Source: Rhizobium sp. BT03
Lineage (GTDB): Bacteria; Pseudomonadota; Alphaproteobacteria; Rhizobiales; Rhizobiaceae
Assembly (NCBI RefSeq): GCF_030053155.1
Contig: NZ_CP125640.1
Coordinates: forward strand, 1,426,001-1,490,000
Reading direction: 5' to 3'
Length of the DNA: 64,000 nucleotides
The notes below the pieces were generated by a model, which ran no database searches, had not been told where the DNA came from, and saw only the letters and a program-made list of their open reading frames with translations. Below, in pieces: positions 1 through 64,000 of the stretch. Both the position numbers and the translations under genes were made by a program. Each line of letters starts with the position of its first letter. The stretch's first letter is position 1.

Positions 1-246
1 GCCATTATGCGAGGCGCAGGCGAGCGCCAGCTCCTTGTCGCCGAAACCATAGGCGTCGGCCGCACCGCTTTCGATAAGCGGCAGCGCCTGCATCGCCTTG
101 CAGGCAGAACGCGGGAAAACGGCGGCGTCGATATCGCCGAGCGAGAAAACGAGCTTGCCGTCGCCGTCGACGACCGCCACCGCGCCACGATGGCGGCTTT
201 CGACGAGCAGGCCACGGGTAACTTCAACGGTGACGGGATTGGTCAT
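1..246 (-). CDS. Asparaginase II-type L-asparaginase, 5' end only (partial)
   Basis: The reverse strand is open from an ATG at 246 to the window edge (82 codons). The start MTNPVTVEVTRGLLVES, a segment with VVDGDGKLVFSLGD, then FPRSACKAMQALPL and a following CASHNG match the N-terminus of the thermolabile asparaginase family typified by Rhizobium etli AnsA, including the SACKxxQALP and CASH segments. The enzyme hydrolyses asparagine to aspartate and ammonia in the cytoplasm. The C-terminal three quarters lies outside the window, so intactness cannot be judged. The family call is recognition from memory, not a search. Confidence 0.8.
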   Translation of the reverse strand, partial: MTNPVTVEVTRGLLVESRHRGAVAVVDGDGKLVFSLGDIDAAVFPRSACKAMQALPLIESGAADAYGFGDKELALACASHNG

Positions 247-382
247 GGGCTCTCATCCTGATGCTGCGGGATGCATAACGCGTCCGGCGGCTAAAGCCAA
301 CGGGGCTTTGCTGCTAGATGGCGGCGCGGATAGCTGGTGATGAGGCGGTCAACGGGATGTTTGGCAGAAACGTCACCCCACA

Positions 383-480
383 CTCCGTCCTCCCAGGCCT
401 TGAGCCGAGGACCCATGCCTGTTGCCGGTAGAGGCCAGCATGGATCCTCGGGTCAAGCCCGAGGAGGACGGAGGGCGGGG
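383..480. repeat. Rhizobial palindromic intergenic repeat
   Basis: Nested inverted repeats: CCGTCCTCC near 385 pairs with GGAGGACGG near 472, CCGAGG near 405 with CCTCGG near 446, and CCTCGGG-TCAA-CCCGAGG forms a tight hairpin near 446-463. The layout is that of short palindromic intergenic elements dispersed in rhizobial genomes. It accounts for most of the otherwise empty stretch 247-612; I see no gene there. Confidence 0.6.
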
Positions 481-612
481 TGGACTTCTGGAGCAAGTAC
501 CGCGACGGACGGTGGAATGGGAGATTAGTTTCGTCCCCGCCGCGCTCAGACCGGCCTTGAAGTTGGATGCCTTGAGACGATATCCTGCAACCCAGCATTT
601 GAAGGAATTGTT

Positions 613-852
613 TTGCAATCAGGCCCATCCATTTCAGAGTTCATATTGTGGCTATTTTTCACGGTCGTCTCTCTCAGCCTGGCGTGCTGGTTGGCGCGCC
701 GACCCAAAAGGACAAGCGTTGGAATCATCCTTGGAGCACTTCTGGGGTTGACCTTGATGTCCATCGCCTCAGCTCTGGTCGGTTTCCTGGGAAACGTTCT
801 TCCCTTCGGGCAAATCGACTTCTGGCTCTCCAGTTTGACAGCGCAGATCTGA
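613..852 (+). CDS. Small two-helix membrane protein, hypothetical
   Basis: A 79-aa reading frame with a TTG start at 613. A purine-rich GAAGGAA lies only a few bases upstream, at 601-607. The product has two hydrophobic stretches, about residues 8-26 and 36-62, separated by a short basic loop ARRPKRTS, as expected for a small inner-membrane protein with two helices. I do not recognise the family. It sits alone between the asparaginase and the MFS gene, in the same direction as the latter. The non-ATG start and small size leave real doubt. Confidence 0.4.
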
Positions 853-949
853 AGCAAACATTCATCACAGGAATTGACCGAAGCGATCGAAAACTATCGT
901 TTCTCTGATGCGTCCGATGCAGTTAAAAGTGGTGCGTCAGGAACCGCCC

Positions 950-2188
950 ATGTCATCCACCTTCTCCTTGATCCTGCGCGACAATAGGATCCGCATTCCT
1001 GCGGTGACGCTCGTCGCGCTCGCCTTTACCTATGCCTCGACCGCGCCCTATCAGTCGATCATCGGGATCAACGAACTGGGCTTGAGCAACGGCGCCTATT
1101 CGGCGCTGATCTTCTTCTCGGCAATCGTCAACGTCACCACCAGCCTGACGCTCGGCATCTGGTCCGACAGGCTGAAAGAGCGGCGGCCGCTGGTGCTGGG
1201 GCTTTCTGTCGCCGGCATGCTCGGCTTCGGGTCGATCGCGATCTTTCACAGCCCCGCCATCTTCATCGTCTCGACGCTGTTGCTGGTGCCGATGAGCAAC
1301 TCCACCTATTCGCTGCTGTTTGCCAGCCTGCGCGCCCGGACCAACCAGATGGATCGCGGCCAGGCGGCGGGGATCACGGCAACAGTGCGGGCGCTGTTTT
1401 CAGGCTCCTGGGCGCTGGCGCCGGGGATGATCGGTCTTTATCTCGTCAATTCGCCGTCGATGACGCCGGCCTACGGGATCGCCGCGCTGGCAAGCTGCAC
1501 CTGTTTCTGTCTGTATTTCTTCTTCGCGCCCGGAAACGGCACAGCTGGCCCGGCCCCCGATCACGTCGGCTTCCTGGCGTCGCTGAAGCGGATCTTCATG
1601 CCCTATGTGCTGGTGCGCGTCATCGTCATGGCGATGCTGTTCGGGCTGCAGCGGCTGAATGCCATGCTCCTGCCGCTGATCATCACCCATGCGGCTGACG
1701 GAAGTGTCGTCGATGTCGGCTTCATCGCCGGGCTGACCGCCTTTCTCGAAATGCCGTTCATGGTGATGTGGGGTATGGCGCAGCGACGGTTCCGCACCGC
1801 GCATGTGCTCGCCTTCGGCGCGCTGATCTACTGCTGCTATCTGCTGCTGCTCGGCTTTGCCGCCGCACCCTGGCACATCTATGCGCTGCTCCTCCTCAAC
1901 GCCTGCGGGGCGGCGGCAATCCTCAGCGTGCCGATCACCTATCTGCAGGACCTGATCGCAGACCGGCCGGGGCTCGGAACCTCGCTGATCTCGCTCAACA
2001 CCTTCATCGGCACCGGCATCGCCGCCGGGCTTTTCGCCTTCGGCACGGCGATCAGCGACTATTCCGGCACCGCCTTCGTCGGCGCGGCCGCGGGTCTGGC
2101 GGCGATCGGAGCACTGCTCTATCTCGAAAGCGCCAGGCGCCAGGCGGCGCTTTCAATCGCTCCGCCTCAACGCGGCGTGATGCGATAG
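950..2188 (+). CDS. Major facilitator superfamily transporter (12-helix type)
   Basis: A 412-aa inner-membrane protein with about twelve hydrophobic segments. A typical MFS loop 2-3 signature is visible (GIWSDRLKERRP), and the overall architecture resembles sugar- or drug-efflux permeases of the SetA/DHA1 kind. The start at 950 is preferred over an in-frame ATG at 908 because AGGAA sits about 7 bases before it, whereas nothing resembling a ribosome site precedes 908. It ends inside the tail of the convergent regulator gene (2167-2790), a 22-bp overlap. The substrate cannot be read from sequence. Confidence 0.85.
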   Translation: MSSTFSLILRDNRIRIPAVTLVALAFTYASTAPYQSIIGINELGLSNGAYSALIFFSAIVNVTTSLTLGIWSDRLKERRPLVLGLSVAGMLGFGSIAIFHSPAIFIVSTLLLVPMSNSTYSLLFASLRARTNQMDRGQAAGITATVRALFSGSWALAPGMIGLYLVNSPSMTPAYGIAALASCTCFCLYFFFAPGNGTAGPAPDHVGFLASLKRIFMPYVLVRVIVMAMLFGLQRLNAMLLPLIITHAADGSVVDVGFIAGLTAFLEMPFMVMWGMAQRRFRTAHVLAFGALIYCCYLLLLGFAAAPWHIYALLLLNACGAAAILSVPITYLQDLIADRPGLGTSLISLNTFIGTGIAAGLFAFGTAISDYSGTAFVGAAAGLAAIGALLYLESARRQAALSIAPPQRGVMR

Positions 2189-2790
2189 GCGCAGCGGCGG
2201 GCGCCCAAGAGGATGTGTTCGCTGCGCTCGACGTCGGCGCCGAGGGCGGTGCGGAAGGTTTCGAGTTCGGAGCGGCAGAAGCCGGCGCAGGCGGTGGCAG
2301 CCGCGCAGATCGGGCAGTGATTTTCGACCAGCATGAAGGAGCCGTCAGCCTGCTGCCAGTGATCGGCCATATAGCCCTCGCGGGTGCGGATGGCGGCAAG
2401 GCCTGCGATACGCGCGGCAAGGTCGCCGGCATTTTCCAGTTCGAGCCGATAGCGCTGCAGCGTCTCGGCCTCGCGGGCGGAGATGACGGTATCGAGGGCT
2501 GCGGATCCAAGCTGTTCGGTGAGCGTGACGAGAAGGTTTGCCGTTAATTCGGCATGGCCGTCCGGGAATTGGCGGTTGCCCACGGCGGTCAGGTGCCAGA
2601 GCTGACGCGGCCGGCCCCTGCCCGTGGCGCCGACGGTGACCGGCTCCACCAGCCCCTGCTCCGCCAGCTTGGCGAGCTGCTGGCGAGCGGCCTCGCCCGA
2701 AATACCGAGCGCATCGCCGATCGCGGCGCCGAGCTGCGGGCCGTCGGTCTTTATCAGGATCAGGATGCGGTTGGCGGGCGACTGGCGCAT
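2167..2790 (-). CDS. SufR-like winged-helix transcriptional regulator with C-terminal cysteines
   Basis: A 207-aa protein. The N-terminal winged helix reads QLGAAIGDALGISGEAARQQ with a wing rich in GRGRPRQLW. The C-terminal half carries ENHCPICAAATACAGFC and a final RRCAYRI, the cysteine arrangement of SufR-type DeoR-like regulators that sense iron-sulfur or redox state. The start at 2790 (MRQSPANR) fits the family's short lead into the helix-turn-helix; an alternative ATG at 2829 would add 13 residues and run through the putative operator. It is divergent from the MFS gene at 2894, which it probably controls (inference). Confidence 0.8.
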   Translation of the reverse strand: MRQSPANRILILIKTDGPQLGAAIGDALGISGEAARQQLAKLAEQGLVEPVTVGATGRGRPRQLWHLTAVGNRQFPDGHAELTANLLVTLTEQLGSAALDTVISAREAETLQRYRLELENAGDLAARIAGLAAIRTREGYMADHWQQADGSFMLVENHCPICAAATACAGFCRSELETFRTALGADVERSEHILLGARRCAYRITPR

Positions 2791-2832
2791 ATTTTTCCAA
2801 GAGATATCTTGTTTTAATCCGGACGGCATGTA

Positions 2833-2858
2833 ATTTTCCAATTTATAACTTGGGAAAT
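2833..2858. promoter_or_regulatory. Putative operator between SufR-like regulator and MFS gene
   Basis: Inverted repeat TTTCCAA (2835-2841) and TTGGGAAA (2850-2857) around an AT-rich centre, in the 103-bp gap between divergent genes. A second symmetric element, CAAGA-GATA-TCTTG, lies closer to the regulator near 2798-2811. Such paired dyads in a divergent promoter region are usual binding sites for the adjacent regulator. The assignment rests on symmetry and position only. Confidence 0.45.
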
Positions 2859-2893
2859 AATCCTTCGCCAGCAAAAACATCGAGATCGTCCCC

Positions 2894-4315
2894 ATGTCGG
2901 ATATCGACCAGACCGCAACCATTCCCAGCGCGAACTCACTCCTCCGCCTCTTCCTGCCCGAGCATCTGCCGGCCACATTGATCCTTGCCGGCGGCGTGAC
3001 GCTCTATGCGGTGGAGACCTACATCATGGCGACGATCGCGCCTTCGATCGTGCGTGATATCGGCGGGCTCGCGCTGTTTTCCTGGGTCACCAGCCTGTTC
3101 GTCGCCGCCGCCGTGCTCGGCTCGATCTTCGTCGCCATGCGGCCGCGGGGGATCGGGCTTCGCGCCGTCTATGTGATCGCGGCGCTGGTCTTCGGCGTCG
3201 GCAGTCTGATTGCCGCAGCCGCACCGTCGATGCCGGTGGTGCTGGTCGGACGCGCGGTGCAGGGGCTCGGCACCGGGGCGCTGGCAGCGCTTGGTTATGC
3301 CTTCATCCGTTTCGTCTATCCCGAGCCGCTATGGACGAAGGCGACGACGCTCTATGCGGCGATCTGGGGTGTGTCGACCGTCATCGGGCCGACGCTTGGC
3401 GGCTTCTTTTCCGCCGGCAGCAACTGGCGCTACGCCTTCATCGTGCTGGTGCCGCTCGGCCTGACGATGGCAGTGCTGGCGCCGCGGCTGCTGCCCGAAG
3501 TCGAAGACGATCGCGAACAGACGAAAACGCCCATTGCCCAGATCGGGCTGCTGCTCGGCGCCGTGCTGATGGTCAGCAGCGCCGGCACGATCGAGACGAC
3601 GGCCGCGAAAATCGCTTTGATCGCGGCCTCGGTCGCCGCGGTCGGCGGCATGCTCATCATCGAGGGCCGAAGCCCGAACCGGCTGCTGCCCGCCGGCGCG
3701 GTCAGCCTTTCCCGGCCGATTGCACGGGTGTACCTGATAATGCTTGCGATGACCGTCGTGCTCGTCAGCGACGTCTTCATTCCCTATTTCCTGCAGGTGC
3801 TGCATGGGGTGACGCCGCTTGTCTCGGGTTACCTAGTGGCGCTCGTCGCCCTCGGCTGGACCTTTTCGGCCTTCCTCAGCGGCTCGCTGACCGGCCGCCG
3901 CGCGCAGGCGGCGATCGTTGCAGGTGCGCTCATCGAGGCGGCGGCGACCCTTTCGCTGGCGGTCTTTCTCGCAGGCGACAATCCGCAGGCGCATACGCTC
4001 TTCATCGTGCCGGCGGCTACGGCCATGTTCATGATGGGTTTCGGCGTCGGGCTCGGCTGGGCGCATCTCGTCGCCATGGTCCTGACGCTCGTCGCCGACA
4101 ACGAGCAGGACAAGGCGTCTTCGGCGATCCCGACGATGAGTTCGCTCGGCGGCGCTTTCGGCGCGGCCTTCGCCGGCGTCATCGCCAATGGCGCCGGCCT
4201 CGTCGATCCGGGCGGCATATCGGGCGCACTTTCGGCAGCCCACTGGCTCTATTTGCTGATGGCGCTGCCCGGCATTCTTGCCGTCGGCGTGTCACTAACG
4301 CTTAGAACAGGATGA
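2894..4315 (+). CDS. MFS multidrug efflux transporter (14-helix DHA2-like)
   Basis: A 473-aa polytopic membrane protein. It begins with a short cytoplasmic lead (MSDIDQTATIPS) and about fourteen hydrophobic segments follow. Motif C-like GxxxGPxxGG appears as GVSTVIGPTLGGFF, the mark of proton-coupled drug antiporters. Length and helix number fit the EmrB/QacA (DHA2) branch. It is divergent from the SufR-like regulator and is its likely target. The 3' end overlaps a hairpin repeat that starts at 4302 and may end the transcript. Confidence 0.85.
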   Translation: MSDIDQTATIPSANSLLRLFLPEHLPATLILAGGVTLYAVETYIMATIAPSIVRDIGGLALFSWVTSLFVAAAVLGSIFVAMRPRGIGLRAVYVIAALVFGVGSLIAAAAPSMPVVLVGRAVQGLGTGALAALGYAFIRFVYPEPLWTKATTLYAAIWGVSTVIGPTLGGFFSAGSNWRYAFIVLVPLGLTMAVLAPRLLPEVEDDREQTKTPIAQIGLLLGAVLMVSSAGTIETTAAKIALIAASVAAVGGMLIIEGRSPNRLLPAGAVSLSRPIARVYLIMLAMTVVLVSDVFIPYFLQVLHGVTPLVSGYLVALVALGWTFSAFLSGSLTGRRAQAAIVAGALIEAAATLSLAVFLAGDNPQAHTLFIVPAATAMFMMGFGVGLGWAHLVAMVLTLVADNEQDKASSAIPTMSSLGGAFGAAFAGVIANGAGLVDPGGISGALSAAHWLYLLMALPGILAVGVSLTLRTG

Positions 4316-4417
4316 TTTTAGGCGGGTTGGCCTAAAATCTGAATCCTGTTCTAAATTAAAGAGTTAGAGCATGATGTCGACCGAAAACCGCCCACACTTT
4401 TCGGCATCATGCTCTAA
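4302..4417. repeat. Twin-hairpin rhizobial intergenic repeat, possible bidirectional terminator
   Basis: Two palindromes side by side. In 4302-4354, TTAGAACAGGAT and ATTTTAGGC face GCCTAAAAT and ATCCTGTTCTAA. In 4364-4417, TTAGAGCATGATG faces CATCATGCTCTAA. The element sits between convergent genes and overlaps both 3' ends by a few codons, so it could end transcription from both sides. Near-identical hairpins recur in many Rhizobium genomes (family knowledge). Confidence 0.65.
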
Positions 4418-5412
4418 CCCAGACGCAGCACGATCTTGCCGATGTGGCTGCCATCCTCCATCAGCCGGTGCGCCGCAACGACGTCCTCGAAGGCAAAGAC
4501 CTTGTGGATGACGGGGGCGATGGTGCCGGCTTCGAGCAGCGGCCAGACCTCGGAGAGCAGATCGTCGCGGATGGCGCGTTTTTCCTCCGCCGTGCGCGGG
4601 CGCATGGTGGAGCCGGTGACCGTCAGGCGCTTGACCATGATCGGCGACAGATTGACCTTTTCGGCAACGGCGCCGCCGAGGAAGGCGATGATCGACAGGC
4701 AGCCGTCTTTTCCAAGCGAGGCGAGGTTGCGCTCGAAATAGGCCGCACCGATCATGTCGAGGATGATATCGACACCCTGGCCGGTCTCGGCCTTGATCAC
4801 CTCGGCGAAATCCTCGCTGCGGTAATTGATCGCCCGCTTGGCGCCAAGCCTTTCGCAGGCCTCGCATTTCTCGCTCGAGCCTGCCGTCGCATAGACCTCG
4901 GCGCCGAAGGCGCGGGCGAGCTGGATCGCCGTCGTGCCGATGCCGCTGGTGCCGCCATGGATCAGCACCGTCTCGCCTTCGGTCAGCCCGGCCATCTGGA
5001 AGAGATTGGCCCAGACGGTGAAGAAGGTTTCCGGCAGGGCCGCGGCCTTGACCGCATCATACCCCTTGGGAAAGGGCAGGATCTGGCCTGATGGCAGCAG
5101 GCAATATTCGGCATAGGCGCCGCCATTGGCCAGGCCGCAGACCCTGTCGCCGAGGCCGTAGCCGCTGACGCCAGGGCCAATCGCAACGATTTCGCCGGAC
5201 AGTTCCAGGCCGAGGATCGGGCTCGCATCCCTGGGCGCGGGATAGCTGCCCTGGCGCTGGGCGACATCGGGACGGTTGACGCCGATCGCCTCGGCGCGCA
5301 CCAGAACCTGCCCCTCACCCGGCAACGGCAGCGGGCGTCTGCCGATCTTCATCACCTCTGGTGCGCCGAAGGACTTGAGATCGACGAAACGCATTTCCTG
5401 CGGCAGTGACAT
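4414..5412 (-). CDS. Zinc-independent quinone oxidoreductase (zeta-crystallin type)
   Basis: A 332-aa medium-chain dehydrogenase/reductase that reduces quinones or enones with NADPH. The N-terminal GroES-like half contains [15 protein letters not shown] and lacks the catalytic zinc ligands. The Rossmann half carries [15 protein letters not shown] followed by [10 protein letters not shown], the NADPH motif of quinone oxidoreductase / PIG3-like proteins. The ATG at 5412 was chosen because AGGG lies about 9 bases upstream and the family starts a few residues before MRFVDL; the frame runs open further upstream without a family match. It is convergent with the MFS gene. Confidence 0.85.
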
Positions 5413-5488
5413 GGCGCGACCCTCCCTGATCGGAACCAGGAAATAAGTCAGCCCCGCGGGCTTGGAAAGGCTTGATGTGGCAAGGGCG

Positions 5489-7306
5489 TCAATTCGCCTC
5501 GCCCAGCAAGTGAAAGACGAGGCCCTCGTCGCTCTCCTTGGCGGCCGACTTGATGACGGCGATCTCGGCACTGACCCGGTTGATATCGTCGATAACCAGG
5601 CCTTCCGGCAGTTCGATGACGCCGATCGAGCAGCGCATCAGCGGAAACAGGGTTTCGGCGCCGCTGCGATCATGGCCGAGAATGCGGCCGGCGGCGCGAT
5701 GTTCGTCGGAATAGAGATCGAGCACGTCGTCGTGGAAATCGCTGATCAACCGATCGAGAATCTCGGTCAGCTCCTCCTTCGTCCAGCCGACGACGCCGAT
5801 GAAGAAATCGTCGCCGCCGACATGGCCGAGGAAATGGCGCTCGGCGAAGAAATAGCGGCGCATCAGCGCCGCAAACAGCGAGATCGCGTGATCGCCGAGA
5901 TGGAAGCCGTAGGCATCGTTGAACGGCTTGAAATTGTCGAAATCGCAATAGCAGAAGTGGCGGACCTCATCGCCGTCGCGGCCGGACTGGCGCATGAAAT
6001 CGCGGATGGCGCGATTGCCCGGCAGGCCGGTCAGCGGGTTCTGGTCCTGGGCGGTTTTCAGCTGCTTCTCGTTGATCACCTTGATCAGCGAGGCGGCGGA
6101 GACGACGCCGGCATAACGCATATTGTCGGTGAGGATCAGGCAGTTGCTGCCTTCCATATTGGCAAAGATCGCCATCAGCTGCTCGGCGTCGCTGTCGAGG
6201 CCGACGATCGGCGCCATCTCGACGAAATGCGAGATGCTGCGCTCATACATCTTGTTCTTCAGCAGATCGCGGCCGAAGGGCTGATAGATATATTCCTTGA
6301 GATGCTGCTCGTGAATGATGCCGCGCGGCTCGCTATTGGCGTTGAGCACGGGAAAGAAGGCCTGGCGCGGGTTGCGGCGGAAAAGCTCGAAGACGCTGTC
6401 GATGCTGTCGTTCTCGTAAACCGTCGGCAGGAGTTCGATCTGCTTGCGGATGAGGATCTCGTCGAGCGACTGGCTGCCGCGCTTGGTCTTTCCGACTTCC
6501 TGCAGATGCGGGAAGGACGGCGCCAGTTCCGACATGTGCGTCGTCGGCCGGGAGATGAACCAGCCCTGGACGAGGTCGACGCCATATTCGCGGCAGGCGA
6601 TGAATTCGGCCTCGGTCTCGATGCCTTCGGCAATGACGCGGGTGCCGAGCACATGGGCGATATTGACGATGCTCTTCAGCAAGTGGCGCTTGCGCGGGCT
6701 GCGGTCGATCTCGGCGACGAAATGGCGATCGATCTTCAGATAATCGACGGCATGATCGCAAAGCAGCTTCATTTCGCCGTGACCGACGCCGAAATCGTCG
6801 ATCGCCAGCTTGAAACCGGCCTTGCGCAGCTTCGAAACAAGGGCCGCAAATTCCGGCACGCTGGTATTGTCGAAGCGTTCGGAGAATTCGAAACAGATGG
6901 AGGACGGCGGAATATTGGCCTTCCGCAGGTGCTGCAGCAGGTTCTCGACCAGGCGTTCGCCATGCGGGATCAGCCGGACATCGAGATTGAGGAACAGCGT
7001 CGAGGTGGAGAAATTCGACAGCGTGGCGAATTTGGCGAGCGCGCGGCTGGCAAGCATCTGCTCGAGCTGCAGCAGCTGACCGGCCTGATGGGCCTCGTCG
7101 AGAATGTCGACCGGCGTGTCGTAGCCGATGCGCTCCTGGCCGCGCATCAGGGATTCGTAACCGAACACCGTGCCGGTGCCGGCCTCGACGATCGGCTGGA
7201 AAGCGTTCTCGACCACGAGCTTGGCAAGCGTGACGATCTGATCGCTGGCGTAGCGGCGCAGGACGCCGGGCTCGACGGTGGCTGCCAGGGAAGTCCCGCT
7301 CTTCAT
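5489..7306 (-). CDS. EAL-CBS-GGDEF domain protein (cyclic di-GMP signalling)
   Basis: A 605-aa cytoplasmic protein. The N-terminal EAL domain has ESL in place of EAL but keeps FLNLD, the FEFSE glutamates, DDFG, LKIDR, EGIE and LVQGW, so phosphodiesterase activity is possible. A CBS-like pair follows, containing [19 protein letters not shown] and [19 protein letters not shown]-terminal GGDEF domain has GGDDF (Asp at the fourth position, usually Glu) and no RxxD inhibitory site just before it. The ATG at 7306 has GGAG upstream; an in-frame TTG at 7366 could extend it by 20 residues. Which activity dominates cannot be told from sequence. Confidence 0.85.
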
Positions 7307-7463
7307 GTGGCTGATCTCCACTGCGACGTGTTCTTTTTCATCCGGAACATGCCGCGGAAGGATCAATGAACCCTTTCGCCAATATGAAAGTTTTGTGAAA
7401 GACGCGGGCCATCGCCACGCGTTCCGCGTTTATCCGAATTCCAGAATACAATCAGGCGCTTAT

Positions 7464-7706
7464 TCAAGCCGTACGACGGCGCTGTGCCTCATGATCGGCG
7501 AACATGTCGGCAACGCATCTGCCGCCGGATGGAGTGCCCTCGTCGTCGAGGACATCGTCGCGGAATTCGTTGAGCTTGCGGGCGCTATCCCAGAGGCGGA
7601 GCGCCTCACGGACGACCTCGCTGCTCGAGGCATAACCGCCATTATCGACGGCGGCGCGGATGCCCGCTGCCTGTTGCGGAGAGATGGAAACGGTGACCAT
7701 CGGCAT
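7464..7706 (-). CDS. ParD/CopG-family antitoxin-like protein, no toxin gene adjacent
   Basis: An 80-aa protein starting MPMVTVSISPQQAAGI with a ribbon-helix-helix region and YASSSEVVREALRLW, the hallmark of ParD/CC2985-type antitoxins. A strong GGGAGGAAG site precedes the ATG at 7706. Type II antitoxins of this family bind their own promoter and neutralise a ParE RNase-like toxin. No ParE-sized frame follows: the next 157 bp lead into the EAL gene start, and only about 160 bp lie on the other side. It may be an orphan antitoxin or a domesticated DNA-binding protein. Confidence 0.75.
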   Translation of the reverse strand: MPMVTVSISPQQAAGIRAAVDNGGYASSSEVVREALRLWDSARKLNEFRDDVLDDEGTPSGGRCVADMFADHEAQRRRTA

Positions 7707-7868
7707 GAACTTCCTCCCTTTTTTATTCAGGCAGAACCCTGCCTTTGGGGGACGCATGACCATTTGCGGCGATCGTACACAGGACCACCCGCTTTTGGGG
7801 AGCGGTCCATACACCTTAAGTCTAATCCCCTGTCATGTCCTTGTCAAAATAGGCGTATCGAAAAGGCT

Positions 7869-8417
7869 TCAACTGCGGATGCCGAGGCCGAAGGCGATCA
7901 TGGTCGAGCCCTGGATGATGAGATCGACGGCCAGGAACAGACCGAGGACCCAGAAGCTGTTGACCGGCCAACCGAGCGCGATGACGAAGCCGGCCAGCGC
8001 CGTCATGACGCCGCTGGCCGCGATCCAGCGCCAGCCCTTTAGCGGCCGCATCCGCATCCCGACCCAGAGACGGAAAATGCCGGCCACCAGCAGTGCAATG
8101 GCCAGAAAAAACGTCAAGGCCGCCGAGGTGAAGATGGGATTGATGAAGGCGCAAATGCCTGCAAGCACGTAAAGCACGCCGCTCAGAGCCCAGAAGAGCA
8201 CCTGATCCCAACGGCGCACCTGAAAAGCGTGGACGAGATAGATGACGCCGCCTGCCAGCATGAGCATGCCGACATAAAAGACCGAAGCGACGGTCGCCAT
8301 CAACAGGTTGCTGAGAGCGATGAGGCCACAGATAAGAAGCAGCACGCCGAGGCCGAGGAACCAGACCCATTTCGACCGAAGCGGGGATCCGGGCATTTCG
8401 TTGAAGACGCTGGTCAT
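7869..8417 (-). CDS. HdeD-family membrane protein
   Basis: A 182-aa inner-membrane protein with about six hydrophobic segments in three related pairs (for example LGVLLLICGLIALSNLL and ASGVMTALAGFVIALGWP), the repeat pattern of the HdeD/DUF308 family linked to acid resistance in enterics. The ATG at 8417 has a perfect AGGAGG about 7 bases upstream. It is divergent from betI and shares the intergenic region that holds the BetI operator candidate. A role in acid stress in rhizobia is inference only. Confidence 0.8.
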   Translation of the reverse strand: MTSVFNEMPGSPLRSKWVWFLGLGVLLLICGLIALSNLLMATVASVFYVGMLMLAGGVIYLVHAFQVRRWDQVLFWALSGVLYVLAGICAFINPIFTSAALTFFLAIALLVAGIFRLWVGMRMRPLKGWRWIAASGVMTALAGFVIALGWPVNSFWVLGLFLAVDLIIQGSTMIAFGLGIRS

Positions 8418-8502
8418 GGCACACCTCCTGATCAACTTCGAATATGTTGCGCCCGCTTCTCCGGAAAAGATCTGCGCGAAATCAATTCGGCCAATATTTT
8501 TG

Positions 8503-8522
8503 TTGATTGATCAGTCAATCAA
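8503..8522. promoter_or_regulatory. Putative BetI operator
   Basis: Perfect dyad TTGATTGA-TCAG-TCAATCAA, centred about 47 bp upstream of the betI start. BetI-type TetR repressors bind a TTGATTGA-like palindrome in the bet promoter and release it with choline, so sequence, symmetry and position all agree. It could also affect the divergent hdeD-like gene. Confidence 0.75.
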
Positions 8523-8559
8523 AAATATTCTTATCGAAAATGCGTGAGGAGTTGGCGTT

Positions 8560-9195
8560 TTGCCGAAAGTCGGAATGGAGCCAGTGCGCCGCAAGGCGCT
8601 TGTCGATGCGGCGCTGCGAGTGATCGGCGATCACGGCTCGCTGGCTGTCACCATGTCCGATATTGCCCGCCAGGCCGGCGTCTCCCCTGCTCTCGCGCAT
8701 CATTATTTTGGCAGCAAGGAGCAGTTGCTGATCGAGACGATCCGCTCGCTTCTCAGGCAACTGCGCCGCGATACAGTCGCCGCGCTGAAGGCCGCCCGGA
8801 CGTCGCGCGAACGGCTTTCGGCCGTCATCCGCGTCAGCTTCCACGCCGACCAGTTCGCGCCGGAGACGATTGCCGCCTGGCTTGCCTTTTACGCCGAAGC
8901 GCAGCGTTCGGAGGAGACGCGGCGCTTCCTGGTGATCTATGCCCGCCGGCTGCGCTCCAACCTGCTTGCCGATCTCAAGGCGCTGCTGCCGGCCGACGCC
9001 GCAGAACGCATCGCCGAGGGCGCTGCGGCGATGATCGACGGGCTGTACATCAGGCAAAGTCTGAAATCGGCGCCGATCGGTATCGAAGCCTCGATCGCGC
9101 TGACGGAGGATTATCTGAACGCGCTTCTGGCCGCTACCTCCCCTTCCAGGCGAGATGGGACAACCACATCGAACACCCAAGGACAAATGACATGA
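8560..9195 (+). CDS. betI: Choline-responsive repressor BetI
   Basis: A 211-aa TetR-family regulator. The helix-turn-helix [20 protein letters not shown] is the BetI form, and the C-terminal ligand domain contains [18 protein letters not shown], typical of BetI. The start is a TTG at 8560 with GAGGAG about 8 bases upstream, giving the family N-terminus [19 protein letters not shown]. Its stop overlaps the betB start (ATGA at 9192-9195), so the two are translationally coupled. It represses the operon in the absence of choline and probably acts at the dyad at 8503-8522. Confidence 0.92.
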
Positions 9196-10655
9196 AAGCC
9201 CAGCCGAAAGCCTCGCACTTCATCGACGGCGAATATGTCGAGGATAGCGACGGCACCGTTATCGAGAGCCTTTATCCGGCGACCGGCGAAGTGATCGCCC
9301 GCCTGCATGCGGCAACGCCTGCGATCGTCGAGAAGGCGATCGCCGCGGCCAAGCGCGCCCAGCCGGAATGGGCGGCGATGAGCCCGATGGCGCGCGGCCG
9401 CATCCTCAAACGTGCCGCCGACATCATGCGAGAACGGAACCGGGCGCTGTCGGAACTGGAAACGCTCGATACCGGCAAGCCGATCCAGGAGACGATCGTC
9501 GCCGACCCGACCTCGGGCGCCGACGCCTTCGAATTCTTCGGCGGTGTCGCACCGGCCGGCCTCAACGGGTCGCATATCCCGCTCGGCCAGGATTTCGCCT
9601 ATACCAAGCGGGTGCCGCTCGGCGTCTGCGTCGGCATCGGCGCCTGGAACTATCCGCAGCAGATCGCCTGCTGGAAAGGTGCGCCGGCGCTGATCTCAGG
9701 CAACGCCATGGTGTTCAAGCCCTCGGAAAACACCCCGCTCGGCGCCCTGAAGATCGCCGAGATCCTGCACGAGGCGGGTCTGCCGAAGGGGCTCTTCAAC
9801 GTCATCCAGGGCGACCGCGACACCGGCCCGCTGCTGGTCAACCATCCCGATGTCGCCAAGGTGTCGCTGACCGGATCGGTGCCGACAGGGCGCCGGGTGG
9901 CGGCGGCGGCGGCCGGCAGCCTCAAGCATGTGACGATGGAGCTCGGCGGCAAGTCGCCGCTCATCGTCTTCGACGACGCCGATCTCGATTCGGCGGTCGG
10001 CGGGGCGATGCTCGGCAATTTCTATTCCACCGGCCAGGTCTGCTCGAACGGCACCCGCGTCTTCGTGCAGAAGGCTGTTAAGACCGAATTCCTGAAGCGG
10101 CTGAAGGCGCGCACCGAGGCGATGCTGATCGGCGACCCGATGGATGAGGCGACGCAGATCGGCCCGATGGTTTCCTGGGCGCAGCGCGAGAAAGTGGTCG
10201 CCTATATCGAGAAGGGCAAGGCCGAGGGCGCAACGCTCGTTGCCGGTGGCGGCATTCCCAACAATGTCTCCGGCGAAGGCTATTATGTGCAGCCGACCGT
10301 GTTTGCCGATGTCACCGACGACATGACCATCGCCCGCGAGGAGATCTTCGGGCCTGTGATGTCGGTGCTCGATTTCGACGATGAGGACGAAGTCATCGCC
10401 CGCGCCAATGCCAGCGAATTCGGCCTGTCGGGCGGCGTCTTCACCGCCGACCTCACCCGCGCCCACCGCGTCGTCGATCGGCTGGAGGCCGGCACGCTCT
10501 GGATCAACACCTACAACCTCGCACCGGTGGAAATCCCCTTCGGCGGCTCGAAACAATCCGGCTTCGGCCGGGAGAATTCGCTGGCCGCACTGGAGCATTA
10601 TTCCGAGCTGAAGACGGTTTACGTCGGCATGGGGCCGGTGCAGGCGCCTTATTGA
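9192..10655 (+). CDS. betB: Betaine aldehyde dehydrogenase
   Basis: A 487-aa NAD(P)-dependent aldehyde dehydrogenase that oxidises betaine aldehyde to glycine betaine, the second step of choline oxidation. It shows the family elements PWNYPQQ-type segment ([13 protein letters not shown]), the general-base glutamate in MELGGKSPL, the catalytic cysteine in GQVCSNGTR, and [11 protein letters not shown]. The N-terminus [15 protein letters not shown] is typical of BetB. The ATG overlaps the betI stop. A repeat element separates it from betA. Betaine serves as an osmoprotectant or, in rhizobia, a carbon and nitrogen source. Confidence 0.95.
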
Positions 10656-10670
10656 ACGGCGCAAGACGCT

Positions 10671-10806
10671 GCCCCTCACCCTAACCCTCTCCCCGCTCGC
10701 GGGGAGAGGGGACGTGGCAAACGGGGCGGTCAAGAATGCCGAAACGGTGCGGCATATCCCTTCTCCCCGCGAGCGGGGAGAAGGTGGCGGCAGCCGGATG
10801 AGGGGC
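10671..10806. repeat. Palindromic repeat element inside the bet operon
   Basis: Outer inverted ends GCCCCTCA (10671-10678) and TGAGGGGC (10799-10806) enclose two GC-rich hairpins, CTCTCCCCGC-TCGCGGGGAGAG near 10687-10708 and TTCTCCCCGC-GAGCGGGGAGAA at 10761-10782. This is a dispersed rhizobial repeat lying in the 203-bp betB-betA gap. The stems may lower or tune read-through to betA. Confidence 0.7.
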
Positions 10807-10858
10807 AGGCTCGGCGAACAAACAGCCGGCCGAAGGGCAATTCGAGAAAGACAAGACC

Positions 10859-12508
10859 ATGCAAGCAGATTTCGTCATCATCGGCTCGGGCTCGGCAGGG
10901 TCCGCCCTCGCTTATCGCCTCTCCGAAGACGGCAAGAATTCCGTCCTGGTCATCGAGGCGGGCGGCAGCGATTTCGGGCCGTTCATCCAGATGCCGGCGG
11001 CACTTGCCTGGCCGATGAGCATGAAGCGCTATAATTGGGGTTATCTCTCCGAACCAGAGCCCAACCTCAACAACCGGCGCATCACCGCGCCGCGCGGCAA
11101 GGTGATCGGCGGCTCCTCCTCGATCAACGGCATGGTCTATGTGCGCGGCCATGCGGAGGATTTCAACCGTTGGGAGGAGCTCGGCGCCGGCGGCTGGGCC
11201 TACGCCGACGTTCTCCCCTATTTCAAGCGGATGGAGCATTCGCATGGCGGCGAGGAGGGCTGGCGCGGCACCGAGGGGCCGCTGCACGTCCAGCGCGGCG
11301 GCTTCACCAATCCGCTGTTTCGCGCCTTCGTCGAGGCCGGCAAACAGGCGGGCTTCGAGACGACCGAGGATTATAACGGCAGCAAGCAGGAAGGCTTCGG
11401 GTTGATGGAGCAGACCATCTTTTCCGGCCGCCGCTGGTCTGCCGCCAACGCCTATCTGAAACCGGCGCTGAAGCGGAAGAATGTCGAGATCGTCTACGGC
11501 TTCGCGCGCAAGGTGGTGATCGAGAACGGCCGGGCGGCCGGTGTCGAGATCGAGCGCGGCGGCAGGATCGAGGTGGTCAAGGCAAATCGCGAGGTGATCG
11601 TCTCGGCCTCCTCCTTCAATTCGCCGAAGCTGCTGATGCTGTCGGGCATCGGCCCGGCCGAGCACCTGAAGGAGATGGGCATCGAGGTGAAGGCCGACCG
11701 GCCGGGTGTCGGCGCCAACCTGCAGGACCATATGGAATTCTATTTTCAGCAGGTCAGCACCAAGCCGGTGTCGCTCTATTCCTGGCTGCCGTGGTTCTGG
11801 CAGGGGGTGGCAGGCGCACAATGGCTGCTTTCCAAGGGCGGGCTCGGCGCCTCCAACCAGTTCGAGGCCTGCGCCTTCCTGCGCTCCGCGCCCGGGCTGA
11901 AGCAGCCCGACATCCAGTATCATTTCCTACCGGTGGCAATCAGCTATGACGGCAAGGCGGCGGCCAAAAGCCACGGCTTCCAGGTGCATGTCGGCTACAA
12001 CCTGTCGAAATCGCGCGGCAGCGTGACGCTGCGTTCGGCCGATCCCAAGGCCGACCCGGTGCTGCGCTTCAACTATATGAGCCATGCCGAGGACTGGGAG
12101 AAATTCCGCCACTGCGTGCGCCTCACCCGCGAACTCTTCGGGCAAGCGGCCTTCGACCACTATCGCGGGGCGGAGATCCAGCCCGGAGAGGGCGTGCAGA
12201 GCGACGAAGAGATCGACGCCTTCCTGCGCGAGCACCTGGAAAGCGCCTATCACCCCTGCGGCACCTGCAAGATGGGCGCCAAGGACGATCCGATGGCGGT
12301 GGTCGATCCCCAGACCCGGGTGATCGGCGTCGACGGCTTGCGTGTCGCCGACAGCTCGATCTTCCCGCACGTCACCTACGGCAACCTCAACGGCCCGTCG
12401 ATCATGACCGGCGAAAAGGCCGCCGACCACATCCTCGGCAAACAGCCGCTCGCCCGCTCGAACCAGGAACCGTGGGTCAACCCAAGGGCGGCGGTCAGCG
12501 ATCGGTGA
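10859..12508 (+). CDS. betA: Choline dehydrogenase
   Basis: A 549-aa GMC-family flavoprotein that oxidises choline to betaine aldehyde at the membrane. It begins with the FAD dinucleotide fold [18 protein letters not shown], followed by [19 protein letters not shown] (GMC signature 1) and the C-terminal active-site block [12 protein letters not shown] and [18 protein letters not shown] with the catalytic histidine and asparagine. The ATG at 10859 follows GAGAAAGACAAGACC. Third gene of betIBA; no betC (choline sulfatase) is present between betI and betB, unlike the Sinorhizobium meliloti arrangement. Confidence 0.95.
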
Positions 12509-12573
12509 TGCTTGAGAGAGCTCTCGTCGCTTGTCGCGGGGATGTTCTGGAATTCAGCACTGTATGTCTATCG

Positions 12574-12939
12574 TCAAAGCGACAGAAATACCGATGCCGG
12601 AATGAGAAACCGCTCGCTCAGCGCGCGCGCCTGTCGAACGTTGATTTGTCGTTTCCTGCTCAAAATCTCAGACACGACGGATTGAGCGCCGACCTCCGGC
12701 AATTCGGACTGGCCAAGGCCCCGCTCCGCCATGATATAACGCAGCGCATCGGCTCCGGTCACGGGAGGCATTGGGCGGTTCTGCTCATCATAGGCCTCGA
12801 CAAGGTCTCCCATGCGCGATGCAAGCAACGCCAAGGGATGATCCTCATCGTCGCCCACTTCCGCCAGAATCTTGTCAAGTAGCTCGACGAGATGATCATA
12901 CTCGGCCTCATTGGCCGGCATGGCAAGAAGAGGGGCCAT
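12574..12939 (-). CDS. HigA-like XRE antitoxin/regulator, no toxin gene adjacent
   Basis: A 121-aa protein. The N-terminal acidic helical part (NEAEYDHLVELLDKILAEVG) and the C-terminal helix-turn-helix (LGQSELPEVGAQSVVSEILS then KRQINVRQARALSERF) match the COG5499 HigA group. These antitoxins normally follow a HigB-type RNase gene. The 105 bp upstream of the start hold no such gene. No clear ribosome site precedes the ATG, and the frame stays open 17 codons upstream without a standard start, so the 5' end is uncertain. Confidence 0.7.
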   Translation of the reverse strand: MAPLLAMPANEAEYDHLVELLDKILAEVGDDEDHPLALLASRMGDLVEAYDEQNRPMPPVTGADALRYIMAERGLGQSELPEVGAQSVVSEILSRKRQINVRQARALSERFLIPASVFLSL

Positions 12940-13045
12940 ATGCGTCCAGTGCTCGCTTACCAGTTTTACAAGTGCGCTCGTCGGCCTAAGCTTCCATGCG
13001 CCTCTACCTCATTGCTATAAACTCATTTCGCATTCGATGATATCG

Positions 13046-13519
13046 TCAAAGAAACCCGATCCACCGCCCGGCCAATACGGCAGCGATCCAGGTTGCCGCC
13101 GACAGAATGGCGGCGAGGCGTAGGCCGGGCCGGACGATTCCTGTTGAAACCAGCGTTTTCCAGCCTCGCCCGAGATGCACCGCCAGGAGGTTGAGAAGGC
13201 CGAGCCCGATCAGGCAAAGCTTGGCAAGGAAAGCGGGATTGGCGGCATATTCGACGGCCCGGACGCTGAAGAGGCAGAAGCCGGTGAGAACGGCCGCGGC
13301 CAGGCCGATGCCGGCGGAGCGGGAGAGGAACGGCGCGACGATCTCCACCGGCACCTTGCGAAAGAAGCCGGCAAGCCTCAGATCGAGCGGCAGAATGGCG
13401 CCGACGAGCAGGCCGATCGCCAGGATATGGCCTGTATTGACGAACATGTAGAATGTTGCGGAGCGCCGGAGCGCGACCGCGGGTGCGGTGGCCGACAGCC
13501 ATTCGAGAATGTCGATCAC
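13046..13519 (-). CDS. Four-helix membrane protein (DUF2214/DUF6644-like)
   Basis: A 157-aa inner-membrane protein with about four hydrophobic segments. TGHILAIGLLVGAILPLDLRLAGFFRKV follows the pattern of small membrane proteins of the DUF2214/DUF6644 kind, where a histidine in helix one and DLRL at the helix end recur. No enzymatic role is established. It lies 18 bp downstream of the DUF6152-like gene on the same strand and is probably cotranscribed with it, suggesting a shared envelope role (inference). Confidence 0.65.
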   Translation of the reverse strand: MIDILEWLSATAPAVALRRSATFYMFVNTGHILAIGLLVGAILPLDLRLAGFFRKVPVEIVAPFLSRSAGIGLAAAVLTGFCLFSVRAVEYAANPAFLAKLCLIGLGLLNLLAVHLGRGWKTLVSTGIVRPGLRLAAILSAATWIAAVLAGRWIGFL

Positions 13520-13537
13520 AGTTCGGCTCGCCCCAGG

Positions 13538-13924
13538 TCAGTTCGTCCGGATGCGATCCGGATAGATATCGTAGCGCTTCTCGCCGATGGTGATGCGCAC
13601 GGCCTTCATCCGCTTCTCCTGCCGATCCTGCGAACGGTTTCCGAGCGCCGTCACTTGGTCGCCTGGTTTGGCGACACCCTCGACGAAGCCGGAGCGTTCC
13701 GTCTGGCGCGGATTGCCGAGTTCGACATGCCAGACGCCGTCATCGGCGGTCGCGACATCGAGCGTCGGATGCGGTCCGCCCCATGCTATTTTCTCGATGG
13801 TGCCGCGCAGCTCGATCTGGTCGGCCTCGGCCCAGGACCAGCCGTGGTGGGCGGCAGCGCTCGTCGCCAGGGCAGCCGACAGACCGACGGCAGCCAGCAC
13901 ATGCTTTGTCGAAAGTGCAAACAT
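13538..13924 (-). CDS. DUF6152-like periplasmic protein
   Basis: A 128-aa protein with a clear signal peptide: MFALSTKHVLAAVGLSAALA is followed by TSAAAHH, giving cleavage near AAA-HH. The mature part reads HHGWSWAEADQIELRGTIEK and later WHVELGNPRQT, the DUF6152 pattern of small periplasmic beta-rich proteins with an N-terminal HHSW-like segment. The ATG at 13924 has GGGAG upstream; longer frames lack a signal peptide. First gene of a two-gene unit with the membrane protein at 13046; function unknown. Confidence 0.7.
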   Translation of the reverse strand: MFALSTKHVLAAVGLSAALATSAAAHHGWSWAEADQIELRGTIEKIAWGGPHPTLDVATADDGVWHVELGNPRQTERSGFVEGVAKPGDQVTALGNRSQDRQEKRMKAVRITIGEKRYDIYPDRIRTN

Positions 13925-14066
13925 GGTTGTTCTCCCTACCCCAATGGACAGGCAGGTGGAGCATCGCGGCGGCGAGAAAAGGCATTTCACCAAATCTTGA
14001 AGAAAGAGATGGCCCCTTCCCCGCAAACCGGTTTAGGAAGAGGCCCTGTCCAACATCCGCTTCGGC

Positions 14067-15410
14067 ATGCCAGTGTTGTATCGCAAATCCAGACTTTTTC
14101 GCAGATCCCGTGTCCTCTGGGGCTCCCTTGCGCTGTGGCGCCCGCGGCTGATCTTCTGGTGCGGCGCTTTTGCGATCGGCATCATCAGCGTCGGCTTTGC
14201 CAGGCTGGCCGACCTCGCCCAGCGCGCCTTTGCCGGCCTGACCGCGTCCGGCGAATGGAGTTTTCTGCTGCCGCTTGCCGTCACGCCGCTCGGTTTCATG
14301 CTGTCGGCCTATCTCGCCGCACGGTTTTTCCCGAATGCGCAGGGCAGCGGCATTCCGCAGGCGATCGCCGCGCGGCATCTGCGCGATCCCGAAGACCGCA
14401 CCCGCCTGCTGTCGCTGCGGCTCGTCTTCGGCAAGATCGTGCTGACGGTGCTCGGCCTCCTCAGCGGCGCATCGATCGGCCGTGAAGGGCCGACCGTGCA
14501 GGTCGGCGGATCGATCATGCTGGCCGTCGCCCGTTTCGGCGGCATGGCGCAGGCCCGCGGGCTGATTCTTGCCGGTTCGGCCGCCGGCATCGCCGCCGCC
14601 TTCAACACGCCGCTCGCCGGCATCGTCTTCGCCATCGAGGAGATGAGCCGGACCTATGAGTCACGGGCCAACGGCCTGGTTCTGACGGCCGTCATCCTGT
14701 CAGGCCTCGCCGCGCTCGGGCTTGCCGGCAGCTACAATTATTTCGGCTCGACATCCGTTGCGCCGGCATCGCTGCGCGACTGGGAACTGGTGCTCGTCTG
14801 CGGCATTGGCGGCGGCGCCCTTGGCGCTGCTTTCAGCGGCCTTGCGCTGCATGCCGGCCAGCGTATCCGCCGTTTCGCACAGCCGCAGCCGCTGCGGCGG
14901 ATGGTCTTGTTGGCGACCGTCTGCGGCCTCGCCGTCGCCGTCATCGGCATCCTGTCCGATGGTGCGACCTTCGGAACCGGTTACGACCAGGCGAAAGGCG
15001 CGGTCGAGGGCAATGCCCTGCCCTTGCTCTTCTTCCTCGAAAAGCTTGTCGCAGGCTTCCTGTCGATGATTTCGGGCATTCCGGGCGGCATCTTCGCGCC
15101 CTCGCTTGCCGTCGGCGCCGGCTTCGGCAGCACGGTCGGCCAGCTGATGGGCAGCGGCATCGCCCTTGCGGCAATTCTCGGCATGGCCGGATATTTTGCC
15201 GGCGTCGTGCAGGCGCCGATGACGGCTTTCGTCATTATTCTGGAAATGACCGGCGATCACCAGGCCGTCATCCCGATCATGGCCGTATCGATGATCGGCT
15301 ACATCACCTCGCGCCTGCTGTCGCGCGAGCCGCTTTATCACGGACTGTCGCGCGTCTTCATCGCCGCGGCGATCAGAGCCCGGCGCGCCAGGGAAACGGG
15401 TGAAAGCTGA
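14067..15410 (+). CDS. CLC-family chloride/proton antiporter
   Basis: A 447-aa polytopic protein with the three CLC signatures: GSGIPQ (93-98), GREGPTVQ with the gating glutamate at 140, and GIFAPSLAVG in the C-terminal half. The proton-relay glutamate region AGIVFAIEEM is also present, so the protein should be an exchanger rather than a passive channel. It lacks cytoplasmic CBS domains. Such antiporters support acid resistance by electrical shunting. It is divergent from the DUF6152-like gene across 142 bp. Confidence 0.9.
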   Translation: MPVLYRKSRLFRRSRVLWGSLALWRPRLIFWCGAFAIGIISVGFARLADLAQRAFAGLTASGEWSFLLPLAVTPLGFMLSAYLAARFFPNAQGSGIPQAIAARHLRDPEDRTRLLSLRLVFGKIVLTVLGLLSGASIGREGPTVQVGGSIMLAVARFGGMAQARGLILAGSAAGIAAAFNTPLAGIVFAIEEMSRTYESRANGLVLTAVILSGLAALGLAGSYNYFGSTSVAPASLRDWELVLVCGIGGGALGAAFSGLALHAGQRIRRFAQPQPLRRMVLLATVCGLAVAVIGILSDGATFGTGYDQAKGAVEGNALPLLFFLEKLVAGFLSMISGIPGGIFAPSLAVGAGFGSTVGQLMGSGIALAAILGMAGYFAGVVQAPMTAFVIILEMTGDHQAVIPIMAVSMIGYITSRLLSREPLYHGLSRVFIAAAIRARRARETGES

Positions 15411-15857
15411 TCAGGCGAGCAGCCGGGTGACCTCGGCGCCGTGCCTCGGGCCGACGGCATCGGCGATGGTGGTGGAGAACAGCACCTTGCGGGTGGCGTC
15501 GGCCACCTTGGCGAAGACGTGGCGGATCTGGCAGTTCTGTTCGCCGTCGCAATCGTCGCACTTTCGGTAGGCGGTGATCGACAGGCAGGGCAGCGGGGCG
15601 ATCGGGCCGTCGATGATGCGCAGGATTTCGCCGAAGGTGATGGTGTGGGCGGGCTTCAGCAGCAGATAGCCGCCCTGTTTGCCGCGGCGGCTGACGACGA
15701 TGCCGTGATGTTTCAGGTCGAGCAGGATCTGTTCGAGGAACTTTTTCGGGATCTTCTGCTGGGCGGCGATGTCGGAAATCATCACCGGTTCGTCGGCATC
15801 GGCATCCGCCAGAACCGTCAGCGCCCGCAGCGCATATTTCGCCTTTTGCGTAATCAT
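15411..15857 (-). CDS. Rrf2-family regulator, likely controlling cysteine/sulfate genes
   Basis: A 148-aa protein starting MITQKAKYALRALTVLAD, the Rrf2 N-terminus, with a wing segment GIVVSRRGKQGGYLL. Four cysteines (PCLSITAYRKCDDCDGEQNC) sit where IscR binds its iron-sulfur cluster, though spacing differs. Rrf2 proteins beside cys genes (CymR-like) repress sulfur assimilation when cysteine is plentiful. Divergent position from cysHDN supports that role here. The ATG at 15857 lacks a strong ribosome site, but homologous starts favour it. Confidence 0.8.
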   Translation of the reverse strand: MITQKAKYALRALTVLADADADEPVMISDIAAQQKIPKKFLEQILLDLKHHGIVVSRRGKQGGYLLLKPAHTITFGEILRIIDGPIAPLPCLSITAYRKCDDCDGEQNCQIRHVFAKVADATRKVLFSTTIADAVGPRHGAEVTRLLA

Positions 15858-16276
15858 CTCAGACCATCGACACACAGGCGGCGCGAATCTCCGCGCCGCT
15901 ACGGAAGTACTTTCGCCTCTATGGCACAACCAGCATGAACGGAATTTGAACGCGCCGGAGAAAGCCTTGAGGAGCAAGCGTTTTCGGCCTTGTTTTTCCC
16001 TCTCGGCCAAGCTGTCACAATCTACGCCTAAACCGCCCTCTGCGCACCTTTTTCGGCATCACTTCAGATTTCGGATTGACAGGCCGCGTGTAACTCTACT
16101 ATTTTTATAGACATACCAGCTGTTCGCGGGGATTTTTATCCTCGGGCGGCTGTTTTTTTGCATTGCGGCAGCTTCGGAGAGATATTTGCTCCTCCGGCCG
16201 CAGCTTTCGAAATCCCTTTTTCTGTCCGATCCAGGATTGAACTGCGATACTCCCGTCAACAAAGGACAGGATTCTC
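15858..16276. promoter_or_regulatory. Divergent control region of Rrf2 gene and cysH
   Basis: A 419-bp gene-free stretch. A perfect dyad GCGGCGCG-N6-CGCGCCGC (15878-15899) lies just upstream of the Rrf2 start. TTGACA at 16076-16081 with TACTAT at 16097-16102 could be a cysH-direction promoter, although its spacer is short at 15 bp. An intrinsic terminator follows at 16117-16159, and a second hairpin (GCGGC near 16165 with GCCGC near 16198) precedes cysH. The order suggests attenuation or a short upstream RNA. Confidence 0.5.
16117..16159 (+). terminator. Intrinsic terminator upstream of cysH
   Basis: CAGCTG (16117-16122) pairs with CGGCTG (16147-16152). The inner stem GGGGAT-TTTT-ATCCTC includes one G-U pair. 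Seven consecutive Ts follow at 16153-16159. This is a textbook plus-strand terminator, placed 118 bp before cysH with no recognised gene upstream on that strand. Confidence 0.7.
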
Positions 16277-17035
16277 ATGACTGTTATCAATAGGATTGCG
16301 GAAGAAGGGCCGATTGCGGAAGCCAAGGCGCTGAACGACAAGCTGGCAGGTCTCGATTTGGCCGGGCGTCTGTCGCTGGTCTCCGGCCTTGGCGGCCGCG
16401 TGGTGTTCACCACCTCGCTCGGCATCGAGGACCAGGTGATATCAGCCGAGATCGGCACGCATCGCCTGCCGATCGACGTCGCGACGCTGCAGACCGGCCG
16501 GCTGTTTGCCGAGACGCTGTCGCTGATCGAAGAGACGGAAAGCCAGTACGACATCCATATCCAACGCTACGAGCCCGAGAAGGCCGATATCGACGCCTAT
16601 GCGGCGCAATACGGCCTCAACGGTTTCTACGAAAGCGTCGAAGCCCGGCATGCCTGTTGTGGCGTGCGCAAGCTGAAGCCGCTTGCGCGCGCACTCGAAG
16701 GCGCCACCATCTGGATCACCGGCCTGCGCCGCGGCCAATCGGCCAACCGGGCCGAAACGCCCTTCGCCGAATATGACGCCGAACGCCACCTTTTGAAGGT
16801 CAATCCGCTCGCCGATTGGGACCTGGAGGCAATCAAGGCCTTCGTGTCCGACAACGGCGTGCCGGTCAATCCGCTGCATGCCCGCGGCTATCCCTCGATC
16901 GGCTGCGAGCCCTGCACCCGGGCGATCAAGCCCGGTGAGCCGGAACGCGCCGGCCGCTGGTGGTGGGAGCAGGACGAGACGCGCGAATGCGGCCTGCATG
17001 TCGCCGAAGAGGCCGCCGTCATCGCCGCACAATAA
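16277..17035 (+). CDS. cysH: Assimilatory adenylyl-sulfate (APS) reductase
   Basis: A 252-aa enzyme that reduces APS to sulfite using thioredoxin. It belongs to the iron-sulfur APS-reducing branch: the paired cysteines in ACCGVRK and the later IGCEPC supply the four 4Fe-4S ligands, and the catalytic cysteine is in ECGLH near the C-terminus. TTSLGIEDQ forms the PP-loop-like nucleotide site. AGGA precedes the ATG. Use of APS rather than PAPS agrees with the absence of a cysC kinase in this cluster. Confidence 0.92.
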   Translation: MTVINRIAEEGPIAEAKALNDKLAGLDLAGRLSLVSGLGGRVVFTTSLGIEDQVISAEIGTHRLPIDVATLQTGRLFAETLSLIEETESQYDIHIQRYEPEKADIDAYAAQYGLNGFYESVEARHACCGVRKLKPLARALEGATIWITGLRRGQSANRAETPFAEYDAERHLLKVNPLADWDLEAIKAFVSDNGVPVNPLHARGYPSIGCEPCTRAIKPGEPERAGRWWWEQDETRECGLHVAEEAAVIAAQ

Positions 17036-17150
17036 TCCACTTCACGGCTTACCGGATCAGGGCGCGGCGATCGCCGCAGGCCCCCGGTGAACCAACACCC
17101 GAGAATTTGCCTTGCGGGCAGCCGTAAGGATCGACAGTCTGGAGTAAGAC

Positions 17151-18104
17151 ATGCCCGATAGCCGTCCGGATACGGAACTCAGCAATCCCCAGAGCGCCAA
17201 GGCGCCGCTCGACCCGCATCTGAAGGCGCTGGAAAACGAATCCATCCATATCTTCCGCGAGGTCGCGGCCGAATTCGAGCGTCCCGTCATGCTCTATTCG
17301 ATCGGCAAGGATTCCTCGGTGCTGCTGCACCTGGCGCGCAAGGCCTTCTATCCCGGCCGCGTGCCCTTCCCGCTCCTGCATGTGAACACCGGCTGGAAGT
17401 TCCGCGAGATGATCGCCTTCCGCGACGAGACCGCGAAGAAGTACGATCTCGACCTGATCGAGCACATCAATCCGCGCGGCGCGGCCGAAAACATCACGCC
17501 CTTCACCCATGGTTCGGCGGCTTTCACCGACATCATGAAGACCGAGGGCCTGCGCCAGGCACTCGATGCCGGCCAGTTCGACGCCGCTTTCGGCGGCGCG
17601 CGGCGCGATGAGGAGGCCAGCCGCGCCAAGGAGCGCATCTATTCCTTCCGTACCCCCGACCACCGCTGGGACCCGCGCAACCAGCGGCCGGAACTCTGGA
17701 ACGTCTATAACGGCATGATCCGCAAGGGCGAGAGCGTGCGCGCCTTCCCGCTGTCGAACTGGACCGAGGTCGATATCTGGCGCTACATCCAGGCCGAGGA
17801 CATTCCGCTGGTGCCGCTCTATTACGCCAGGAAGCGGCCTTTCGTGGAGCGCGACGGCATGATGATCCTGGCCGAGGATCCGCGCCTGGAACTTTTGCCC
17901 GGCGAAGTGCGCCAGGAAGGCATGATCCGCTTCCGCACCCTCGGCGACTTCCCGCTGACCGGCGCCATCCGCTCACAGGCGACCACGCTGGAAGAGGTGA
18001 TTGCCGAACTCGAAATCGCAACGGTGTCCGAACGCCAGGGCCGCGCCATCGACCGCGACCAGTCCGGCTCCATGGAAAAGAAGAAGCGTGAAGGATATTT
18101 CTGA
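17151..18104 (+). CDS. cysD: Sulfate adenylyltransferase small subunit
   Basis: A 317-aa ATP-PPase subunit that makes APS from sulfate and ATP together with CysN. The PP-loop [18 protein letters not shown] and the conserved [16 protein letters not shown] and [20 protein letters not shown] blocks are all present, as is the C-terminal [13 protein letters not shown] typical of full-length CysD. It starts 115 bp after cysH and ends one base before the cysN ATG, indicating cotranscription. Confidence 0.96.
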
Positions 18105-18105
18105 G

Positions 18106-19602
18106 ATGACCGTAGTCCAAACCGCCGTCTCGGCCGCCACCGCCGTCAGCCTGCCCGCTGCCGAGCCGCAGAAGGCCCAGCGCGACTCGCGCCCGCTGCG
18201 CCTGATTACCTGCGGCAGCGTCGATGACGGCAAGTCGACCCTGATCGGCCGCCTGCTCTGGGACACCAAGGCTGTCAAGGAAGACCAGGCCGCCACGCTG
18301 CAGCGCGATTCCACCGGCAAGCAGAACGATCTCGGCCTGCCCGACTTCGCATTGTTGCTCGACGGCCTGCAGGCCGAGCGCGAACAGGGCATCACCATCG
18401 ATGTCGCCTATCGCTATTTCTCGACCGACAAGCGCTCCTTCATCGTCGCCGACACGCCCGGCCACGAGCAATATACCCGCAATATGGCGACGGGTGCCTC
18501 GACCGCCGATCTCGCCATCCTGCTGGTCGATGCGCGCTTCGGCATTCTCGAGCAGACGCGCCGTCACGCGACGATCGCTTCGCTGCTCGGGATCAAGCAG
18601 TTCGTGCTCGCCGTCAACAAGATCGACCTGACGGGCTATGACCGCGCCGGCTTCGACAAGATCAGCCATGAATTCCGGGAATTTGCCCTGTCGCTCGGCG
18701 TCAAGCAGATCACCGCCATTCCGATGTCGGCGCTGAAGGGCGAAAACGTCGTCTATTCCGGCCAGGCCGCCATGCCCTGGTACAGCGGCCCGACGCTGGT
18801 GGAGACGCTGGAGCTTGCCACCGTGCGCTCGTCGCAGACGGTCGGCTTCCGCCTTTCGGTGCAGCGCGTGTCGCGCCCGGGCGAAAGCTTCCGCGGCTAT
18901 CAGGGCACGGTTGCCGGCGGCTCGGTCAAGCCGGGCGACAGCGTCATGATCCTGCCGTCGGGCATGGTCGCCAATGTCTCCAAGATCGTCACCTTCGATC
19001 TGGTGCGCAATGCCGCCGTCGCCGGCGACGCGATCACGCTGGTGCTCGACCGCCAGGTCGATGTGGCGCGCGGCGACATGATCGTCTCGATCGACGCCCA
19101 GCCGCAGGTCGGCCTCGCCTTCGACGCGCAGATCGTCGCCCTCCAGCCCGAGGGCATCGAACCCGGCAAACGCTACTGGCTGAAGAGCGGTTCGCGCCGC
19201 CAGCGCGTCCAGGTGCAGCCGCTCAGCCAGCTGGAGCTGAAAACCGGCACCTGGAACGCCGCCCAGCGGCTCTACATGAACGCGATCGGCAAGGTGCGCC
19301 TCGTTTTCGACGAAGCGGCAATCTTCGATCCCTATGAGCAGAACCGCCAGTCCGGCTCCTTCATCCTGATCGATCCGGAGACCAACAATACGGTCGCCGG
19401 CGGCATGGTGACGGGCAAGCGCAGCGAACTCGGCGGCCTTCACACCGGCGACGCCCGCGTCATCCTCTCGCTGCCGGCCGACCTTGCCGAACAGATCATG
19501 GCCAGCGAACTCTTCGCCAGCCGCAGCCATGAGGCCGAAGTGCGGCGCATGACGGCGGCCGAAGCGGCCGACCTCTGGTCGAGCGCTGCAAGCGACATCT
19601 GA
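18106..19602 (+). CDS. cysN: Sulfate adenylyltransferase large subunit (GTPase)
   Basis: A 498-aa EF-Tu-like GTPase that powers APS synthesis by CysD. The P-loop GSVDDGKST, switch ADTPGHEQYTRNMATGAS and NKIDL guanine motif are intact. The protein ends after the elongation-factor-like beta domains, with no APS kinase fusion of the kind found in NodQ-type proteins. Paired with an APS-reducing CysH, this forms a short route from sulfate to sulfite. The ATG lies one base after the cysD stop. Confidence 0.95.
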   Translation: MTVVQTAVSAATAVSLPAAEPQKAQRDSRPLRLITCGSVDDGKSTLIGRLLWDTKAVKEDQAATLQRDSTGKQNDLGLPDFALLLDGLQAEREQGITIDVAYRYFSTDKRSFIVADTPGHEQYTRNMATGASTADLAILLVDARFGILEQTRRHATIASLLGIKQFVLAVNKIDLTGYDRAGFDKISHEFREFALSLGVKQITAIPMSALKGENVVYSGQAAMPWYSGPTLVETLELATVRSSQTVGFRLSVQRVSRPGESFRGYQGTVAGGSVKPGDSVMILPSGMVANVSKIVTFDLVRNAAVAGDAITLVLDRQVDVARGDMIVSIDAQPQVGLAFDAQIVALQPEGIEPGKRYWLKSGSRRQRVQVQPLSQLELKTGTWNAAQRLYMNAIGKVRLVFDEAAIFDPYEQNRQSGSFILIDPETNNTVAGGMVTGKRSELGGLHTGDARVILSLPADLAEQIMASELFASRSHEAEVRRMTAAEAADLWSSAASDI

Positions 19603-19984
19603 CAAGAGATAAGGGGCCGGCAAGACTGGCCCCTCACCGACACCGAATCCGCTGGCTGCAGGGCTGGCGGATTTTTTGTCGAGCGGCGCTGTCGCAAATT
19701 CAATGATGAAATTGATCGGACCTTCGGACGTTGCCGGCTTCGCCGGGGAATTTGCCTTTTGGTGCATCTGAGCCCCATGGTGAAGCAATATCGGCCGGCG
19801 GGTTCGGGCTCATGCCTGTCGATACGCCGAAAATGTTAGGGCGACGCCACCCCTCGGATGCGACAATAATCTTGTGAAAAACTCGATATTAGGGCACAAT
19901 TTTTGAACGCATCGGAAGTGCGGCGCAATCTCAGACCCGGCCGTTTGGCGCCGGGTGAGGGTTCGCGCCGGAGGGTCGGCGTCG
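19603..19984. promoter_or_regulatory. Intergenic region cysN to second nuo cluster
   Basis: A weak hairpin GGGGCC-N9-GGCCCC at 19613-19633 just after cysN may end the cys transcript, but no T run follows it. The remainder should hold the promoter of the nuo2 cluster. I found no convincing FNR/FixK dyad (TTGAT-N4-ATCAA) or -35/-10 pair. Confidence 0.35.
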
Positions 19985-20485
19985 ATGGATCAGGGGTTCT
20001 TTCTTCTGTTCGCTACGGTGTCCGTGATCACCGCCTTGACGCTGGTCATGGCGCGCAATCCGGTTCACAGCGCATTGGCGTTGATGGCGTGCTTCCTGCA
20101 GATATCGGCAATCTTCGTCCTGCTCGAGGCGCCGCTGCTCGCGGTCATCCAGATCTTCGTCTATGTCGGCGCGATCATGGTCCTGTTCGTCTTCGTGATC
20201 ATGATGATCGATGTGCGCGAAGCGGTCTTGCAACGGTTCCTGCCGGGCGGCAACATGCCGGCTCTGGTGTTGCTCGTCCTGCTTGGGATCGAGATGGTTG
20301 CGCTGGTGCTCTGGAGCGGCCGCTTTTCGCTCACGGAGCCCGTCACCGTCAGCGGTGGCGATCAGGTCAGGCAGCTCAGCACGACATTGTTCGCCGACTA
20401 TCTCCTGCCGTTTGAAGCTGCGTCCGTCATCCTGCTGGCCGCGCTCGTCGGGGCCATCGTGCTGGCGCAGAAGGAGCGGGGATGA
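19985..20485 (+). CDS. nuoJ: NADH-quinone oxidoreductase subunit J (second copy)
   Basis: A 166-aa membrane subunit of complex I with five hydrophobic helices. It contains the family core [53 protein letters not shown] in the first half (a few residues of each part quoted as family markers: NPVHSALAL and [15 protein letters not shown]). The ATG at 19985 was preferred to 19955 because GGAGGG precedes it. Its stop overlaps the nuoK start (ATGA). It opens the plus-strand nuo2 block. Confidence 0.9.
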
Positions 20486-20787
20486 TGGTTCCGCTCTGGT
20501 GGTATATTTTGCTCGGAGTGGCGCTGTTCGTGATCGGAGCGGCGGGCGTGCTGCTCCGGCGCAACATTCTGGTGGTGCTGATGTCGCTGGAGCTGTTGCT
20601 CAACTCGGTCAACATCAATTTCATCGCTTTCGGACGTTACTACGCCGATTTCCGCGGGCAGATTTTCGCGATCTTCGTCATCGCAATCACCGCGGCGGAG
20701 GTTGCCGTCGCCCTCGGCATCCTGGTCGCCCTCGTGAGGAACAAATCCACCCTCAAGGTCGACGACGTGACCATGATGAAAGGATAG
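20482..20787 (+). CDS. nuoK: NADH-quinone oxidoreductase subunit K (second copy)
   Basis: A 101-aa three-helix membrane subunit that belongs to the proton pathway at the heel of complex [27 protein letters not shown] carries the conserved glutamate of helix 2, and the second glutamate lies in [16 protein letters not shown]. The start overlaps the nuoJ stop; a second ATG follows directly at 20485. It is followed after four bases by the first antiporter-like gene. Confidence 0.93.
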
Positions 20788-20791
20788 TGGC

Positions 20792-22255
20792 TTGGACCCG
20801 GTGATATCGATCCGGCCGCTGCTTGCCGTCGCCGTCGCCGGCCTGGCGGCCCTTGCCGTTCTCCTCCTGAACAACCGTGAGAAACTCCGCGGTATCGTCT
20901 CGCCGCTGGCGGCAATCGGCATGTTCGCAATTGTCGTCTCGATGGCATCAACGGTGCTGGCGGGCGGGACGGTCGAATGCCGCCTGTTTGCGGTTCTGCC
21001 GGGGATCGACTTCGCTTTCCGGGTCGATGCGCTCGGCATGGTGTTTGCCACCGTCTCGTCGCTGCTGTGGATCGTCGCGGCGATCTATTCCATCGGCTAT
21101 ATGCGGCGCTTGAACGAGCATGCGCAGACCCGGTTCTTCGCCTGCTTTGCCGCCAGTCTCGCGGCGGCGGTCGGAGGCGCCTTCGCCGCCAATCTGTTCA
21201 CGCTGGTGATCTTCTACGAGATGCTCACCCTCGTGACCTATCCGCTCGTTTACCACCACGAAGACGAAGAGGGATGGACCGGCAGCCGCAAGTACCTCGT
21301 CTATTTGATGGGGGCGTCAAAAAGCGTGCTTCTCGCCGCGCTGGCGCTGACCTACCACATTGCGGGATCGCTCGACTTTGTGCCGGGCGGCCTGCTGGCA
21401 GGGAGCGATGCTTCGGCGGCGCTGCTGACAGTCGTCTATTTCTGCTATCTCTTCGGCTTCGCCAAGGCTGCGGTCATGCCGATGCACGCATGGCTGCCTG
21501 CCGCGATGGTGGCGCCGACGCCGGTCAGTGCGCTCCTGCATGCCGTGGCCGTGGTCAAGATGGGCGTGTTCTGCGTGCTGCGGCTGGTGTTCCATGTCTT
21601 CGGCACGGGGCTGGTGGACGGGCTCGGACTCGGCATCGCCACGGCCTATCTGGTCTCGTTCACGATCCTGATGGCGTCGGTCTACGCCCTGACGCGGGAC
21701 GACCTGAAGGCGCGGCTCGCCTATTCGACGGTCAGCCAGCTCTCCTACATCGTGCTGGGCGCGGTGCTGCTCTCGCCGGTCGCGATGGTCGGCGGGATCA
21801 TCCACATCGCGGCGCATGCATTCTCGAAGATCACCCTGTTTTTCTGCGCCGGTTCGATCTATTGCGCGTCCGGCAAGCGCAACATCAGCGACATGGCCGG
21901 TATCGGCCGCAGGCTGCCCTGGACGATGGGGGCGTTCTTCGTCGGCTCGCTCAGCATGATCGGCGTGCCGCCGACGGCGGGGTTCGTGAGCAAGTGGTAT
22001 CTGGCGCGAGGCGCGGTGGAGGCCGGCGAAATCGCGTTCCTGATCGTGCTCCTGACGAGTTCGGTCCTCAACGCCGCCTATTTCCTGCCGGTCAGCTATG
22101 TCGCCTTTTTCGGGACGGAGGCGCAGGCGAGCCCGGCGACGGTCCGCGAAATTCCGATGATGACGATCCCGCTGGTTGCGACCGCCATCCTGTCGGTGGC
22201 GATGGGCATCTTCCCCGACTATTTCGTCGCCTTGGCGGAAGGAGTTGTCAGGTGA
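20792..22255 (+). CDS. MrpD-like antiporter subunit of variant complex I
   Basis: A 487-aa membrane protein with about fourteen helices and the proton_antipo_M fold. Key charged residues of pump subunits are in place: glutamate in IFYEMLTLV (helix 5), lysine in FAKAAVMPMHAWLP (helix 7), lysine in AVVKMGVF (helix 8) and lysine in AGFVSKWYL (helix 12). It resembles MrpD/NuoM-type proteins more than NuoL and has no lateral helix. The TTG start follows AAAGGAT. It lies where nuoL would be expected, but a separate L-like gene follows, making four pump-like subunits in this cluster. Confidence 0.85.
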   Translation: MDPVISIRPLLAVAVAGLAALAVLLLNNREKLRGIVSPLAAIGMFAIVVSMASTVLAGGTVECRLFAVLPGIDFAFRVDALGMVFATVSSLLWIVAAIYSIGYMRRLNEHAQTRFFACFAASLAAAVGGAFAANLFTLVIFYEMLTLVTYPLVYHHEDEEGWTGSRKYLVYLMGASKSVLLAALALTYHIAGSLDFVPGGLLAGSDASAALLTVVYFCYLFGFAKAAVMPMHAWLPAAMVAPTPVSALLHAVAVVKMGVFCVLRLVFHVFGTGLVDGLGLGIATAYLVSFTILMASVYALTRDDLKARLAYSTVSQLSYIVLGAVLLSPVAMVGGIIHIAAHAFSKITLFFCAGSIYCASGKRNISDMAGIGRRLPWTMGAFFVGSLSMIGVPPTAGFVSKWYLARGAVEAGEIAFLIVLLTSSVLNAAYFLPVSYVAFFGTEAQASPATVREIPMMTIPLVATAILSVAMGIFPDYFVALAEGVVR

Positions 22256-22506
22256 TAAAGCGCGTGGTCGATTTCTTTGGCGACGGAAACTATGCGACCG
22301 AACGGCGTCGGCTGTTCTATCTGGTGCTCGTCCTGATCGTCATCGCCGACGTCCTGGTGCCGCGCGAACACGCCGAATACCTGTGGGACCGCCTGCCGGT
22401 CTGGTCGGCCGTCTACGGCTTCTTGTCCTGCGTGCTGCTGATCTTCGTTTCCAAGTTCCTCGGTCATCGGACTGGGCTCATGCGGCGCGAGGACTATTAT
22501 GACTGA
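22252..22506 (+). CDS. 84-aa membrane protein in the nuo2 cluster, unknown
   Basis: GTG start overlapping the previous stop (GTGA at 22252-22255), and it overlaps the next gene by eight bases, so it is tightly embedded. The protein begins MIKRVVDFFGDGNYATERR and has two hydrophobic helices, about 21-36 and 51-66, ending KFLGHRTGLMRREDYYD. I do not recognise it as any standard Nuo or Mrp subunit. Coupling to both antiporter genes suggests an accessory subunit or assembly factor for the extra pump module. Confidence 0.75.
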   Translation: MIKRVVDFFGDGNYATERRRLFYLVLVLIVIADVLVPREHAEYLWDRLPVWSAVYGFLSCVLLIFVSKFLGHRTGLMRREDYYD

Positions 22507-24259
22507 CTTCGTCCACCCCGCCCTGCTGTTCATTCTCGGCGCCCTGCCGATCCCCTTTCTGAACGGGTCGATCCGCAAGGCCTATCTGCTGCTGATCCCG
22601 ATACTTGCGATCCTCACCGTGCTGACGATGCAGCCGGGCAGCTACGGCGCGGCATCGTTCATCGGGCAGGAAATCCTCATCGCGAAGGTCGACAAGCTGA
22701 GCATCGTCTTCGCAACGGTTTTCACCATCATGGCGCTGATCGGAACGGTCTACGCCCTGCACCTGACGCGCCCCGGCCAGCATGTCGCTGCGTTCGTCTA
22801 TGTCGGCAGCGCGCTTGGCGTGGTTTTCGCCGGCGACTACCTGACCTTGTACCTGTTCTGGGAAGGCATGGCGTTTGCCTCTGCCTATCTGGTGTTCGCC
22901 CAGGGCGGCCGGCAGGCGGTTGCCGCCGGTTTCCGCTATCTCATGGTCCACGTCACCGGCGGCGTCGTTCTGCTCGGTGGCGTCATTCTCCACGGGCTCG
23001 CCACGGGTTCGCTGCTCCTCGGGCCGATCGAGGGCGGGATGGACGTCGGCGCCTACCTGATCCTTGCCGGGTTCATGCTCAACGCCGCGGTGCCACCGCT
23101 GAACGCCTGGCTGACCGATGCTTACCCGGAGGCGACCGTCACCGGGGCGGTGTTCATGAGCGCCTTTACCACCAAGACCGCCGTCTATGTCCTGGCGCGG
23201 ACGTTTCCGGGGACCGAGCTTCTGGTTTGGCTCGGCACCGCAATGGCGCTTTACGGCGTCATCTACGCGGTGCTGGAGAACGACTGCCGGCGGCTGCTCG
23301 CCTATCATATCGTCAGCCAGGTGGGTTACATGGTGGCGGGTATCGGCATCGGCACCGAGATGGCCGTGAACGGCGCCTCCAGCCACGCCTTCGCGCATAT
23401 CCTCTACAAGGCACTGCTGTTCATGGGCGCAGGAGCGGTGATCCACGTCACCGGCCGCCGCAAGCTCACCGAGCTTGGCGGGCTCTACAGGACCATGCCG
23501 ATAACGGTGGCGCTCTATATGGTCGGCGCCCTGGCAATCTCGGCGTTTCCGTTCTTCTCGGGCTTCGTCACCAAATCGATGGTGATTGCCGCCGCCGGAC
23601 AGGATCATCGGGCCCTGGTGGTGCTGGCGCTGACGATGGCGTCGTCGGGGACGTTCCTGCACACGGGCCTGAAGCTTCCGTATTACATGTTTTTCGGCGT
23701 GGACAGGAAACTGGAGGCGCGGGAGCCGCCGCGCAACATGCTGGTTGCGATGGGCATGGCGGCGGTGCTCTGCATTGCGATCGGGGTATTCCCGCAGCCG
23801 CTTTACGCGCTTCTCCCTTATCCGGTCGACTTCCAACCCTATACGGGCGTCCATCTCACCGAGAGCCTCGGCTTGCTGATGTTCACCGCACTGGGATTCG
23901 TGATCTTCCTCAGGGCGCTCGACCCGGAGAACACGATCAGCATCGACACCGACTGGTTCTACCGCAAGGGCGCGCGGCTGTTCATGTGGTTCGCCGAAAA
24001 ACCGCTGGCGCGCTATGAGAAGGCGGTCAGCAACGTGTCCGAAACAGCCGCGCTGCCCTTCCTGCATGGGACGGCACGGGCGGGACTGTGGATCGATCTC
24101 GCCGGCGTGGACGCCGTCGTCAACGGCGTCGCCCGCTCGATCCTGCGCGGCGGCGGGCGGCTCCGGCGGCTGCAGACCGGCGTCGTGACCCATTATGCGC
24201 TGGCGATGATCGCTGGCGTGATCGCAGCCGCCGTAGTCTTCGCCGTGGTATGGCGGTAG
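22499..24259 (+). CDS. Long NuoL/MrpD-type antiporter subunit with extended lateral helix
   Basis: A 586-aa pump-like subunit. The antiporter core has the helix-5 glutamate (LFWEGMAF), a helix-8 lysine (FTTKTAVYVL) and a helix-12 lysine (SGFVTKSMV), but the helix-7 lysine position is asparagine (MLNAAVPPLNAWL). The C-terminus carries a NuoL-like amphipathic region ending VNGVARSILRGGGRLRRLQT and a final membrane helix. The stretch between the DWFYRKG and HYAL landmarks is about 84 residues, against roughly 55-60 in canonical NuoL as I remember it. It is the probable functional NuoL of this cluster. Confidence 0.85.
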   Translation: MTDFVHPALLFILGALPIPFLNGSIRKAYLLLIPILAILTVLTMQPGSYGAASFIGQEILIAKVDKLSIVFATVFTIMALIGTVYALHLTRPGQHVAAFVYVGSALGVVFAGDYLTLYLFWEGMAFASAYLVFAQGGRQAVAAGFRYLMVHVTGGVVLLGGVILHGLATGSLLLGPIEGGMDVGAYLILAGFMLNAAVPPLNAWLTDAYPEATVTGAVFMSAFTTKTAVYVLARTFPGTELLVWLGTAMALYGVIYAVLENDCRRLLAYHIVSQVGYMVAGIGIGTEMAVNGASSHAFAHILYKALLFMGAGAVIHVTGRRKLTELGGLYRTMPITVALYMVGALAISAFPFFSGFVTKSMVIAAAGQDHRALVVLALTMASSGTFLHTGLKLPYYMFFGVDRKLEAREPPRNMLVAMGMAAVLCIAIGVFPQPLYALLPYPVDFQPYTGVHLTESLGLLMFTALGFVIFLRALDPENTISIDTDWFYRKGARLFMWFAEKPLARYEKAVSNVSETAALPFLHGTARAGLWIDLAGVDAVVNGVARSILRGGGRLRRLQTGVVTHYALAMIAGVIAAAVVFAVVWR

Positions 24260-24267
24260 GGGGCGCG

Positions 24268-25743
24268 ATGGGATTGCCGCTGCTGAGCCTCATCATTTTC
24301 ACGCCCGTCGCCGGGGCAGCGGTTCTGCTGTTTCTGCGCGGCGACGATGCTGTGCGCTGGACGGCGCTTGCTATCACCATCCTCGACCTTGCCCTCTGCA
24401 TCGCCATGCTGGCCGGATTCGACACCACGACCCACGCGATGCAGTTCACGGAGAAGCGCCCCTGGGTGCCCGCGCTCGGGATCACCTATGCGCTTGGTAT
24501 CGACGGGATAAGCGCGCTCTTCGTGTTCCTGACCGCGTTGCTGGGTTCGATCTGCGTGCTCGCCTCGTGGGTTGCGATCGACCGCAAGGTGAAGGCGTTC
24601 ATGGTCAGTCTGCTCTCCATGCAGGCGCTGATGCTGGGGGTGTTCTGCGCACTCGACCTGTTCCTGTTCTACGTTTTCTGGGAAGCGATGCTGATCCCGA
24701 TGTATCTGATCATCGGCGTCTGGGGCGGCGAAGGCCGGGTCTATGCGGCGTTCAAGTTCTTCCTCTACACCCTGGCGGGCAGCGTCCTGTTCCTGGTCGG
24801 TGTCATCGTGCTCTATTTCAACGGCGGCGAGACCTTCGACATCCTCGCCCTCACTGCGCAGGATTTGCCGTTCCGGGTCCAATCCTGGCTGTTCTTCGCC
24901 TTCCTGATCGCCTTCGCGGTCAAGGTGCCGATGGTCCCGGTCCATACCTGGCTGCCGGACGCCCATGTGCAGGCGCCGACCGCAGGCAGCATCATCCTCG
25001 CGGGCGTACTCTTGAAGATGGGCGCCTATGGGTTCCTGCGGTTCTCGCTGCCGATGCTGCCGGAGGCGTCGGTATATTATTCGACACTGATGCTTTCGCT
25101 TTCAGCGCTTGCGATCGTCTATGGCGGGTTGCTGGCGCTGGCACAGGACGATCTGAAGAAACTGGTGGCCTATTCCAGCATCAGCCACATGGGCTTCGTG
25201 ACCATGGGGATTTTTGCGCTGAACCTCCGCGGGCTCCAGGGAGGCATCCTGCAAATGTTCAATCATGGCGTGACGACAGGCGCCCTGTTCCTGTTCGTCG
25301 GCTTGATTTACGAGCGGACCCATACCCGCAGCATCGCTGATTATGGCGGGCTGATGAAGGCAGCACCCGTCTATACCGCGTTTCTTGCGCTGTTCACCCT
25401 GTCGTCGATGGCGCTGCCGGGAACGAATTCGTTCGTCGGCGAATTGCTGGTCCTGTCGGGCGGGTTTGCGGCCAACCTCGCCGTCGGCGCGGCCGCCGTT
25501 TTGGGCGCGCTGCTGGGCGCGGCCTATCTGCTCGGCATGTATGGGAAAGTCGCGCTTGGCCCGGCCAGCGTCGGCGTCCGCTTCAAGATATACGACGTGA
25601 ACGCCCGCGAGCTGGCAGCGACCTTGCCGCTGGCCGTCTTCGTGCTGTGGGTCGGGCTCTATCCGAAGCCCTTTCTCGATATCATCGGCGCTTCGGTGGA
25701 ACATCTGCTGGTGCAGGTGCACGCCAAGGGGAGCGGCCAATGA
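24268..25743 (+). CDS. nuoM: NADH-quinone oxidoreductase subunit M (second copy)
   Basis: A 491-aa proton-pumping subunit. The helix-5 glutamate (FYVFWEAMLIPMYL), helix-7 lysine (FAVKVPMVPVHTWLPDAHVQAPT), helix-8 lysine (VLLKMGAYGF) and the NuoM-specific helix-12 glutamate (NSFVGELLVL) are all conserved. The ATG at 24268 has AGGGGG upstream; an ATG at 24250 overlapping the previous gene is possible. Its stop overlaps the nuoN ATG. Confidence 0.94.
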   Translation: MGLPLLSLIIFTPVAGAAVLLFLRGDDAVRWTALAITILDLALCIAMLAGFDTTTHAMQFTEKRPWVPALGITYALGIDGISALFVFLTALLGSICVLASWVAIDRKVKAFMVSLLSMQALMLGVFCALDLFLFYVFWEAMLIPMYLIIGVWGGEGRVYAAFKFFLYTLAGSVLFLVGVIVLYFNGGETFDILALTAQDLPFRVQSWLFFAFLIAFAVKVPMVPVHTWLPDAHVQAPTAGSIILAGVLLKMGAYGFLRFSLPMLPEASVYYSTLMLSLSALAIVYGGLLALAQDDLKKLVAYSSISHMGFVTMGIFALNLRGLQGGILQMFNHGVTTGALFLFVGLIYERTHTRSIADYGGLMKAAPVYTAFLALFTLSSMALPGTNSFVGELLVLSGGFAANLAVGAAAVLGALLGAAYLLGMYGKVALGPASVGVRFKIYDVNARELAATLPLAVFVLWVGLYPKPFLDIIGASVEHLLVQVHAKGSGQ

Positions 25744-27197
25744 CCGCCGCCGCACTTTTCCAGTCGGCTCTCGCCAGCCTGCCCGAGATCGTGGTGATCA
25801 CCGGAGCCTGCATCCTGCTGATCCTGGGACAGTTTTTGCGCAAGGGGCAGACGTATTTCCTTGTCTGGGCTTCCGTCGCGGTCGTGCTGATTGCCGCCGT
25901 GGCGACACTCATGCTGGCGGGAGAGGTGCGGCCGGCCTATACGGGCATGTTCATCGCCGACCGCTTCGCGGTCTTCTTCAAGTGCGTGTTCTACATAGCC
26001 ACCATTCTGACATTCCTGCTTTCGCGGAAATATGCCGAAATCGAAGGGATCGGGAGCAGCGAATACTATGTGCTGCTGCTTTTTTCCCTTTCGGGAATGA
26101 TGATCATGGTCTCGGCGACCGATCTCCTGTCGATCTACGTGGGCCTCGAGCTGATGGTGCTTTGCACCTACGTGCTGACCGGTTTTCTCAGGCGCGATCG
26201 GCGATCGAACGAAGCGGCGCTGAAATACGTCATCCTTGGGGCGGTCTCGACCGGCATTTTCCTCTACGGCGTTTCGCTGGTCTACGGGCTCACCGGCACG
26301 ACGCAATTGGACGGTATGGCTGCGGCCGTGACCGGCGATCCGCGCGATCCCGGCTTGCTGCTGGCGGTGGTCTTCATCGTCGCGGGGCTGGTCTTCAAGG
26401 TCGGCGCGGTGCCGTTCCACATGTGGGTGCCTGATGTCTATGAAGGCGCGCCGACGACGATCACCGCCTTCATGTCGGTGGGGCCCAAGGCGGCGGGGTT
26501 CGCGGTGATCCTGCGGGTGTTCCTCAACCCTCTGGTCGCAACCTCCAACGTCTGGATCATCGTCGCGGTCATTGCCGTGGTGACGATGGCGCTAGGGAGT
26601 TTCGTTGCGCTGGTGCAGGATAATTTCAAGCGCCTGCTGGCCTATTCCAGCATCGCCCATGCCGGGTTCGCTCTTTTCGGCGTGGTGGCCGGGGGCGCAG
26701 ACGGGATCGCCAGCGTGATGATCTATCTGCTGATCTACTCGCTGATGAATCTCGGCATTTTCGGCATCGTCATCCTGATGCGGAACGGCGATTTTTCCGG
26801 CGAGGTTATCGAAGACTATGCGGGTCTCGCCAAGTTGCATCCGGGGCTGGCACTTCTGATGCTGCTCTATCTGTTCTCGCTGGCCGGCATTCCGCCAACC
26901 GCCGGATTCTTCGCCAAGTTCTACGTGCTGGTCGCGCTCGTCGATCGAGGATTCGTCATGCTGGCGGTGATCGCAGTGCTGCTGAGTGCGGTTGCCGCCT
27001 ACTTTTATATCCGCATCGTCATGGTGATCTACATGCGCGAGCCGGAAAGGACGTTCGACCCGGCGCTGACGCCCCTGGTGCGCGCGACGCTCGCCTTCAC
27101 TGCTGCCGGCACCATCGGCATCGGCCTGTTTCCCGCGTGGTTTCTAAGACTTGCCCAGCATTCCGTGTTGGCGGCCGACCGATTGAATTTGCAATGA
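25740..27197 (+). CDS. nuoN: NADH-quinone oxidoreductase subunit N (second copy)
   Basis: A 485-aa proton-pumping subunit. The family markers are YVGLELMVLCTYVLTGF with the helix-5 glutamate, LVFKVGAVPFHMWVPDVYEGAPT with the helix-7 lysine, and IPPTAGFFAKFYVL with the helix-12 lysine. It starts in an ATGA overlap with nuoM and closes the J-to-N half of the cluster. A 134-bp structured gap then separates it from nuoA. Confidence 0.94.
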   Translation: MTAAALFQSALASLPEIVVITGACILLILGQFLRKGQTYFLVWASVAVVLIAAVATLMLAGEVRPAYTGMFIADRFAVFFKCVFYIATILTFLLSRKYAEIEGIGSSEYYVLLLFSLSGMMIMVSATDLLSIYVGLELMVLCTYVLTGFLRRDRRSNEAALKYVILGAVSTGIFLYGVSLVYGLTGTTQLDGMAAAVTGDPRDPGLLLAVVFIVAGLVFKVGAVPFHMWVPDVYEGAPTTITAFMSVGPKAAGFAVILRVFLNPLVATSNVWIIVAVIAVVTMALGSFVALVQDNFKRLLAYSSIAHAGFALFGVVAGGADGIASVMIYLLIYSLMNLGIFGIVILMRNGDFSGEVIEDYAGLAKLHPGLALLMLLYLFSLAGIPPTAGFFAKFYVLVALVDRGFVMLAVIAVLLSAVAAYFYIRIVMVIYMREPERTFDPALTPLVRATLAFTAAGTIGIGLFPAWFLRLAQHSVLAADRLNLQ

Positions 27198-27255
27198 TCT
27201 GTCCGACGGAATAAACTCGAAGTTCAAGAAAGGATTGCCCAAGTTGCTTCCCGGG

Positions 27256-27309
27256 GCGACCGCAATACAGTCCTGAACAGGACGGTCGCGGCCTGAGGAA
27301 AGTTCTCAG
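27256..27309. other. Hairpin cluster between nuoN and nuoA
   Basis: GTCCTG-AA-CAGGAC (27270-27283) sits inside an outer GCGACC/GGTCGC pair (27256-27261 and 27284-27289) and is followed by CTGAG-N7-CTCAG (27293-27309). The structures lie just ahead of the nuoA start, which lacks an obvious ribosome site. They could act in RNA processing or partial termination between the two halves of the cluster. Confidence 0.5.
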
Positions 27310-27331
27310 TGGGTAACCGGTGCAGTGCGAT

Positions 27332-27697
27332 ATGGCTGCAATGGAATTCTTGCCGGTTCTTTTTATGATCGTCGGAGTCGTTCTGGTGACGGGGGCGACG
27401 CTTTTTGTCTCCTCGCTGCTGCGTCCGTCCAATCCCTATCCCGAAAAGAACATGCCCTATGAGTGCGGCATGGACGCCACAGGCGAGGCCGCCGCGGGGC
27501 GCTTCAGAGTGCCGTTCTTTATCCTTGCGATCCTGCTGGTCGTCTTCGATGTCGAGACGATGTTCCTCTTTCCCTGGGCCGTCGTCCTGAAAGAGATCGG
27601 GCTGGTCGGCTTTGTCGAGATGTTCATCTTCATCGTGCTGCTTCTCGTGGGCTTCGCCTACGCCTGGCTGAAGGGAGCGCTGGAATGGGAGGCGTAA
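27332..27697 (+). CDS. nuoA: NADH-quinone oxidoreductase subunit A (second copy)
   Basis: About 121 aa with three membrane helices. The markers [25 protein letters not shown], here with PYECG, and [13 protein letters not shown] are the NuoA signature at the quinone-site loop. Starts at 27320 (GTG), 27332 (ATG) or 27341 (ATG) are possible; none has a strong ribosome site, so the 5' end is uncertain. The 3' end overlaps nuoB. Confidence 0.9.
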
Positions 27698-28188
27698 ACA
27701 ACGCGATTCGCGACAGCGTGCTGTTCACCACGGCCGAGAGCGTTATCAACTGGAGCCGAAGCTCGGCGCTGTGGCCCGAAACTTTCGGAATTGCCTGCTG
27801 CGCCATCGAAATGATCTCGGCCGGCTGCGCCCGCTATGATCTCGACCGGTTCGGCGTGGTGTTCCGGCCATCGCCCCGCCAGTCCGATGTGATGATCATC
27901 GCCGGCACAATAACGCGGAAGTTCGCGCCCGTGGTGCGCCGCCTCTATGACCAGATGCCGGAGCCCCGCTGGGTCATCGCCATGGGCACCTGCGCTATCT
28001 CGGGCGGGGTCTACAATACCTATGCGGTGGTGCAGGGAGCGGAAACCTTCGTGCCGGTGGACGTGCATGTGCCCGGCTGCCCGCCGCGGCCCGAGGCGCT
28101 GATGCACGGCTTCCTCCTGCTTCAAGAAAAGATCAAGAGGTCCCGGGCGCTGGCCGGGACGCCTCTGGATCGGGTTGCAGCGTCATGA
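27685..28188 (+). CDS. nuoB: NADH-quinone oxidoreductase subunit B (second copy)
   Basis: A 167-aa peripheral subunit that carries cluster N2, the last electron donor to quinone. The adjacent cysteines in IACCAIEM, the third in MGTCAISGG and the fourth in [11 protein letters not shown] are all present. The ATG overlaps the nuoA 3' end, and the stop overlaps the nuoC ATG (ATGA). Confidence 0.95.
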
Positions 28189-28745
28189 GTGCGGAGCCGT
28201 CTCTCTATCGCGCTCTGATCATGGAGCGTTTCGGGGAAGCAATCGAGGACCTCGGCGCCGCGCACGGCATTCACGCCTTTGCTGTTCCGCCTCAGAAGAT
28301 CGTCGCGTTCTGCCGGTTTCTGAAGGAGCATCCGGCGCTGCAGTTCAATTTCCTCTCGGATATCTGCGGCGTAGATCATTACCCCGAAACGCCGCGCTAC
28401 GAGGCGGTCTACCACCTCTATTCGCTGCCGAACAAATGGCGGCTCCGTATCAAGTGCCGGCTTGGCGATCCCCCGCAGGTTCCCTCGGTCACGGGAGTCT
28501 GGCGCACCGCGAACTGGCATGAGCGCGAGGCCTGGGACATGTATGGCATCCGGTTCGACGGGCATCCCGATCTGCGCCGGATCTACATGTGGGAAGGATT
28601 CGAGGGCTTTCCCCAGCGCAAGGATTTCCCGCTGCGGGGCTACAAGGATCAGTTGAATCCCTTCGGTGCCGAAGGTCCGCCGCCTACACGGCCCGATCTT
28701 GCCACCAGAGATATCCCGGGAGGCCGTTCAACGCTGGAAAGTTGA
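28185..28745 (+). CDS. nuoC: NADH-quinone oxidoreductase subunit C (second copy)
   Basis: A 186-aa peripheral subunit of the 30-kDa family. The signature [23 protein letters not shown] is present, followed by FPLRGY. It is a separate protein, not fused to NuoD as in E. coli. Tight overlap with nuoB and a one-base gap to the nuoD start indicate a single transcript. Confidence 0.94.
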
Positions 28746-28746
28746 G

Positions 28747-29961
28747 ATGACCGAAGTCACCGAACTCGGCAGGCCAGACGGCGAAGCGCTCAATACCAAG
28801 GAAGTGCTTCTCAACCTGGGCCCACAGCACCCCAGTACGCATGGGGTTCTGCGGCTCGTTCTCGAGCTGGACGGCGAGTATGTCAAGCGCGTGGACCCGC
28901 ATATCGGCTACCTGCACCGCGGCACCGAAAAGCTGGCGGAGAGCTTCACCTATACCCAGATTTTCCCGCTGACGGACCGGCTCGACTATCTCTGTCCGCC
29001 GTCGAACAACCTGGCCTTCGCGCTGGCGGTGGAGAAACTCCTCGGCATAGAAGCGCCGATCCGCGCGCAATATATCCGCGTGCTGATGGCCGAGCTGGCG
29101 CGGATCTCCGGCCATGTCCTGATCACCGGCGCGCTGCCGATGGACCTCGGCGCCATGACCGCCCTGCTCTACGCCATGCGGGAGCGCGAAATGATCATGG
29201 ACCTGCTGGAGATGATCAGCGGGGCGAGGATGCACACGTCCTTCTGCCGGGTCGGCGGTGTGCGCGAGGATCTGCCCGACGGGTTCCTCCCCAAGATCCG
29301 GGAGTTCTGCGACATCTTCCCCAACCGGATCCGCGACTACGAGCGATTGCTCGAAAACAACCGGGTGTTCCTGAAGCGCACACAGGGGATCGGCGTGATC
29401 TCCGCCGAAGACGCCATCGATCTCGGACTGAGCGGCCCGAACCTGCGCGCCTCGGGCGTCGACTGGGACATTCGCCGCGACGAGCCCTATGAGATTTACG
29501 ACCGGCTCGACTTCAACGTCATCACCCGCAACGAGGGCGACTGCTATGCGCGCTGGCAATGCCGCGTCGAGGAGATGCGCGAGAGCATCCGGATCATCGA
29601 GCAATGCCTCGACCAGATGCCCGAAGGGCCGTTCCAGATCGACATGCCGACGATCGCCTTTCCGCTGGACAAGCATCGGGTGCATTGCTCGATGGAGGCG
29701 CTGATCCAGCATTTCGACCTCTCAGCCTATGGCTTCGACGTGCCGAAGGGCGAGGTCTATTCGGCTATCGAGGCGCCAAAGGGCGAGCTCGGCTTCTACA
29801 TCATCAGCGACGGGTCGCCAAAACCGTTCCGCATGAAGGTGCGGGCACCCTCGTTCGTCAACCTTCAGGGGCTGTTCGGGGTCACCAATGCCCGCTATCT
29901 GGCGGATATGATCGCCGTGCTCGGCAGCCTCGACCCGGTGATGGCCGAGGTGGACAAGTAG
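28747..29961 (+). CDS. nuoD: NADH-quinone oxidoreductase subunit D (second copy)
   Basis: A 404-aa 49-kDa-type subunit that forms the quinone pocket with NuoB. LNLGPQHPSTHGVLRLVLEL and HIGYLHRGTEKLAE are diagnostic. The C-terminal FVNLQGLFGVTNARYLADMIAVLGSLDP ends with D where hydrogenase relatives have a cysteine ligand, as expected for complex I. It begins one base after the nuoC stop. Confidence 0.96.
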   Translation: MTEVTELGRPDGEALNTKEVLLNLGPQHPSTHGVLRLVLELDGEYVKRVDPHIGYLHRGTEKLAESFTYTQIFPLTDRLDYLCPPSNNLAFALAVEKLLGIEAPIRAQYIRVLMAELARISGHVLITGALPMDLGAMTALLYAMREREMIMDLLEMISGARMHTSFCRVGGVREDLPDGFLPKIREFCDIFPNRIRDYERLLENNRVFLKRTQGIGVISAEDAIDLGLSGPNLRASGVDWDIRRDEPYEIYDRLDFNVITRNEGDCYARWQCRVEEMRESIRIIEQCLDQMPEGPFQIDMPTIAFPLDKHRVHCSMEALIQHFDLSAYGFDVPKGEVYSAIEAPKGELGFYIISDGSPKPFRMKVRAPSFVNLQGLFGVTNARYLADMIAVLGSLDPVMAEVDK

Positions 29962-29978
29962 CAGGAGATTTGGACGCG

Positions 29979-30488
29979 ATGACCATGCGCGAAAAGATCG
30001 AAGAGGCCGTAGCGCGCTATCCCGACCAGCGCTCGGCGATCATGCCGGCACTTCTGATCGCGCAGAGGGAGCATGGGTATCTGCCCGGTCCGGTGCTGGA
30101 AGAGGTCGCCGACATCCTCCGGGTCGAACGGATCTGGGTTTACGAGCTGGCGACCTTCTACACGCTCTTCCATACCGAGCCGATCGGTACATTCCACCTG
30201 CAGCTCTGTGACAATGTTTCCTGCATGCTGTGCGGAGCCGAGACCCTGCTGCAGCATCTGGAAACGACGCTGGGGATCAGCAAGGGCGAGACCACGCCGG
30301 ACAGGCTGTTCACGCTTTCGACCGTGGAGTGCCTCGGTGCCTGCGAGATGGCTCCGGTGATGCAGGTCGGCGACGATTACCACGGCGCCCTTGATATCGC
30401 GCGTATCGACGCGCTTGTGGTCGGGTTGCGGACTGAGGCGGGGCAAGCGACCGGTGTCGATCTCGCCGCCGCACCGCCCGGAGAGTAG
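29979..30488 (+). CDS. nuoE: NADH-quinone oxidoreductase subunit E (second copy)
   Basis: A 169-aa thioredoxin-fold subunit holding the N1a 2Fe-2S cluster. The ligands lie in CDNVSC and ECLGACEMAP. The N-terminal helical part contains SAIMPALLIAQREHGYLP. CAGGAG lies upstream of the ATG at 29979. The tail after the fold is short (VGLRTEAGQATGVDLAAAPP) compared with the long extension of the housekeeping alphaproteobacterial NuoE, as is usual for second copies. Confidence 0.94.
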   Translation: MTMREKIEEAVARYPDQRSAIMPALLIAQREHGYLPGPVLEEVADILRVERIWVYELATFYTLFHTEPIGTFHLQLCDNVSCMLCGAETLLQHLETTLGISKGETTPDRLFTLSTVECLGACEMAPVMQVGDDYHGALDIARIDALVVGLRTEAGQATGVDLAAAPPGE

Positions 30489-30492
30489 CGCC

Positions 30493-31755
30493 ATGTTCGA
30501 GCCGGTTCTTCTCAAGAATATCGACGTGCCGGGCGGTCATTTGCTGTCGGCCTACGAAGCCGGCGGAGGCTACCGGGCGCTGGCCAAGGTGCTGCGCGAA
30601 TACACGCCCGACGAGGTCGTCGAGCTTGTCAAACGGTCCAATCTGCGCGGTCGAGGCGGCGCCGGATTCCTGACGGGCATGAAATGGAGTTTCGTGCCGA
30701 AGCAGTCGGGCAAGCCGAAATATCTCTGCTGCAACGCCGATGAGGGCGAGCCGGGCACCTTCAAGGACCGTATCCTCATGGAGCGCGATCCGCACCAGCT
30801 CATCGAGGGGCTGGCGGTAAGCGCTTACGCGATCGGAGCCAAAACCGCCTATGTTTACATCCGCGGAGAATATGTGACAGCGATCCGTCGCCTTGAGCAG
30901 GCGATCGCCGAGGCTCACGCCAAGAATTATCTGGGATCGCGCATTCTAGGCTCGGATTTCAATTTCACCGTCCACATCCACTGCGGCGCCGGCGCCTATA
31001 TCTGTGGCGAGGAGACCGCGATGCTCGAGTCGCTCGAGGGCAAGCGGGCGCAGCCGCGATTGAAGCCGCCCTTTCCGGCCGTGGCCGGGCTCTACGCCAG
31101 CCCCACGGTGATCAACAATGTCGAGACGCTCGCCTGCGTGCCGCATATCGTTGTGCGGGGGCCGGACTGGTTTCGCGACATCGGCCCGGAGAAGAGCCCC
31201 GGCCCGAAGCTCTACTGCGTCAGCGGGCAGGTGCGCAAACCCGGCCTCTACGAGCTGCCGATGGGCATACCGCTGCACGAACTGGTCGATCACGCCGGCG
31301 GCCCCCCACCGGGGCGCAAGATCAAAGCGGTGATCCCCGGCGGTGTATCGGCACCGGTCATACCGGAGCATGGGCTGGACGTGGGTATGGATTTCGACTC
31401 GCTGGCTGCCGCCGGCTCGATGCTCGGTTCGGCGGGCGTTATCGTGATCGACAACTCCACCTGCATGGTCAAGGTCGCCACCCGGATCATCGAGTTCTTC
31501 CACCATGAGTCCTGCGGCAAGTGCACGCCCTGCCGGGAAGGATTGAACTGGGTCGTGAAGGTCTTGCGCCGGATCGAGGCCGGGGAAGGTGCTGCCGGCG
31601 ATCTGGAGCAGCTGGACATGCTCTGCAAAGGCATTTTCGGCAATACGTTTTGTGCTTTGGGCGATGGCGCCGCGATGGGATTGCGGGCAGCCCTCAAGCA
31701 TTTCCGCGAAGAGTTCGTCGCCCATATCGAGGAACGAAGGTGCCCGTTTCACTGA
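30493..31755 (+). CDS. nuoF: NADH-quinone oxidoreductase subunit F (second copy)
   Basis: A 420-aa NADH- and FMN-binding subunit. GRGGAGFLTGMKWSF is the NADH site, CNADEGEPGTFKDR the FMN region, and SCGKCTPCREG plus a later cysteine (GNTFCALGDGA) bind cluster N3. The ATG lies four bases after the nuoE stop. It is the electron entry point of this complex. Confidence 0.96.
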   Translation: MFEPVLLKNIDVPGGHLLSAYEAGGGYRALAKVLREYTPDEVVELVKRSNLRGRGGAGFLTGMKWSFVPKQSGKPKYLCCNADEGEPGTFKDRILMERDPHQLIEGLAVSAYAIGAKTAYVYIRGEYVTAIRRLEQAIAEAHAKNYLGSRILGSDFNFTVHIHCGAGAYICGEETAMLESLEGKRAQPRLKPPFPAVAGLYASPTVINNVETLACVPHIVVRGPDWFRDIGPEKSPGPKLYCVSGQVRKPGLYELPMGIPLHELVDHAGGPPPGRKIKAVIPGGVSAPVIPEHGLDVGMDFDSLAAAGSMLGSAGVIVIDNSTCMVKVATRIIEFFHHESCGKCTPCREGLNWVVKVLRRIEAGEGAAGDLEQLDMLCKGIFGNTFCALGDGAAMGLRAALKHFREEFVAHIEERRCPFH

Positions 31756-31785
31756 AGGATTGCCTGGCACGGACTGCGAGGACCT

Positions 31786-34365
31786 ATGGTTAGCGTTACG
31801 ATCGATGGGCAAATGCTGGAAGTCGAGCCCGGTTCGACGGTGCTGCAGGCTGCCCAGCGTTTGAGTATCGATATCCCGACCTTCTGCTATATGAAGCGCC
31901 TGCCGGCGCTGGCCTCCTGCCGCATGTGCCTGGTCGAGATCGAGGGGCTGCGCCGGTTGCAGCCGTCCTGCGCCACCACGGTCACCGACGGTATGGTGGT
32001 GCGGACGAACACGCCTCAGATCGAGGAAACGCGCTCTTCCATGCTCGACATGCTGCTCGCCAACCACCCCCTCGACTGCCCGATCTGCGACAAGGGCGGC
32101 GAATGCGAGCTTCAGGACATGGTGATGGCCTACGGCCCCCGCAAAAGCGAGTTCCACGACCCCAAGCGTGTCTTCCACTCGCAGGACATCCGTCTCAGCC
32201 CCGTCATCATCATGAACGTCAACCGCTGCATCCAATGCCAGCGCTGTGTGCGGATGTGCGAGGAGGTGGTCGGCGCGGTGGCGCTGGGCACCGTCGAAAA
32301 AGGCATGGATACCGCCGTCACCGGCTTCGAGGGCAGTCTCGCAAGTTGCGACCAGTGCGGCAACTGCGTCGAGGTCTGCCCGGTCGGCGCGCTGATGAGC
32401 TTCCCCTACCGCTACAAGGCACGCCCCTGGGATCTCACCGAGACCGACACGGTCTGCCCGCATTGCGGCACCGGTTGCCAGCTGACGGTGGGCACGCGCA
32501 AGGGTGAGTTCATGCGGGTGCGCTCGAAGTGGGACGAGGGTGTGAACCGCGAAACGCTCTGCGTACGGGGCCGCTTCGGTCTCGATTTCGTCACCAGCCA
32601 GGACCGGATCAAGCGGCCGATGATCCGCCGTGACGGCGCCCTGGTGCCGGTTTCCTGGGACGAAGCGGGCGACTATCTGCGTCGGCGGCTATCGGCCGTC
32701 GAGGGCAAGGCAGCCGGCGGGCTGGCCTCGCCGCGACTGCCCAACGAGGTGCTCTATCAGTTCCAGAAGCTGTTGCGGACGGTGTTCCGGACCAACAACA
32801 TCGACTGCTCTTCTCGCTGGTCCGCACCCTTCGATGCGCTCGGCCCCCTGCTCGGAGGGTTCTACAGCCGCGCACCGCTGGGTGAGGTGATCGGCAACGA
32901 CTGCATACTCATCGTCGGCGGAAACGTGACCGAGGAGAACCCGGTCACCGAATACCTGTTGCGGGATGCCGCGCGGCGGCGGCAGGCCGGATTGCTCATG
33001 CTCTCGGCGCGGCCATCCCGTCTGGATGCCGATGCCCGGGTGGTGGTTCGCGCATTGCCGGGCGCAGAAGCGGCGAGTATTGCGGCGGTGGTCGCCGCAC
33101 TCGTGACAGCGGCGGGTCAGGCCTTGCCTGGCAACGCTCTTGCGACCATCGAAGCGACAATGGAGAGGTCGGCGGCGGATGCCGGCAGTGATGGGCCGGG
33201 TCGTCTGGCGAGCGCGCTCAAGCAAGCCGGCAGCGTCACCGTGCTTGTCAGCGTCGATCTCCTGAGATCACCCGACGCGCCCGTGACGCTGCAGCAGATC
33301 AACAACCTGCTCCAGCTTCTCCGCCTGCTCGGCAAAGGCCCGGCGATGCAGTTCCTCTTCGACCGTGCCAACCAGATGGGCGCCTGGGACATGGGGGTTC
33401 TGCCAGCGGCTCTACCGGGGCTGCGGCCGGTCGCCGATGATGCCGCGCGCGCAACTTTTGCGCGGAACTGGGGCGCCGAAATCCCGTCCGAACCGGGCGC
33501 GGGTCTCGATGCCATGCTGGAACTCTGCGTCGGCGGGCGGATGGGTGCGCTCTACATTGCCGGAACCGACCCCCTGATCAGCACTCCCGACCGGGCGTTC
33601 GTACAGCGGGCGCTTGGCGCCGCCGATCTCCTGATCGTCCAGGACGCCTTTCTTACGGACACGGCCGGGCTGGCCGAGGTCGTCCTGCCCGCGGGGGGTT
33701 ACGGCGAAGAGCCCGGCACGTTCACCAACAACGAGGGCCGGATCCAGAAGGTGCGCAAATTCCGTGAGCTCGTTTTCGAGGCGCGAGGCAATCTGGCGAT
33801 CTTCGACTTCGTCGCAGCGCTGCGCAACCATGTGCTGCAGCCTTCGACGCAAGGCGAAATCTTCGATGAGATTGCCCGCCTGGTTCCGCTCTATCAGGGA
33901 TTGACTGAGGACGGGCTTGGCGCCGACGGCGCATTCACCAAGGCCGTGCCAACACCACCGACCGGCGTGTTCCTTGCACCGCCGCCCGTCCCGCCAGCCG
34001 CCGACCGGCTCATGCTGATCACCGGCGACTGCCTGTTCCACAACGGATATCTTTCCGAACGGTCGGACATCTTGAACACGGTCGCCAACGATCCCTATGT
34101 CGCGATGAGCGCTCGGGATGCCGCACAGCTTGGCCTTTCGGATGGCGATCAGGTCATTGTGCGCTCCGCCCAGGGCGAGTTGACGGCGCAGCTCAAGGTC
34201 GACGGGCGGTTTCCCAAGGGCCTCGTCTTCGTTCCGGAAAACTATCGAGCCTTGCGTCTCAACAGCCTGATGCGGCGGGGCGAATACCCATGCCCGGTGG
34301 AGGTCCGGAAGGTGCATGCCACTCTTGAGGCCGACCGCACGGACCGGATCTGGCGTGGGGTCTGA
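31786..34365 (+). CDS. nuoG: NADH-quinone oxidoreductase subunit G, long form with N7 cluster motif
   Basis: An 859-aa subunit. In order it has an N-terminal 2Fe-2S domain (FCYMKRLPALASCRMC), the His-Cys cluster region CPICDKGGECELQ, two ferredoxin clusters (CIQCQRCVRMC and CDQCGNCVEVCPVG), then CPHCGTGC with a distal cysteine (RETLC), which form an N7-type 4Fe-4S site. A molybdopterin-oxidoreductase-like domain and a C-terminal aspartate-decarboxylase-like barrel (GDCLFHNG, SDGDQVIVRS) follow. It is longer than the roughly 690-aa housekeeping alphaproteobacterial form and resembles formate-dehydrogenase-like large subunits, though no active-site Sec/Cys is evident. Confidence 0.94.
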   Translation: MVSVTIDGQMLEVEPGSTVLQAAQRLSIDIPTFCYMKRLPALASCRMCLVEIEGLRRLQPSCATTVTDGMVVRTNTPQIEETRSSMLDMLLANHPLDCPICDKGGECELQDMVMAYGPRKSEFHDPKRVFHSQDIRLSPVIIMNVNRCIQCQRCVRMCEEVVGAVALGTVEKGMDTAVTGFEGSLASCDQCGNCVEVCPVGALMSFPYRYKARPWDLTETDTVCPHCGTGCQLTVGTRKGEFMRVRSKWDEGVNRETLCVRGRFGLDFVTSQDRIKRPMIRRDGALVPVSWDEAGDYLRRRLSAVEGKAAGGLASPRLPNEVLYQFQKLLRTVFRTNNIDCSSRWSAPFDALGPLLGGFYSRAPLGEVIGNDCILIVGGNVTEENPVTEYLLRDAARRRQAGLLMLSARPSRLDADARVVVRALPGAEAASIAAVVAALVTAAGQALPGNALATIEATMERSAADAGSDGPGRLASALKQAGSVTVLVSVDLLRSPDAPVTLQQINNLLQLLRLLGKGPAMQFLFDRANQMGAWDMGVLPAALPGLRPVADDAARATFARNWGAEIPSEPGAGLDAMLELCVGGRMGALYIAGTDPLISTPDRAFVQRALGAADLLIVQDAFLTDTAGLAEVVLPAGGYGEEPGTFTNNEGRIQKVRKFRELVFEARGNLAIFDFVAALRNHVLQPSTQGEIFDEIARLVPLYQGLTEDGLGADGAFTKAVPTPPTGVFLAPPPVPPAADRLMLITGDCLFHNGYLSERSDILNTVANDPYVAMSARDAAQLGLSDGDQVIVRSAQGELTAQLKVDGRFPKGLVFVPENYRALRLNSLMRRGEYPCPVEVRKVHATLEADRTDRIWRGV

Positions 34366-34410
34366 AGACGCCCCGGCAAGCTGCCCTGCCCCAGCGTTTT
34401 CACATCGACG

Positions 34411-34851
34411 TCAGTGATACCTGGTCCCGCAGATGTAATCCTGCAGATCCTGCTCTGTGCGCTGCGCTTCCTCGAGCCTGTGTTTAACCACGTCGCCGAT
34501 ACTGACCACGCCGGCAACGTCGCCTCCGTCCATGACCAGCACATGACGCGTCCGTCGATTGGTCATGATCCCCATCGCGACGGGTAGCAAATCCCGGGTC
34601 GAACAGGTCGCCACACTGCGGTTCATGACATCAGCGGCCCGCATCATCGCTGCCTCGGCCCCGTATTCCGCCACCGCATTGCAGCAATCCCGTTCCGACA
34701 GCGTTCCCAGGTATTCGTCGTTCGACTGGCTGACAACGACGAAGCCGATATTGTTGCTGCGAAACAACCTCAGAACTTCCACCATCGTCTGATCGGGAGC
34801 GACCGTGATGACACCGACACCTTTGTTTTTCATTATATCGCCGACAAACAT
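34411..34851 (-). CDS. Two-CBS-domain protein beside nuoI
   Basis: A 146-aa cytoplasmic protein composed of two CBS domains: MFVGDIMKNKGVGVITVAPD with VVVSQSNDEYLGTLSERD, and ADVMNRSVATC with RHVLVMDGGDVAGVVSIGDVV. Such pairs bind adenine nucleotides. AGGAGG lies five bases before the ATG. It follows nuoH and nuoI on the minus strand, 45 bp after nuoI, so it may be cotranscribed and sense energy charge for this complex (inference). Confidence 0.85.
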   Translation of the reverse strand: MFVGDIMKNKGVGVITVAPDQTMVEVLRLFRSNNIGFVVVSQSNDEYLGTLSERDCCNAVAEYGAEAAMMRAADVMNRSVATCSTRDLLPVAMGIMTNRRTRHVLVMDGGDVAGVVSIGDVVKHRLEEAQRTEQDLQDYICGTRYH

Positions 34852-34896
34852 CTAAACCTCCTGTCCGAGCGCTTCTGTCTGACAGCTGGCGCGCGC

Positions 34897-35463
34897 TCAC
34901 GTTCTGCGGATATTCCGCCACCAGTTGTAGCCCTGCATCTCTTTCGTTTCGACGAGCACGTCCTTCTTCGTATTCAGGCGCGCGGCAACGACGCCGCCGC
35001 CGGTCGCCGCCTTCCCGGGCTTGGCGAGCAGATCGTCTCGTCCGATCACCAGGTCACTCGAGGAAAAACTCGAAAATTCGTACTGCTGGCCAAGCGCGAT
35101 CGCATCCGCCGGGCAAGCGTCCTCGCACAGGCCGCAGAACAGGCAGCGGGCCGTGTCGATCTCGAACTTGGCCGGGTGCCGGTTGCCCTTCTCGTCCTCG
35201 TAGGGGACGACTTCAATGCAGTCGCAGGGACAGATCCGCGCGCAGAGTTCGCAGGCCACGCATTTGATCTCACCCTCGTCATCACGCGTCAGGAAGTGAT
35301 GCCCGCGATAACGGGAATAGGGCAGCCACTTTTCCTTGTCCGGATACTGCATGGTGACCGGCTTGGAGAACATGTAGCCGAAGGTCAGAGCCAAGCCGTT
35401 CGCCAGATCGGCGAAGAACGCCCAGCCAATCCATGCTCCAACTTTGTCCTGCGCGCGCGACAT
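34897..35463 (-). CDS. nuoI: NADH-quinone oxidoreductase subunit I (second copy)
   Basis: A 188-aa ferredoxin-like subunit with two 4Fe-4S clusters (N6a and N6b): CVACELCARICPCDC and CLFCGLCEDACPADAI. It links the peripheral arm clusters of NuoG to NuoB. The C-terminal tail with KTKEMQGYNWWRNIRRT-like end (ETKEMQGYNWWRN) is longer than in the housekeeping form. It starts ten bases after nuoH, on the strand opposite to the rest of the cluster. Confidence 0.94.
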   Translation of the reverse strand: MSRAQDKVGAWIGWAFFADLANGLALTFGYMFSKPVTMQYPDKEKWLPYSRYRGHHFLTRDDEGEIKCVACELCARICPCDCIEVVPYEDEKGNRHPAKFEIDTARCLFCGLCEDACPADAIALGQQYEFSSFSSSDLVIGRDDLLAKPGKAATGGGVVAARLNTKKDVLVETKEMQGYNWWRNIRRT

Positions 35464-35473
35464 CGCCGCCTCG

Positions 35474-36475
35474 CTACGGAGCCGCCATGGCCCCTAAAAG
35501 TACACCTGTTATAATTATGTTCGCCATCGACAGAGGAAGCAAGACTTTCCATCCGATCGCCATCAGTTGGTCGTAGCGGTAGCGGGGGAAAGTGAAGCGG
35601 AACCAGATAAACACATAGACAAAGAACGCGACCTTGAGCAGGAACCACAGGAGCGGTGGCAAGGGAATCAGAAATCCGTTCCAACCGCCGAAGAACAGGA
35701 TCACCACCAGGACCGACACAAGCAGTACGATGGCATATTCGCTGACCATGAAGAAAGCGAAGCGGATACCGCTGTATTCGGTATGGAAGCCGGCCCCCAG
35801 ATCGCCTTCCGCTTCCGCCAGGTCGAAGGGAATGCGCTGCGCTTCGGCCAGTCCGGCGACGAAGAACACGAAGAAGCCGACCGGCTGGTAGACGACGTTC
35901 CAGACATCGGCTTGCGCCCGCACGATATCGAGCAAGCTCATGGATTGCGCCAGCATGATCACGCCGATGACCGCGAACCCCATCGGGATCTCATAGCTGA
36001 TCATCTGCGCGCAGGTCCTCAGGCTGCCGAGGACCGCGTATTTGCTGTTGGCGGCCCAGCCGCCGAAGATGACGCCGTAGACTTCGATCCCGATCACCGC
36101 GAAGACGAAAAGGAGCGCCACATTCATGTTCGACGCATAGAGGGTGGTCTCGGCGCCCAGCACCGAGACGGTTTCGCCGAAAGGGATTGCGACGAACACC
36201 ACAAAGGGCGGGGCAAGCGCCAGGATTGGCGCCAGTTTGAACAGGAAGCGGTCGGCCTCGGCCGGGATGTGGTCCTCTTTGGTCAGGAGTTTGATCCCGT
36301 CCGCCACCGGCTGCAGCAGCCCATGCCACCCCACGCGCATCGGCCCCATCCGCTGCTGGATATGCCCGGCGATCTTGCGCTCCAGCCAGGTGAGCGGCAA
36401 GGGCAACAGCAGCAGGATCGCGATCAGCACCGCGACCTTGAAGACGATCAGACCAAGAGTAACGATAAGCTCCAT
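35474..36475 (-). CDS. nuoH: NADH-quinone oxidoreductase subunit H (second copy)
   Basis: A 333-aa membrane subunit at the quinone site with about eight helices. LTWLERKIAGHIQQRMGPMR and IPFDLAEAEGDLGAGFHTEYSG are diagnostic, including the acidic loop residues that couple quinone reduction to pumping. It heads an inverted nuoH-nuoI-CBS unit, convergent with the A-to-G genes, and must have its own promoter in the 36476-36966 gap. Confidence 0.95.
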   Translation of the reverse strand: MELIVTLGLIVFKVAVLIAILLLLPLPLTWLERKIAGHIQQRMGPMRVGWHGLLQPVADGIKLLTKEDHIPAEADRFLFKLAPILALAPPFVVFVAIPFGETVSVLGAETTLYASNMNVALLFVFAVIGIEVYGVIFGGWAANSKYAVLGSLRTCAQMISYEIPMGFAVIGVIMLAQSMSLLDIVRAQADVWNVVYQPVGFFVFFVAGLAEAQRIPFDLAEAEGDLGAGFHTEYSGIRFAFFMVSEYAIVLLVSVLVVILFFGGWNGFLIPLPPLLWFLLKVAFFVYVFIWFRFTFPRYRYDQLMAIGWKVLLPLSMANIIITGVLLGAMAAP

Positions 36476-36966
36476 GATCCGCGGCTACTTCACCGGTGAA
36501 ACGTGCGACCGAACGTCGGCTCTGGCTATGCAGTGAGCAGAGCATTTTTCTGCACGTATTAGCACCACATGATACAACGGCGGCACACCTTGCACAATGC
36601 CGGCATCGGCGCGCGCATGGGCGAAGGAAACCATAGCGTCGCCTTGACCTGGGTGGGCACAGGATGCCCGCATGCGGCTCTCGTGCTGACCGCGGCGGGC
36701 GACTGGTCGACTTTAACAGACCAGCACGGAAAATTGAGCCGGGGAACCTTACGGCCGCTAAAAAAATCAGCATTTTGCAGAAAAGGGGCTTTTTTGATTT
36801 ACGATTCGCTGTTTACCGCTTGCCCGCGGGCTCATGTGAGCTCATTCTTAAATTGGATCCTGGCGGTGCGGTAAGACGAGAGGTCAGGCCTGCAACGCTC
36901 AATCTCGACCTCGCAGTGCTTGACGTGGCGCCTTTGCTCGACTGATCCCGAGCGAGGAGGTTGTCC
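36476..36966. promoter_or_regulatory. Divergent gap between nuoH and peroxiredoxin-like gene
   Basis: A 491-bp stretch without a supported gene. It should carry the promoter of the nuoH-nuoI unit (minus strand) and of the peroxiredoxin-like gene (plus strand). I looked for FNR/FixK dyads and sigma-54 GG-N10-GC elements and found none that fit. Confidence 0.4.
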
Positions 36967-37608
36967 ATGTCCGCGCGCTATGTCGACCATCCGCTACAAC
37001 CGGGCGACCGGGTCCCGAACGTTGAGTTCGATGCGATCTCGCGCGAGGGGAAGATCGCACTTGATGATTTTCGTGGCCGCAGCCCTTTGTTGATCGGTTT
37101 GTTTCGAGGCCTGCATTGTCCGTTCTGCCGGCGCCATGTCGCGGCCATGGCCTATCTCAACCCGATGCTGCGTGAGAAAGGCGTCCAATCCCTGGCTGTC
37201 GTGAACACCCCGGTCGAACGCGCGCGGCTCTATTTCCGTTACCATCCGATACCCGATCTTCTTGCTGCTTCCGACCCGGCACGGGCTTCGCATCAAGCCT
37301 TCGGCTTACGCGAGATCGGGATCGACGCGGTCATGGCGATACGGATCGATCTTCCGGGCGAGTTGCCCGAGCCTATGAGCGTGATGGCAATGGACGAATT
37401 TCTCAACGACAAGGAAGGATATCAAATTACGGAAGCCGATGAGCAGATGATGACTGCCGACCATGGGCAGCTTGTCGGTCAGTTCCTGATAGACCGGGAA
37501 GGCATCGTGCGCTGGAGCTTCACTGAAGTTCTGGAGCCTGGGCTCCAGACATTCAAGGCACCGAACTCTCAGGAATTGATGTCGGTCGCTTCGGAAGTCG
37601 CACTTTAA
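36967..37608 (+). CDS. Peroxiredoxin-like (AhpC/TSA-type) protein
   Basis: A 213-aa protein with a thioredoxin-like fold. The N-terminal part reads HPLQPGDRVPNVEFDAISREGK, the usual AhpC/TSA lead, followed by LFRGLHCPFCRRHVAAM with a CPFC motif in place of the classic peroxidatic PxxxTxxC. It therefore resembles redox-active thioredoxin-fold proteins rather than a standard 2-Cys peroxiredoxin. GAGGAGG precedes the ATG at 36967 (a TTG two codons earlier is less likely). Role in redox defence is inferred. Confidence 0.8.
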   Translation: MSARYVDHPLQPGDRVPNVEFDAISREGKIALDDFRGRSPLLIGLFRGLHCPFCRRHVAAMAYLNPMLREKGVQSLAVVNTPVERARLYFRYHPIPDLLAASDPARASHQAFGLREIGIDAVMAIRIDLPGELPEPMSVMAMDEFLNDKEGYQITEADEQMMTADHGQLVGQFLIDREGIVRWSFTEVLEPGLQTFKAPNSQELMSVASEVAL

Positions 37609-37737
37609 CAACGAAAAATTCGCTCGACGGCCACCGCCCGGTGGGTTCCGGAAGGGTTGCGGCCTTTTGCGGTGGAACACTCCGCATCACCCGGCTATAT
37701 AAAGGTCATGCTGCGTTGGCCTTTCTAGCGGTAACCG

Positions 37738-40035
37738 ATGCCCAATTCTCCCGAATCCTCAGGTGAAAGCGTTAGCAGCTCGAGCTCGGGCCGCGAGAAG
37801 ACGCCAGATTCGGCAGCGCAAGCGGCCGCCTCGGATTCGCCGGGCACCACCCAGGGCGAAGAGCCGCAGCCGCCCCACGGATCCTTCGACCAGACCAGAC
37901 GGGCCGCCCGGACGCTCTTACGTGCGATAGGCCAGGATTTGCAGGCAAGTTCTGCTTTGGCAAAGATCAAGACAACCGCATTGTCTTGGAGGATGAAGCT
38001 CAGACAGGCGCCGCGGCTTGGGATCACGTCAGCTCCGCACAAATGGCTGACGGCTGCCTGGGTCAAAGCCGGCCGCAGTATTCGCGATCGGCGTTCAAAA
38101 CCGCGTGGAAATCGCCGGAGCGCATCGCTCATTGCCGGCTGGCGGAAATTCGCTCTCGGGTCGATCCTTCTTGTCTGCCTCCTCGTCGCAAGCGTGCTGG
38201 TATGGGCACTCAAAGACGTGCCCTGGAGCGAAATCCGGGATGGAACGCTCAAGCCGGTCGTCGTGCTGGAAACCGCCGACGGCGCGCCCTTGGTCAGACA
38301 GGGACCTTATCAGGGGCCTTATGCTCGATACGACCAGTTTCCGCCTCATCTGATCGATGCCGTCCTTTCGATTGAGGATCGCCGGTTCATGGATCATTTC
38401 GGCATCGATCCCAGGGGCATCGGGAGAGCGCTTCTACGGAATCTGGAGGCCGGCTCGGTGGTGGAAGGCGGCAGCACGATCACCCAGCAACTCATCAAGC
38501 TGCAATATCTCGACAGCGACCGAACGATAAAACGAAAGATTCAGGAGGTCGTCATCGCCTTCTGGCTGGAGTGGAAGCTCGGCAAGGCGGAAATCCTGAC
38601 GCGCTATCTCAACAGCGTCTATCTTGGCGCCGGCGCTACCGGCATGCCTGCCGCCGCGCGCATCTACTTCAACAAGGATATCGGCGCCCTCAACCTGCCG
38701 GAGTCGGCGATGCTGGCGGGATTGCTGCGAGCGCCGAGCCAATGGAACCCCATCGACAATTTCGAAGGCGCCCGGCAACGCACCATGGTCGTTCTCGACG
38801 CGATGGCGGCCAATGGCAAGATCACCGCGCCACAGATGGCGGAGGCCAAGACGAGCTTTGCCAGGCTGCACCCGACCACGCCGACGCCGCGTTCCGGAAG
38901 CTGGTTTGCCGACTGGATTTCACCGCAAGCGAGCGAAATCGCCGGCGCCTCGCCGGGCTCGACGACAGTGCGCACCACGCTGGTGCCGCCGTTGCAGCAG
39001 ATCGCCGAAAGGGTGGTGAAAAGAGCGCTCGACGGTGAAGGAAAGACGGTCGGAGCATCGCAGGCGGCGTTGGTCGCGATGACGCCGGACGGCGCGGTCG
39101 TGGCGATGGTTGGCGGGCGCGACTATAAGGCCAGCCAGTTCAACCGCGCTGTCACCGCGATGCGCCAGCCGGGTTCCACCTTCAAGCTCTTCGTCTATTA
39201 CGCAGCCTTGAAGGCTGGGCTCACTCTGTCCGATCAGGTTCTGGACGCGCCAATAGAGATTGACGGCTGGTCGCCGGATAATTCCGGTGGCAACTATCGC
39301 GGTTGGGTAACGCTTGCCGAGGCGTTCGCGCGATCGCTCAATGCCGCGTCCGTGACGCTTGCCCAAGAGGTCGGTCTCGACAATGTGATCGCCGCAGCAC
39401 GCGAACTCGGCATCGATGCGCCCCTGGCCGATACGCCGTCCTTGGCGCTCGGCACATCCGAAGTCAATCTGCTCAACCTCACCAGCGCCTATGCGTCCGT
39501 CAAATTCGGCAAGGCCCCTGTCAAGCCCTGGGGCATCATCGACTTTCAAGCGGCAGGGCAGCCCAAGACGTTTCGCGTCGGTTCACAATCAAAGCCGAAT
39601 GTGGATCTTTCGCCCTACCAGTCCGATCTCCTCGGCCTTCTGCAGCTGGTGGTCGAGCGCGGTACCGGACGCGGCGCGGATCCCGGCACGTTTGCGGCCG
39701 GCAAGACCGGCACGAGCCAGAACAATCGCGATGCCTGGTTCGTCGGCTTCACGGAAACGCTCGTCGTCGGTGTCTGGGTTGGCAATGATGACGACGCGCC
39801 GATGCAGGGGGTAACGGGCGGCAGCCTGCCGGCGCATATCTGGCGGGACTTCATGCGCGAGGCGACGAGCGAACCGACGCTGAACGGCGTGCGATCGACA
39901 GAAGCCGTCGTCGACGGCCAAGGCGCACCGCAGTCCTGCAACATCACCGCCTGCTCGCGCAGCTACCGCTCTTTTCGCCCATCCGATTGTACCTATCAGC
40001 CCTACTCCGGCGGCCGACGGCTTTGCGAAAAGTGA
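37738..40035 (+). CDS. Class A penicillin-binding protein (glycosyltransferase and transpeptidase)
   Basis: A 765-aa bifunctional peptidoglycan synthase. A Ser-rich cytoplasmic lead and one membrane anchor near residues 140-160 precede the GT51 domain, which shows SIEDRRFMDHFG, GGSTITQQLIK and YLNSVYLG. The transpeptidase domain has the acyl-serine in PGSTFK, SLN and KTGTS. The C-terminal 30 residues hold four cysteines (CNITACSRSYRSF and later CTYQ and LCEK), resembling the BA14K-like tail of some rhizobial proteins. No partner genes are nearby. Confidence 0.92.
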   Translation: MPNSPESSGESVSSSSSGREKTPDSAAQAAASDSPGTTQGEEPQPPHGSFDQTRRAARTLLRAIGQDLQASSALAKIKTTALSWRMKLRQAPRLGITSAPHKWLTAAWVKAGRSIRDRRSKPRGNRRSASLIAGWRKFALGSILLVCLLVASVLVWALKDVPWSEIRDGTLKPVVVLETADGAPLVRQGPYQGPYARYDQFPPHLIDAVLSIEDRRFMDHFGIDPRGIGRALLRNLEAGSVVEGGSTITQQLIKLQYLDSDRTIKRKIQEVVIAFWLEWKLGKAEILTRYLNSVYLGAGATGMPAAARIYFNKDIGALNLPESAMLAGLLRAPSQWNPIDNFEGARQRTMVVLDAMAANGKITAPQMAEAKTSFARLHPTTPTPRSGSWFADWISPQASEIAGASPGSTTVRTTLVPPLQQIAERVVKRALDGEGKTVGASQAALVAMTPDGAVVAMVGGRDYKASQFNRAVTAMRQPGSTFKLFVYYAALKAGLTLSDQVLDAPIEIDGWSPDNSGGNYRGWVTLAEAFARSLNAASVTLAQEVGLDNVIAAARELGIDAPLADTPSLALGTSEVNLLNLTSAYASVKFGKAPVKPWGIIDFQAAGQPKTFRVGSQSKPNVDLSPYQSDLLGLLQLVVERGTGRGADPGTFAAGKTGTSQNNRDAWFVGFTETLVVGVWVGNDDDAPMQGVTGGSLPAHIWRDFMREATSEPTLNGVRSTEAVVDGQGAPQSCNITACSRSYRSFRPSDCTYQPYSGGRRLCEK

Positions 40036-40082
40036 TGTGGTTCGGCGGAGATCGCGCCGGCTAACAATGGATGGAACCGCTC

Positions 40083-40262
40083 CTCACCCGCCCTCGTCCT
40101 TCGAGGCTCCGGCCTCAGGCCTCCGCACCTTCAGGATGAGGGCTGATCGTGGTGCTGGTGCTCGCTCAATGCGCATGTGGTTGCTAAGCGAGGCAAGCCG
40201 CGACATCTCTCCGACCTCATCCTGAGGTGCCCCGCAGGGGCCTCGAAGGACGAGGTCGGCCA
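40083..40262. repeat. RIME-like rhizobial intergenic mosaic element
   Basis: Large inverted repeat. The left part has CCTCGTCCTTCGAGG and later CACCTTCAGGATGAGG. The right part has CCTCATCCTGAGGTG, then GGGGCCTCGAAGGACGAGG. The arms are near-perfect complements around an internal spacer of about 70 bp. Form and sequence match the RIME1 class of Rhizobium repeats. It lies between the penicillin-binding protein and the convergent LacI gene. Confidence 0.8.
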
Positions 40263-40305
40263 CCGGCATCTCTCCCGGATATGGAGACGGGTGCTACTCG
40301 CGCAA

Positions 40306-41343
40306 TTACCGCGTCGAACCCCGTGGAATAATGGTAAAGCCCAAGTCGGCCTTGTCTTCGCGCGGGGGCTCGTCGCGGACCGCGCGTAGCAGCATGTCGG
40401 CGACGCGGTAGCCGATATCGTAGCGCGGTATGTGCACCGACGTCAGCGACGGCTCGATGAAGGGCGAGAATTCCAGATCGTTGAAGCCGCAGATACCGAG
40501 ATCCTCAGGCACGCGGATGCCGCGGGCTTTGCATTCGATGAGGACGCCAAGCGCCATTTCGTCGCTCTGGGCAAAGACGGCATCGACATCGGGCACCCGC
40601 TGCAACAAGCGGGAAAACAGTTCCCTGCCGAGGCCGGTGCGGCTTGCCGCCTCCCCGCCGAGGATGAGATCGGGATCGAAACGCCCGGCTTCCCGCATCA
40701 CGGTCTCATAGCCTTCGATGCGGCGGCGCGAGCGGACATCGGCGCCGCGGCCGATGAAAGCGATCCTGTTATAGCCCCGCGACAGAAGGAAACGGGTGGG
40801 TTCGGCGCCTGCCGTAAAATGATCGAGGCCGACGACCAGCGTTTGCGGCTCCTGGCTGAGATCGGTGATATGGGCGATGGGACAGGCGGCGCGCTCGATC
40901 AGCGGCAGAAGATCGCGATAGGATTCGGCGCCGGCGATGATGACGCCGGCCGGCTTCTGCGTCAGGAAGGATTTCAAGAGGCCGGCCTCGCCCTCGCCAT
41001 GGTTCAGCGTATTGGAGTATTGCACGGTGAGTTCGGTGTGGCGGAAGCGATCCTCGATGCCGACCATCAGGCCGGTGAAGCCGTATTGGTGCAAGGCGGG
41101 CGTGAGGACGCCGACGATGCCGTTGTGGCGGCCGGCCAAAGCGCGGGCGGCAAGATTGGGGATATAACCCATCTCGTCGACCGTGCGCAGGATCACCTCG
41201 CGCAGATCCTCCGAGACGATCTCAGGATTGCGAAGCGCACGCGAGATGGTGATCGGGCTGACGCCCACCTTCTTCGCCACATCGCTCAACGTCACATGCG
41301 CGCCGCGCTTGCCGTTGCGCCCCTGCTCCACTGCCCTGCTCAT
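40306..41343 (-). CDS. LacI-family transcriptional regulator
   Basis: A 345-aa repressor. The N-terminal helix-turn-helix VTLSDVAKKVGVSPITISRALRNPEIVS is followed by the hinge helix LAARALAGRHNGIVGVL, then a periplasmic-binding-like sensor domain (GVIIAGAES, GYNRIAFIGRG, DAVFAQSDEMALGVL). It is closest in style to the gluconate-type GntR branch. No sugar transport or catabolic operon adjoins it, so its ligand and targets are unknown. It is divergent from the Do-type protease gene. Confidence 0.88.
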   Translation of the reverse strand: MSRAVEQGRNGKRGAHVTLSDVAKKVGVSPITISRALRNPEIVSEDLREVILRTVDEMGYIPNLAARALAGRHNGIVGVLTPALHQYGFTGLMVGIEDRFRHTELTVQYSNTLNHGEGEAGLLKSFLTQKPAGVIIAGAESYRDLLPLIERAACPIAHITDLSQEPQTLVVGLDHFTAGAEPTRFLLSRGYNRIAFIGRGADVRSRRRIEGYETVMREAGRFDPDLILGGEAASRTGLGRELFSRLLQRVPDVDAVFAQSDEMALGVLIECKARGIRVPEDLGICGFNDLEFSPFIEPSLTSVHIPRYDIGYRVADMLLRAVRDEPPREDKADLGFTIIPRGSTR

Positions 41344-41901
41344 CGCCCCTCATATGCTACCCCGAGACTCAGCGGCCCCGATTCGCGATTTTCACTTTCT
41401 GAAGAATAAATAATTTAGAGTCTACTAACATTTTATGGCCGCAACAGATTTCGGGAATAGAACCTCCGGAAACAGCGGCGTGATCGTCCGTCGGCAAAAT
41501 TACGGCCGCATGCCGCGACCGGATCACCGCATGCGGGAATAAGTCCGTTTATCTTCGATGGAAATCGCTGCGGAGAAGGCGCGGCGCGGCAACACCCCGG
41601 CCCGATTTTTTCGGCGCGCGGCAGATGGCCGAAAAATCTTGGGCGCCAAGATTAAATTCCCGTCATATCTTACAAATCGGCAATATAAACATGATCAATA
41701 TTTAATTTGTAAATCCGCCAGCCGCGATCATATGAATCCCGAGCGCGAATTCTTGCATTCGCCCGGTCGCCCCAACGACTGCGCTGCGATGAGAGGCATT
41801 GGCGCCAAACGCCATCCGACGCCAGGTCCCACGACATGAACCACAACGCCATGGAACCCCGACGCCATCCACAGCCAACGCTCTCGCAAGGGACCATCTC
41901 C
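41344..41901. promoter_or_regulatory. Divergent region between LacI regulator and Do-type protease
   Basis: A 558-bp gap, AT-rich in places. It contains two adjacent dyads: TTTTTCGGC (41607-41615) with GCCGAAAAA (41628-41636), and directly after it ATCTTGG-GCG-CCAAGAT (41636-41652). The second could be a repressor operator, and the first a hairpin. No gene is supported here; in-frame extension of the protease to 41836 is possible but lacks support. Confidence 0.45.
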
Positions 41902-43407
41902 ATGTCACACATCCTCCGCAAACATCGCACTGCTGCCCTTTTCGGCGCTGCCATCATCGCCGGCGCGGCATGCCTGCCCTTCGCCATCAACGCGTCGAAC
42001 GCCATTGCCGCGCCTGCCGATGCCGGCGGCATTCTTGCCGCGAGCGGCTCCTTCGCCTCCATCGTCGATGCCGACAAGCCTGCCGTCGTCACCATCACCA
42101 CCACTGTGAAGGCGACCGATGTCAGCGCCGGCCAGCAGGATTCGCCGATGGACGAGCAGTTCCGCCAGTTCTTCGAGGATCAGGGCATCCCGCTGCCGCG
42201 CCAGGCCCCGAAAAACCGGCCTTCGCAACAGGCGATGGCGCTCGGCTCCGGCTTCATCATCAGCCCGGACGGCGTCATTGTCACCAACAACCATGTCATC
42301 GACAATGCCGTCGACATCAAGGTGACGCTGGATGACGGCACGGAACTGCCGGCCAAGCTGATCGGCACCGACCCGAAATCCGATGTCGCCGTGTTGAAGA
42401 TAGAGGCAGGCAAGCCGCTGCAGACCATCGCCTGGGGTGATTCCGACCGGCTGAAGCTCGGCGACCAGATCCTGGCGATCGGCAACCCCTTCGGCATCGG
42501 CACCACGGTGACGGCAGGCATCGTCTCGGCCCGCGGCCGCGACCTGCACAGCGGGCCCTATGACGATTTCATCCAGATCGACGCGCCGATCAACCACGGC
42601 AATTCAGGCGGGCCGCTGGTCGACCGCAGCGGCAATGTCGTCGGCATCAACACCGCGATCTATTCGCCGAACGGCGGCAGCGTCGGCGTCGGCTTCGCCA
42701 TTCCGTCCGACGAGGCCAAGGCGATCGTCGCCAAGCTGCAGAAGGATGGGTCGATCGATCACGGCTATCTCGGCGTGCAGATCCAGCCGGTGACCAAGGA
42801 TGTCGCCGATGCCGTCGGCCTCGACAAGACAGGCGGGGCGCTGGTTGCCGCCGTCACCCCCGATACGCCGGCGGCCCATGCCGGGGTGAAGCCCGGCGAT
42901 ATCATCACATCGGTCGGCGGCGAGACCGTCAAGACGCCGAAGGACCTGTCGCGGCTGGTGGCCGACCTTTCGCCGGGCGCCAAAAAATCTCTCGGCATCT
43001 GGCGCGACGGCAAGGTGATCGATCTCAACGTCACCGTCGGCACCAATGGGGAAGGACAGAAGCAGGCCGCCGCCGAAAGCCCCGATAGCCAGGGCCAGCC
43101 CTCCGGCCAGCCGAGCCTCGGCATCGGCCTTGCCGAGCTGACGCCCGACCTGCGCCAGCAGCTCGACCTGCCGCGCGCCGTCAGCGGCGCGGTGGTCGCC
43201 AGCGTCGACCCGGACAAATCGGCCGCTGTCGCCGGCATCCAGTCGGGCGATGTCATCGTCTCGGTCAACGACAGGCCGGTCCACAACACCCGCGACGTCA
43301 AGGCGGCGATCGCCGAGGCCGGCAAGGCCGGCCGCAAATCGGTGTTGCTGCTGATCGAACGCGACGGCAATAAAACCTTCGTCGCCGTGCCCTTTGCCGC
43401 GGCCTGA
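41902..43407 (+). CDS. Do-family periplasmic serine protease (DegP-like)
   Basis: A 501-aa exported protease/chaperone. The signal peptide spans about residues 1-37 (AALFGAAIIAGAACLPFA core). The trypsin-like domain carries the triad His131 (TNNHVID), Asp161 (DPKSDVAVLK) and Ser235 (NHGNSGGPL). Two PDZ domains follow (GYLGVQIQPV and SLGIGLAEL onward). The start at 41902 gives a clean signal peptide and has AAGGGA upstream. It degrades or refolds misfolded envelope proteins. A strong hairpin 30 bp downstream probably ends the transcript. Confidence 0.93.
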   Translation: MSHILRKHRTAALFGAAIIAGAACLPFAINASNAIAAPADAGGILAASGSFASIVDADKPAVVTITTTVKATDVSAGQQDSPMDEQFRQFFEDQGIPLPRQAPKNRPSQQAMALGSGFIISPDGVIVTNNHVIDNAVDIKVTLDDGTELPAKLIGTDPKSDVAVLKIEAGKPLQTIAWGDSDRLKLGDQILAIGNPFGIGTTVTAGIVSARGRDLHSGPYDDFIQIDAPINHGNSGGPLVDRSGNVVGINTAIYSPNGGSVGVGFAIPSDEAKAIVAKLQKDGSIDHGYLGVQIQPVTKDVADAVGLDKTGGALVAAVTPDTPAAHAGVKPGDIITSVGGETVKTPKDLSRLVADLSPGAKKSLGIWRDGKVIDLNVTVGTNGEGQKQAAAESPDSQGQPSGQPSLGIGLAELTPDLRQQLDLPRAVSGAVVASVDPDKSAAVAGIQSGDVIVSVNDRPVHNTRDVKAAIAEAGKAGRKSVLLLIERDGNKTFVAVPFAAA

Positions 43408-43436
43408 AGACGTCGTGCATGTCGAAATTTGCGTTT

Positions 43437-43472
43437 GCAAGGAGAAGCCCGTGAAGGCGGGCTTCTCCTTGC
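43437..43472 (+). terminator. Strong hairpin after the Do-type protease
   Basis: Perfect 15-bp stem: GCAAGGAGAAGCCCG (43437-43451) and CGGGCTTCTCCTTGC (43458-43472) with a 6-base loop. No T run follows, so it may act with Rho or stabilise the 3' end. The rest of 43408-43843 shows no gene. Confidence 0.6.
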
Positions 43473-43843
43473 GGTGTGCGGTCCCGATACAGATGCCGGC
43501 GCTTTGCACGTCCCATCGCTGCCGCAACGCGCGGCGAATATCGGCGTTTCCCGGAAAAATTGAAAAAACGCCGCCTTTTGCGTCTCGGAAAGCGACACAC
43601 AAACAAGAGGTTGCGCCAGTGCCTGAGACACTCGTTGAGGATAGATCAACCCTCGGTGGACGAATTAACCCTACTGGCTTACCTTAATATCGCATCACCC
43701 TTGAATACGCCGAGCCCTATGCCATCGTATTTTCACGATCACTAATTTGGTTCCGGGAAAGCTCGCAGGAACCGTGGCCTGCCTCCTTGAAGAGACCGGC
43801 TGCCATGCAGAAGGGCCGAGCTCGATCAGATGGAGGGTATGCC

Positions 43844-44044
43844 ATGAACAACGTCTTGCAGTTTCGTCCCAAATGCCCGCATGTCGAAAGCTTGGCAGAC
43901 TGCCGGGAAGCACTCGAACCTCTCGTCATGAAAATCCTCGGCGAGGCCATCGGCAAGGGCTATCCGCCGGCCGAAGCCGCCATGGTGGTCGCCGATATCG
44001 CCGACGACTACATCCTCATGCTGTCGCGCCAGCTGACGCATTGA
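43844..44044 (+). CDS. Small conserved-looking rhizobial protein, unknown
   Basis: A 66-aa soluble protein starting MNNVLQFRPKCPHVESL. It is helical and moderately acidic, with AAMVVADIADDYILMLSRQ near the end. GGAGG lies 8 bases before the ATG at 43844, better than any upstream start. I do not recognise a named family. A hairpin GGCCTGTGC/GCACAGGCC follows at 44068-44091 and may terminate it. Confidence 0.6.
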   Translation: MNNVLQFRPKCPHVESLADCREALEPLVMKILGEAIGKGYPPAEAAMVVADIADDYILMLSRQLTH

Positions 44045-44067
44045 TCGGATCTGTAGCCTCGCGCCCG

Positions 44068-44091
44068 GGCCTGTGCGGGCCGGCACAGGCC
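44068..44091 (+). terminator. GC-rich hairpin after small gene
   Basis: GGCCTGTGC (44068-44076) pairs with GCACAGGCC (44083-44091) across a 6-base loop, 24 bp after the stop of the 66-aa gene. There is no T tract, so termination is only probable. Confidence 0.45.
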
Positions 44092-44125
44092 AAAGAATCG
44101 CTTCCGCCATCCCGGATGGGTCAGT

Positions 44126-44187
44126 GGACCGCGCAGCGACTGCAGGGGTAGCAGTTGGTACAGGAGACGAGACCTGCTACGCGGTCC
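44126..44187 (+). ncRNA. Candidate structured RNA, three-way junction (speculative)
   Basis: A closing stem GGACCGCG (44126-44133) with CGCGGTCC (44180-44187) encloses two hairpins: ACTGC-N7-GCAGT (44139-44155) and CAGG-N8-CCTG (44161-44176). The 62-nt unit lies in the gene-poor stretch 44045-44538. It is not a tRNA: there is no T-loop sequence and arm sizes are wrong. It could be a small RNA or a DNA-level element. Confidence 0.3.
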
Positions 44188-44362
44188 GTTTCGCCCCAAC
44201 GTCGCTATTTGCCGGAAGTTCCGCCACTATCGGCGCTGCAGATCGGCCCTTACTCTCGCAGTGTCGGCCGGTTGGACAAGCGAAAATTGCTTCGGTCCGC
44301 TTCAATCGTTAGACTGGTATGCTTCGAGGGCGGCGAAAATCAAGCGCGCATCACCACCCCAA

Positions 44363-44389
44363 CAAAAAACCCCGGCAAAGCGGGGCTTT
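44363..44389 (+). terminator. Intrinsic terminator-like hairpin
   Basis: CCCCG-GCAAAG-CGGGG preceded by six As and followed by CTTT. A short GC-stem flanked by A and T runs is the standard form and could work on both strands. It lies in the gene-poor zone before the prophage; the rest of 44188-44538 shows nothing I can support. Confidence 0.6.
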
Positions 44390-44538
44390 CAGCTGGTTTT
44401 CGTGGAATAAACCATCACGATCGGCCTCTCCTGATCTGCGGGGTCAGCCTCAGAGAGCCGAAAACAGGATCATCTCCCCTCGCCTTTCCCGGTTCGCTCA
44501 ATCTTTGAATCATCGCCGTAACGGAGCGTGAAACAAGT

Positions 44539-44724
44539 CTAGCGCCACCGCGGCTGCCGCGGCGGCGCATTGGCCTGGATTTCATGCAGCGGCGCCCGGC
44601 ACCCGAGCAGTTTCTTCAGCTTCTTCTCCTCGGCCGGGCTGATCCCGAACTTGCGGCAATGTTCCGCGACATCATGCTCCCGCGGGCCCGGAATGCGAAC
44701 TTGGCGATTGTTCATGCTTTTCAT
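44539..44724 (-). CDS. Small basic protein, DUF3606-like
   Basis: A 61-aa basic protein (MKSMNNRQVRIPGPREHDVAEHC...). The centre HCRKFGISPAEEKKLKKLLG resembles the DUF3606 pattern of small rhizobial proteins in which a KFG(V/I)S motif precedes a helix. AGGAGGAAGCAGTC lies directly before the ATG at 44724. Function unknown. It is the last gene before the phage late genes and could be host or phage. Confidence 0.6.
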   Translation of the reverse strand: MKSMNNRQVRIPGPREHDVAEHCRKFGISPAEEKKLKKLLGCRAPLHEIQANAPPRQPRWR

Positions 44725-44844
44725 GACTGCTTCCTCCTGAGAGGAAAACCAGCACGGCGCGGATTTGTTCGTTAGAAAAGTCTAAATTTAAGTTTTACTT
44801 ACGCCTCTATCAGCAAGAAGCATCGAAGTAACTTAAGCGACTGC

Positions 44845-45273
44845 TCAACTGATCTTCAACCAATGCCTCAACGCCGCCACCGCACCATCGCTGGCATAGG
44901 CGATCATCCCGCCGATCGTCAGCCCGGCAAAGGCAATCAGTCCCGATATGCCGTAGCCGATTGATTTCATCCTTTTCCACTCATCAAGCGCCGGCCCCAC
45001 CGCCTCCTGGTTCTTCTCGACGGTCTCCTTGAGGCTCCTGATCTCCACGCGGATCTGGGCGTCGGTGCCGCCGCTGATCGCCACCCTGGTATCGAGATTT
45101 GCGATCTGTCTTGCCTGTTCGTCGAGCCGGGTGTGGATCACGGCGCGGCTGTCATGGGCATTGGCCTTTTCGTCGCTGACCTCGTTGCGCAGCAGCGCGA
45201 CGTTTTCCTCGATGCCTGTCAGCCTTCCCTCGACGCGCCCGAGAGCGCGGAGAATATCGTCATTGGATGTCAT
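44845..45273 (-). CDS. Phage-associated DUF1515-like protein with coiled coil and membrane helix
   Basis: A 142-aa protein. The N-terminal 90 residues form a coiled-coil-like stretch (LGRVEGRLTGIEENVALLRNEV and following), then one hydrophobic helix near 110-128 (GISGLIAFAGLTIGGMIAYA). This architecture is usual for DUF1515-type proteins near rhizobial prophage lysis genes. Its start overlaps the end of the SGNH hydrolase gene (ATGA). It is the last late gene visible; the prophage left boundary should lie near 44.7-44.85 kb. Confidence 0.65.
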   Translation of the reverse strand: MTSNDDILRALGRVEGRLTGIEENVALLRNEVSDEKANAHDSRAVIHTRLDEQARQIANLDTRVAISGGTDAQIRVEIRSLKETVEKNQEAVGPALDEWKRMKSIGYGISGLIAFAGLTIGGMIAYASDGAVAALRHWLKIS

Positions 45274-46895
45274 GGATAGAACTTCGCCTTGTGCGATTGA
45301 GGCAGACGGCTGACGAAACGCAGGACGCCGTAGAGAGCCGGGTGAACGAAATCGGCGGCCGTATAGGCGTGACCGAGCAGGGCGGCGTTATCCTGCACGT
45401 TGGTCGCTAGCACTTCGGCGACGCGGTAGTTCGCCGTGCCGTCTCCCAAATCCGTTCGGTCTACCAGCGTCCGGCTGGTCCAGAGCCCAGGCTGATATTC
45501 GAACATGATGCGCGCGCCGAGCTTTGTCGTGTTTGGCAGGCGCATCGTGTCCCATGTCGTCACGCCATCTTGGTTGCCGGGATGGCCGATGACGTTGCCG
45601 AGCGGCGTTAATTCGGCCGCCGATCCCTTCGTCGGATCACTGTCCGACATGAAGGCCGGCACGATATCAATCGTCTTGGCGAACCGCGACGACGCGATGA
45701 GTGACGCGTTCATGCTGGCAAGCGTCCCCGTGACCGGGTTCCACAGCGCCGACGTCGCGCTGTAGCCGGCGACCGTGCGGCCGCTATCCGACGATCCCGC
45801 CATGGTCGGCAGAATGGTCATGCCCACCATATGCGCGCCGGGATACCGGGCGATGATCCGATCATCGAGCCCGAACTTGCGCGACTGCCAGAGCGAAAGC
45901 GTCGTGTTGTTGTCGTTGCGGCCGCCCTGGTCGAGGCAGAAAGTCCAAATGTCTTTGCCGCCGTTGAACGTCGTCTTGATGGCGTCGATCATTGCCCATC
46001 GCTTGGTAGCGTTGGTGGCAAGCTCGAATTCGTTATGCTCGCCAGGCACGCCCATGACGAGCGGGACAGTGCTCCCCCATACCTGGTCGCGCTGGTCGAG
46101 CCATCGCCGTATCATGCCCATGTTGCCGCGCTCGTCGGCCGACGCGGCGATCTCCTGCCTCTCGATCAGGCTGTCACCGACGACGAGTGGAACCGGCCGG
46201 CCGTCCCATCCTTTCGCCAGGACAAGCGCGGGCCCGTAAGCCTGGATCTGCGAATTCGTCGCGTTGCCGATCGTGTTGTAAAGGCTGTCAGGATCGAGCG
46301 CCGCCGTGGACGCCCCGTTGGCGGCCGCCAGCGCCTGTACAGACGCCAAGTCGGCGGCACCCCAATACTTTTCGCCGCGATGGCGCTGGATGCGATAGGA
46401 GCCGCAGCGCTGCGCACCCTCTGCGCCGTGATAGACCGTCCGGACGCCAAAGATCGACCATGCCGGCAGAGCAGTTGGCAGTATGACCTGCCCGTAAACA
46501 ATGCCGGTTGCGGCGGTGACCGTCGCCGGCACCAGACCGCCAAACAAGATCGGGTATTCCGTGCCGTTTGGCATCACGAAGAACGCCTCGTCGATCACGG
46601 TATCGGCGTTCGGCGATTGCGTTTCCTGCGGCGCATTGCCGCCTTCGGTCAGCGCGAAGCCGACGAACGGGATAAGGAAGTCGTTCGTCGGATAGTCGGG
46701 CGAGCCGAAGAACAGCTTGGTGCATTGGTAATTCAGCCCGGCCGGGAACGTCCATGGCGTGGCGGTCGCGCCGGTCGGCCAGCGCGTGCGCGTCGCCGCC
46801 GGCATGTAGCGATCAGGATCCGGCACCCAAGGCGGTGGCGCCAGAACAGCTCCACCCCTCGGATTTGTCAGGGCAAGCGAAACGGCATTCATCAT
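45270..46895 (-). CDS. Phage-encoded SGNH/GDSL-type hydrolase
   Basis: A 541-aa protein. The C-terminal two thirds contain the four SGNH blocks: GDSL at 240-243, a glycine in VPGEHNEF, GRND at 325-328, and the Asp-His pair in DFVHP (515-519). The N-terminal 230 residues look like a beta-rich binding part. Such hydrolases remove acetyl or acyl groups from polysaccharides; in a phage they may act on surface glycans or peptidoglycan. It overlaps Rz1 by four bases and lies in the lysis operon. No enzymatic proof; block spacing supports the call. Confidence 0.75.
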   Translation of the reverse strand: MMNAVSLALTNPRGGAVLAPPPWVPDPDRYMPAATRTRWPTGATATPWTFPAGLNYQCTKLFFGSPDYPTNDFLIPFVGFALTEGGNAPQETQSPNADTVIDEAFFVMPNGTEYPILFGGLVPATVTAATGIVYGQVILPTALPAWSIFGVRTVYHGAEGAQRCGSYRIQRHRGEKYWGAADLASVQALAAANGASTAALDPDSLYNTIGNATNSQIQAYGPALVLAKGWDGRPVPLVVGDSLIERQEIAASADERGNMGMIRRWLDQRDQVWGSTVPLVMGVPGEHNEFELATNATKRWAMIDAIKTTFNGGKDIWTFCLDQGGRNDNNTTLSLWQSRKFGLDDRIIARYPGAHMVGMTILPTMAGSSDSGRTVAGYSATSALWNPVTGTLASMNASLIASSRFAKTIDIVPAFMSDSDPTKGSAAELTPLGNVIGHPGNQDGVTTWDTMRLPNTTKLGARIMFEYQPGLWTSRTLVDRTDLGDGTANYRVAEVLATNVQDNAALLGHAYTAADFVHPALYGVLRFVSRLPQSHKAKFYP

Positions 46896-47200
46896 CGGCG
46901 GGCTCCATATCGGGTGGTGAGGTCGTCATAGAATTGGACGGTGCGCGCCTGGCGGGCGTTGGCACGATCGAGGGCTTGGCGCTCTCGGGCGAGGATCGAA
47001 ATCAACGGCTGGCCTTCCACGACCGCGGCGTGAGGCTCTTGCCTGCGCAGATCCTCGGGAAGCGTCGGAAGCAGCACACCGGCCGCCGCCTGCCCCTTCG
47101 TCACCGCCGCCTTGTTCAGCCGCTCAGTGGCGGAGCAGCCACTGACGATCAGCAGCAGTGACAGCGCAAGCGCGGTTCTTCTCGGATAGCTGGAGCTCAT
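46892..47200 (-). CDS. Outer-membrane spanin subunit (Rz1-like lipoprotein)
   Basis: A 102-aa protein with a lipoprotein signal: MSSSYPRRTALALSLLLIVSG followed by C22, lipobox VSGC. The mature part is short and helical. Its 5' end overlaps the Rz-like gene by 77 bases in a different frame, the classic Rz/Rz1 arrangement. The pair joins inner and outer membranes and fuses them at the end of lysis. Confidence 0.8.
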   Translation of the reverse strand: MSSSYPRRTALALSLLLIVSGCSATERLNKAAVTKGQAAAGVLLPTLPEDLRRQEPHAAVVEGQPLISILARERQALDRANARQARTVQFYDDLTTRYGARR

Positions 47201-47489
47201 ATGATCGGATCTCGTTTTCCAGGGTGTCTTTGGCGGCCTGTTCTGAAGCCTGGGCGGCCTCTAGGCGCTTGCGGTGCTCTTCGGTGGCTTGGGCGGCTGC
47301 GTTGCGCTGGCGTTCCATCTCTGTGGCTTTGGCGTCGGCCGCGGTCTTCTCGGAAAGCAGCACATAGCCGGCGCGGGCTTCGCGGGCCGTTGAGGGATAG
47401 CCGATCGTCACGGCGTAGAGATGGTAGAGGGCCAGTCCTGCGAGGATGCCGGCGCCGAGTTTGATGCCGTCGAGGATGCCTAACATCAC
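47124..47489 (-). CDS. Inner-membrane spanin subunit (Rz-like)
   Basis: A 121-aa protein. One N-terminal membrane helix (GILAGLALYHLYAVTIGY) is followed by a long charged coiled coil (EMERQRNAAAQATEEHRKRLEAA onward). The shape, overlapping downstream lipoprotein gene and position after the lysozyme identify it as the i-spanin. It overlaps the lysozyme gene by four bases. Confidence 0.8.
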   Translation of the reverse strand: MMLGILDGIKLGAGILAGLALYHLYAVTIGYPSTAREARAGYVLLSEKTAADAKATEMERQRNAAAQATEEHRKRLEAAQASEQAAKDTLENEIRSYELQLSEKNRACAVTAADRQWLLRH

Positions 47490-47950
47490 AGACCCTCAAG
47501 GCAGAACTGACGTTCCTTCTGCCGGCGACGGGTCAGGCCGGGGAAGACAATTCCCGCGGCGCGGTTCCACTTCAGCAGAGCTTCGCAGCCTTCGGCCGTC
47601 TTGCCCTGGTTGATCAGTTTGACGGCACTCGATCCACAGGCGGCCTTGATGCCAACATTGTACCCGAATGAGGTCAGGGCGACGAAGCGAGCATCCGGCA
47701 GCGGGACCGTGACACAATGCTCGATGCCGGCGGCGTACTTCTGCAGCTCGAGCGCAAGCAGCGCTTTGCACTGCTCTACCGTCTTGCGGTCGCCCGGCTT
47801 CACGCCGTTCGTTGAGCCGTAGCAGATCGTCCAAGGCTGCCCCTGCGTCGCCGGATCGGGATAGGCATTCTGACGAAGCCCCTCGAAGCTGCCGACCAAT
47901 GCCACGGCCATTGCAGCCGCGGCGCTACCCTTCTGAAGGCGGTTTGCCAT
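47486..47950 (-). CDS. Phage lysozyme (GH24, signal-anchor endolysin)
   Basis: A 154-aa muramidase. The triad fits the R21/P22 lysozyme type: Glu23 (SFEG), Asp32 eight residues on (NAYPD) and Thr41 (WTICYG). The hydrophobic, Ala/Gly-rich first 20 residues (AAAAMAVALVG) look like a signal-arrest-release anchor, which lets the enzyme reach the periplasm by the host Sec system and be activated on membrane depolarisation. It overlaps the holin-like gene upstream. Confidence 0.88.
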   Translation of the reverse strand: MANRLQKGSAAAAMAVALVGSFEGLRQNAYPDPATQGQPWTICYGSTNGVKPGDRKTVEQCKALLALELQKYAAGIEHCVTVPLPDARFVALTSFGYNVGIKAACGSSAVKLINQGKTAEGCEALLKWNRAAGIVFPGLTRRRQKERQFCLEGL

Positions 47951-48179
47951 TCAAATCCCCTGAGACTTTCTGTTGAACGAAGATGCGGGCGATGATCGCC
48001 GCGACGGCCAAGAGGCCGGTGATCGCCGACATGGCGAGCTGGATGTAAATGTTCTTCGCAACCCATGTGGCAGCGACGAAGGTGTATATTGGCTCGATGA
48101 TGATGCAGAGCAGCGCCAGGACCATTAAACGGATGGACCATGCGTGCTTGACCACCGCGCGCCAGTTATGGACGAGCAT
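47925..48179 (-). CDS. Holin-like phage protein (DUF7940-type)
   Basis: An 84-aa membrane protein with two hydrophobic helices (SIRLMVLALLCIIIEPIYTF and IYIQLAMSAITGLLAVAAIIA) and the lead NWRAVVKHAWSIRL seen in holin-like proteins of rhizobial and other phages. GGAG precedes the ATG at 48179. It comes just before the lysozyme and overlaps it by 26 bases, the expected place for a (pin)holin that times lysis. Confidence 0.7.
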   Translation of the reverse strand: MLVHNWRAVVKHAWSIRLMVLALLCIIIEPIYTFVAATWVAKNIYIQLAMSAITGLLAVAAIIARIFVQQKVSGDLNGKPPSEG

Positions 48180-48352
48180 GGAAGGCTCCGGGATGTGTGA
48201 GGATGTGGAAAACGCCCGGCTCCTGGGTGGAGACGAGTGCGAATGGAGATGACAACGATGTGGGTTGGTGTCCCGTCCAACGTTAAAGGACACTAGATTA
48301 GCTCAGAGCGGCCAAGCCATCGGAGCTGAACTCCTTCTCTGTATCCAACTCT

Positions 48353-48395
48353 CCAGTTTCGTTAAAACACCTTATCTCGGTGTCAACGAAACTGG
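48353..48395 (-). terminator. Long hairpin separating glycan cassette from lysis genes
   Basis: CCAGTTTCGTT (48353-48363) pairs perfectly with AACGAAACTGG (48385-48395). An inner stem ACACC-N7-GGTGT extends it. It lies 36 bp past the end of the SMR-like gene in the direction of cassette transcription, so it likely ends that transcript or insulates the lysis genes. Confidence 0.55.
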
Positions 48396-48430
48396 CAGCA
48401 GGCTATGGTAGGTCACCTTGGATCGCACAC

Positions 48431-48793
48431 CTAACGCGTGCCAGCAATAATTCCCATGAAGATCAATAGAATAGCAAAAAGCCGCGTCGCTGTTACCGGC
48501 TCGCCAAAGAAGACCATGCCTCCAACAGTCACAGAAGCAAACATCACCCCGATGAAGATCGGATAGGCCAATGACAATTCATAGCGTTCCAGCACGGCGA
48601 ACCACGCGAACGACGCGATAAATGTCATCGCATAGGCTGAAAGAACCAATGGATCACTCAGATAGCGAATGATCCTTGTCAGGGCAGTGGCAGGGCCGAC
48701 CTGATCGGCCAGCATTCCGATGCGCCACTTTGTTATAAACTGACTGTACAGCGTAAGAATGACGGTCGGCAGAATCGCCAGAAGCAGCTTCAT
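48431..48793 (-). CDS. SMR/ArnE-like small flippase
   Basis: A 120-aa protein with four membrane helices and the EamA/SMR layout (GVMFASVTVGGMVFFGEPVTATRLF near the end, LSLAYPIFIGVMFAS in helix 3). It resembles ArnE/ArnF and other SMR-superfamily flippases that move undecaprenyl-phosphate-linked amino sugars across the inner membrane. Last gene of the minus-strand cassette. In this context it probably replaces GtrA as the lipid-linked sugar flippase (inference). Confidence 0.7.
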   Translation of the reverse strand: MKLLLAILPTVILTLYSQFITKWRIGMLADQVGPATALTRIIRYLSDPLVLSAYAMTFIASFAWFAVLERYELSLAYPIFIGVMFASVTVGGMVFFGEPVTATRLFAILLIFMGIIAGTR

Positions 48794-48857
48794 GGCGTTG
48801 CGCTACGGTTGTGATGACTACAGCGGACAGGCTGCCGCGCGCTAAAGACGTCGTCGA

Positions 48858-50309
48858 TCATGGAATCGCATGTCCGTAGCGATACATGTCAAGCATCTCA
48901 GGCGGTATACCCCAGTCTTTGGCGCCGATCTGATCGTGCAGACGTTCCACCGCGTCGCGCATGTTTGCCTCGACCTGTTCCGGCATACGGCTCGTCGCGG
49001 GCGAAAATCCGTGCTGGTAGGCCGCGCTCATCTGGTGGCGGACTGCCTTCGCGACAGCCTGATCCCGCGTCATGGTCCGCAATGGCTTGCGACTGGGCGC
49101 AAAAAACTCATAACCCTCGTCCACAGCTTCGCCGTGCAGCATCTTGGCCATCACCTCGCAAATCAGTGGAGCGAGATGGAACCCGTCTCGCTTTGTTCCT
49201 GTGGCAGCGAAAAGATTGCCGATCGACGTCTGTCCGAGCAGCGGGTAGGTGTCCTGGCTATTGGGGCGCGCGCCAACGTTCACACGGATCAGGTCGGCCC
49301 GGTAATAGTTGCTGTTAATCTGTTTTATGGCCCCGTTGAGCAGGCCTTCGATGCTCGTCAGCCGGCCATGCGCGTGGAGCTGTGGCGCAATGAAGTTGCT
49401 GGCTCCGACGAGCACATGATCGTTCGGCTCGTTTGGCCCCTGAAAATAGGGCGCAGCATACAGGCCACAAGCCAGACCGCGGTTAGGGGTGCGGATGACA
49501 TGGGAGAGTGCATCATCTTGGCTGCGGATTTCTATCGATGTGCCGATGCCATAAAAGATGCGCTGCATCAGGTCCGGCAACCCGCTGCGATCCAGAACGT
49601 CCCACGCCGTTGCCCCGGTGGCCAGAACAAACTGGTCGCCTTCGACCTGTTGGCCCGACATCAGAGTGACATGAGTAATTGCCCCATTCGCATGGTCGAA
49701 ACGGTCGACACCTTCGTCGATAAAGCGCACACGCTCCGCTCGGCGCAGCGCACCCTCCATCTTCTCCAGCATGAGACGCGGATTGAACCAGCCCTCGTTG
49801 TGAATGAAGACAGCGCGGCTGGCGCGGTAACGCTGGTGCGGCTTGTAGTGGGGAATGTCTTTCGGCGAAATAACGTCGTGCTGCTCGTTGAAATCGACCA
49901 GCGCAGCGAGGATAGCGTCGAAATTGAGGTCGTCGAGATCGTCGGCAGCGTTGTTGTTGACAACGTAAGTTCCGGATTTGAAACATCCACCACCCGCGCA
50001 TCCCTGACAGGCGGAGCAACCACGGGGAAGTGCGTCGCCTGCTGCATCGATAAGCGCCTGCTCGAAGGCTGGCCAGAGGCGCGTCGCCCGATGACTCATC
50101 TCAAATCGAAAGAGATCGACATCGGTATCGAGGCCACCATGCTCAATTTCCGCGAAGGAATTGAGCATCGCCGCCGCGGCAAGCGTCGCGGATCCTGGGC
50201 GTTGCGGCGGGCCGACCACAACGATCTCATCCGAAGCGCTTGCGCGCCGCAGCAAGCCGAACGCAATCGACAACCCCACAACGCCGTTTCCCAGCACCAC
50301 CCGTTTCAT
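48858..50309 (-). CDS. FAD-dependent DAO-family oxidoreductase with cysteine cluster
   Basis: A 483-aa flavoprotein. The N-terminal dinucleotide fold is VVLGNGVVGLSIAFGLL (GxGxxG at 7-12), and the C-terminal part has DTYPLLGQTSIGNLFAATGTKRDGFHLAP, the amino-acid-oxidase FAD-return motif. Unusually, Cys98, 101, 104 and 109 form C-x2-C-x2-C-x4-C, which may bind metal or an iron-sulfur cluster. GGAG precedes the ATG at 50309. Substrate unknown; the context suggests a nucleotide sugar, its amino group, or an amino acid used to decorate it. Confidence 0.75.
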   Translation of the reverse strand: MKRVVLGNGVVGLSIAFGLLRRASASDEIVVVGPPQRPGSATLAAAAMLNSFAEIEHGGLDTDVDLFRFEMSHRATRLWPAFEQALIDAAGDALPRGCSACQGCAGGGCFKSGTYVVNNNAADDLDDLNFDAILAALVDFNEQHDVISPKDIPHYKPHQRYRASRAVFIHNEGWFNPRLMLEKMEGALRRAERVRFIDEGVDRFDHANGAITHVTLMSGQQVEGDQFVLATGATAWDVLDRSGLPDLMQRIFYGIGTSIEIRSQDDALSHVIRTPNRGLACGLYAAPYFQGPNEPNDHVLVGASNFIAPQLHAHGRLTSIEGLLNGAIKQINSNYYRADLIRVNVGARPNSQDTYPLLGQTSIGNLFAATGTKRDGFHLAPLICEVMAKMLHGEAVDEGYEFFAPSRKPLRTMTRDQAVAKAVRHQMSAAYQHGFSPATSRMPEQVEANMRDAVERLHDQIGAKDWGIPPEMLDMYRYGHAIP

Positions 50310-50338
50310 GTCAACTCCAAGCAACCGTAAGATACGAT

Positions 50339-51103
50339 TCAGATCTTCTTCAAATAACAAAGCCCGGGATAGGTCGGGCAGCGATGGAGACTGTGGCCGT
50401 ACTTGCCGATAATGTTTTCCGCATAAACGCGTCCTTCAGCCGGAATGACATTTCTGGTCAACTGCCAGAAAGCGGCAATGCCGCCCGGCACCATCCTCTG
50501 CCAAACAGCCTCGAAAGCTTCGAGCGACGGCTGATAAGAATTTACATCGAAAAAGGCGAGCGCCACAAATTCATGGGGATTTTCAGAGAAATGTTGCGGG
50601 ATAGTCTCGCGGCAGTTCCCTTTAATCACCTTGTGCTTGCCGAAATTGTGTCCCATGGCGTTGGATTGCTCATGCAGTTTCAGCAATTCATCGAGATAGC
50701 CGGCATATTCCTCGCCTCCGACGCCATAGGTGCCGTCGCGATGCAGTTCTGACGGAGCATCCTTGTCGGAGAAGCCGACATAGCCCTCGAACGTGTCGAA
50801 ACAGGCAATCCGACGATTGAGATGCAGAGGTTCGTAAATGGCCCGTAGGTTCTCGCACAGCACGGCTGTCTGGCCGCGCCATGTGCCAATATCCAGGATG
50901 GAGCCGGGAATATCGACGATCTGTACATAAATATCCCGGATCGCCAGAATACGCGCCAGCAATGAACCACGTAGGAAAAGACCGGGCGAACGCTCTTTTT
51001 CCTCTGGCGTTGCAGGATAGGTCTTCTGCAATTCGAATATCTTGTGTCTTGCGTCGATGCTGGTGGAAGGTGAATAGCTTATAGAGGTGGATTCGTGCGA
51101 CAT
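50339..51103 (-). CDS. TylF/MycF-like O-methyltransferase
   Basis: A 254-aa SAM-dependent enzyme of the TylF/macrocin O-methyltransferase family. SILDIGTWRGQTAVLCENL is the SAM-binding glycine loop, RRIACFDTFEGY follows beta strand 2, and ALAFFDVNSYQPSLEAFEAVW holds the metal-binding acidic region. Family members methylate sugar hydroxyls on deoxysugars or macrolides. It lies 29 bp upstream of the flavoprotein gene and could methylate the cassette's sugar product. Confidence 0.75.
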   Translation of the reverse strand: MSHESTSISYSPSTSIDARHKIFELQKTYPATPEEKERSPGLFLRGSLLARILAIRDIYVQIVDIPGSILDIGTWRGQTAVLCENLRAIYEPLHLNRRIACFDTFEGYVGFSDKDAPSELHRDGTYGVGGEEYAGYLDELLKLHEQSNAMGHNFGKHKVIKGNCRETIPQHFSENPHEFVALAFFDVNSYQPSLEAFEAVWQRMVPGGIAAFWQLTRNVIPAEGRVYAENIIGKYGHSLHRCPTYPGLCYLKKI

Positions 51104-51140
51104 GATCTATCTCTGATTTTTGGGTAAGCAGCGGGTATTT

Positions 51141-52082
51141 CTATTTCCAAAATCTGTCCTTGATAATATAGAGCGGACGATTTTGAACTTCCTTGAAAAT
51201 CTTCCCAACGTAAAAGCCGACAACGCCCAAGCAAATCAGCTGGACACCAACCGCAAACAGGCCGATCGCGGCAAGAGACGTGAAGCCGGGTTCGATATTG
51301 GTCAAAAACAAGCGCATCACCACAAGCGCCACGCCCATCATTGTACCAAATGCACTAAGGAGCAGCCCCAGCGACATCACGATCATCAGTGGGCGCTCGG
51401 AAAAATACAGCAGTCCATCAAGCCCCAGCCGCAGCCGTGACCAGAAATTATAGGACGACCTGCCCTTTAGTCGCGGCCGGTGGGCGATGCGCGTATAACG
51501 CGGCGAGAATCCCATCCACTGGTCAAGACCTTGAGGAAACCTCGTTTTTTCTGTCAGGCCATTGTAAGCATTGGCGTATCGGCGGCTCAGCACACGCAGG
51601 GGAGACGTGTTCTGCGGCGACTCGAGACCGGTCATGATTCGAAAAAAGCTATAATAGAGCCGAGCGGTCATGCGATTGATTAGCGGGCTTTCCCGTTGCT
51701 CGTACTGTCCGATCACGATGTCCGCCTTCGTCGCCGTCATATGTTCAAGCAATGTCGGAATTTGGTCCGGATGGTCCTGCATATCGACGTTCATTCGGAT
51801 GACTACATCACCCGTGGCCTCACGGAAACCGCAAGCGATGGCAATGTGCTGCCCAAAATTCCTTGACAGGTCGATGATCCGGACGAAATCGAACTTGGCC
51901 TGCAGCGCAAGCAGCAGCTCAAGGCTATTGTCCGGGCTGCCATCATTGACAAAAATCAGCTCCAGGACCGCCTCAAGATCCTCGCGCCCTGTATATGCAC
52001 GCATGACTCGCTGGATTTCTACGCACAGGTCATCGGCCAAATTGCCATCGCGATAGATGGGCACCACGATGGAGTAATTCAC
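51141..52082 (-). CDS. GtrB/ArnC-like undecaprenyl-phosphate glycosyltransferase (GT2)
   Basis: A 313-aa GT-A enzyme. NYSIVVPIYRDG, LELIFVNDGSPDNS, RNFGQHIAIACGF and the metal site VDMQDHPDQIP match the DPM1/GtrB/ArnC group. Two C-terminal membrane helices (IVMSLGLLLSAFGTMM and FAVGVQLICLGVVGFYVG) tether it. It would load a sugar from a nucleotide donor onto undecaprenyl phosphate. A GTG start at 52082 gives the family N-terminus; a longer frame to 52229 adds an unrelated-looking lead. Confidence 0.85.
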   Translation of the reverse strand: MNYSIVVPIYRDGNLADDLCVEIQRVMRAYTGREDLEAVLELIFVNDGSPDNSLELLLALQAKFDFVRIIDLSRNFGQHIAIACGFREATGDVVIRMNVDMQDHPDQIPTLLEHMTATKADIVIGQYEQRESPLINRMTARLYYSFFRIMTGLESPQNTSPLRVLSRRYANAYNGLTEKTRFPQGLDQWMGFSPRYTRIAHRPRLKGRSSYNFWSRLRLGLDGLLYFSERPLMIVMSLGLLLSAFGTMMGVALVVMRLFLTNIEPGFTSLAAIGLFAVGVQLICLGVVGFYVGKIFKEVQNRPLYIIKDRFWK

Positions 52083-52173
52083 GGCTTGCGCCCCATATAT
52101 GCGCGGCCAATCTGCTCCGCTGCAAAGCCATGTCGCCAAGCGTCTCCAGCCTTGCAAAGGAAAGTCAAACGAG

Positions 52174-52884
52174 TCAACATCCTGCTGCTCCCTGTTGCTG
52201 TCCGGGCATGGCCGTAAGTGCACCCCCATGCCCGTTCAGAATAGGATCAATGATGCTGACTTGCCCGTCAAAAGCGCCGTGAAGCTGCGTGTATTCCGGA
52301 TAGGGGCCGTAACTCATCCACTCCACCGTAACCCCCGCATCCCGAAACATGGTTTCGTCCAAATACACTTTCGCAGATGGACCCGACAGATAATGTGTTG
52401 CTCCAGCCGCAAGACAGGTCTCGAGGACCCGCGCACTTCGTGTCCCGCGCGGAGAGTAGATTCTGTCGCGGGTGATCACAACTTCCAACTTCAACATTTC
52501 GACGACATGCCTGAGGAACAACTCATTGACCTCAGTCAACAGCTGCAGTTTCTCGGCCTGCTTGTACAGCGATTCGATAAGAGGCAGAAAATCTCTGGCG
52601 ACCGGTGCCGTCTTATAGGCCTGACGGATCTGGGAAAAATGTGCCTGAGCCCAATCTCCCTTGATTTCAACATCCTCAATGGGTTGCCCGAGCCTGTCGC
52701 TGGTCATCACAGGAATGGTCATCCAGCGCGTGCCCGTTGCGGTCTTGATCTTGTTTCGATTGTGCCAATGGCCCTTGCTGTAGGCGACCTGATCATAAAT
52801 GATGTATTCATCGCAGCGGCTAATCAGGTCGAAGAAGCCACGCCAGGGAACATAAGATGACTGTATGATCGCGACGCGTTTCAT
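52174..52884 (-). CDS. WbqC-family protein
   Basis: A 236-aa protein starting MKRVAIIQSSYVPWRGFFDL, with DEYIIYDQVAYSKGHWHNRN and SPRGTRSARVLETCLAAG, and HYLSGPSAKVYLD further on. These are the WbqC-family landmarks (IQPxYxPWxGYFxxI, NRxxI, YLSGxxA). The family is common in O-antigen gene clusters next to sugar aminotransferases; its reaction is not established, though modification of the 4-amino group is often suggested. It overlaps the methyltransferase gene upstream by four bases. Confidence 0.85.
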   Translation of the reverse strand: MKRVAIIQSSYVPWRGFFDLISRCDEYIIYDQVAYSKGHWHNRNKIKTATGTRWMTIPVMTSDRLGQPIEDVEIKGDWAQAHFSQIRQAYKTAPVARDFLPLIESLYKQAEKLQLLTEVNELFLRHVVEMLKLEVVITRDRIYSPRGTRSARVLETCLAAGATHYLSGPSAKVYLDETMFRDAGVTVEWMSYGPYPEYTQLHGAFDGQVSIIDPILNGHGGALTAMPGQQQGAAGC

Positions 52885-53765
52885 GGCCGCGTACCTGCAG
52901 ACTTTCTTGCCACCACGAAACGCGATCCCCCGGCCGGCAGGCGCACTCCGAGGCGGATGAGCTGTCGTTCGCAATCCAGCAATATCTCGAACGACCTGTC
53001 CACGAACCACGGCAGTTGCAACTCCCGCGCCGGATCATGATCCTTGGAGCGACTGCGTGTGGAGCGCTGGAGCGCGAAAACCGGCAATAGGCTCGTTACA
53101 AATGATGTCGAGAAAATCACCTCAAGACCGGCGACAGCACACTTCTGCTCCAACTCGCCGCGCCGGTAGCGGCGTTTGTGGAAAGCCAGATCATCGTTGC
53201 GGCTCCAAAGGCCGGGGTGTTGCGGAACAGCCAGCAGCACTCCGCCGCCCCCCTGCAGGGCCTGGGCCATTTGCTGCAAGACCAGCCCATCCTCTTCGAT
53301 ATGCTCAAGCACGTCGAACGCACAAAGCAAATCGAACTCCTCACGAAAAGGGATGTCGCGCGCATCCATCTGAAAGAGTTGCCCCGCCCCTTTCAATCGC
53401 TCGTGCGCGTAAGGCAAGCCGTTTAGATAGATCTCACTGCCGCATAGGACCGCATGCGGAAGAGCCTGGCGCAAAGCCGTGAGGACGAAGCCCGTGCCGC
53501 ATCCCACTTCCAGCGCCCGTTGGCTGCTGGCAAAATATCGCCGCACAAGATCTGTGATCAGGCGGTTTCTGGCTCGAAACCAGAAGCTGCCATGCTGCAA
53601 CGCCTGAAGCTGTTCATGTGAATTGCTCGCCATGCCGTCATTTTCACGGGCAAGTGTGGGCGCAAATGACAGAAAACCATCTTCCAGAGGCACTAGCGTG
53701 TCACATTTGGGGCATCGCCAGATGTCCGCCTCGTACACGGCATCACACGCCAAGCAACGTTTCAT
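52881..53765 (-). CDS. Class I SAM methyltransferase with N-terminal zinc-ribbon-like motif
   Basis: A 294-aa protein. Four cysteines at the N-terminus (RCLACDAVYEADIWRCPKCD) form a CxxC-x(n)-CxxC ribbon. The SAM domain follows: ALEVGCGTGFVLTALRQ, MDARDIPFREEFDLLCAFDVLEHI and GGGGVLLAVPQHPGLWS. The pattern is typical of methyltransferases in O-antigen and capsule clusters. It is coupled by four-base overlaps to the aminotransferase upstream and WbqC downstream, so these three act as a unit. Confidence 0.82.
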   Translation of the reverse strand: MKRCLACDAVYEADIWRCPKCDTLVPLEDGFLSFAPTLARENDGMASNSHEQLQALQHGSFWFRARNRLITDLVRRYFASSQRALEVGCGTGFVLTALRQALPHAVLCGSEIYLNGLPYAHERLKGAGQLFQMDARDIPFREEFDLLCAFDVLEHIEEDGLVLQQMAQALQGGGGVLLAVPQHPGLWSRNDDLAFHKRRYRRGELEQKCAVAGLEVIFSTSFVTSLLPVFALQRSTRSRSKDHDPARELQLPWFVDRSFEILLDCERQLIRLGVRLPAGGSRFVVARKSAGTRP

Positions 53766-54889
53766 TGCGCAAGTTCCAGAACCCGACTGGCGACGCGGGC
53801 GATAACTGCCTGGGTCAGGCCGCCATGCAGAGGCAGCCGAAGCAGAGTATCGGCCGTCTCATTGGTGACCGCCATTGACGACCCCGTTACTCCGTATCGT
53901 TCACCGGCTGGCGACGAATGCAGAGGAACATAATGCGTAACGCCCCCTATGCCTTCCGCCACCAATTGTCGGCGCGTCTCTTCGCGATGTTCGAGATTCG
54001 TAAAGCGCACATGATAGATATGTCCGTTATGTGCAGCGTCGTCCGGGATTTCAGGAAGGCGCAACCCGTTATTGCCGGCCGCTTTGAATATTGCGTCATA
54101 GGCATGCCACAGCGAAAGCCGATGCCGTGTCAGTTCTTCGGCATACTCAAGCTGGGCCAGAAGCACAGCAGCCACCAAATCGGATGGCAGGAAGGAGGAC
54201 CCCATATCCTGCCAGTCGTATTTGGCCACTTCGCCGCGAATGAACTGGGAGCGATTGGTGCCCTTCTCCCGGATGATTTGCGCTCGCTCGACGAGACCGG
54301 GATCATTGACAATCAGGGCCCCACCTTCGCCAGAGACAACATTCTTGGTCTGATGAAAGCTCAAAGTGGCCAACTGGCCGAATGTTCCGAGGGCCCGACC
54401 TTTCCAGGAAGCTAGGTAAGCCTGGGCCGCATCCTCCACCACAGCCAGTCCATGGCGCCAGGCGATAGCCAAAATAGGCTCCATCTCGCACCCCACTCCG
54501 GCGTAGTGAACGACGAAGATTGCCTTGGTTCTCGGCGTAATGGCAGCCTCAATCAGCGTTTCGTCGATATTGAGCGTATCGCCACGAATATCGACGAATA
54601 CCGGCACAGCTCCGCGCAGCACTACTGCATTGGCCGTCGACACGAAGGTGAACGACGGCATGATAACCTCATCCCCCGGCTCGAGGCGGAGAAGCATTGC
54701 GGCCATTTCCAAGGCAGCGGTACACGAGTGGCACAGAAGCGTACTGGCGCCGTAGACCGAGTCCAAATGCGCATGACATCGCTTTGTGAAGTTTGCATCG
54801 CCGCCCCACTGGCCCGAGAGAAGGCATTCGTTGAGATAGAGCGCCTCCTTCCCGATCAAGTGAGGCAATGCAAAAGAGACACGATTCAT
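53762..54889 (-). CDS. dTDP-4-amino-4,6-dideoxy-hexose transaminase (WecE/RffA-like)
   Basis: A 375-aa PLP enzyme of the DegT/DnrJ/EryC1 family. The pyridoxal lysine is Lys182 in SFHQTKNVVSGEGGAL, a WecE-style motif, and Asp153 in VVEDAAQAY contacts the ring. The tail segment THYVPLHSSPAGERYG is also WecE-like. WecE converts dTDP-4-keto-6-deoxyglucose, which the host rhamnose pathway would supply, to dTDP-4-amino-4,6-dideoxygalactose. First gene of the minus-strand cassette, so it probably sets the identity of the added sugar. Confidence 0.85.
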   Translation of the reverse strand: MNRVSFALPHLIGKEALYLNECLLSGQWGGDANFTKRCHAHLDSVYGASTLLCHSCTAALEMAAMLLRLEPGDEVIMPSFTFVSTANAVVLRGAVPVFVDIRGDTLNIDETLIEAAITPRTKAIFVVHYAGVGCEMEPILAIAWRHGLAVVEDAAQAYLASWKGRALGTFGQLATLSFHQTKNVVSGEGGALIVNDPGLVERAQIIREKGTNRSQFIRGEVAKYDWQDMGSSFLPSDLVAAVLLAQLEYAEELTRHRLSLWHAYDAIFKAAGNNGLRLPEIPDDAAHNGHIYHVRFTNLEHREETRRQLVAEGIGGVTHYVPLHSSPAGERYGVTGSSMAVTNETADTLLRLPLHGGLTQAVIARVASRVLELAQ

Positions 54890-55329
54890 TCACCAACATC
54901 CGAAGCAGCGTATTGCGTCAAAGGCTCGATAGCAAAAAAGCCCCCGCGTTGCGCCTCTAATTAAATTATAATCCACATAAGACAAGCGATATTCCGCCAG
55001 GACCGCGGACATGGGTCACAACGTTCGGTAGGATACATTTTTCTATTAATAGAACCGCTAGGTTCGCAAATTTATATTGAAGAACCATTCGGTTTGCAAA
55101 TAGTGGCTTAACCGAAGCCATTTATTAACCGCGCAAGGTCCGGCAATCAAATCACGCGCGCTGCTATGCATTTATCCGCCGATCCCATTTATTGGATCAA
55201 CCGTCATCTTCGATGGCTCATTCGACTTTGGTGTTGGCTGGAAACACAAACAAAGACCGAGCCCACAAACGCAATGCCGACATTTTGTGCAAGAATGGAT
55301 GTCCCTTTTTGTACAAGGAAAGCCATGAG
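54890..55329. promoter_or_regulatory. AT-rich divergent promoter region of the glycan cassette
   Basis: Control region between the aminotransferase (minus) and the GtrII-like gene (plus). It holds two copies of a 21-bp element at 55051-55071 and 55081-55101 (see separate entry), a dyad GGCTT-AACCG-AAGCC at 55105-55119, and several AT-rich tracts that could be promoters. Start codons at 55192 (TTG) and 55213 (ATG) for the GtrII-like gene are possible but less likely than 55330. Confidence 0.55.
55051..55101. repeat. Tandem 21-bp operator-like repeats
   Basis: AGAACC-N4-GGTTCGCAAAT at 55051-55071 recurs as AGAACC-N4-GGTTTGCAAAT at 55081-55101. Each core is a dyad (GAACC-N4-GGTTC; AACC-N4-GGTT in the second). 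Start-to-start spacing is 30 bp, about three helical turns, suiting cooperative binding by one regulator. Confidence 0.6.
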
Positions 55330-56964
55330 ATGCCCGACATTAAAAGACTTTTAAAAAGATCTGAATTGCAGATATTTCTCGTTTACACGGGTGCGCACCT
55401 TCCCATCTTTCTATTATCGGAAGCACGATATTGGGACGACTGGAGCCTTTCTGGTGCGAGCAAAGAAATGCTCGTTTCTGTTTTTACTCAGGCCGGCTTT
55501 CCCCTTCTCGGATATTACCATTATGCTGTTCAATTGATCGGCTGGTGGTTTTACGCTTTTTCAACCTTTGCGCTCGGTTACCTCATAATTCATGTATTCT
55601 ATCTTATCCTGAAGGCTTTCGATTTCTCAAAATCTGACGCAACGGCGCTGTCGCTTCTTGCAGCAGCTTTACCTGTTAACTTTGCCAGAATTGCCGCAAT
55701 AAACAATCCAGGGCTGCTTTTTCTACTGCTATTTGTTTTCGCGTTATATATTTTTGTAATTTCTGTGATTAATAAAAACCTATATACAGAGTACCTTTCT
55801 TACGTCTTGTTTATTTTTTCATTTCAATTCAATGCTCTTATACCTCCGTTTCTACTGGTTTTTTTCATCGCTTCGTTCCTGTTTTATAAGAAGACTGACA
55901 CCTCAGCAGGTATAATTCATTACGGAAACTATCTAAAAAAAATCACACATCTTATAAAGAGAACGGGGGCAATTATGCTCCTGCCCTTCCTATACGCCTT
56001 AATACAACATTTTTTATTCAAGAAAACCGGCATGTTTGCCGCCAGCTATAATGTCATCAACATCAATTTCGGCGGAATACTATCGGAAGTCAAAGTCGTA
56101 ATTATATATTTATTCCCATACGAAGGTATATATATTGGACCATCGGTCACACTAACGATCCTTTTGGCCGCCTTTCTTATTTCCTACTTGATTAGACCAA
56201 ATTCTACGGGCAGCGGCACGGAGGCCGAATGCAACGGAAAAGGTTTGGTAGGTATTGGGGTCGTGCTATTGGGTCTGGGAGCCTCGGCCTATGTCTTGGT
56301 CGGGAAGGAGCCCTCCTATGCGCCTTGGATGGCGACCCGCTTTCAAGTGCTGCTTCCGTTTGGCGCCGCCTTTTCTACCCTGGGTCTTTTAAAGATCATC
56401 TGCGCCGTTTTTCCGGCTGAGAACCCCAATATACGTCATCGGGTGAATGTGGCCTCATTTGGTGGCCTGATAGCAGTGTTCATTGTGAATTGGTGGTTTG
56501 TTTATGCCACTTTTTATGTCGACCACCTGCGCCAGGAGGCTTTTGCCGATACGATCAGGAACACCCCCTCTCTGCAAAGCCGTAATTACGTGATCCTTGA
56601 CAGATCTGGCCTGAACGCATTCGATACAATGCCCGGAATCGGAGAATATGCCGGGCTGCATGAAGCCGCGACCGGGAAACACGATGCATTGATTTTGGAT
56701 TATGACTCCATGACAGCATATGGCGGTTGGTCTGGATTTGTTGACAATTTTAAACGGTTCTTGGGAGCCTGGTCGAAAGTCGAAGACGCGGCGTTAGATG
56801 TCCCAGGATGCCTCTACATCGTTAATCGCGAACGCAACGTGCAAAGCACGTGGGCCTATGCAGTGAGTGCTTTTATTGTCAAGATAAGACATCCTGAAAA
56901 CTACACGGCAAGGCACCTCTTGAGTTTTGATGGTCCTTATTGCCAGTCGCACCGGCAAATGTGA
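55330..56964 (+). CDS. GtrII-like polytopic glycosyltransferase (serotype conversion type)
   Basis: A 544-aa membrane protein with about ten or eleven hydrophobic helices. It opens MPDIKRLLKRSELQIF and has an early periplasmic ARYWDDWSLSG acidic motif, as in the GT-C glucosyltransferases of phage serotype-conversion cassettes (GtrII family), and a soluble C-terminal domain from about residue 430. Such enzymes move a sugar from undecaprenyl phosphate to O-antigen in the periplasm. Coding sequence is strikingly AT-rich (15 G/C in the 60 bases 55741-55800). The ATG at 55330 has AAGGAAA upstream. Confidence 0.75.
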   Translation: MPDIKRLLKRSELQIFLVYTGAHLPIFLLSEARYWDDWSLSGASKEMLVSVFTQAGFPLLGYYHYAVQLIGWWFYAFSTFALGYLIIHVFYLILKAFDFSKSDATALSLLAAALPVNFARIAAINNPGLLFLLLFVFALYIFVISVINKNLYTEYLSYVLFIFSFQFNALIPPFLLVFFIASFLFYKKTDTSAGIIHYGNYLKKITHLIKRTGAIMLLPFLYALIQHFLFKKTGMFAASYNVININFGGILSEVKVVIIYLFPYEGIYIGPSVTLTILLAAFLISYLIRPNSTGSGTEAECNGKGLVGIGVVLLGLGASAYVLVGKEPSYAPWMATRFQVLLPFGAAFSTLGLLKIICAVFPAENPNIRHRVNVASFGGLIAVFIVNWWFVYATFYVDHLRQEAFADTIRNTPSLQSRNYVILDRSGLNAFDTMPGIGEYAGLHEAATGKHDALILDYDSMTAYGGWSGFVDNFKRFLGAWSKVEDAALDVPGCLYIVNRERNVQSTWAYAVSAFIVKIRHPENYTARHLLSFDGPYCQSHRQM

Positions 56965-57055
56965 CGTGCTCGCCGCGTCTAGGTTCTCTGCTCGATAGAA
57001 AAGAAAACCTGTCGCGTTATCAGCCTCAGGGATTCGTCTTTCAAAGCACGAACTC

Positions 57056-58411
57056 TTATACGCTTCTACCGCTTGGGAAATGGAAGCCATCCGTCCAGAT
57101 CCACATGCTGCCGGCCGCACCCGCTACCAGCCGGATCTGCTTGCTGGTGTTCGTCCAGATCTCCGCTGAGCCTATGGCGTAATTGCTTGCAACTTGAACG
57201 GCACCGACGTTGCCGCCATCATTCACGATGCCCGCGACGAGTACGCCTTGCGCTGGATCCGAAAGCAATGCCGAATTGGTGGCCGACGAAGAGGTGAATT
57301 GGAACCGCAGCTTCGCTTTAACTTTCACCCCGTTGGGGACGGTTAAAGTTAATAAGGCAGATGCCGTTGAGACAGCTAAGCTATTCGCATCCTTCACCGG
57401 CGTAACGAAAGTATATTCGTCACGCGGGTACATCACGAATTGCCGGACGAGCGAGTTGGCATCGGTCAGCACCACGCCGATGCATTTGACGATGCTATAG
57501 CCGGTGAGCAGCGTTGTGGCGATGCCGCCGATCGTCGCCGAGGTCGAGAGAACAATGTCGAAAGACAGGTCTGCGTCCTTGCGCAAGGCATATGCAAAGT
57601 AGGTCGCATTCGCCGCAACGGCGCCGGCGTCGAGGCCGCCGGCGCCGGTGCCAGCCGCAAATGTTCCCGTCACTCGCTTCGTCAATGACGTTGCGCTGGA
57701 AACGAAGCTCGATCCCGTCCTGGCAGATCCTGCAGCAAAATCGATATGCGTATTCGGGCTGGCGCCGTTGTTGGAAAGGGTGAGCCCGACAATGAAATCG
57801 CCGACCGCCGAACTGTCGGCTTTGCTCTGGATCCTGGCGAAGAGCTTGTTGGTGAAGAAAGCGGCGCCGGAACAGATGATTTCGACGCTGTAACCGTCCT
57901 TGAGAATAAGCGTGGCTGCGCCGTCGATCGTCTCCGAACCGTTCGGGTCGATCGTCACATCCCCGCCATCGGCGATGACGCAATAGTGCCAGTTTGCACC
58001 GAGCGTTGCCGCCGCGGTCAAAGTGAGCGTGGCGGCCGCGGTAAAGCGATGGACGGCGTTATCGTCGGATGCGAGCGCGGTGTAATCGCCTGACTTCACC
58101 GCATAGACCAGATCCTGATCGAATGCGACCTCAACGCCGTTCTGGGCAAAGCCGAGCAGGCCGCCGCCTTTCAGATAGAGGCCGGTCTGCGGGGTCGAGG
58201 CGAAGCCGACGCCCGGCGCGGACACGGTTCCGCCTGCGGCCTTGAGCGGTGCGATCATCGGCGCCGAACCGTCGCGCGGCAGCGAATTGGTGATTTCGTT
58301 GCCGAGGTCGGTGGTCAGCGCGTTCCACGGCGCCGGGTCGATGACCTGGCCGACGGAAGGTGTCGTGCCGGCGGGTTTGGAATAGACGCCGGTGGATGGA
58401 TTTCTGGGCAT
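57056..58411 (-). CDS. Phage tail fibre protein
   Basis: A 451-aa protein. The N-terminus MPRNPSTGVYSKPAGTTPSVGQ with WNALTTDLGNEITNSL is a common tail-fibre anchor in alphaproteobacterial phages. The body is Gly/Ala/Thr/Ser-rich and beta-repeat-like (GVGFASTPQTGLYLKGGG, TLTLTAAATLGANWHYCV). GGAGCAAGG precedes the ATG at 58411. It is the last structural gene before the inserted glycan cassette, so receptor binding and receptor modification functions lie side by side. Confidence 0.75.
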   Translation of the reverse strand: MPRNPSTGVYSKPAGTTPSVGQVIDPAPWNALTTDLGNEITNSLPRDGSAPMIAPLKAAGGTVSAPGVGFASTPQTGLYLKGGGLLGFAQNGVEVAFDQDLVYAVKSGDYTALASDDNAVHRFTAAATLTLTAAATLGANWHYCVIADGGDVTIDPNGSETIDGAATLILKDGYSVEIICSGAAFFTNKLFARIQSKADSSAVGDFIVGLTLSNNGASPNTHIDFAAGSARTGSSFVSSATSLTKRVTGTFAAGTGAGGLDAGAVAANATYFAYALRKDADLSFDIVLSTSATIGGIATTLLTGYSIVKCIGVVLTDANSLVRQFVMYPRDEYTFVTPVKDANSLAVSTASALLTLTVPNGVKVKAKLRFQFTSSSATNSALLSDPAQGVLVAGIVNDGGNVGAVQVASNYAIGSAEIWTNTSKQIRLVAGAAGSMWIWTDGFHFPSGRSV

Positions 58412-58496
58412 TTACCTTGCTCCGAAATGAAAAGGCCCCGCGATTGCGAGACCCTATGTTCTGTAGTACCGGTTGCAAAATTTCGGGGATATTGAG

Positions 58497-58876
58497 ATGC
58501 GTTCCAAGCTTGTCGTTGTTGCTGCCTTTCGCTCGTGCTGACCTCTTGCCAGGACAGACCGATCGACGAGCTGTCTTACTCGGAGTTGAAGTCTCTCTCG
58601 CTCGAATTGCACAAGCGCTGCTGGGCTCGGGGCGTCAAGAGCGACACGCCTGAAATGAAGATGTGTCTACAGCAGGAGTTCACGCGTGAATCGTCGATCA
58701 GGAGCAACAATCTGCAGGCCAGACAAGCGATGGGGGAAGCGCTTATAGCAGGCGTGCAGGGTTACAATCAGGGACTGCAGCAGCAGCCGAGCTATCGGCC
58801 GATGAACTGCACCTCGACGCCGACAAGCACCTGGGTCGGCGGCCCAGTCCGTCAGGTCAGGACGTCCTGCTATTAG
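58497..58876 (+). pseudogene. Frameshifted small lipoprotein gene inside the phage late region
   Basis: An ATG at 58497 gives MRSKLVVVAAF and then stops after RSC. A second frame continues SLVLTSCQDRPIDELSYSE to the stop at 58876. Restoring one base near 58530 would join them as MRSKLVVVAA(L)SLVLTSC, a perfect lipoprotein signal with lipobox LTSC and a 95-aa charged mature part. Either the gene has lost one base, or translation starts at the GTG at 58535 without a signal. It is on the strand opposite to the late genes, as expected for a moron. Confidence 0.6.
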
Positions 58877-58903
58877 TGTGCCGCCGGCGCCGCCCCATTG
58901 AGT

Positions 58904-60898
58904 TTATTTACGCTTCTCGGTTGGCGGGAGCGGATAAGCCATTCCGCCACCCTGGAAAAGCGCATTGATCAGTAAACTGCGTTGCTGGTCGATGATGTTT
59001 TCGCGTCCCAGGCGCATGAGTGCCTCCATTAGCGCGTCACGCTGCTCACCGCGAAGTACACTCAGCGGAGCCACTTCGTCGGCTACGCGAGCTGCGTGGG
59101 CGCCTGCATTCTGCTCAAAGAGGGATCGCACAAGACGGCGAGCCGTCGTTAGGCCGAGATCGGTCCAGCTCTTATCCGTGGGCACTTCGGGAGGCTTGGA
59201 TACCTCGCCGAGATACTTCTCGAACCCAGCCTCCCTTGCCATGTCGGCTGCGCTGGTTACACCATTTTTCGTCTTGGAAAAAAGAGCTTCACGATCGATG
59301 GCATTGAGTGACGCATCGGCATTTTCAGGCCCGAACATCATTCCCAGTTTTTCGCGGTTCCAGTCGCCATTGCCGCGAATAAACTTGCGCAGCGCGTTCA
59401 TATCACTGGCTTCGGTTCCAACCGCCCGATAGATGTCGCCGAGGGTTCCCTGCCGCATGCGCGCCGACTCCGCAGAGGCCCCAATCAACGTACCCTGCGG
59501 TTCGGCACCCGCCACCAATTTCTCCTGAAGCTCTACGGGGTGCATGGCGCGCGGCCCATCGGCGAGAACGGACTGCCCCTGCAGTAAGCCCTCCCTTTGT
59601 CGGCCCAATTCGTCAAATTGCGCGTCGAGCCCCTTCACGCCGGAGGAAAATCGAGCATCGATCATCCCGCGAACGCCCTTGAGGGTCTCGATGACTTCAG
59701 TATCTTTGGCAACTTCCAGAAGCCGATCGATTGCGCGGCGTGTTTCGTACGCTATGGCGGGGTCGGAAGAGACGGTGTCTTTCCCAAAGTCATTGAGCAT
59801 GCTCCTGATATTAAGCAGGTCGCTCTGTTCGCCACCGCGCCGATATGGAATCAATCTATCGAGTCGCTCCGCAACTGGCTTAAAGTCGCGAGGTGGTTGG
59901 CCCATAACCATCGGACGGTACTGACCTTGCACCTGCGCCTGGCTGGCTTCTAGTTCCCTGTCGATCGTGGACGGAACCGGATCCGGCCCAAGATTTGTCT
60001 CGAGGTCCGACTTCAGACGGCTGCCCGCCGTAGAGCCACGTTCATTCAGCGGTCCCACGACTTTGCTCCGCGTGGATTCCCGGGCGACACCGGCCTTGGC
60101 CGCGCCGAGCCATTCTGGCAAGACATCTGCCGGCATCGCCTCCGACCCGAACTTGTCGAATTGGTCACGAGCCGCAGCGAGCTTATCCGAACCAGAAACT
60201 TTCGCGAGCCAATTGCGAGAATCCCTCGCCAGGTCTGCAAGCATGTCGCGCGGCGGCTTTGAAGCTAATTCCTCTCCGAGGAGTGCGCGCGTGAGAGCCT
60301 TAGCGCCCCGCGCGGTCGCTTTGACACCGGCTCCGATAACTTCCCCCGCAAAGGGGCCACCCAATCCAAATAGCCCCCCCTCTAGTGCACCCCATCGAGT
60401 TTTCTCAGGATCGCCGTCACTTCTGACGGCGGCGTCTGCGGCACCAATACCGCTGCCGGTTAAGCCCGATACCAACGAGCGCATCAACATGCTGCCCCCA
60501 CCAGCGCCGAATAATTCAGGCGCAGCAAGTACTGCTGGTACAGTGCCAACCACGCCGCCCGTTATCTGCGCAGTCTTGTCGATTCTAGGGTTAGCCTTCT
60601 TTTCTGCTTCATCTCCTTCGTGAAGCCGTTTGAGTAGGTCATCGTAGTTTTGACCAGTGAGACCAGCAGCAATCGCTGCTGGGAGCTGGTTTAGCCCTTC
60701 GCGGATAATTGGCCCAGCGATTGGAATTCCCTCAAAAAGACCACCAGCGGCGGTGTGAATCATTGACCCAACGTCGTCGGCTTGCTCTGGAAGACCGCGC
60801 GAAAGCTCATCCACGATCCTATCCTGCTCTTCCGGAGTCAGATTCAAAAAGCTCTCGTCGACGGGGACAATATGGCCGTTAACCTTGATCGTCGCCAT
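58904..60898 (-). CDS. Large phage virion/ejection protein, putative
   Basis: A 664-aa protein starting MATIKVNGHIVPVDESFLNLTPEEQDRI, followed by a hydrophobic Gly/Ala-rich region (about 45-200: GGLFEGIPIAGPIIREGL, GGVVGTVPAVLAAPELFGAGGGS) and a helical C-terminal half. Long proteins with amphipathic membrane-active stretches at this position in podovirus-like late operons are often internal virion or DNA-ejection proteins. No specific family was recognised. Its start overlaps the stop of the upstream gene (ATGA). Confidence 0.6.
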   Translation of the reverse strand: MATIKVNGHIVPVDESFLNLTPEEQDRIVDELSRGLPEQADDVGSMIHTAAGGLFEGIPIAGPIIREGLNQLPAAIAAGLTGQNYDDLLKRLHEGDEAEKKANPRIDKTAQITGGVVGTVPAVLAAPELFGAGGGSMLMRSLVSGLTGSGIGAADAAVRSDGDPEKTRWGALEGGLFGLGGPFAGEVIGAGVKATARGAKALTRALLGEELASKPPRDMLADLARDSRNWLAKVSGSDKLAAARDQFDKFGSEAMPADVLPEWLGAAKAGVARESTRSKVVGPLNERGSTAGSRLKSDLETNLGPDPVPSTIDRELEASQAQVQGQYRPMVMGQPPRDFKPVAERLDRLIPYRRGGEQSDLLNIRSMLNDFGKDTVSSDPAIAYETRRAIDRLLEVAKDTEVIETLKGVRGMIDARFSSGVKGLDAQFDELGRQREGLLQGQSVLADGPRAMHPVELQEKLVAGAEPQGTLIGASAESARMRQGTLGDIYRAVGTEASDMNALRKFIRGNGDWNREKLGMMFGPENADASLNAIDREALFSKTKNGVTSAADMAREAGFEKYLGEVSKPPEVPTDKSWTDLGLTTARRLVRSLFEQNAGAHAARVADEVAPLSVLRGEQRDALMEALMRLGRENIIDQQRSLLINALFQGGGMAYPLPPTEKRK

Positions 60899-61296
60899 TA
60901 TCGTTCAATGCTCCATGTGGATCGGTTGGACCTCGTATTTGGGATCGGCGTCGCGCCCGCCCTCGAAGTGGTGCGCATCTCACGGTCGGAGACCGGAATC
61001 TTGTTGCCGTCAAACAGCGACGACAGGAAGCCGGACGACTTTGCCGGCGAGGCGGAAGGCATTGACGTCGGCACGGCGTTACCCCCGGCCGTATCAGCCT
61101 GCTGCTCCTCATCCTGCTGCCTAATTGCCAGTCCGCCCATCAAGGCCTGCGCCAGCTGCGCCACCCCTTGCCAGGGGGATTGCACCGGGCTTGCATCCAT
61201 GCCCTGCTGCAACATGGCGTAGGCCAGTTGCTTGCGCTTGTCGTCGATGTCGCCCTGGGTCCGGCCGGTATTGCCGGCGAAGATCGTTGGGATCAT
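60898..61296 (-). CDS. Phage structural protein, unknown
   Basis: A 132-aa protein, MIPTIFAGNTGRTQGDIDDKRKQLAYAMLQQ and onward, rich in Ala, Gln and Ser. The segment MLQQGMDASPVQSPWQGVAQLAQALMGGL recurs in small virion proteins of alphaproteobacterial phages next to ejection proteins. It is linked by four-base overlaps to the genes on both sides, so it is part of the virion-protein operon. Function unknown. Confidence 0.65.
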   Translation of the reverse strand: MIPTIFAGNTGRTQGDIDDKRKQLAYAMLQQGMDASPVQSPWQGVAQLAQALMGGLAIRQQDEEQQADTAGGNAVPTSMPSASPAKSSGFLSSLFDGNKIPVSDREMRTTSRAGATPIPNTRSNRSTWSIER

Positions 61297-62297
61297 GCCA
61301 CTGCCCTTTCGTAGAAGACGCGGTCGAAGCCGTCGGCGTGTTCGAACACGGCGTCCGGATGGGTCTTACGCACATCGTCGGACATCAGGCCGATCTGGGT
61401 CGGGCCGCCGTCCTTGTAACGGAAGGCGTAGACCGGCAGCCCATTATCCAGAGTGCCGACGCGCCGAATGTCTTCCTTCAGCCGGCGGTCGGATTTCGCC
61501 CAGCCGCCAAGGAGTGTTCCGCCGAGGCCGAAGAGGCCGCCCATCGCGGCGTTCGACTGGGCGACCTGGCGGTCGTAGAGGCCCATTTTCTGGTTGAAAT
61601 TATCGTTGATCAGGCCGGCCTGGTCGACGTTCGGCAGTTGCGTCGTCGGGGTGTTGACGTAGCTCGGCTGGTGGACCTGCGATCCCGACATCAGCGCCGA
61701 AATCTCGTTCAGTGGCTGGTTCCGCTCGGTCAGGATCGAATTCTGGGCATTCGAATACATATCGCCGAGATACTGGTCGGAGGCGGCCTGCTTGCGCGTG
61801 GAAAAATCGCGCATGGCGTTGTCGTAAGCCGCCGAGCCCATCGAGATGCCCTTGTCGGCCAGGCTCTGGTCGAGGCTCGCCTGATCGCGATCCCACTGGT
61901 TGTTGAAGCCGGACTGCCAGTGATCGTTGACATATTTGTCGACATTGCCGGCGCTCAGATCGACGTTGGTGCCGAGGATGCCTGAGATCTTGCCGGTCTG
62001 GTCGTTGGCGAGCCTGGCGAGGCCGAGCTGGGTCTGCTGCGTCTGGTCGTAGATCGCCTGGTTTTCAGGCGAATAGGTCTGATAGGCGGAATAGACCGGC
62101 AGCTCATATGTCTTGCCGGTCTGGTCCTTCATGATGCTTTTGCCGGTCTGCTTGTATTCCAGCGAACCATCCGGCGTGTACTGGTTGGTGTGGCTCAAGC
62201 CGGCATTGGCAATCGCCGTATCGACGTTGGTGGCCGTCTGTGCCGCCGCGGTCTGTGTCGGATCAGGCGCCTTCGGGGCCTTCGGCGTGGAGACCAT
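61293..62297 (-). CDS. Phage protein with C-terminal S74-type intramolecular chaperone domain
   Basis: A 334-aa protein. The N-terminal 260 residues are Gln/Asn-rich and helical. After a Gly-rich linker (GGLFGLGGTLLGGW), the C-terminus KSDRRLKEDIRRVGTLDNGLPVYAF is the peptidase S74 / tail-spike chaperone signature (SDRRLKxDI), ending with IGLMSDDVRKTHPDAV. In tail spikes this domain guides trimer folding and then cuts itself off; in other phages it is kept. Here it sits on a helical, not beta-helical, partner. Confidence 0.75.
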   Translation of the reverse strand: MVSTPKAPKAPDPTQTAAAQTATNVDTAIANAGLSHTNQYTPDGSLEYKQTGKSIMKDQTGKTYELPVYSAYQTYSPENQAIYDQTQQTQLGLARLANDQTGKISGILGTNVDLSAGNVDKYVNDHWQSGFNNQWDRDQASLDQSLADKGISMGSAAYDNAMRDFSTRKQAASDQYLGDMYSNAQNSILTERNQPLNEISALMSGSQVHQPSYVNTPTTQLPNVDQAGLINDNFNQKMGLYDRQVAQSNAAMGGLFGLGGTLLGGWAKSDRRLKEDIRRVGTLDNGLPVYAFRYKDGGPTQIGLMSDDVRKTHPDAVFEHADGFDRVFYERAVA

Positions 62298-62679
62298 AGG
62301 GGAAATCCTCCTTCATGATTGCGTAAAGCAGGCCGTCGCACTCGCCGAAATAGGCTTGCTGGCGGCCTTCCAGCCGGGCGCCGAGCCTTGCGAGCATCGT
62401 CTGGGCGTCAAGATTGTCGGCCCGGGTCCTGGCGGTTGCGCGCCGGCAGCCGAGCTGGTGCACGACGTAGTGAAAGACCGATCGCATCAGCGTCCGCGTC
62501 AGCCGGTCGGCGGCAAGCGAGACCTCGACGTCATGCGCGGTCCAGACATTGAAGACGAAGCCGGCGATGATCCGGCCGCGGTCGACATGGGCAAGCGTGG
62601 TGTAAGGCGGGTCGAAGCTGACGCCGATCCGGCCGCCGACCCAGGCCGCGATTTCCTCGCGCGGTTCGGAGACGATCAA
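62263..62679 (-). CDS. GNAT-fold acetyltransferase-like phage protein
   Basis: A 138-aa protein with a GNAT-like order: a beta strand RIIAGFVFNVWTAHDVEVSL, then a helix LTRTLMRSVFHYVVHQLGCRRATART and NLDAQTMLARLGARLEGRQ near the end. Small GNAT-like proteins are common between nozzle/tail genes and internal virion proteins in podovirus-like phages. Acetyl-CoA binding residues (RxxGxG/A) are not clear, so catalytic activity is uncertain. It overlaps both neighbours. Confidence 0.7.
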   Translation of the reverse strand: MIVSEPREEIAAWVGGRIGVSFDPPYTTLAHVDRGRIIAGFVFNVWTAHDVEVSLAADRLTRTLMRSVFHYVVHQLGCRRATARTRADNLDAQTMLARLGARLEGRQQAYFGECDGLLYAIMKEDFPYGLHAEGPEGA

Positions 62680-64000
62680 ATCGGCGTGCCCTTTTCATAA
62701 AGCACCGAGCCGCCGACGACGGCGGCTTCCGAGACCGAGCCTGAGGAGCCGGAGATCAGCGCGCGGATCGTCGGCGCCAAGGCCGAGCCGGCGCCACCGG
62801 CGGAGGCGAATTTGCGCACCAGCGAAACGCCGGGGAATTTCGAGACGCCCCAGACCGCCGTTCCCCATTTCGCCGCCGCGTTGTTTTCGACCGAGGACAG
62901 CAGCGCTGTGGGAATCTTGGTCTGGTAATCCACCGAGATCCCGCCATACATCAGCGAGGAAACGCCGATCTGCGCCGTCACCCCGATCAGCTTCGAGAGC
63001 TTGGTCGAAAGCCCGTCGCCATAGCGGCTCCAGGCGCCGACCATCAGCGCGTCGATCGCCACGCCATTGTCGTTGGCGCCGACCTCGGCCTCGTAGACCG
63101 TGCCGTCGCCGGCGCCGAAGAACAGCCGGTCCTGCCAGCTCGCCCAGCAGGAGGCCGGCATGCCGACGAAGCGGCACCAGGCGCCGGTTTCGGTGTTCAT
63201 CACATACTGATAGGGGCCGAAGGAGGACGGCAGGTTGACGATCGCCATCTGCCGCGCGGGGAAGCTCGAAAGCTGCCACTCCTCAGAGGTCGTGCCTGAT
63301 GCCGCCACCGTCTCGCGCCAGGTCGGGCCGATCCTCGCGGTAATCGCCCCGAGGCTGGTGGCGCCGCGGTCGAGCTGCACCGCCTTGGTGATCGGCACGA
63401 TGCCATCGGTCGTCATGATCGCCAGATCGGCGCCGACAGATAGCAGGCATCGGTCGCTGCCGAGCGGCCGGCCGAGCTTGAAGGTGCCGATCAGGCCCCA
63501 GTTCGAAACACTCGAGGGATCCGAGCCCTGGAAGACGATCACCTCGCCTTCCGAGGAGATCAGCACCAGGCACTGCTGCAGGCCTGTCGAAACCGGGATC
63601 GTCCAGACGTTGATCGCTACCAGCGTGCCGCCATATTTCATGTTGCCGCCGACCGGCAGCACCGTCGCAGCACCACTGACGGCGTCGGTTGCGAGGTACC
63701 AGACATTGGTCGAGTTCTTCTCGATGAACCACAGGCGTGAACGATAGGCGGTGACCGCGATCAGCAGCGACGAGTCCGATATGCCTGATATCATCGTCGA
63801 GGAAACGTAAGGGGTGGCGGCCGCGCCCTTTTCCAGCTGCGCATTGGTGACCGTTCCCGTCACGGTGACGACGAGCGTGCCGGCCGCCGGCGTGAAGGCA
63901 AGCGACACGCGGTTGTTGACGCCGGTGCCGTTCAGCGTACCTGAGAAGGCGCCGGAGAGCGTGACGGAGCCGGTGCCGAAGAAGCTCAGCGTATAGGGCG
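62676..64000 (-). CDS. Large phage tail/nozzle-like virion protein (5' end outside window)
   Basis: The frame is open from the stop near 62676 to the right edge (at least 441 residues), so the start lies beyond 64000. The visible part starts with a Gly/Thr-rich beta domain (TLSFFGTGSVTLSGAF) followed by a sheet-rich body with WYLATDAVSG, CLLSVGADLAIMTTDGI and a segment GAWCRFVGMPASCWASWQDRLFFG. Propeller-like repeats and gene order suggest a tail nozzle (T7 gp12-like role), but no family was recognised with certainty. Confidence 0.6.
   Translation of the reverse strand, partial: PYTLSFFGTGSVTLSGAFSGTLNGTGVNNRVSLAFTPAAGTLVVTVTGTVTNAQLEKGAAATPYVSSTMISGISDSSLLIAVTAYRSRLWFIEKNSTNVWYLATDAVSGAATVLPVGGNMKYGGTLVAINVWTIPVSTGLQQCLVLISSEGEVIVFQGSDPSSVSNWGLIGTFKLGRPLGSDRCLLSVGADLAIMTTDGIVPITKAVQLDRGATSLGAITARIGPTWRETVAASGTTSEEWQLSSFPARQMAIVNLPSSFGPYQYVMNTETGAWCRFVGMPASCWASWQDRLFFGAGDGTVYEAEVGANDNGVAIDALMVGAWSRYGDGLSTKLSKLIGVTAQIGVSSLMYGGISVDYQTKIPTALLSSVENNAAAKWGTAVWGVSKFPGVSLVRKFASAGGAGSALAPTIRALISGSSGSVSEAAVVGGSVLYEKGTPI

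Follow-up and report, generated by a model that had tools for sequence, protein, structure and literature searches.

The eight genes lying between the tail-fibre and holin genes of a phage-like element in Rhizobium sp. BT03 probably constitute a self-contained surface-glycan decoration system: they would make a modified 4-amino-4,6-dideoxyhexose, flip it across the membrane and attach it to the cell surface. The window, i.e. the whole stretch of DNA that was analysed, comprises 64,000 nucleotides.

Gene content and position of the cassette

An ORF check of the window located all eight ORFs of the cassette (48431-56964) where a preliminary description had placed them. None of the eight genes matches a virion or lysis family, in agreement with the earlier claim that they play no such role. 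Seven genes are on the minus strand, with close spacing or overlaps, and the eighth, the GT-C ORF, is divergent. The features, including the neighbouring phage genes, are as follows.

47486..47950, minus strand: endolysin (context); phrog_7, 4e-52
47925..48293, minus strand: holin (context); phrog_1356, 8e-7
48431..48793, minus strand: SMR-type small membrane protein, candidate flippase subunit (ArnE/ArnF/EmrE-like); PF00893, weak
48858..50309, minus strand: FAD enzyme of the DAO superfamily; PF01266, 1.8e-28; closest solved protein N-formimidoyl fortimicin A synthase/Orf1
50339..51103, minus strand: TylF-family sugar O-methyltransferase; PF05711, CalS11
51141..52229, minus strand: GtrB/ArnC-type polyprenyl-phosphate glycosyltransferase (GT2); PF00535, 2.8e-24; phrog_841; PDB
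52174..52884, minus strand: WbqC-family protein with a predicted BshC-like fold; PF08889, model
52881..53765, minus strand: class I SAM methyltransferase; PF08241, 2e-13
53762..54889, minus strand: WecE, dTDP-4-keto-6-deoxyglucose 4-aminotransferase; NF008687, TIGR02379
54890..55191, no strand: divergent control region; two tandem exact sites
55330..56964 (ORF opens at 55192), plus strand: GT-C membrane glycosyltransferase ('GtrII-like'); fold, WDDWS
57056..58411, minus strand: tail fibre (context); phrog_19294, 1.1e-6

The G+C content is mostly 0.58-0.67 in the window, 0.53-0.59 in the cassette and 0.42-0.49 in the GT-C gene. The stretch is present as a single copy in its own genome (G000), on a 4.5-Mb contig, and the locus interpreted as that of the host O-antigen is located about 340 kb from the cassette. 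On these grounds an assembly join or an interrupted host O-antigen locus, which the preliminary description had named as the finding that would speak against it, was rejected. A copy of the host pathway was rejected as well, because the closest other WecE-like match in the genome is just 37% identical, the host WbqC 33% and the best other match to the methyltransferase 30%; among long matches, no second WecE in the genome exceeds 37% identity. No paper on the cassette or its kind was retrieved from the open-access literature, an absence that carries little weight.

Enzymes for the making, capping and transfer of the sugar

The identification of a WecE-like aminotransferase holds, as the protein exceeds both curated cut-offs in the profile search (NF008687, 510.6 vs 375 bits; TIGR02379, 476.1 vs 434.85 bits). 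Its nearest solved relatives are WecE-type transaminases (PDB 4piw, 7.5e-118). Within the presumed host O-antigen locus, RmlA (488.5 bits, cut-off 360.65) and RmlB (493.6 bits, cut-off 365.1) are encoded, and the host genome holds two RmlB copies over the cut-off. RmlA and RmlB are the predicted source of the WecE substrate dTDP-4-keto-6-deoxyglucose, which supports the proposal that this precursor is drawn from the host rhamnose pathway. The cassette resembles the WecE/Fuc4N pathway in an aminotransferase that falls in curated families and matches solved structures. It differs in having no acetyltransferase among its eight genes; capping would be done by WbqC and the flavin enzyme instead.

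The TylF-like methyltransferase, also named earlier, is confirmed by a PF05711 score of 30 bits against a cut-off of 23. Its best solved relative is CalS11, named a TDP-rhamnose 3'-O-methyltransferase, at a similarity of just 1.2e-34, supporting a putative TDP-sugar O-methyltransferase with CalS11 closest. CalS11 belongs to a natural-product pathway, unlike the TylF-like gene of the cassette. For the class I methyltransferase, PDB matches are only remote (best 1e-6), and CxxC/CxxC pairs at its N-terminus read by eye as a zinc ribbon.

WbqC belongs to its assigned family (PF08889, 209.6 bits vs a cut-off of 21.3), and the assignment can be refined: the best fold match of its model (pLDDT 90.6) is, by a clear margin, BshC. 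A BshC-like fold, that of a putative amino-acid ligase, is predicted for the protein. At the sequence level the two differ, since PF08889 was the sole profile matched by WbqC and the WbqC profile matched no BshC chain; WbqC is also half as long. According to PMC4360819, BshC, the bacillithiol cysteine ligase, is thought to act on a sugar amine. In the host O-antigen-like locus, a BshB1-like deacetylase gene (TIGR04001, 81.8 bits, under the cut-off of 182.5) shares an overlap with a further WbqC gene, an arrangement that would fit re-acylation of amines by WbqC.

The flavin oxidoreductase of the preliminary description is indeed a DAO-superfamily FAD enzyme, closest to N-formimidoyl fortimicin A synthase/Orf1. 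It ends at 48858, and a likely start at 50309 gives 483 aa, the length of most homologues among the matches listed. Its nearest solved chains are glycine-dependent N-formimidoyltransferases (7xqa/7xyl, E ~1e-47, residues 14-471), and the similarity to Orf1 is nearly full-length at 30% identity. Among the matches listed, 121 of 121 relatives keep Cys291, the counterpart of the catalytic C281 of Orf1, as well as R358 and R384, which correspond to the glycine-site residues Arg342 and Arg368. The enzyme differs from Orf1 in an extra Cys cluster (108, 111, 119) and in its location in a surface-sugar operon rather than an antibiotic cluster. Of the other listed Orf1 site residues, H284 is changed to Y and Y294 to L, and two alignments disagree on the placement of the stretch around the acceptor-site Glu312. 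Together, the Orf1-like flavin enzyme and the BshC-like WbqC suggest that the 4-amine is capped with an amino-acid-derived group, a reading that we regard as plausible but tentative.

It is somewhat unlikely, though worth serious consideration, that the flavin enzyme is an ordinary glycine or amino-acid oxidase and WbqC an ordinary acyltransferase, so that the product is simply an N-acylated, O-methylated Fuc4N. Q442 replaces Glu426 of Orf1, with Gln in all 121 relatives among the matches listed; relatives from Streptomyces, Agrobacterium and G147 have Glu at this position, and that from Pseudomonas has Asp. The ThiO profile also matches the enzyme at 2e-26, although its 92.8 bits are far under the cut-off of 250.8. 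Against an ordinary oxidase stand the invariant Cys291, whose Orf1 counterpart is, according to PMC10156733, required for group transfer and dispensable for glycine oxidation, and the position of the flavin gene inside the sugar operon in 9/9 complete copies, including that of the window.

Lipid-linked sugar transfer, as claimed earlier, is supported by profile and structure searches. GT2 matches phrog_841 (1.4e-68), the GtrB-like sll0501 (PDB, 7e-55) and ArnC (2.5e-32), as well as 133 phage records, all below 60%. The SMR flippase is assigned weakly: its 23.4 bits are just under the Pfam cut-off of 23.7 for PF00893, and ArnE (1e-4) and ArnF (2e-4), both far below cut-off, and an SMR protein in the PDB (2e-3) are weak matches in its favour. 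No GtrA flippase (PF04138) was matched among the eight proteins. As for the 'divergent GtrII-like enzyme', its divergence stands, together with a predicted GT-C fold (model pLDDT 65) and an invariant WDDWS motif, but profile searches returned no family match. Its likely start at 55330 was derived from an alignment of relatives. One weak plasmid match (24%, Legionella) was observed.

According to PMC2629481, phage gtrABC cassettes consist of a GtrB-type transferase, a flippase and a variable attaching enzyme. The present cassette shares with serotype conversion (P22, epsilon34, Shigella SfII/SfV/SfX) a GtrB-type lipid-carrier transferase, a candidate flippase, a putative variable GT-C attaching enzyme and adjoining phage genes. 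However, the donor there is UDP-glucose, whereas five additional enzymes here seem equipped to produce and modify the sugar; an SMR protein takes the place of GtrA, and the attaching gene is divergent instead of downstream.

We consider it unlikely that the same machinery serves another target, i.e. capsule, exopolysaccharide, lipid or protein instead of LPS O-antigen. The best GT-C fold matches do include the protein transferases Pmt4 and PglB beside ArnT, the sequence matches no solved chain and none of 50,697 phage records at E 1e-5, and source names group some relatives with RgtA/B/C/D-like enzymes. On the other hand, the host has a large locus reading as an O-antigen locus, and AT3, hexapeptide and methyltransferase genes abound in the zone of the carrier. 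Such gene kinds modify surface polysaccharides, including LPS.

Conservation of the cassette and nature of its carrier

The same gene set was sought in related elements, as the preliminary description had proposed, and eight more Rhizobium elements (L002/L054, L003/L051, L006, L007, L008, L009, L010/L052 and L053) carry it complete, with the gene order unchanged; WecE aligns as two pieces in L010 and as one in L052. The dN/dS ratio is 0.04-0.28 over eight comparisons, well below 1 for all eight cassette genes and for the phage genes p61293 and p62676. The cassette is under purifying selection, and the recurrence in the same order together with these ratios indicates more than chance co-occurrence. 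The gene set also shows modularity. In a ninth relative, L005, TylF and GT2 are lacking and the flavin gene is reduced to its end; their place is taken by a methyltransferase, a GtrB-like gene of another kind and a PylC-N/ATP-grasp/HAD protein. An island, L004, whose neighbours are not phage genes by eye, combines a 68% GT-C with WecE (58%), a methyltransferase (46%), GtrA, GT2 and a hexapeptide transferase.

Each of 24 species-level elements (24/24) has, in the zone around its tail fibre, one or more genes of acyl-, methyl- or glycosyltransferase type. Five carry this cassette, four a second multi-gene cassette, and none both. In the control region, GAACC-N4-GGTTY-GCAAA occurs as two exact sites (55052-55070 and 55082-55100), with no other exact match and two one-mismatch matches elsewhere in the 6.9-Mb genome. 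By plain counting over ten control regions, eight carry both sites within one mismatch and L010 a single one; in L006 no site lies within two mismatches. Elsewhere in the 24 species pieces just three two-mismatch sites occur (G010, G017 and G077), so cassette B and other cargo are without tandem sites at that limit. A sigma-70 scan was uninformative: it gave four promoter-like sites, fewer than the mean of 7.3 in shuffled sequence. Terminator-like sites numbered 25 vs 10.7.

Scoring of 7,997 candidate database proteins gave 688 relatives of the flavin gene, 120 of them listed. Of 148 genomes sampled in the genus, 14 had a match at E 1e-3, five being kept as orthologues (at least 92%) and nine dropped; one of the nine is a 33% full-length relative in G147. 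Among sampled genomes of the class (1/385, E 1e-80) and phylum (1/398, 1e-60), the single match was in both cases G000 itself, and the flavin protein had no match at E 1e-5 in the 50,697 phage records. Plasmid relatives comprised 18 records, all below 60%; three were inspected and their settings are unrelated.

The carrier holds terminase, portal, structural, fibre and lysis genes, and p62676 has no internal stops among the matches listed. These features, together with relatives in IMG/VR, would fit an active temperate phage whose cassette brings about classical lysogenic conversion spread by infection, which is nevertheless improbable. A search for the PF00589 integrase family gave no match in G000 between 0.71 and 2.98 Mb of contig C1, where the nearest matches lie. 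In most species fetched, the carrier sits at one orthologous locus with the same flanks; in others just pieces of it are left. In Mantel tests, terL distances correlate with those of two flanking host genes at r 0.70 and 0.68, vs 0.75 for the two host genes with each other; values for terS and portal are lower (0.52-0.63). The carrier thus behaves like a phage-derived resident of the chromosome that is passed on largely by vertical descent, and 'prophage-borne' is accurate for its origin but not extended to present mobility. With packaging, virion and lysis genes retained at a single locus and no integrase match close by, the carrier is similar in gene content to gene transfer agents and other domesticated phages. 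Functionless, hitch-hiking O-antigen cargo of a dying prophage is very improbable: besides the missing integrase match, the rearranged L005 copy and the split L010 WecE, the element is in pieces in 13 of 20 fetched relatives without p62676, but purifying selection on cassette and phage genes, nine complete copies (the window's included) and the conserved control region argue against it.

Proposed pathway and biological meaning

We infer the chemistry beyond WecE, the lipid carrier, the acceptor and the biological role as follows. Host RmlA and RmlB would supply dTDP-4-keto-6-deoxyglucose, which WecE would aminate to dTDP-4-amino-4,6-dideoxygalactose (dTDP-Fuc4N). Methylation of the nucleotide sugar would fall to the TylF/CalS11-like enzyme, probably joined by the second methyltransferase. 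WbqC, as an amino-acid or acyl ligase, may help to cap the 4-amine, to which the flavin enzyme may add a one- or two-carbon imino group from glycine. GT2 would then load the sugar onto undecaprenyl phosphate. After flipping of the lipid-linked sugar by the SMR protein, the GT-C enzyme would attach the sugar in the periplasm to a surface glycan, most likely LPS.

Since the cassette is located in a variable tail-fibre zone where relatives carry other surface-modifying-type genes, its selected role is most likely a change of the receptor seen by particles of its own element or of competitors; effects on phages or plants may follow. A fuller picture has a glycine-derived amidine (N-formimidoyl or N-iminoacetyl) on the 4-amino-4,6-dideoxyhexose, perhaps via a WbqC aminoacyl arm, and interchangeable cassettes serving self-recognition or self-immunity of a domesticated, vertically inherited particle; as a whole it is rather unlikely. 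Were the amidine present, antibiotic-type N-formimidoylation would be used on a surface glycan.

If the decoration reading is right, an entire amino-sugar pathway, beyond a lone glucosyltransferase, can be provided by phage-like elements, and symbiotic Rhizobium species exchange kits of this type at a single locus next to the tail fibre. It would also bear on WbqC function, N-formimidoylation of bacterial surface glycans and the co-evolution of particles with the host surface.

Layout and conservation of the cassette

The preliminary description placed eight open reading frames between a tail fibre and a holin, and all eight were found where it put them. The window covers positions 1,426,001-1,490,000 of a 4.5-Mb contig in a 6.9-Mb genome. 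Seven of the genes share the minus strand and overlap or are separated by short gaps; the eighth is divergent. The tail fibre flanks the cassette on one side and a holin/endolysin pair on the other, and its G+C content is below that of the surroundings.

48431-56964, seven genes minus and one divergent: cassette A, encoding an SMR protein, a flavin enzyme, a TylF-like protein, a GT2 protein, WbqC, a methyltransferase, WecE and a GT-C protein
55192-56964, divergent: the GT-C gene
55052-55100: two control sites in the divergent region

Related prophages had been proposed as the place to look for the same gene set at the same locus, and there all eight genes recur with order and place kept. Based on tblastn of the window proteins, this holds for the relatives' loci L002, L003, L006, L007, L008, L009 and L010, with the same eight-gene order in L051, L052, L053 and L054. 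Since L054 and L051 score as L002 and L003 and their contigs are equal to those in length, and L052 scores nearly as L010, eight further elements are counted, or nine including the window. The main aligned pieces show 79-99.6% identity; WecE aligns in two pieces in L010 (92% and 85%) and in one in L052. The dN/dS values of the cassette (0.04-0.28, eight genes in eight comparisons) are near those of the phage genes p61293 and p62676 of the carrier element (0.03-0.16, where measurable), with higher maxima for the fibre (0.42) and an esterase (0.58). The flavin protein has matches at E 1e-3 in 14 of 148 genus genomes, only five of which hold orthologues (92% or more).

Two cassette-bearing elements have one more gene between SMR and holin, for an AT3 acyltransferase (L009:19671-20858 and L010:17626-18819, the latter named by likeness to the former). 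A variant cassette is present at L005:12788-16166, where an ATP-grasp/HAD protein, a methyltransferase and another GtrB-like gene replace GT2, TylF and most of the flavin gene.

The divergent region is also conserved. It contains two exact GAACC-N4-GGTTY-GCAAA sites 30 bp apart, which are tandem and near-palindromic; genome-wide, there is no other exact match and there are two one-mismatch matches elsewhere. Among ten control regions compared, both sites (within one mismatch) occur in eight, one site in L010 and none in L006. Profile searches of the eight cassette genes found none that looks like a regulator.

Predicted enzymes and comparison with known systems

WecE passes curated cut-offs, and the solved structures most like it are dTDP-4-amino-4,6-dideoxygalactose transaminases. 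Its predicted substrate can come from the host: RmlA and RmlB both score above cut-off and are encoded about 340 kb from the cassette in what is read as the host O-antigen locus. The best solved relative of the TylF-like protein is CalS11, a TDP-rhamnose 3'-O-methyltransferase, suggesting an enzyme acting on a nucleotide sugar. GT2 matches phrog_841, sll0501 and ArnC.

The SMR flippase assignment is weak in both profile and solved-structure matches. For the GT-C gene, first called GtrII-like, a search gave no family match; a structure model of modest confidence is closest to PglB and Pmt4, with ArnT further down. Its relatives number 33 among 7,997 scored candidates. Those named are all Rhizobium or Neorhizobium, five others match at only 31-36%, and some are labelled RgtA/B/C/D-like; in the genome collection, relatives with names belong to Rhizobium phaseoli, R. 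chutanense and Rhizobium sp. L43. A WDDWS motif is invariant in all 17 aligned GT-C sequences.

In the locus read as host O-antigen (L049:1345-2675), a BshB1-like deacetylase gene, under its cut-off, overlaps another WbqC gene, and a NeuB/PseI-like synthase is found near this pair.

The best solved chains for the flavin enzyme are N-formimidoyl fortimicin A synthase (Orf1) entries (E about 1e-47, residues 14-471), followed by glycine oxidase at 8e-13. As described in PMC10156733, Orf1 works with two sites, oxidising glycine at one and building an N-O-S adduct on C281 at the other, before an amine receives the formimidoyl or iminoacetyl group; its C281A and E426Q variants retain glycine oxidation and lose the product. 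By alignment, C281, R342 and R368 of Orf1 correspond to C291, R358 and R384, each present in 121/121 sequences (the window protein and the 120 relatives listed). However, E426 is replaced by Q442 in 121/121 of the same set, a real point against identical chemistry; four other relatives compared have Glu (three) or Asp (one) here. The glycine-site residues H284 and Y294 also differ. Moreover, cysteines at 108, 111 and 119, conserved in at least 97% of these 121 sequences, form a cluster absent from Orf1, a possible metal site (residues 108-119). Because of the changed E426, H284 and Y294 and the extra cysteines, a resemblance to Orf1 is proposed and not membership.

From its predicted functions, the cassette would work like the phage gtrABC systems (PMC2629481). 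It is not a member as these are defined, since GtrA is absent, the gene order differs and it seemingly makes its own sugar. Among 50,697 phage records, neither the flavin nor the GT-C protein has a match at E 1e-5. WecE has 79 matches there, all below 60%; the best (53-54%) are Salmonella or E. coli records, which are read as host DNA.

An island in Rhizobium sp. L43 (L004:9953-21587), by eye outside a phage, has a related GT-C gene facing WecE, GtrA, GT2, hexapeptide-transferase and PhyH genes, and an RmlA-like reading frame (by eye) in two pieces. This island suggests that kits of the cassette type exist outside phages too.

The cassette observation is confirmed. Its interpretation holds for the most part in outline; the chemistry can now be put more specifically, the carrier is described anew, and product, acceptor and role are proposals.

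Variable zone beside the tail fibre

In IMG/VR, a p62676 relative is encoded by 110 stretches (80 kept) and the endolysin by 91 (80 kept). The fibre and the endolysin lie 0.9 to 9.8 kb apart in 70 de-duplicated contigs holding both, counting contigs whose fetched piece spanned the two. With L216, the sole cassette-bearing contig, set aside, clustering of ORFs of 180 aa or more and Pfam on one representative per cluster gave as main cargo AT3 acyltransferases (20), a hexapeptide transferase (18), methyltransferases (8) and AT3/AT3-SGNH proteins (7). By homology to representatives, all 24 species-level elements contain at least one cargo-type or cassette gene. Cassette A is complete in five of them; a second one, cassette B, is complete in four and partial in two, where four of its seven genes were found at the set limits. 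None of the 24 has both cassettes.

L267:3993-12911 (genome G002): cassette B, also in G105, G108 and G028; partial in G077 and G017

Cassettes A and B lie on opposite sides of the fibre. Cassette B encodes methyltransferases (two FkbM), a fatty-acid desaturase, a GT2 and a membrane protein of LPG-synthase type, together with a divergent gene whose product of 561 aa is related to the window GT-C gene (25%, 6.5e-14). Both cassettes have biosynthetic genes facing a divergent GT-C gene.

An L1-like esterase gene (phrog_8480; window 45270-46895) adjoins the lysis genes. Some relatives have it at 97-99% identity, others at about 70% and many at 37-43%, and it may therefore be a further variable surface-active gene.

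The carrier element

The cassette was first called prophage-borne. Phage genes do surround it, but no match to a PF00589 integrase was found over 0.71-2.98 Mb of its contig, and the element is for the most part inherited along with the chromosome. On its far side lie the portal, the large terminase (terL) and then the small terminase (terS; named by eye in the adjoining locus L011), and beyond its end come DLH, a gene identified by eye as dienelactone-hydrolase-like, and YidB. The conserved phage gene p62676 belongs to phrog_5107 (labelled amidase), and some phage records give it as a tail or neck protein; it was found in 32 of 148 genomes, full-length at 93% or more in 24.

In BT03 (flanks taken from the window and L011), G069, G010 and G057, DLH-YidB and HtrA-LacI flank the element on opposite sides. 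In 20 further species, the terminase side carries DLH in 19 (the G014 contig ends), with YidB too in 13; HtrA lies opposite DLH in 13, with none within the 20 kb fetched in the other seven. Twenty of the 29 genomes with DLH and no p62676 match were fetched: 13 have element pieces beside DLH and seven none. Of these seven, two have HtrA and LacI rearranged, two stretches are only 442 and 6,266 bases long, and one shows only YidB, where the wrong side may have been taken. Distances of terL correlate with those of DLH (r 0.70, 22 genomes) and HtrA (r 0.68, 13), and the DLH-HtrA value (r 0.75, 14) is little above these; terS and portal are lower (0.52-0.63). Given the shared flanks, the remnants elsewhere and the tracking of host-gene distances by terL, the element is an old resident that has mostly been passed down with the chromosome, apart from some exchange.

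BT03 has a second p62676 copy on the same contig (3059827-3061053, 87%); integrase matches lie near it, at 3.04 and 3.09 Mb, so a true prophage of a related kind may exist there.

The element (window about 44500-64000 plus L011 1 to about 9800) is a candidate for a gene-transfer-agent-like or killing particle, the phage genes of which are under purifying selection and occupy one orthologous locus in many Rhizobium species.
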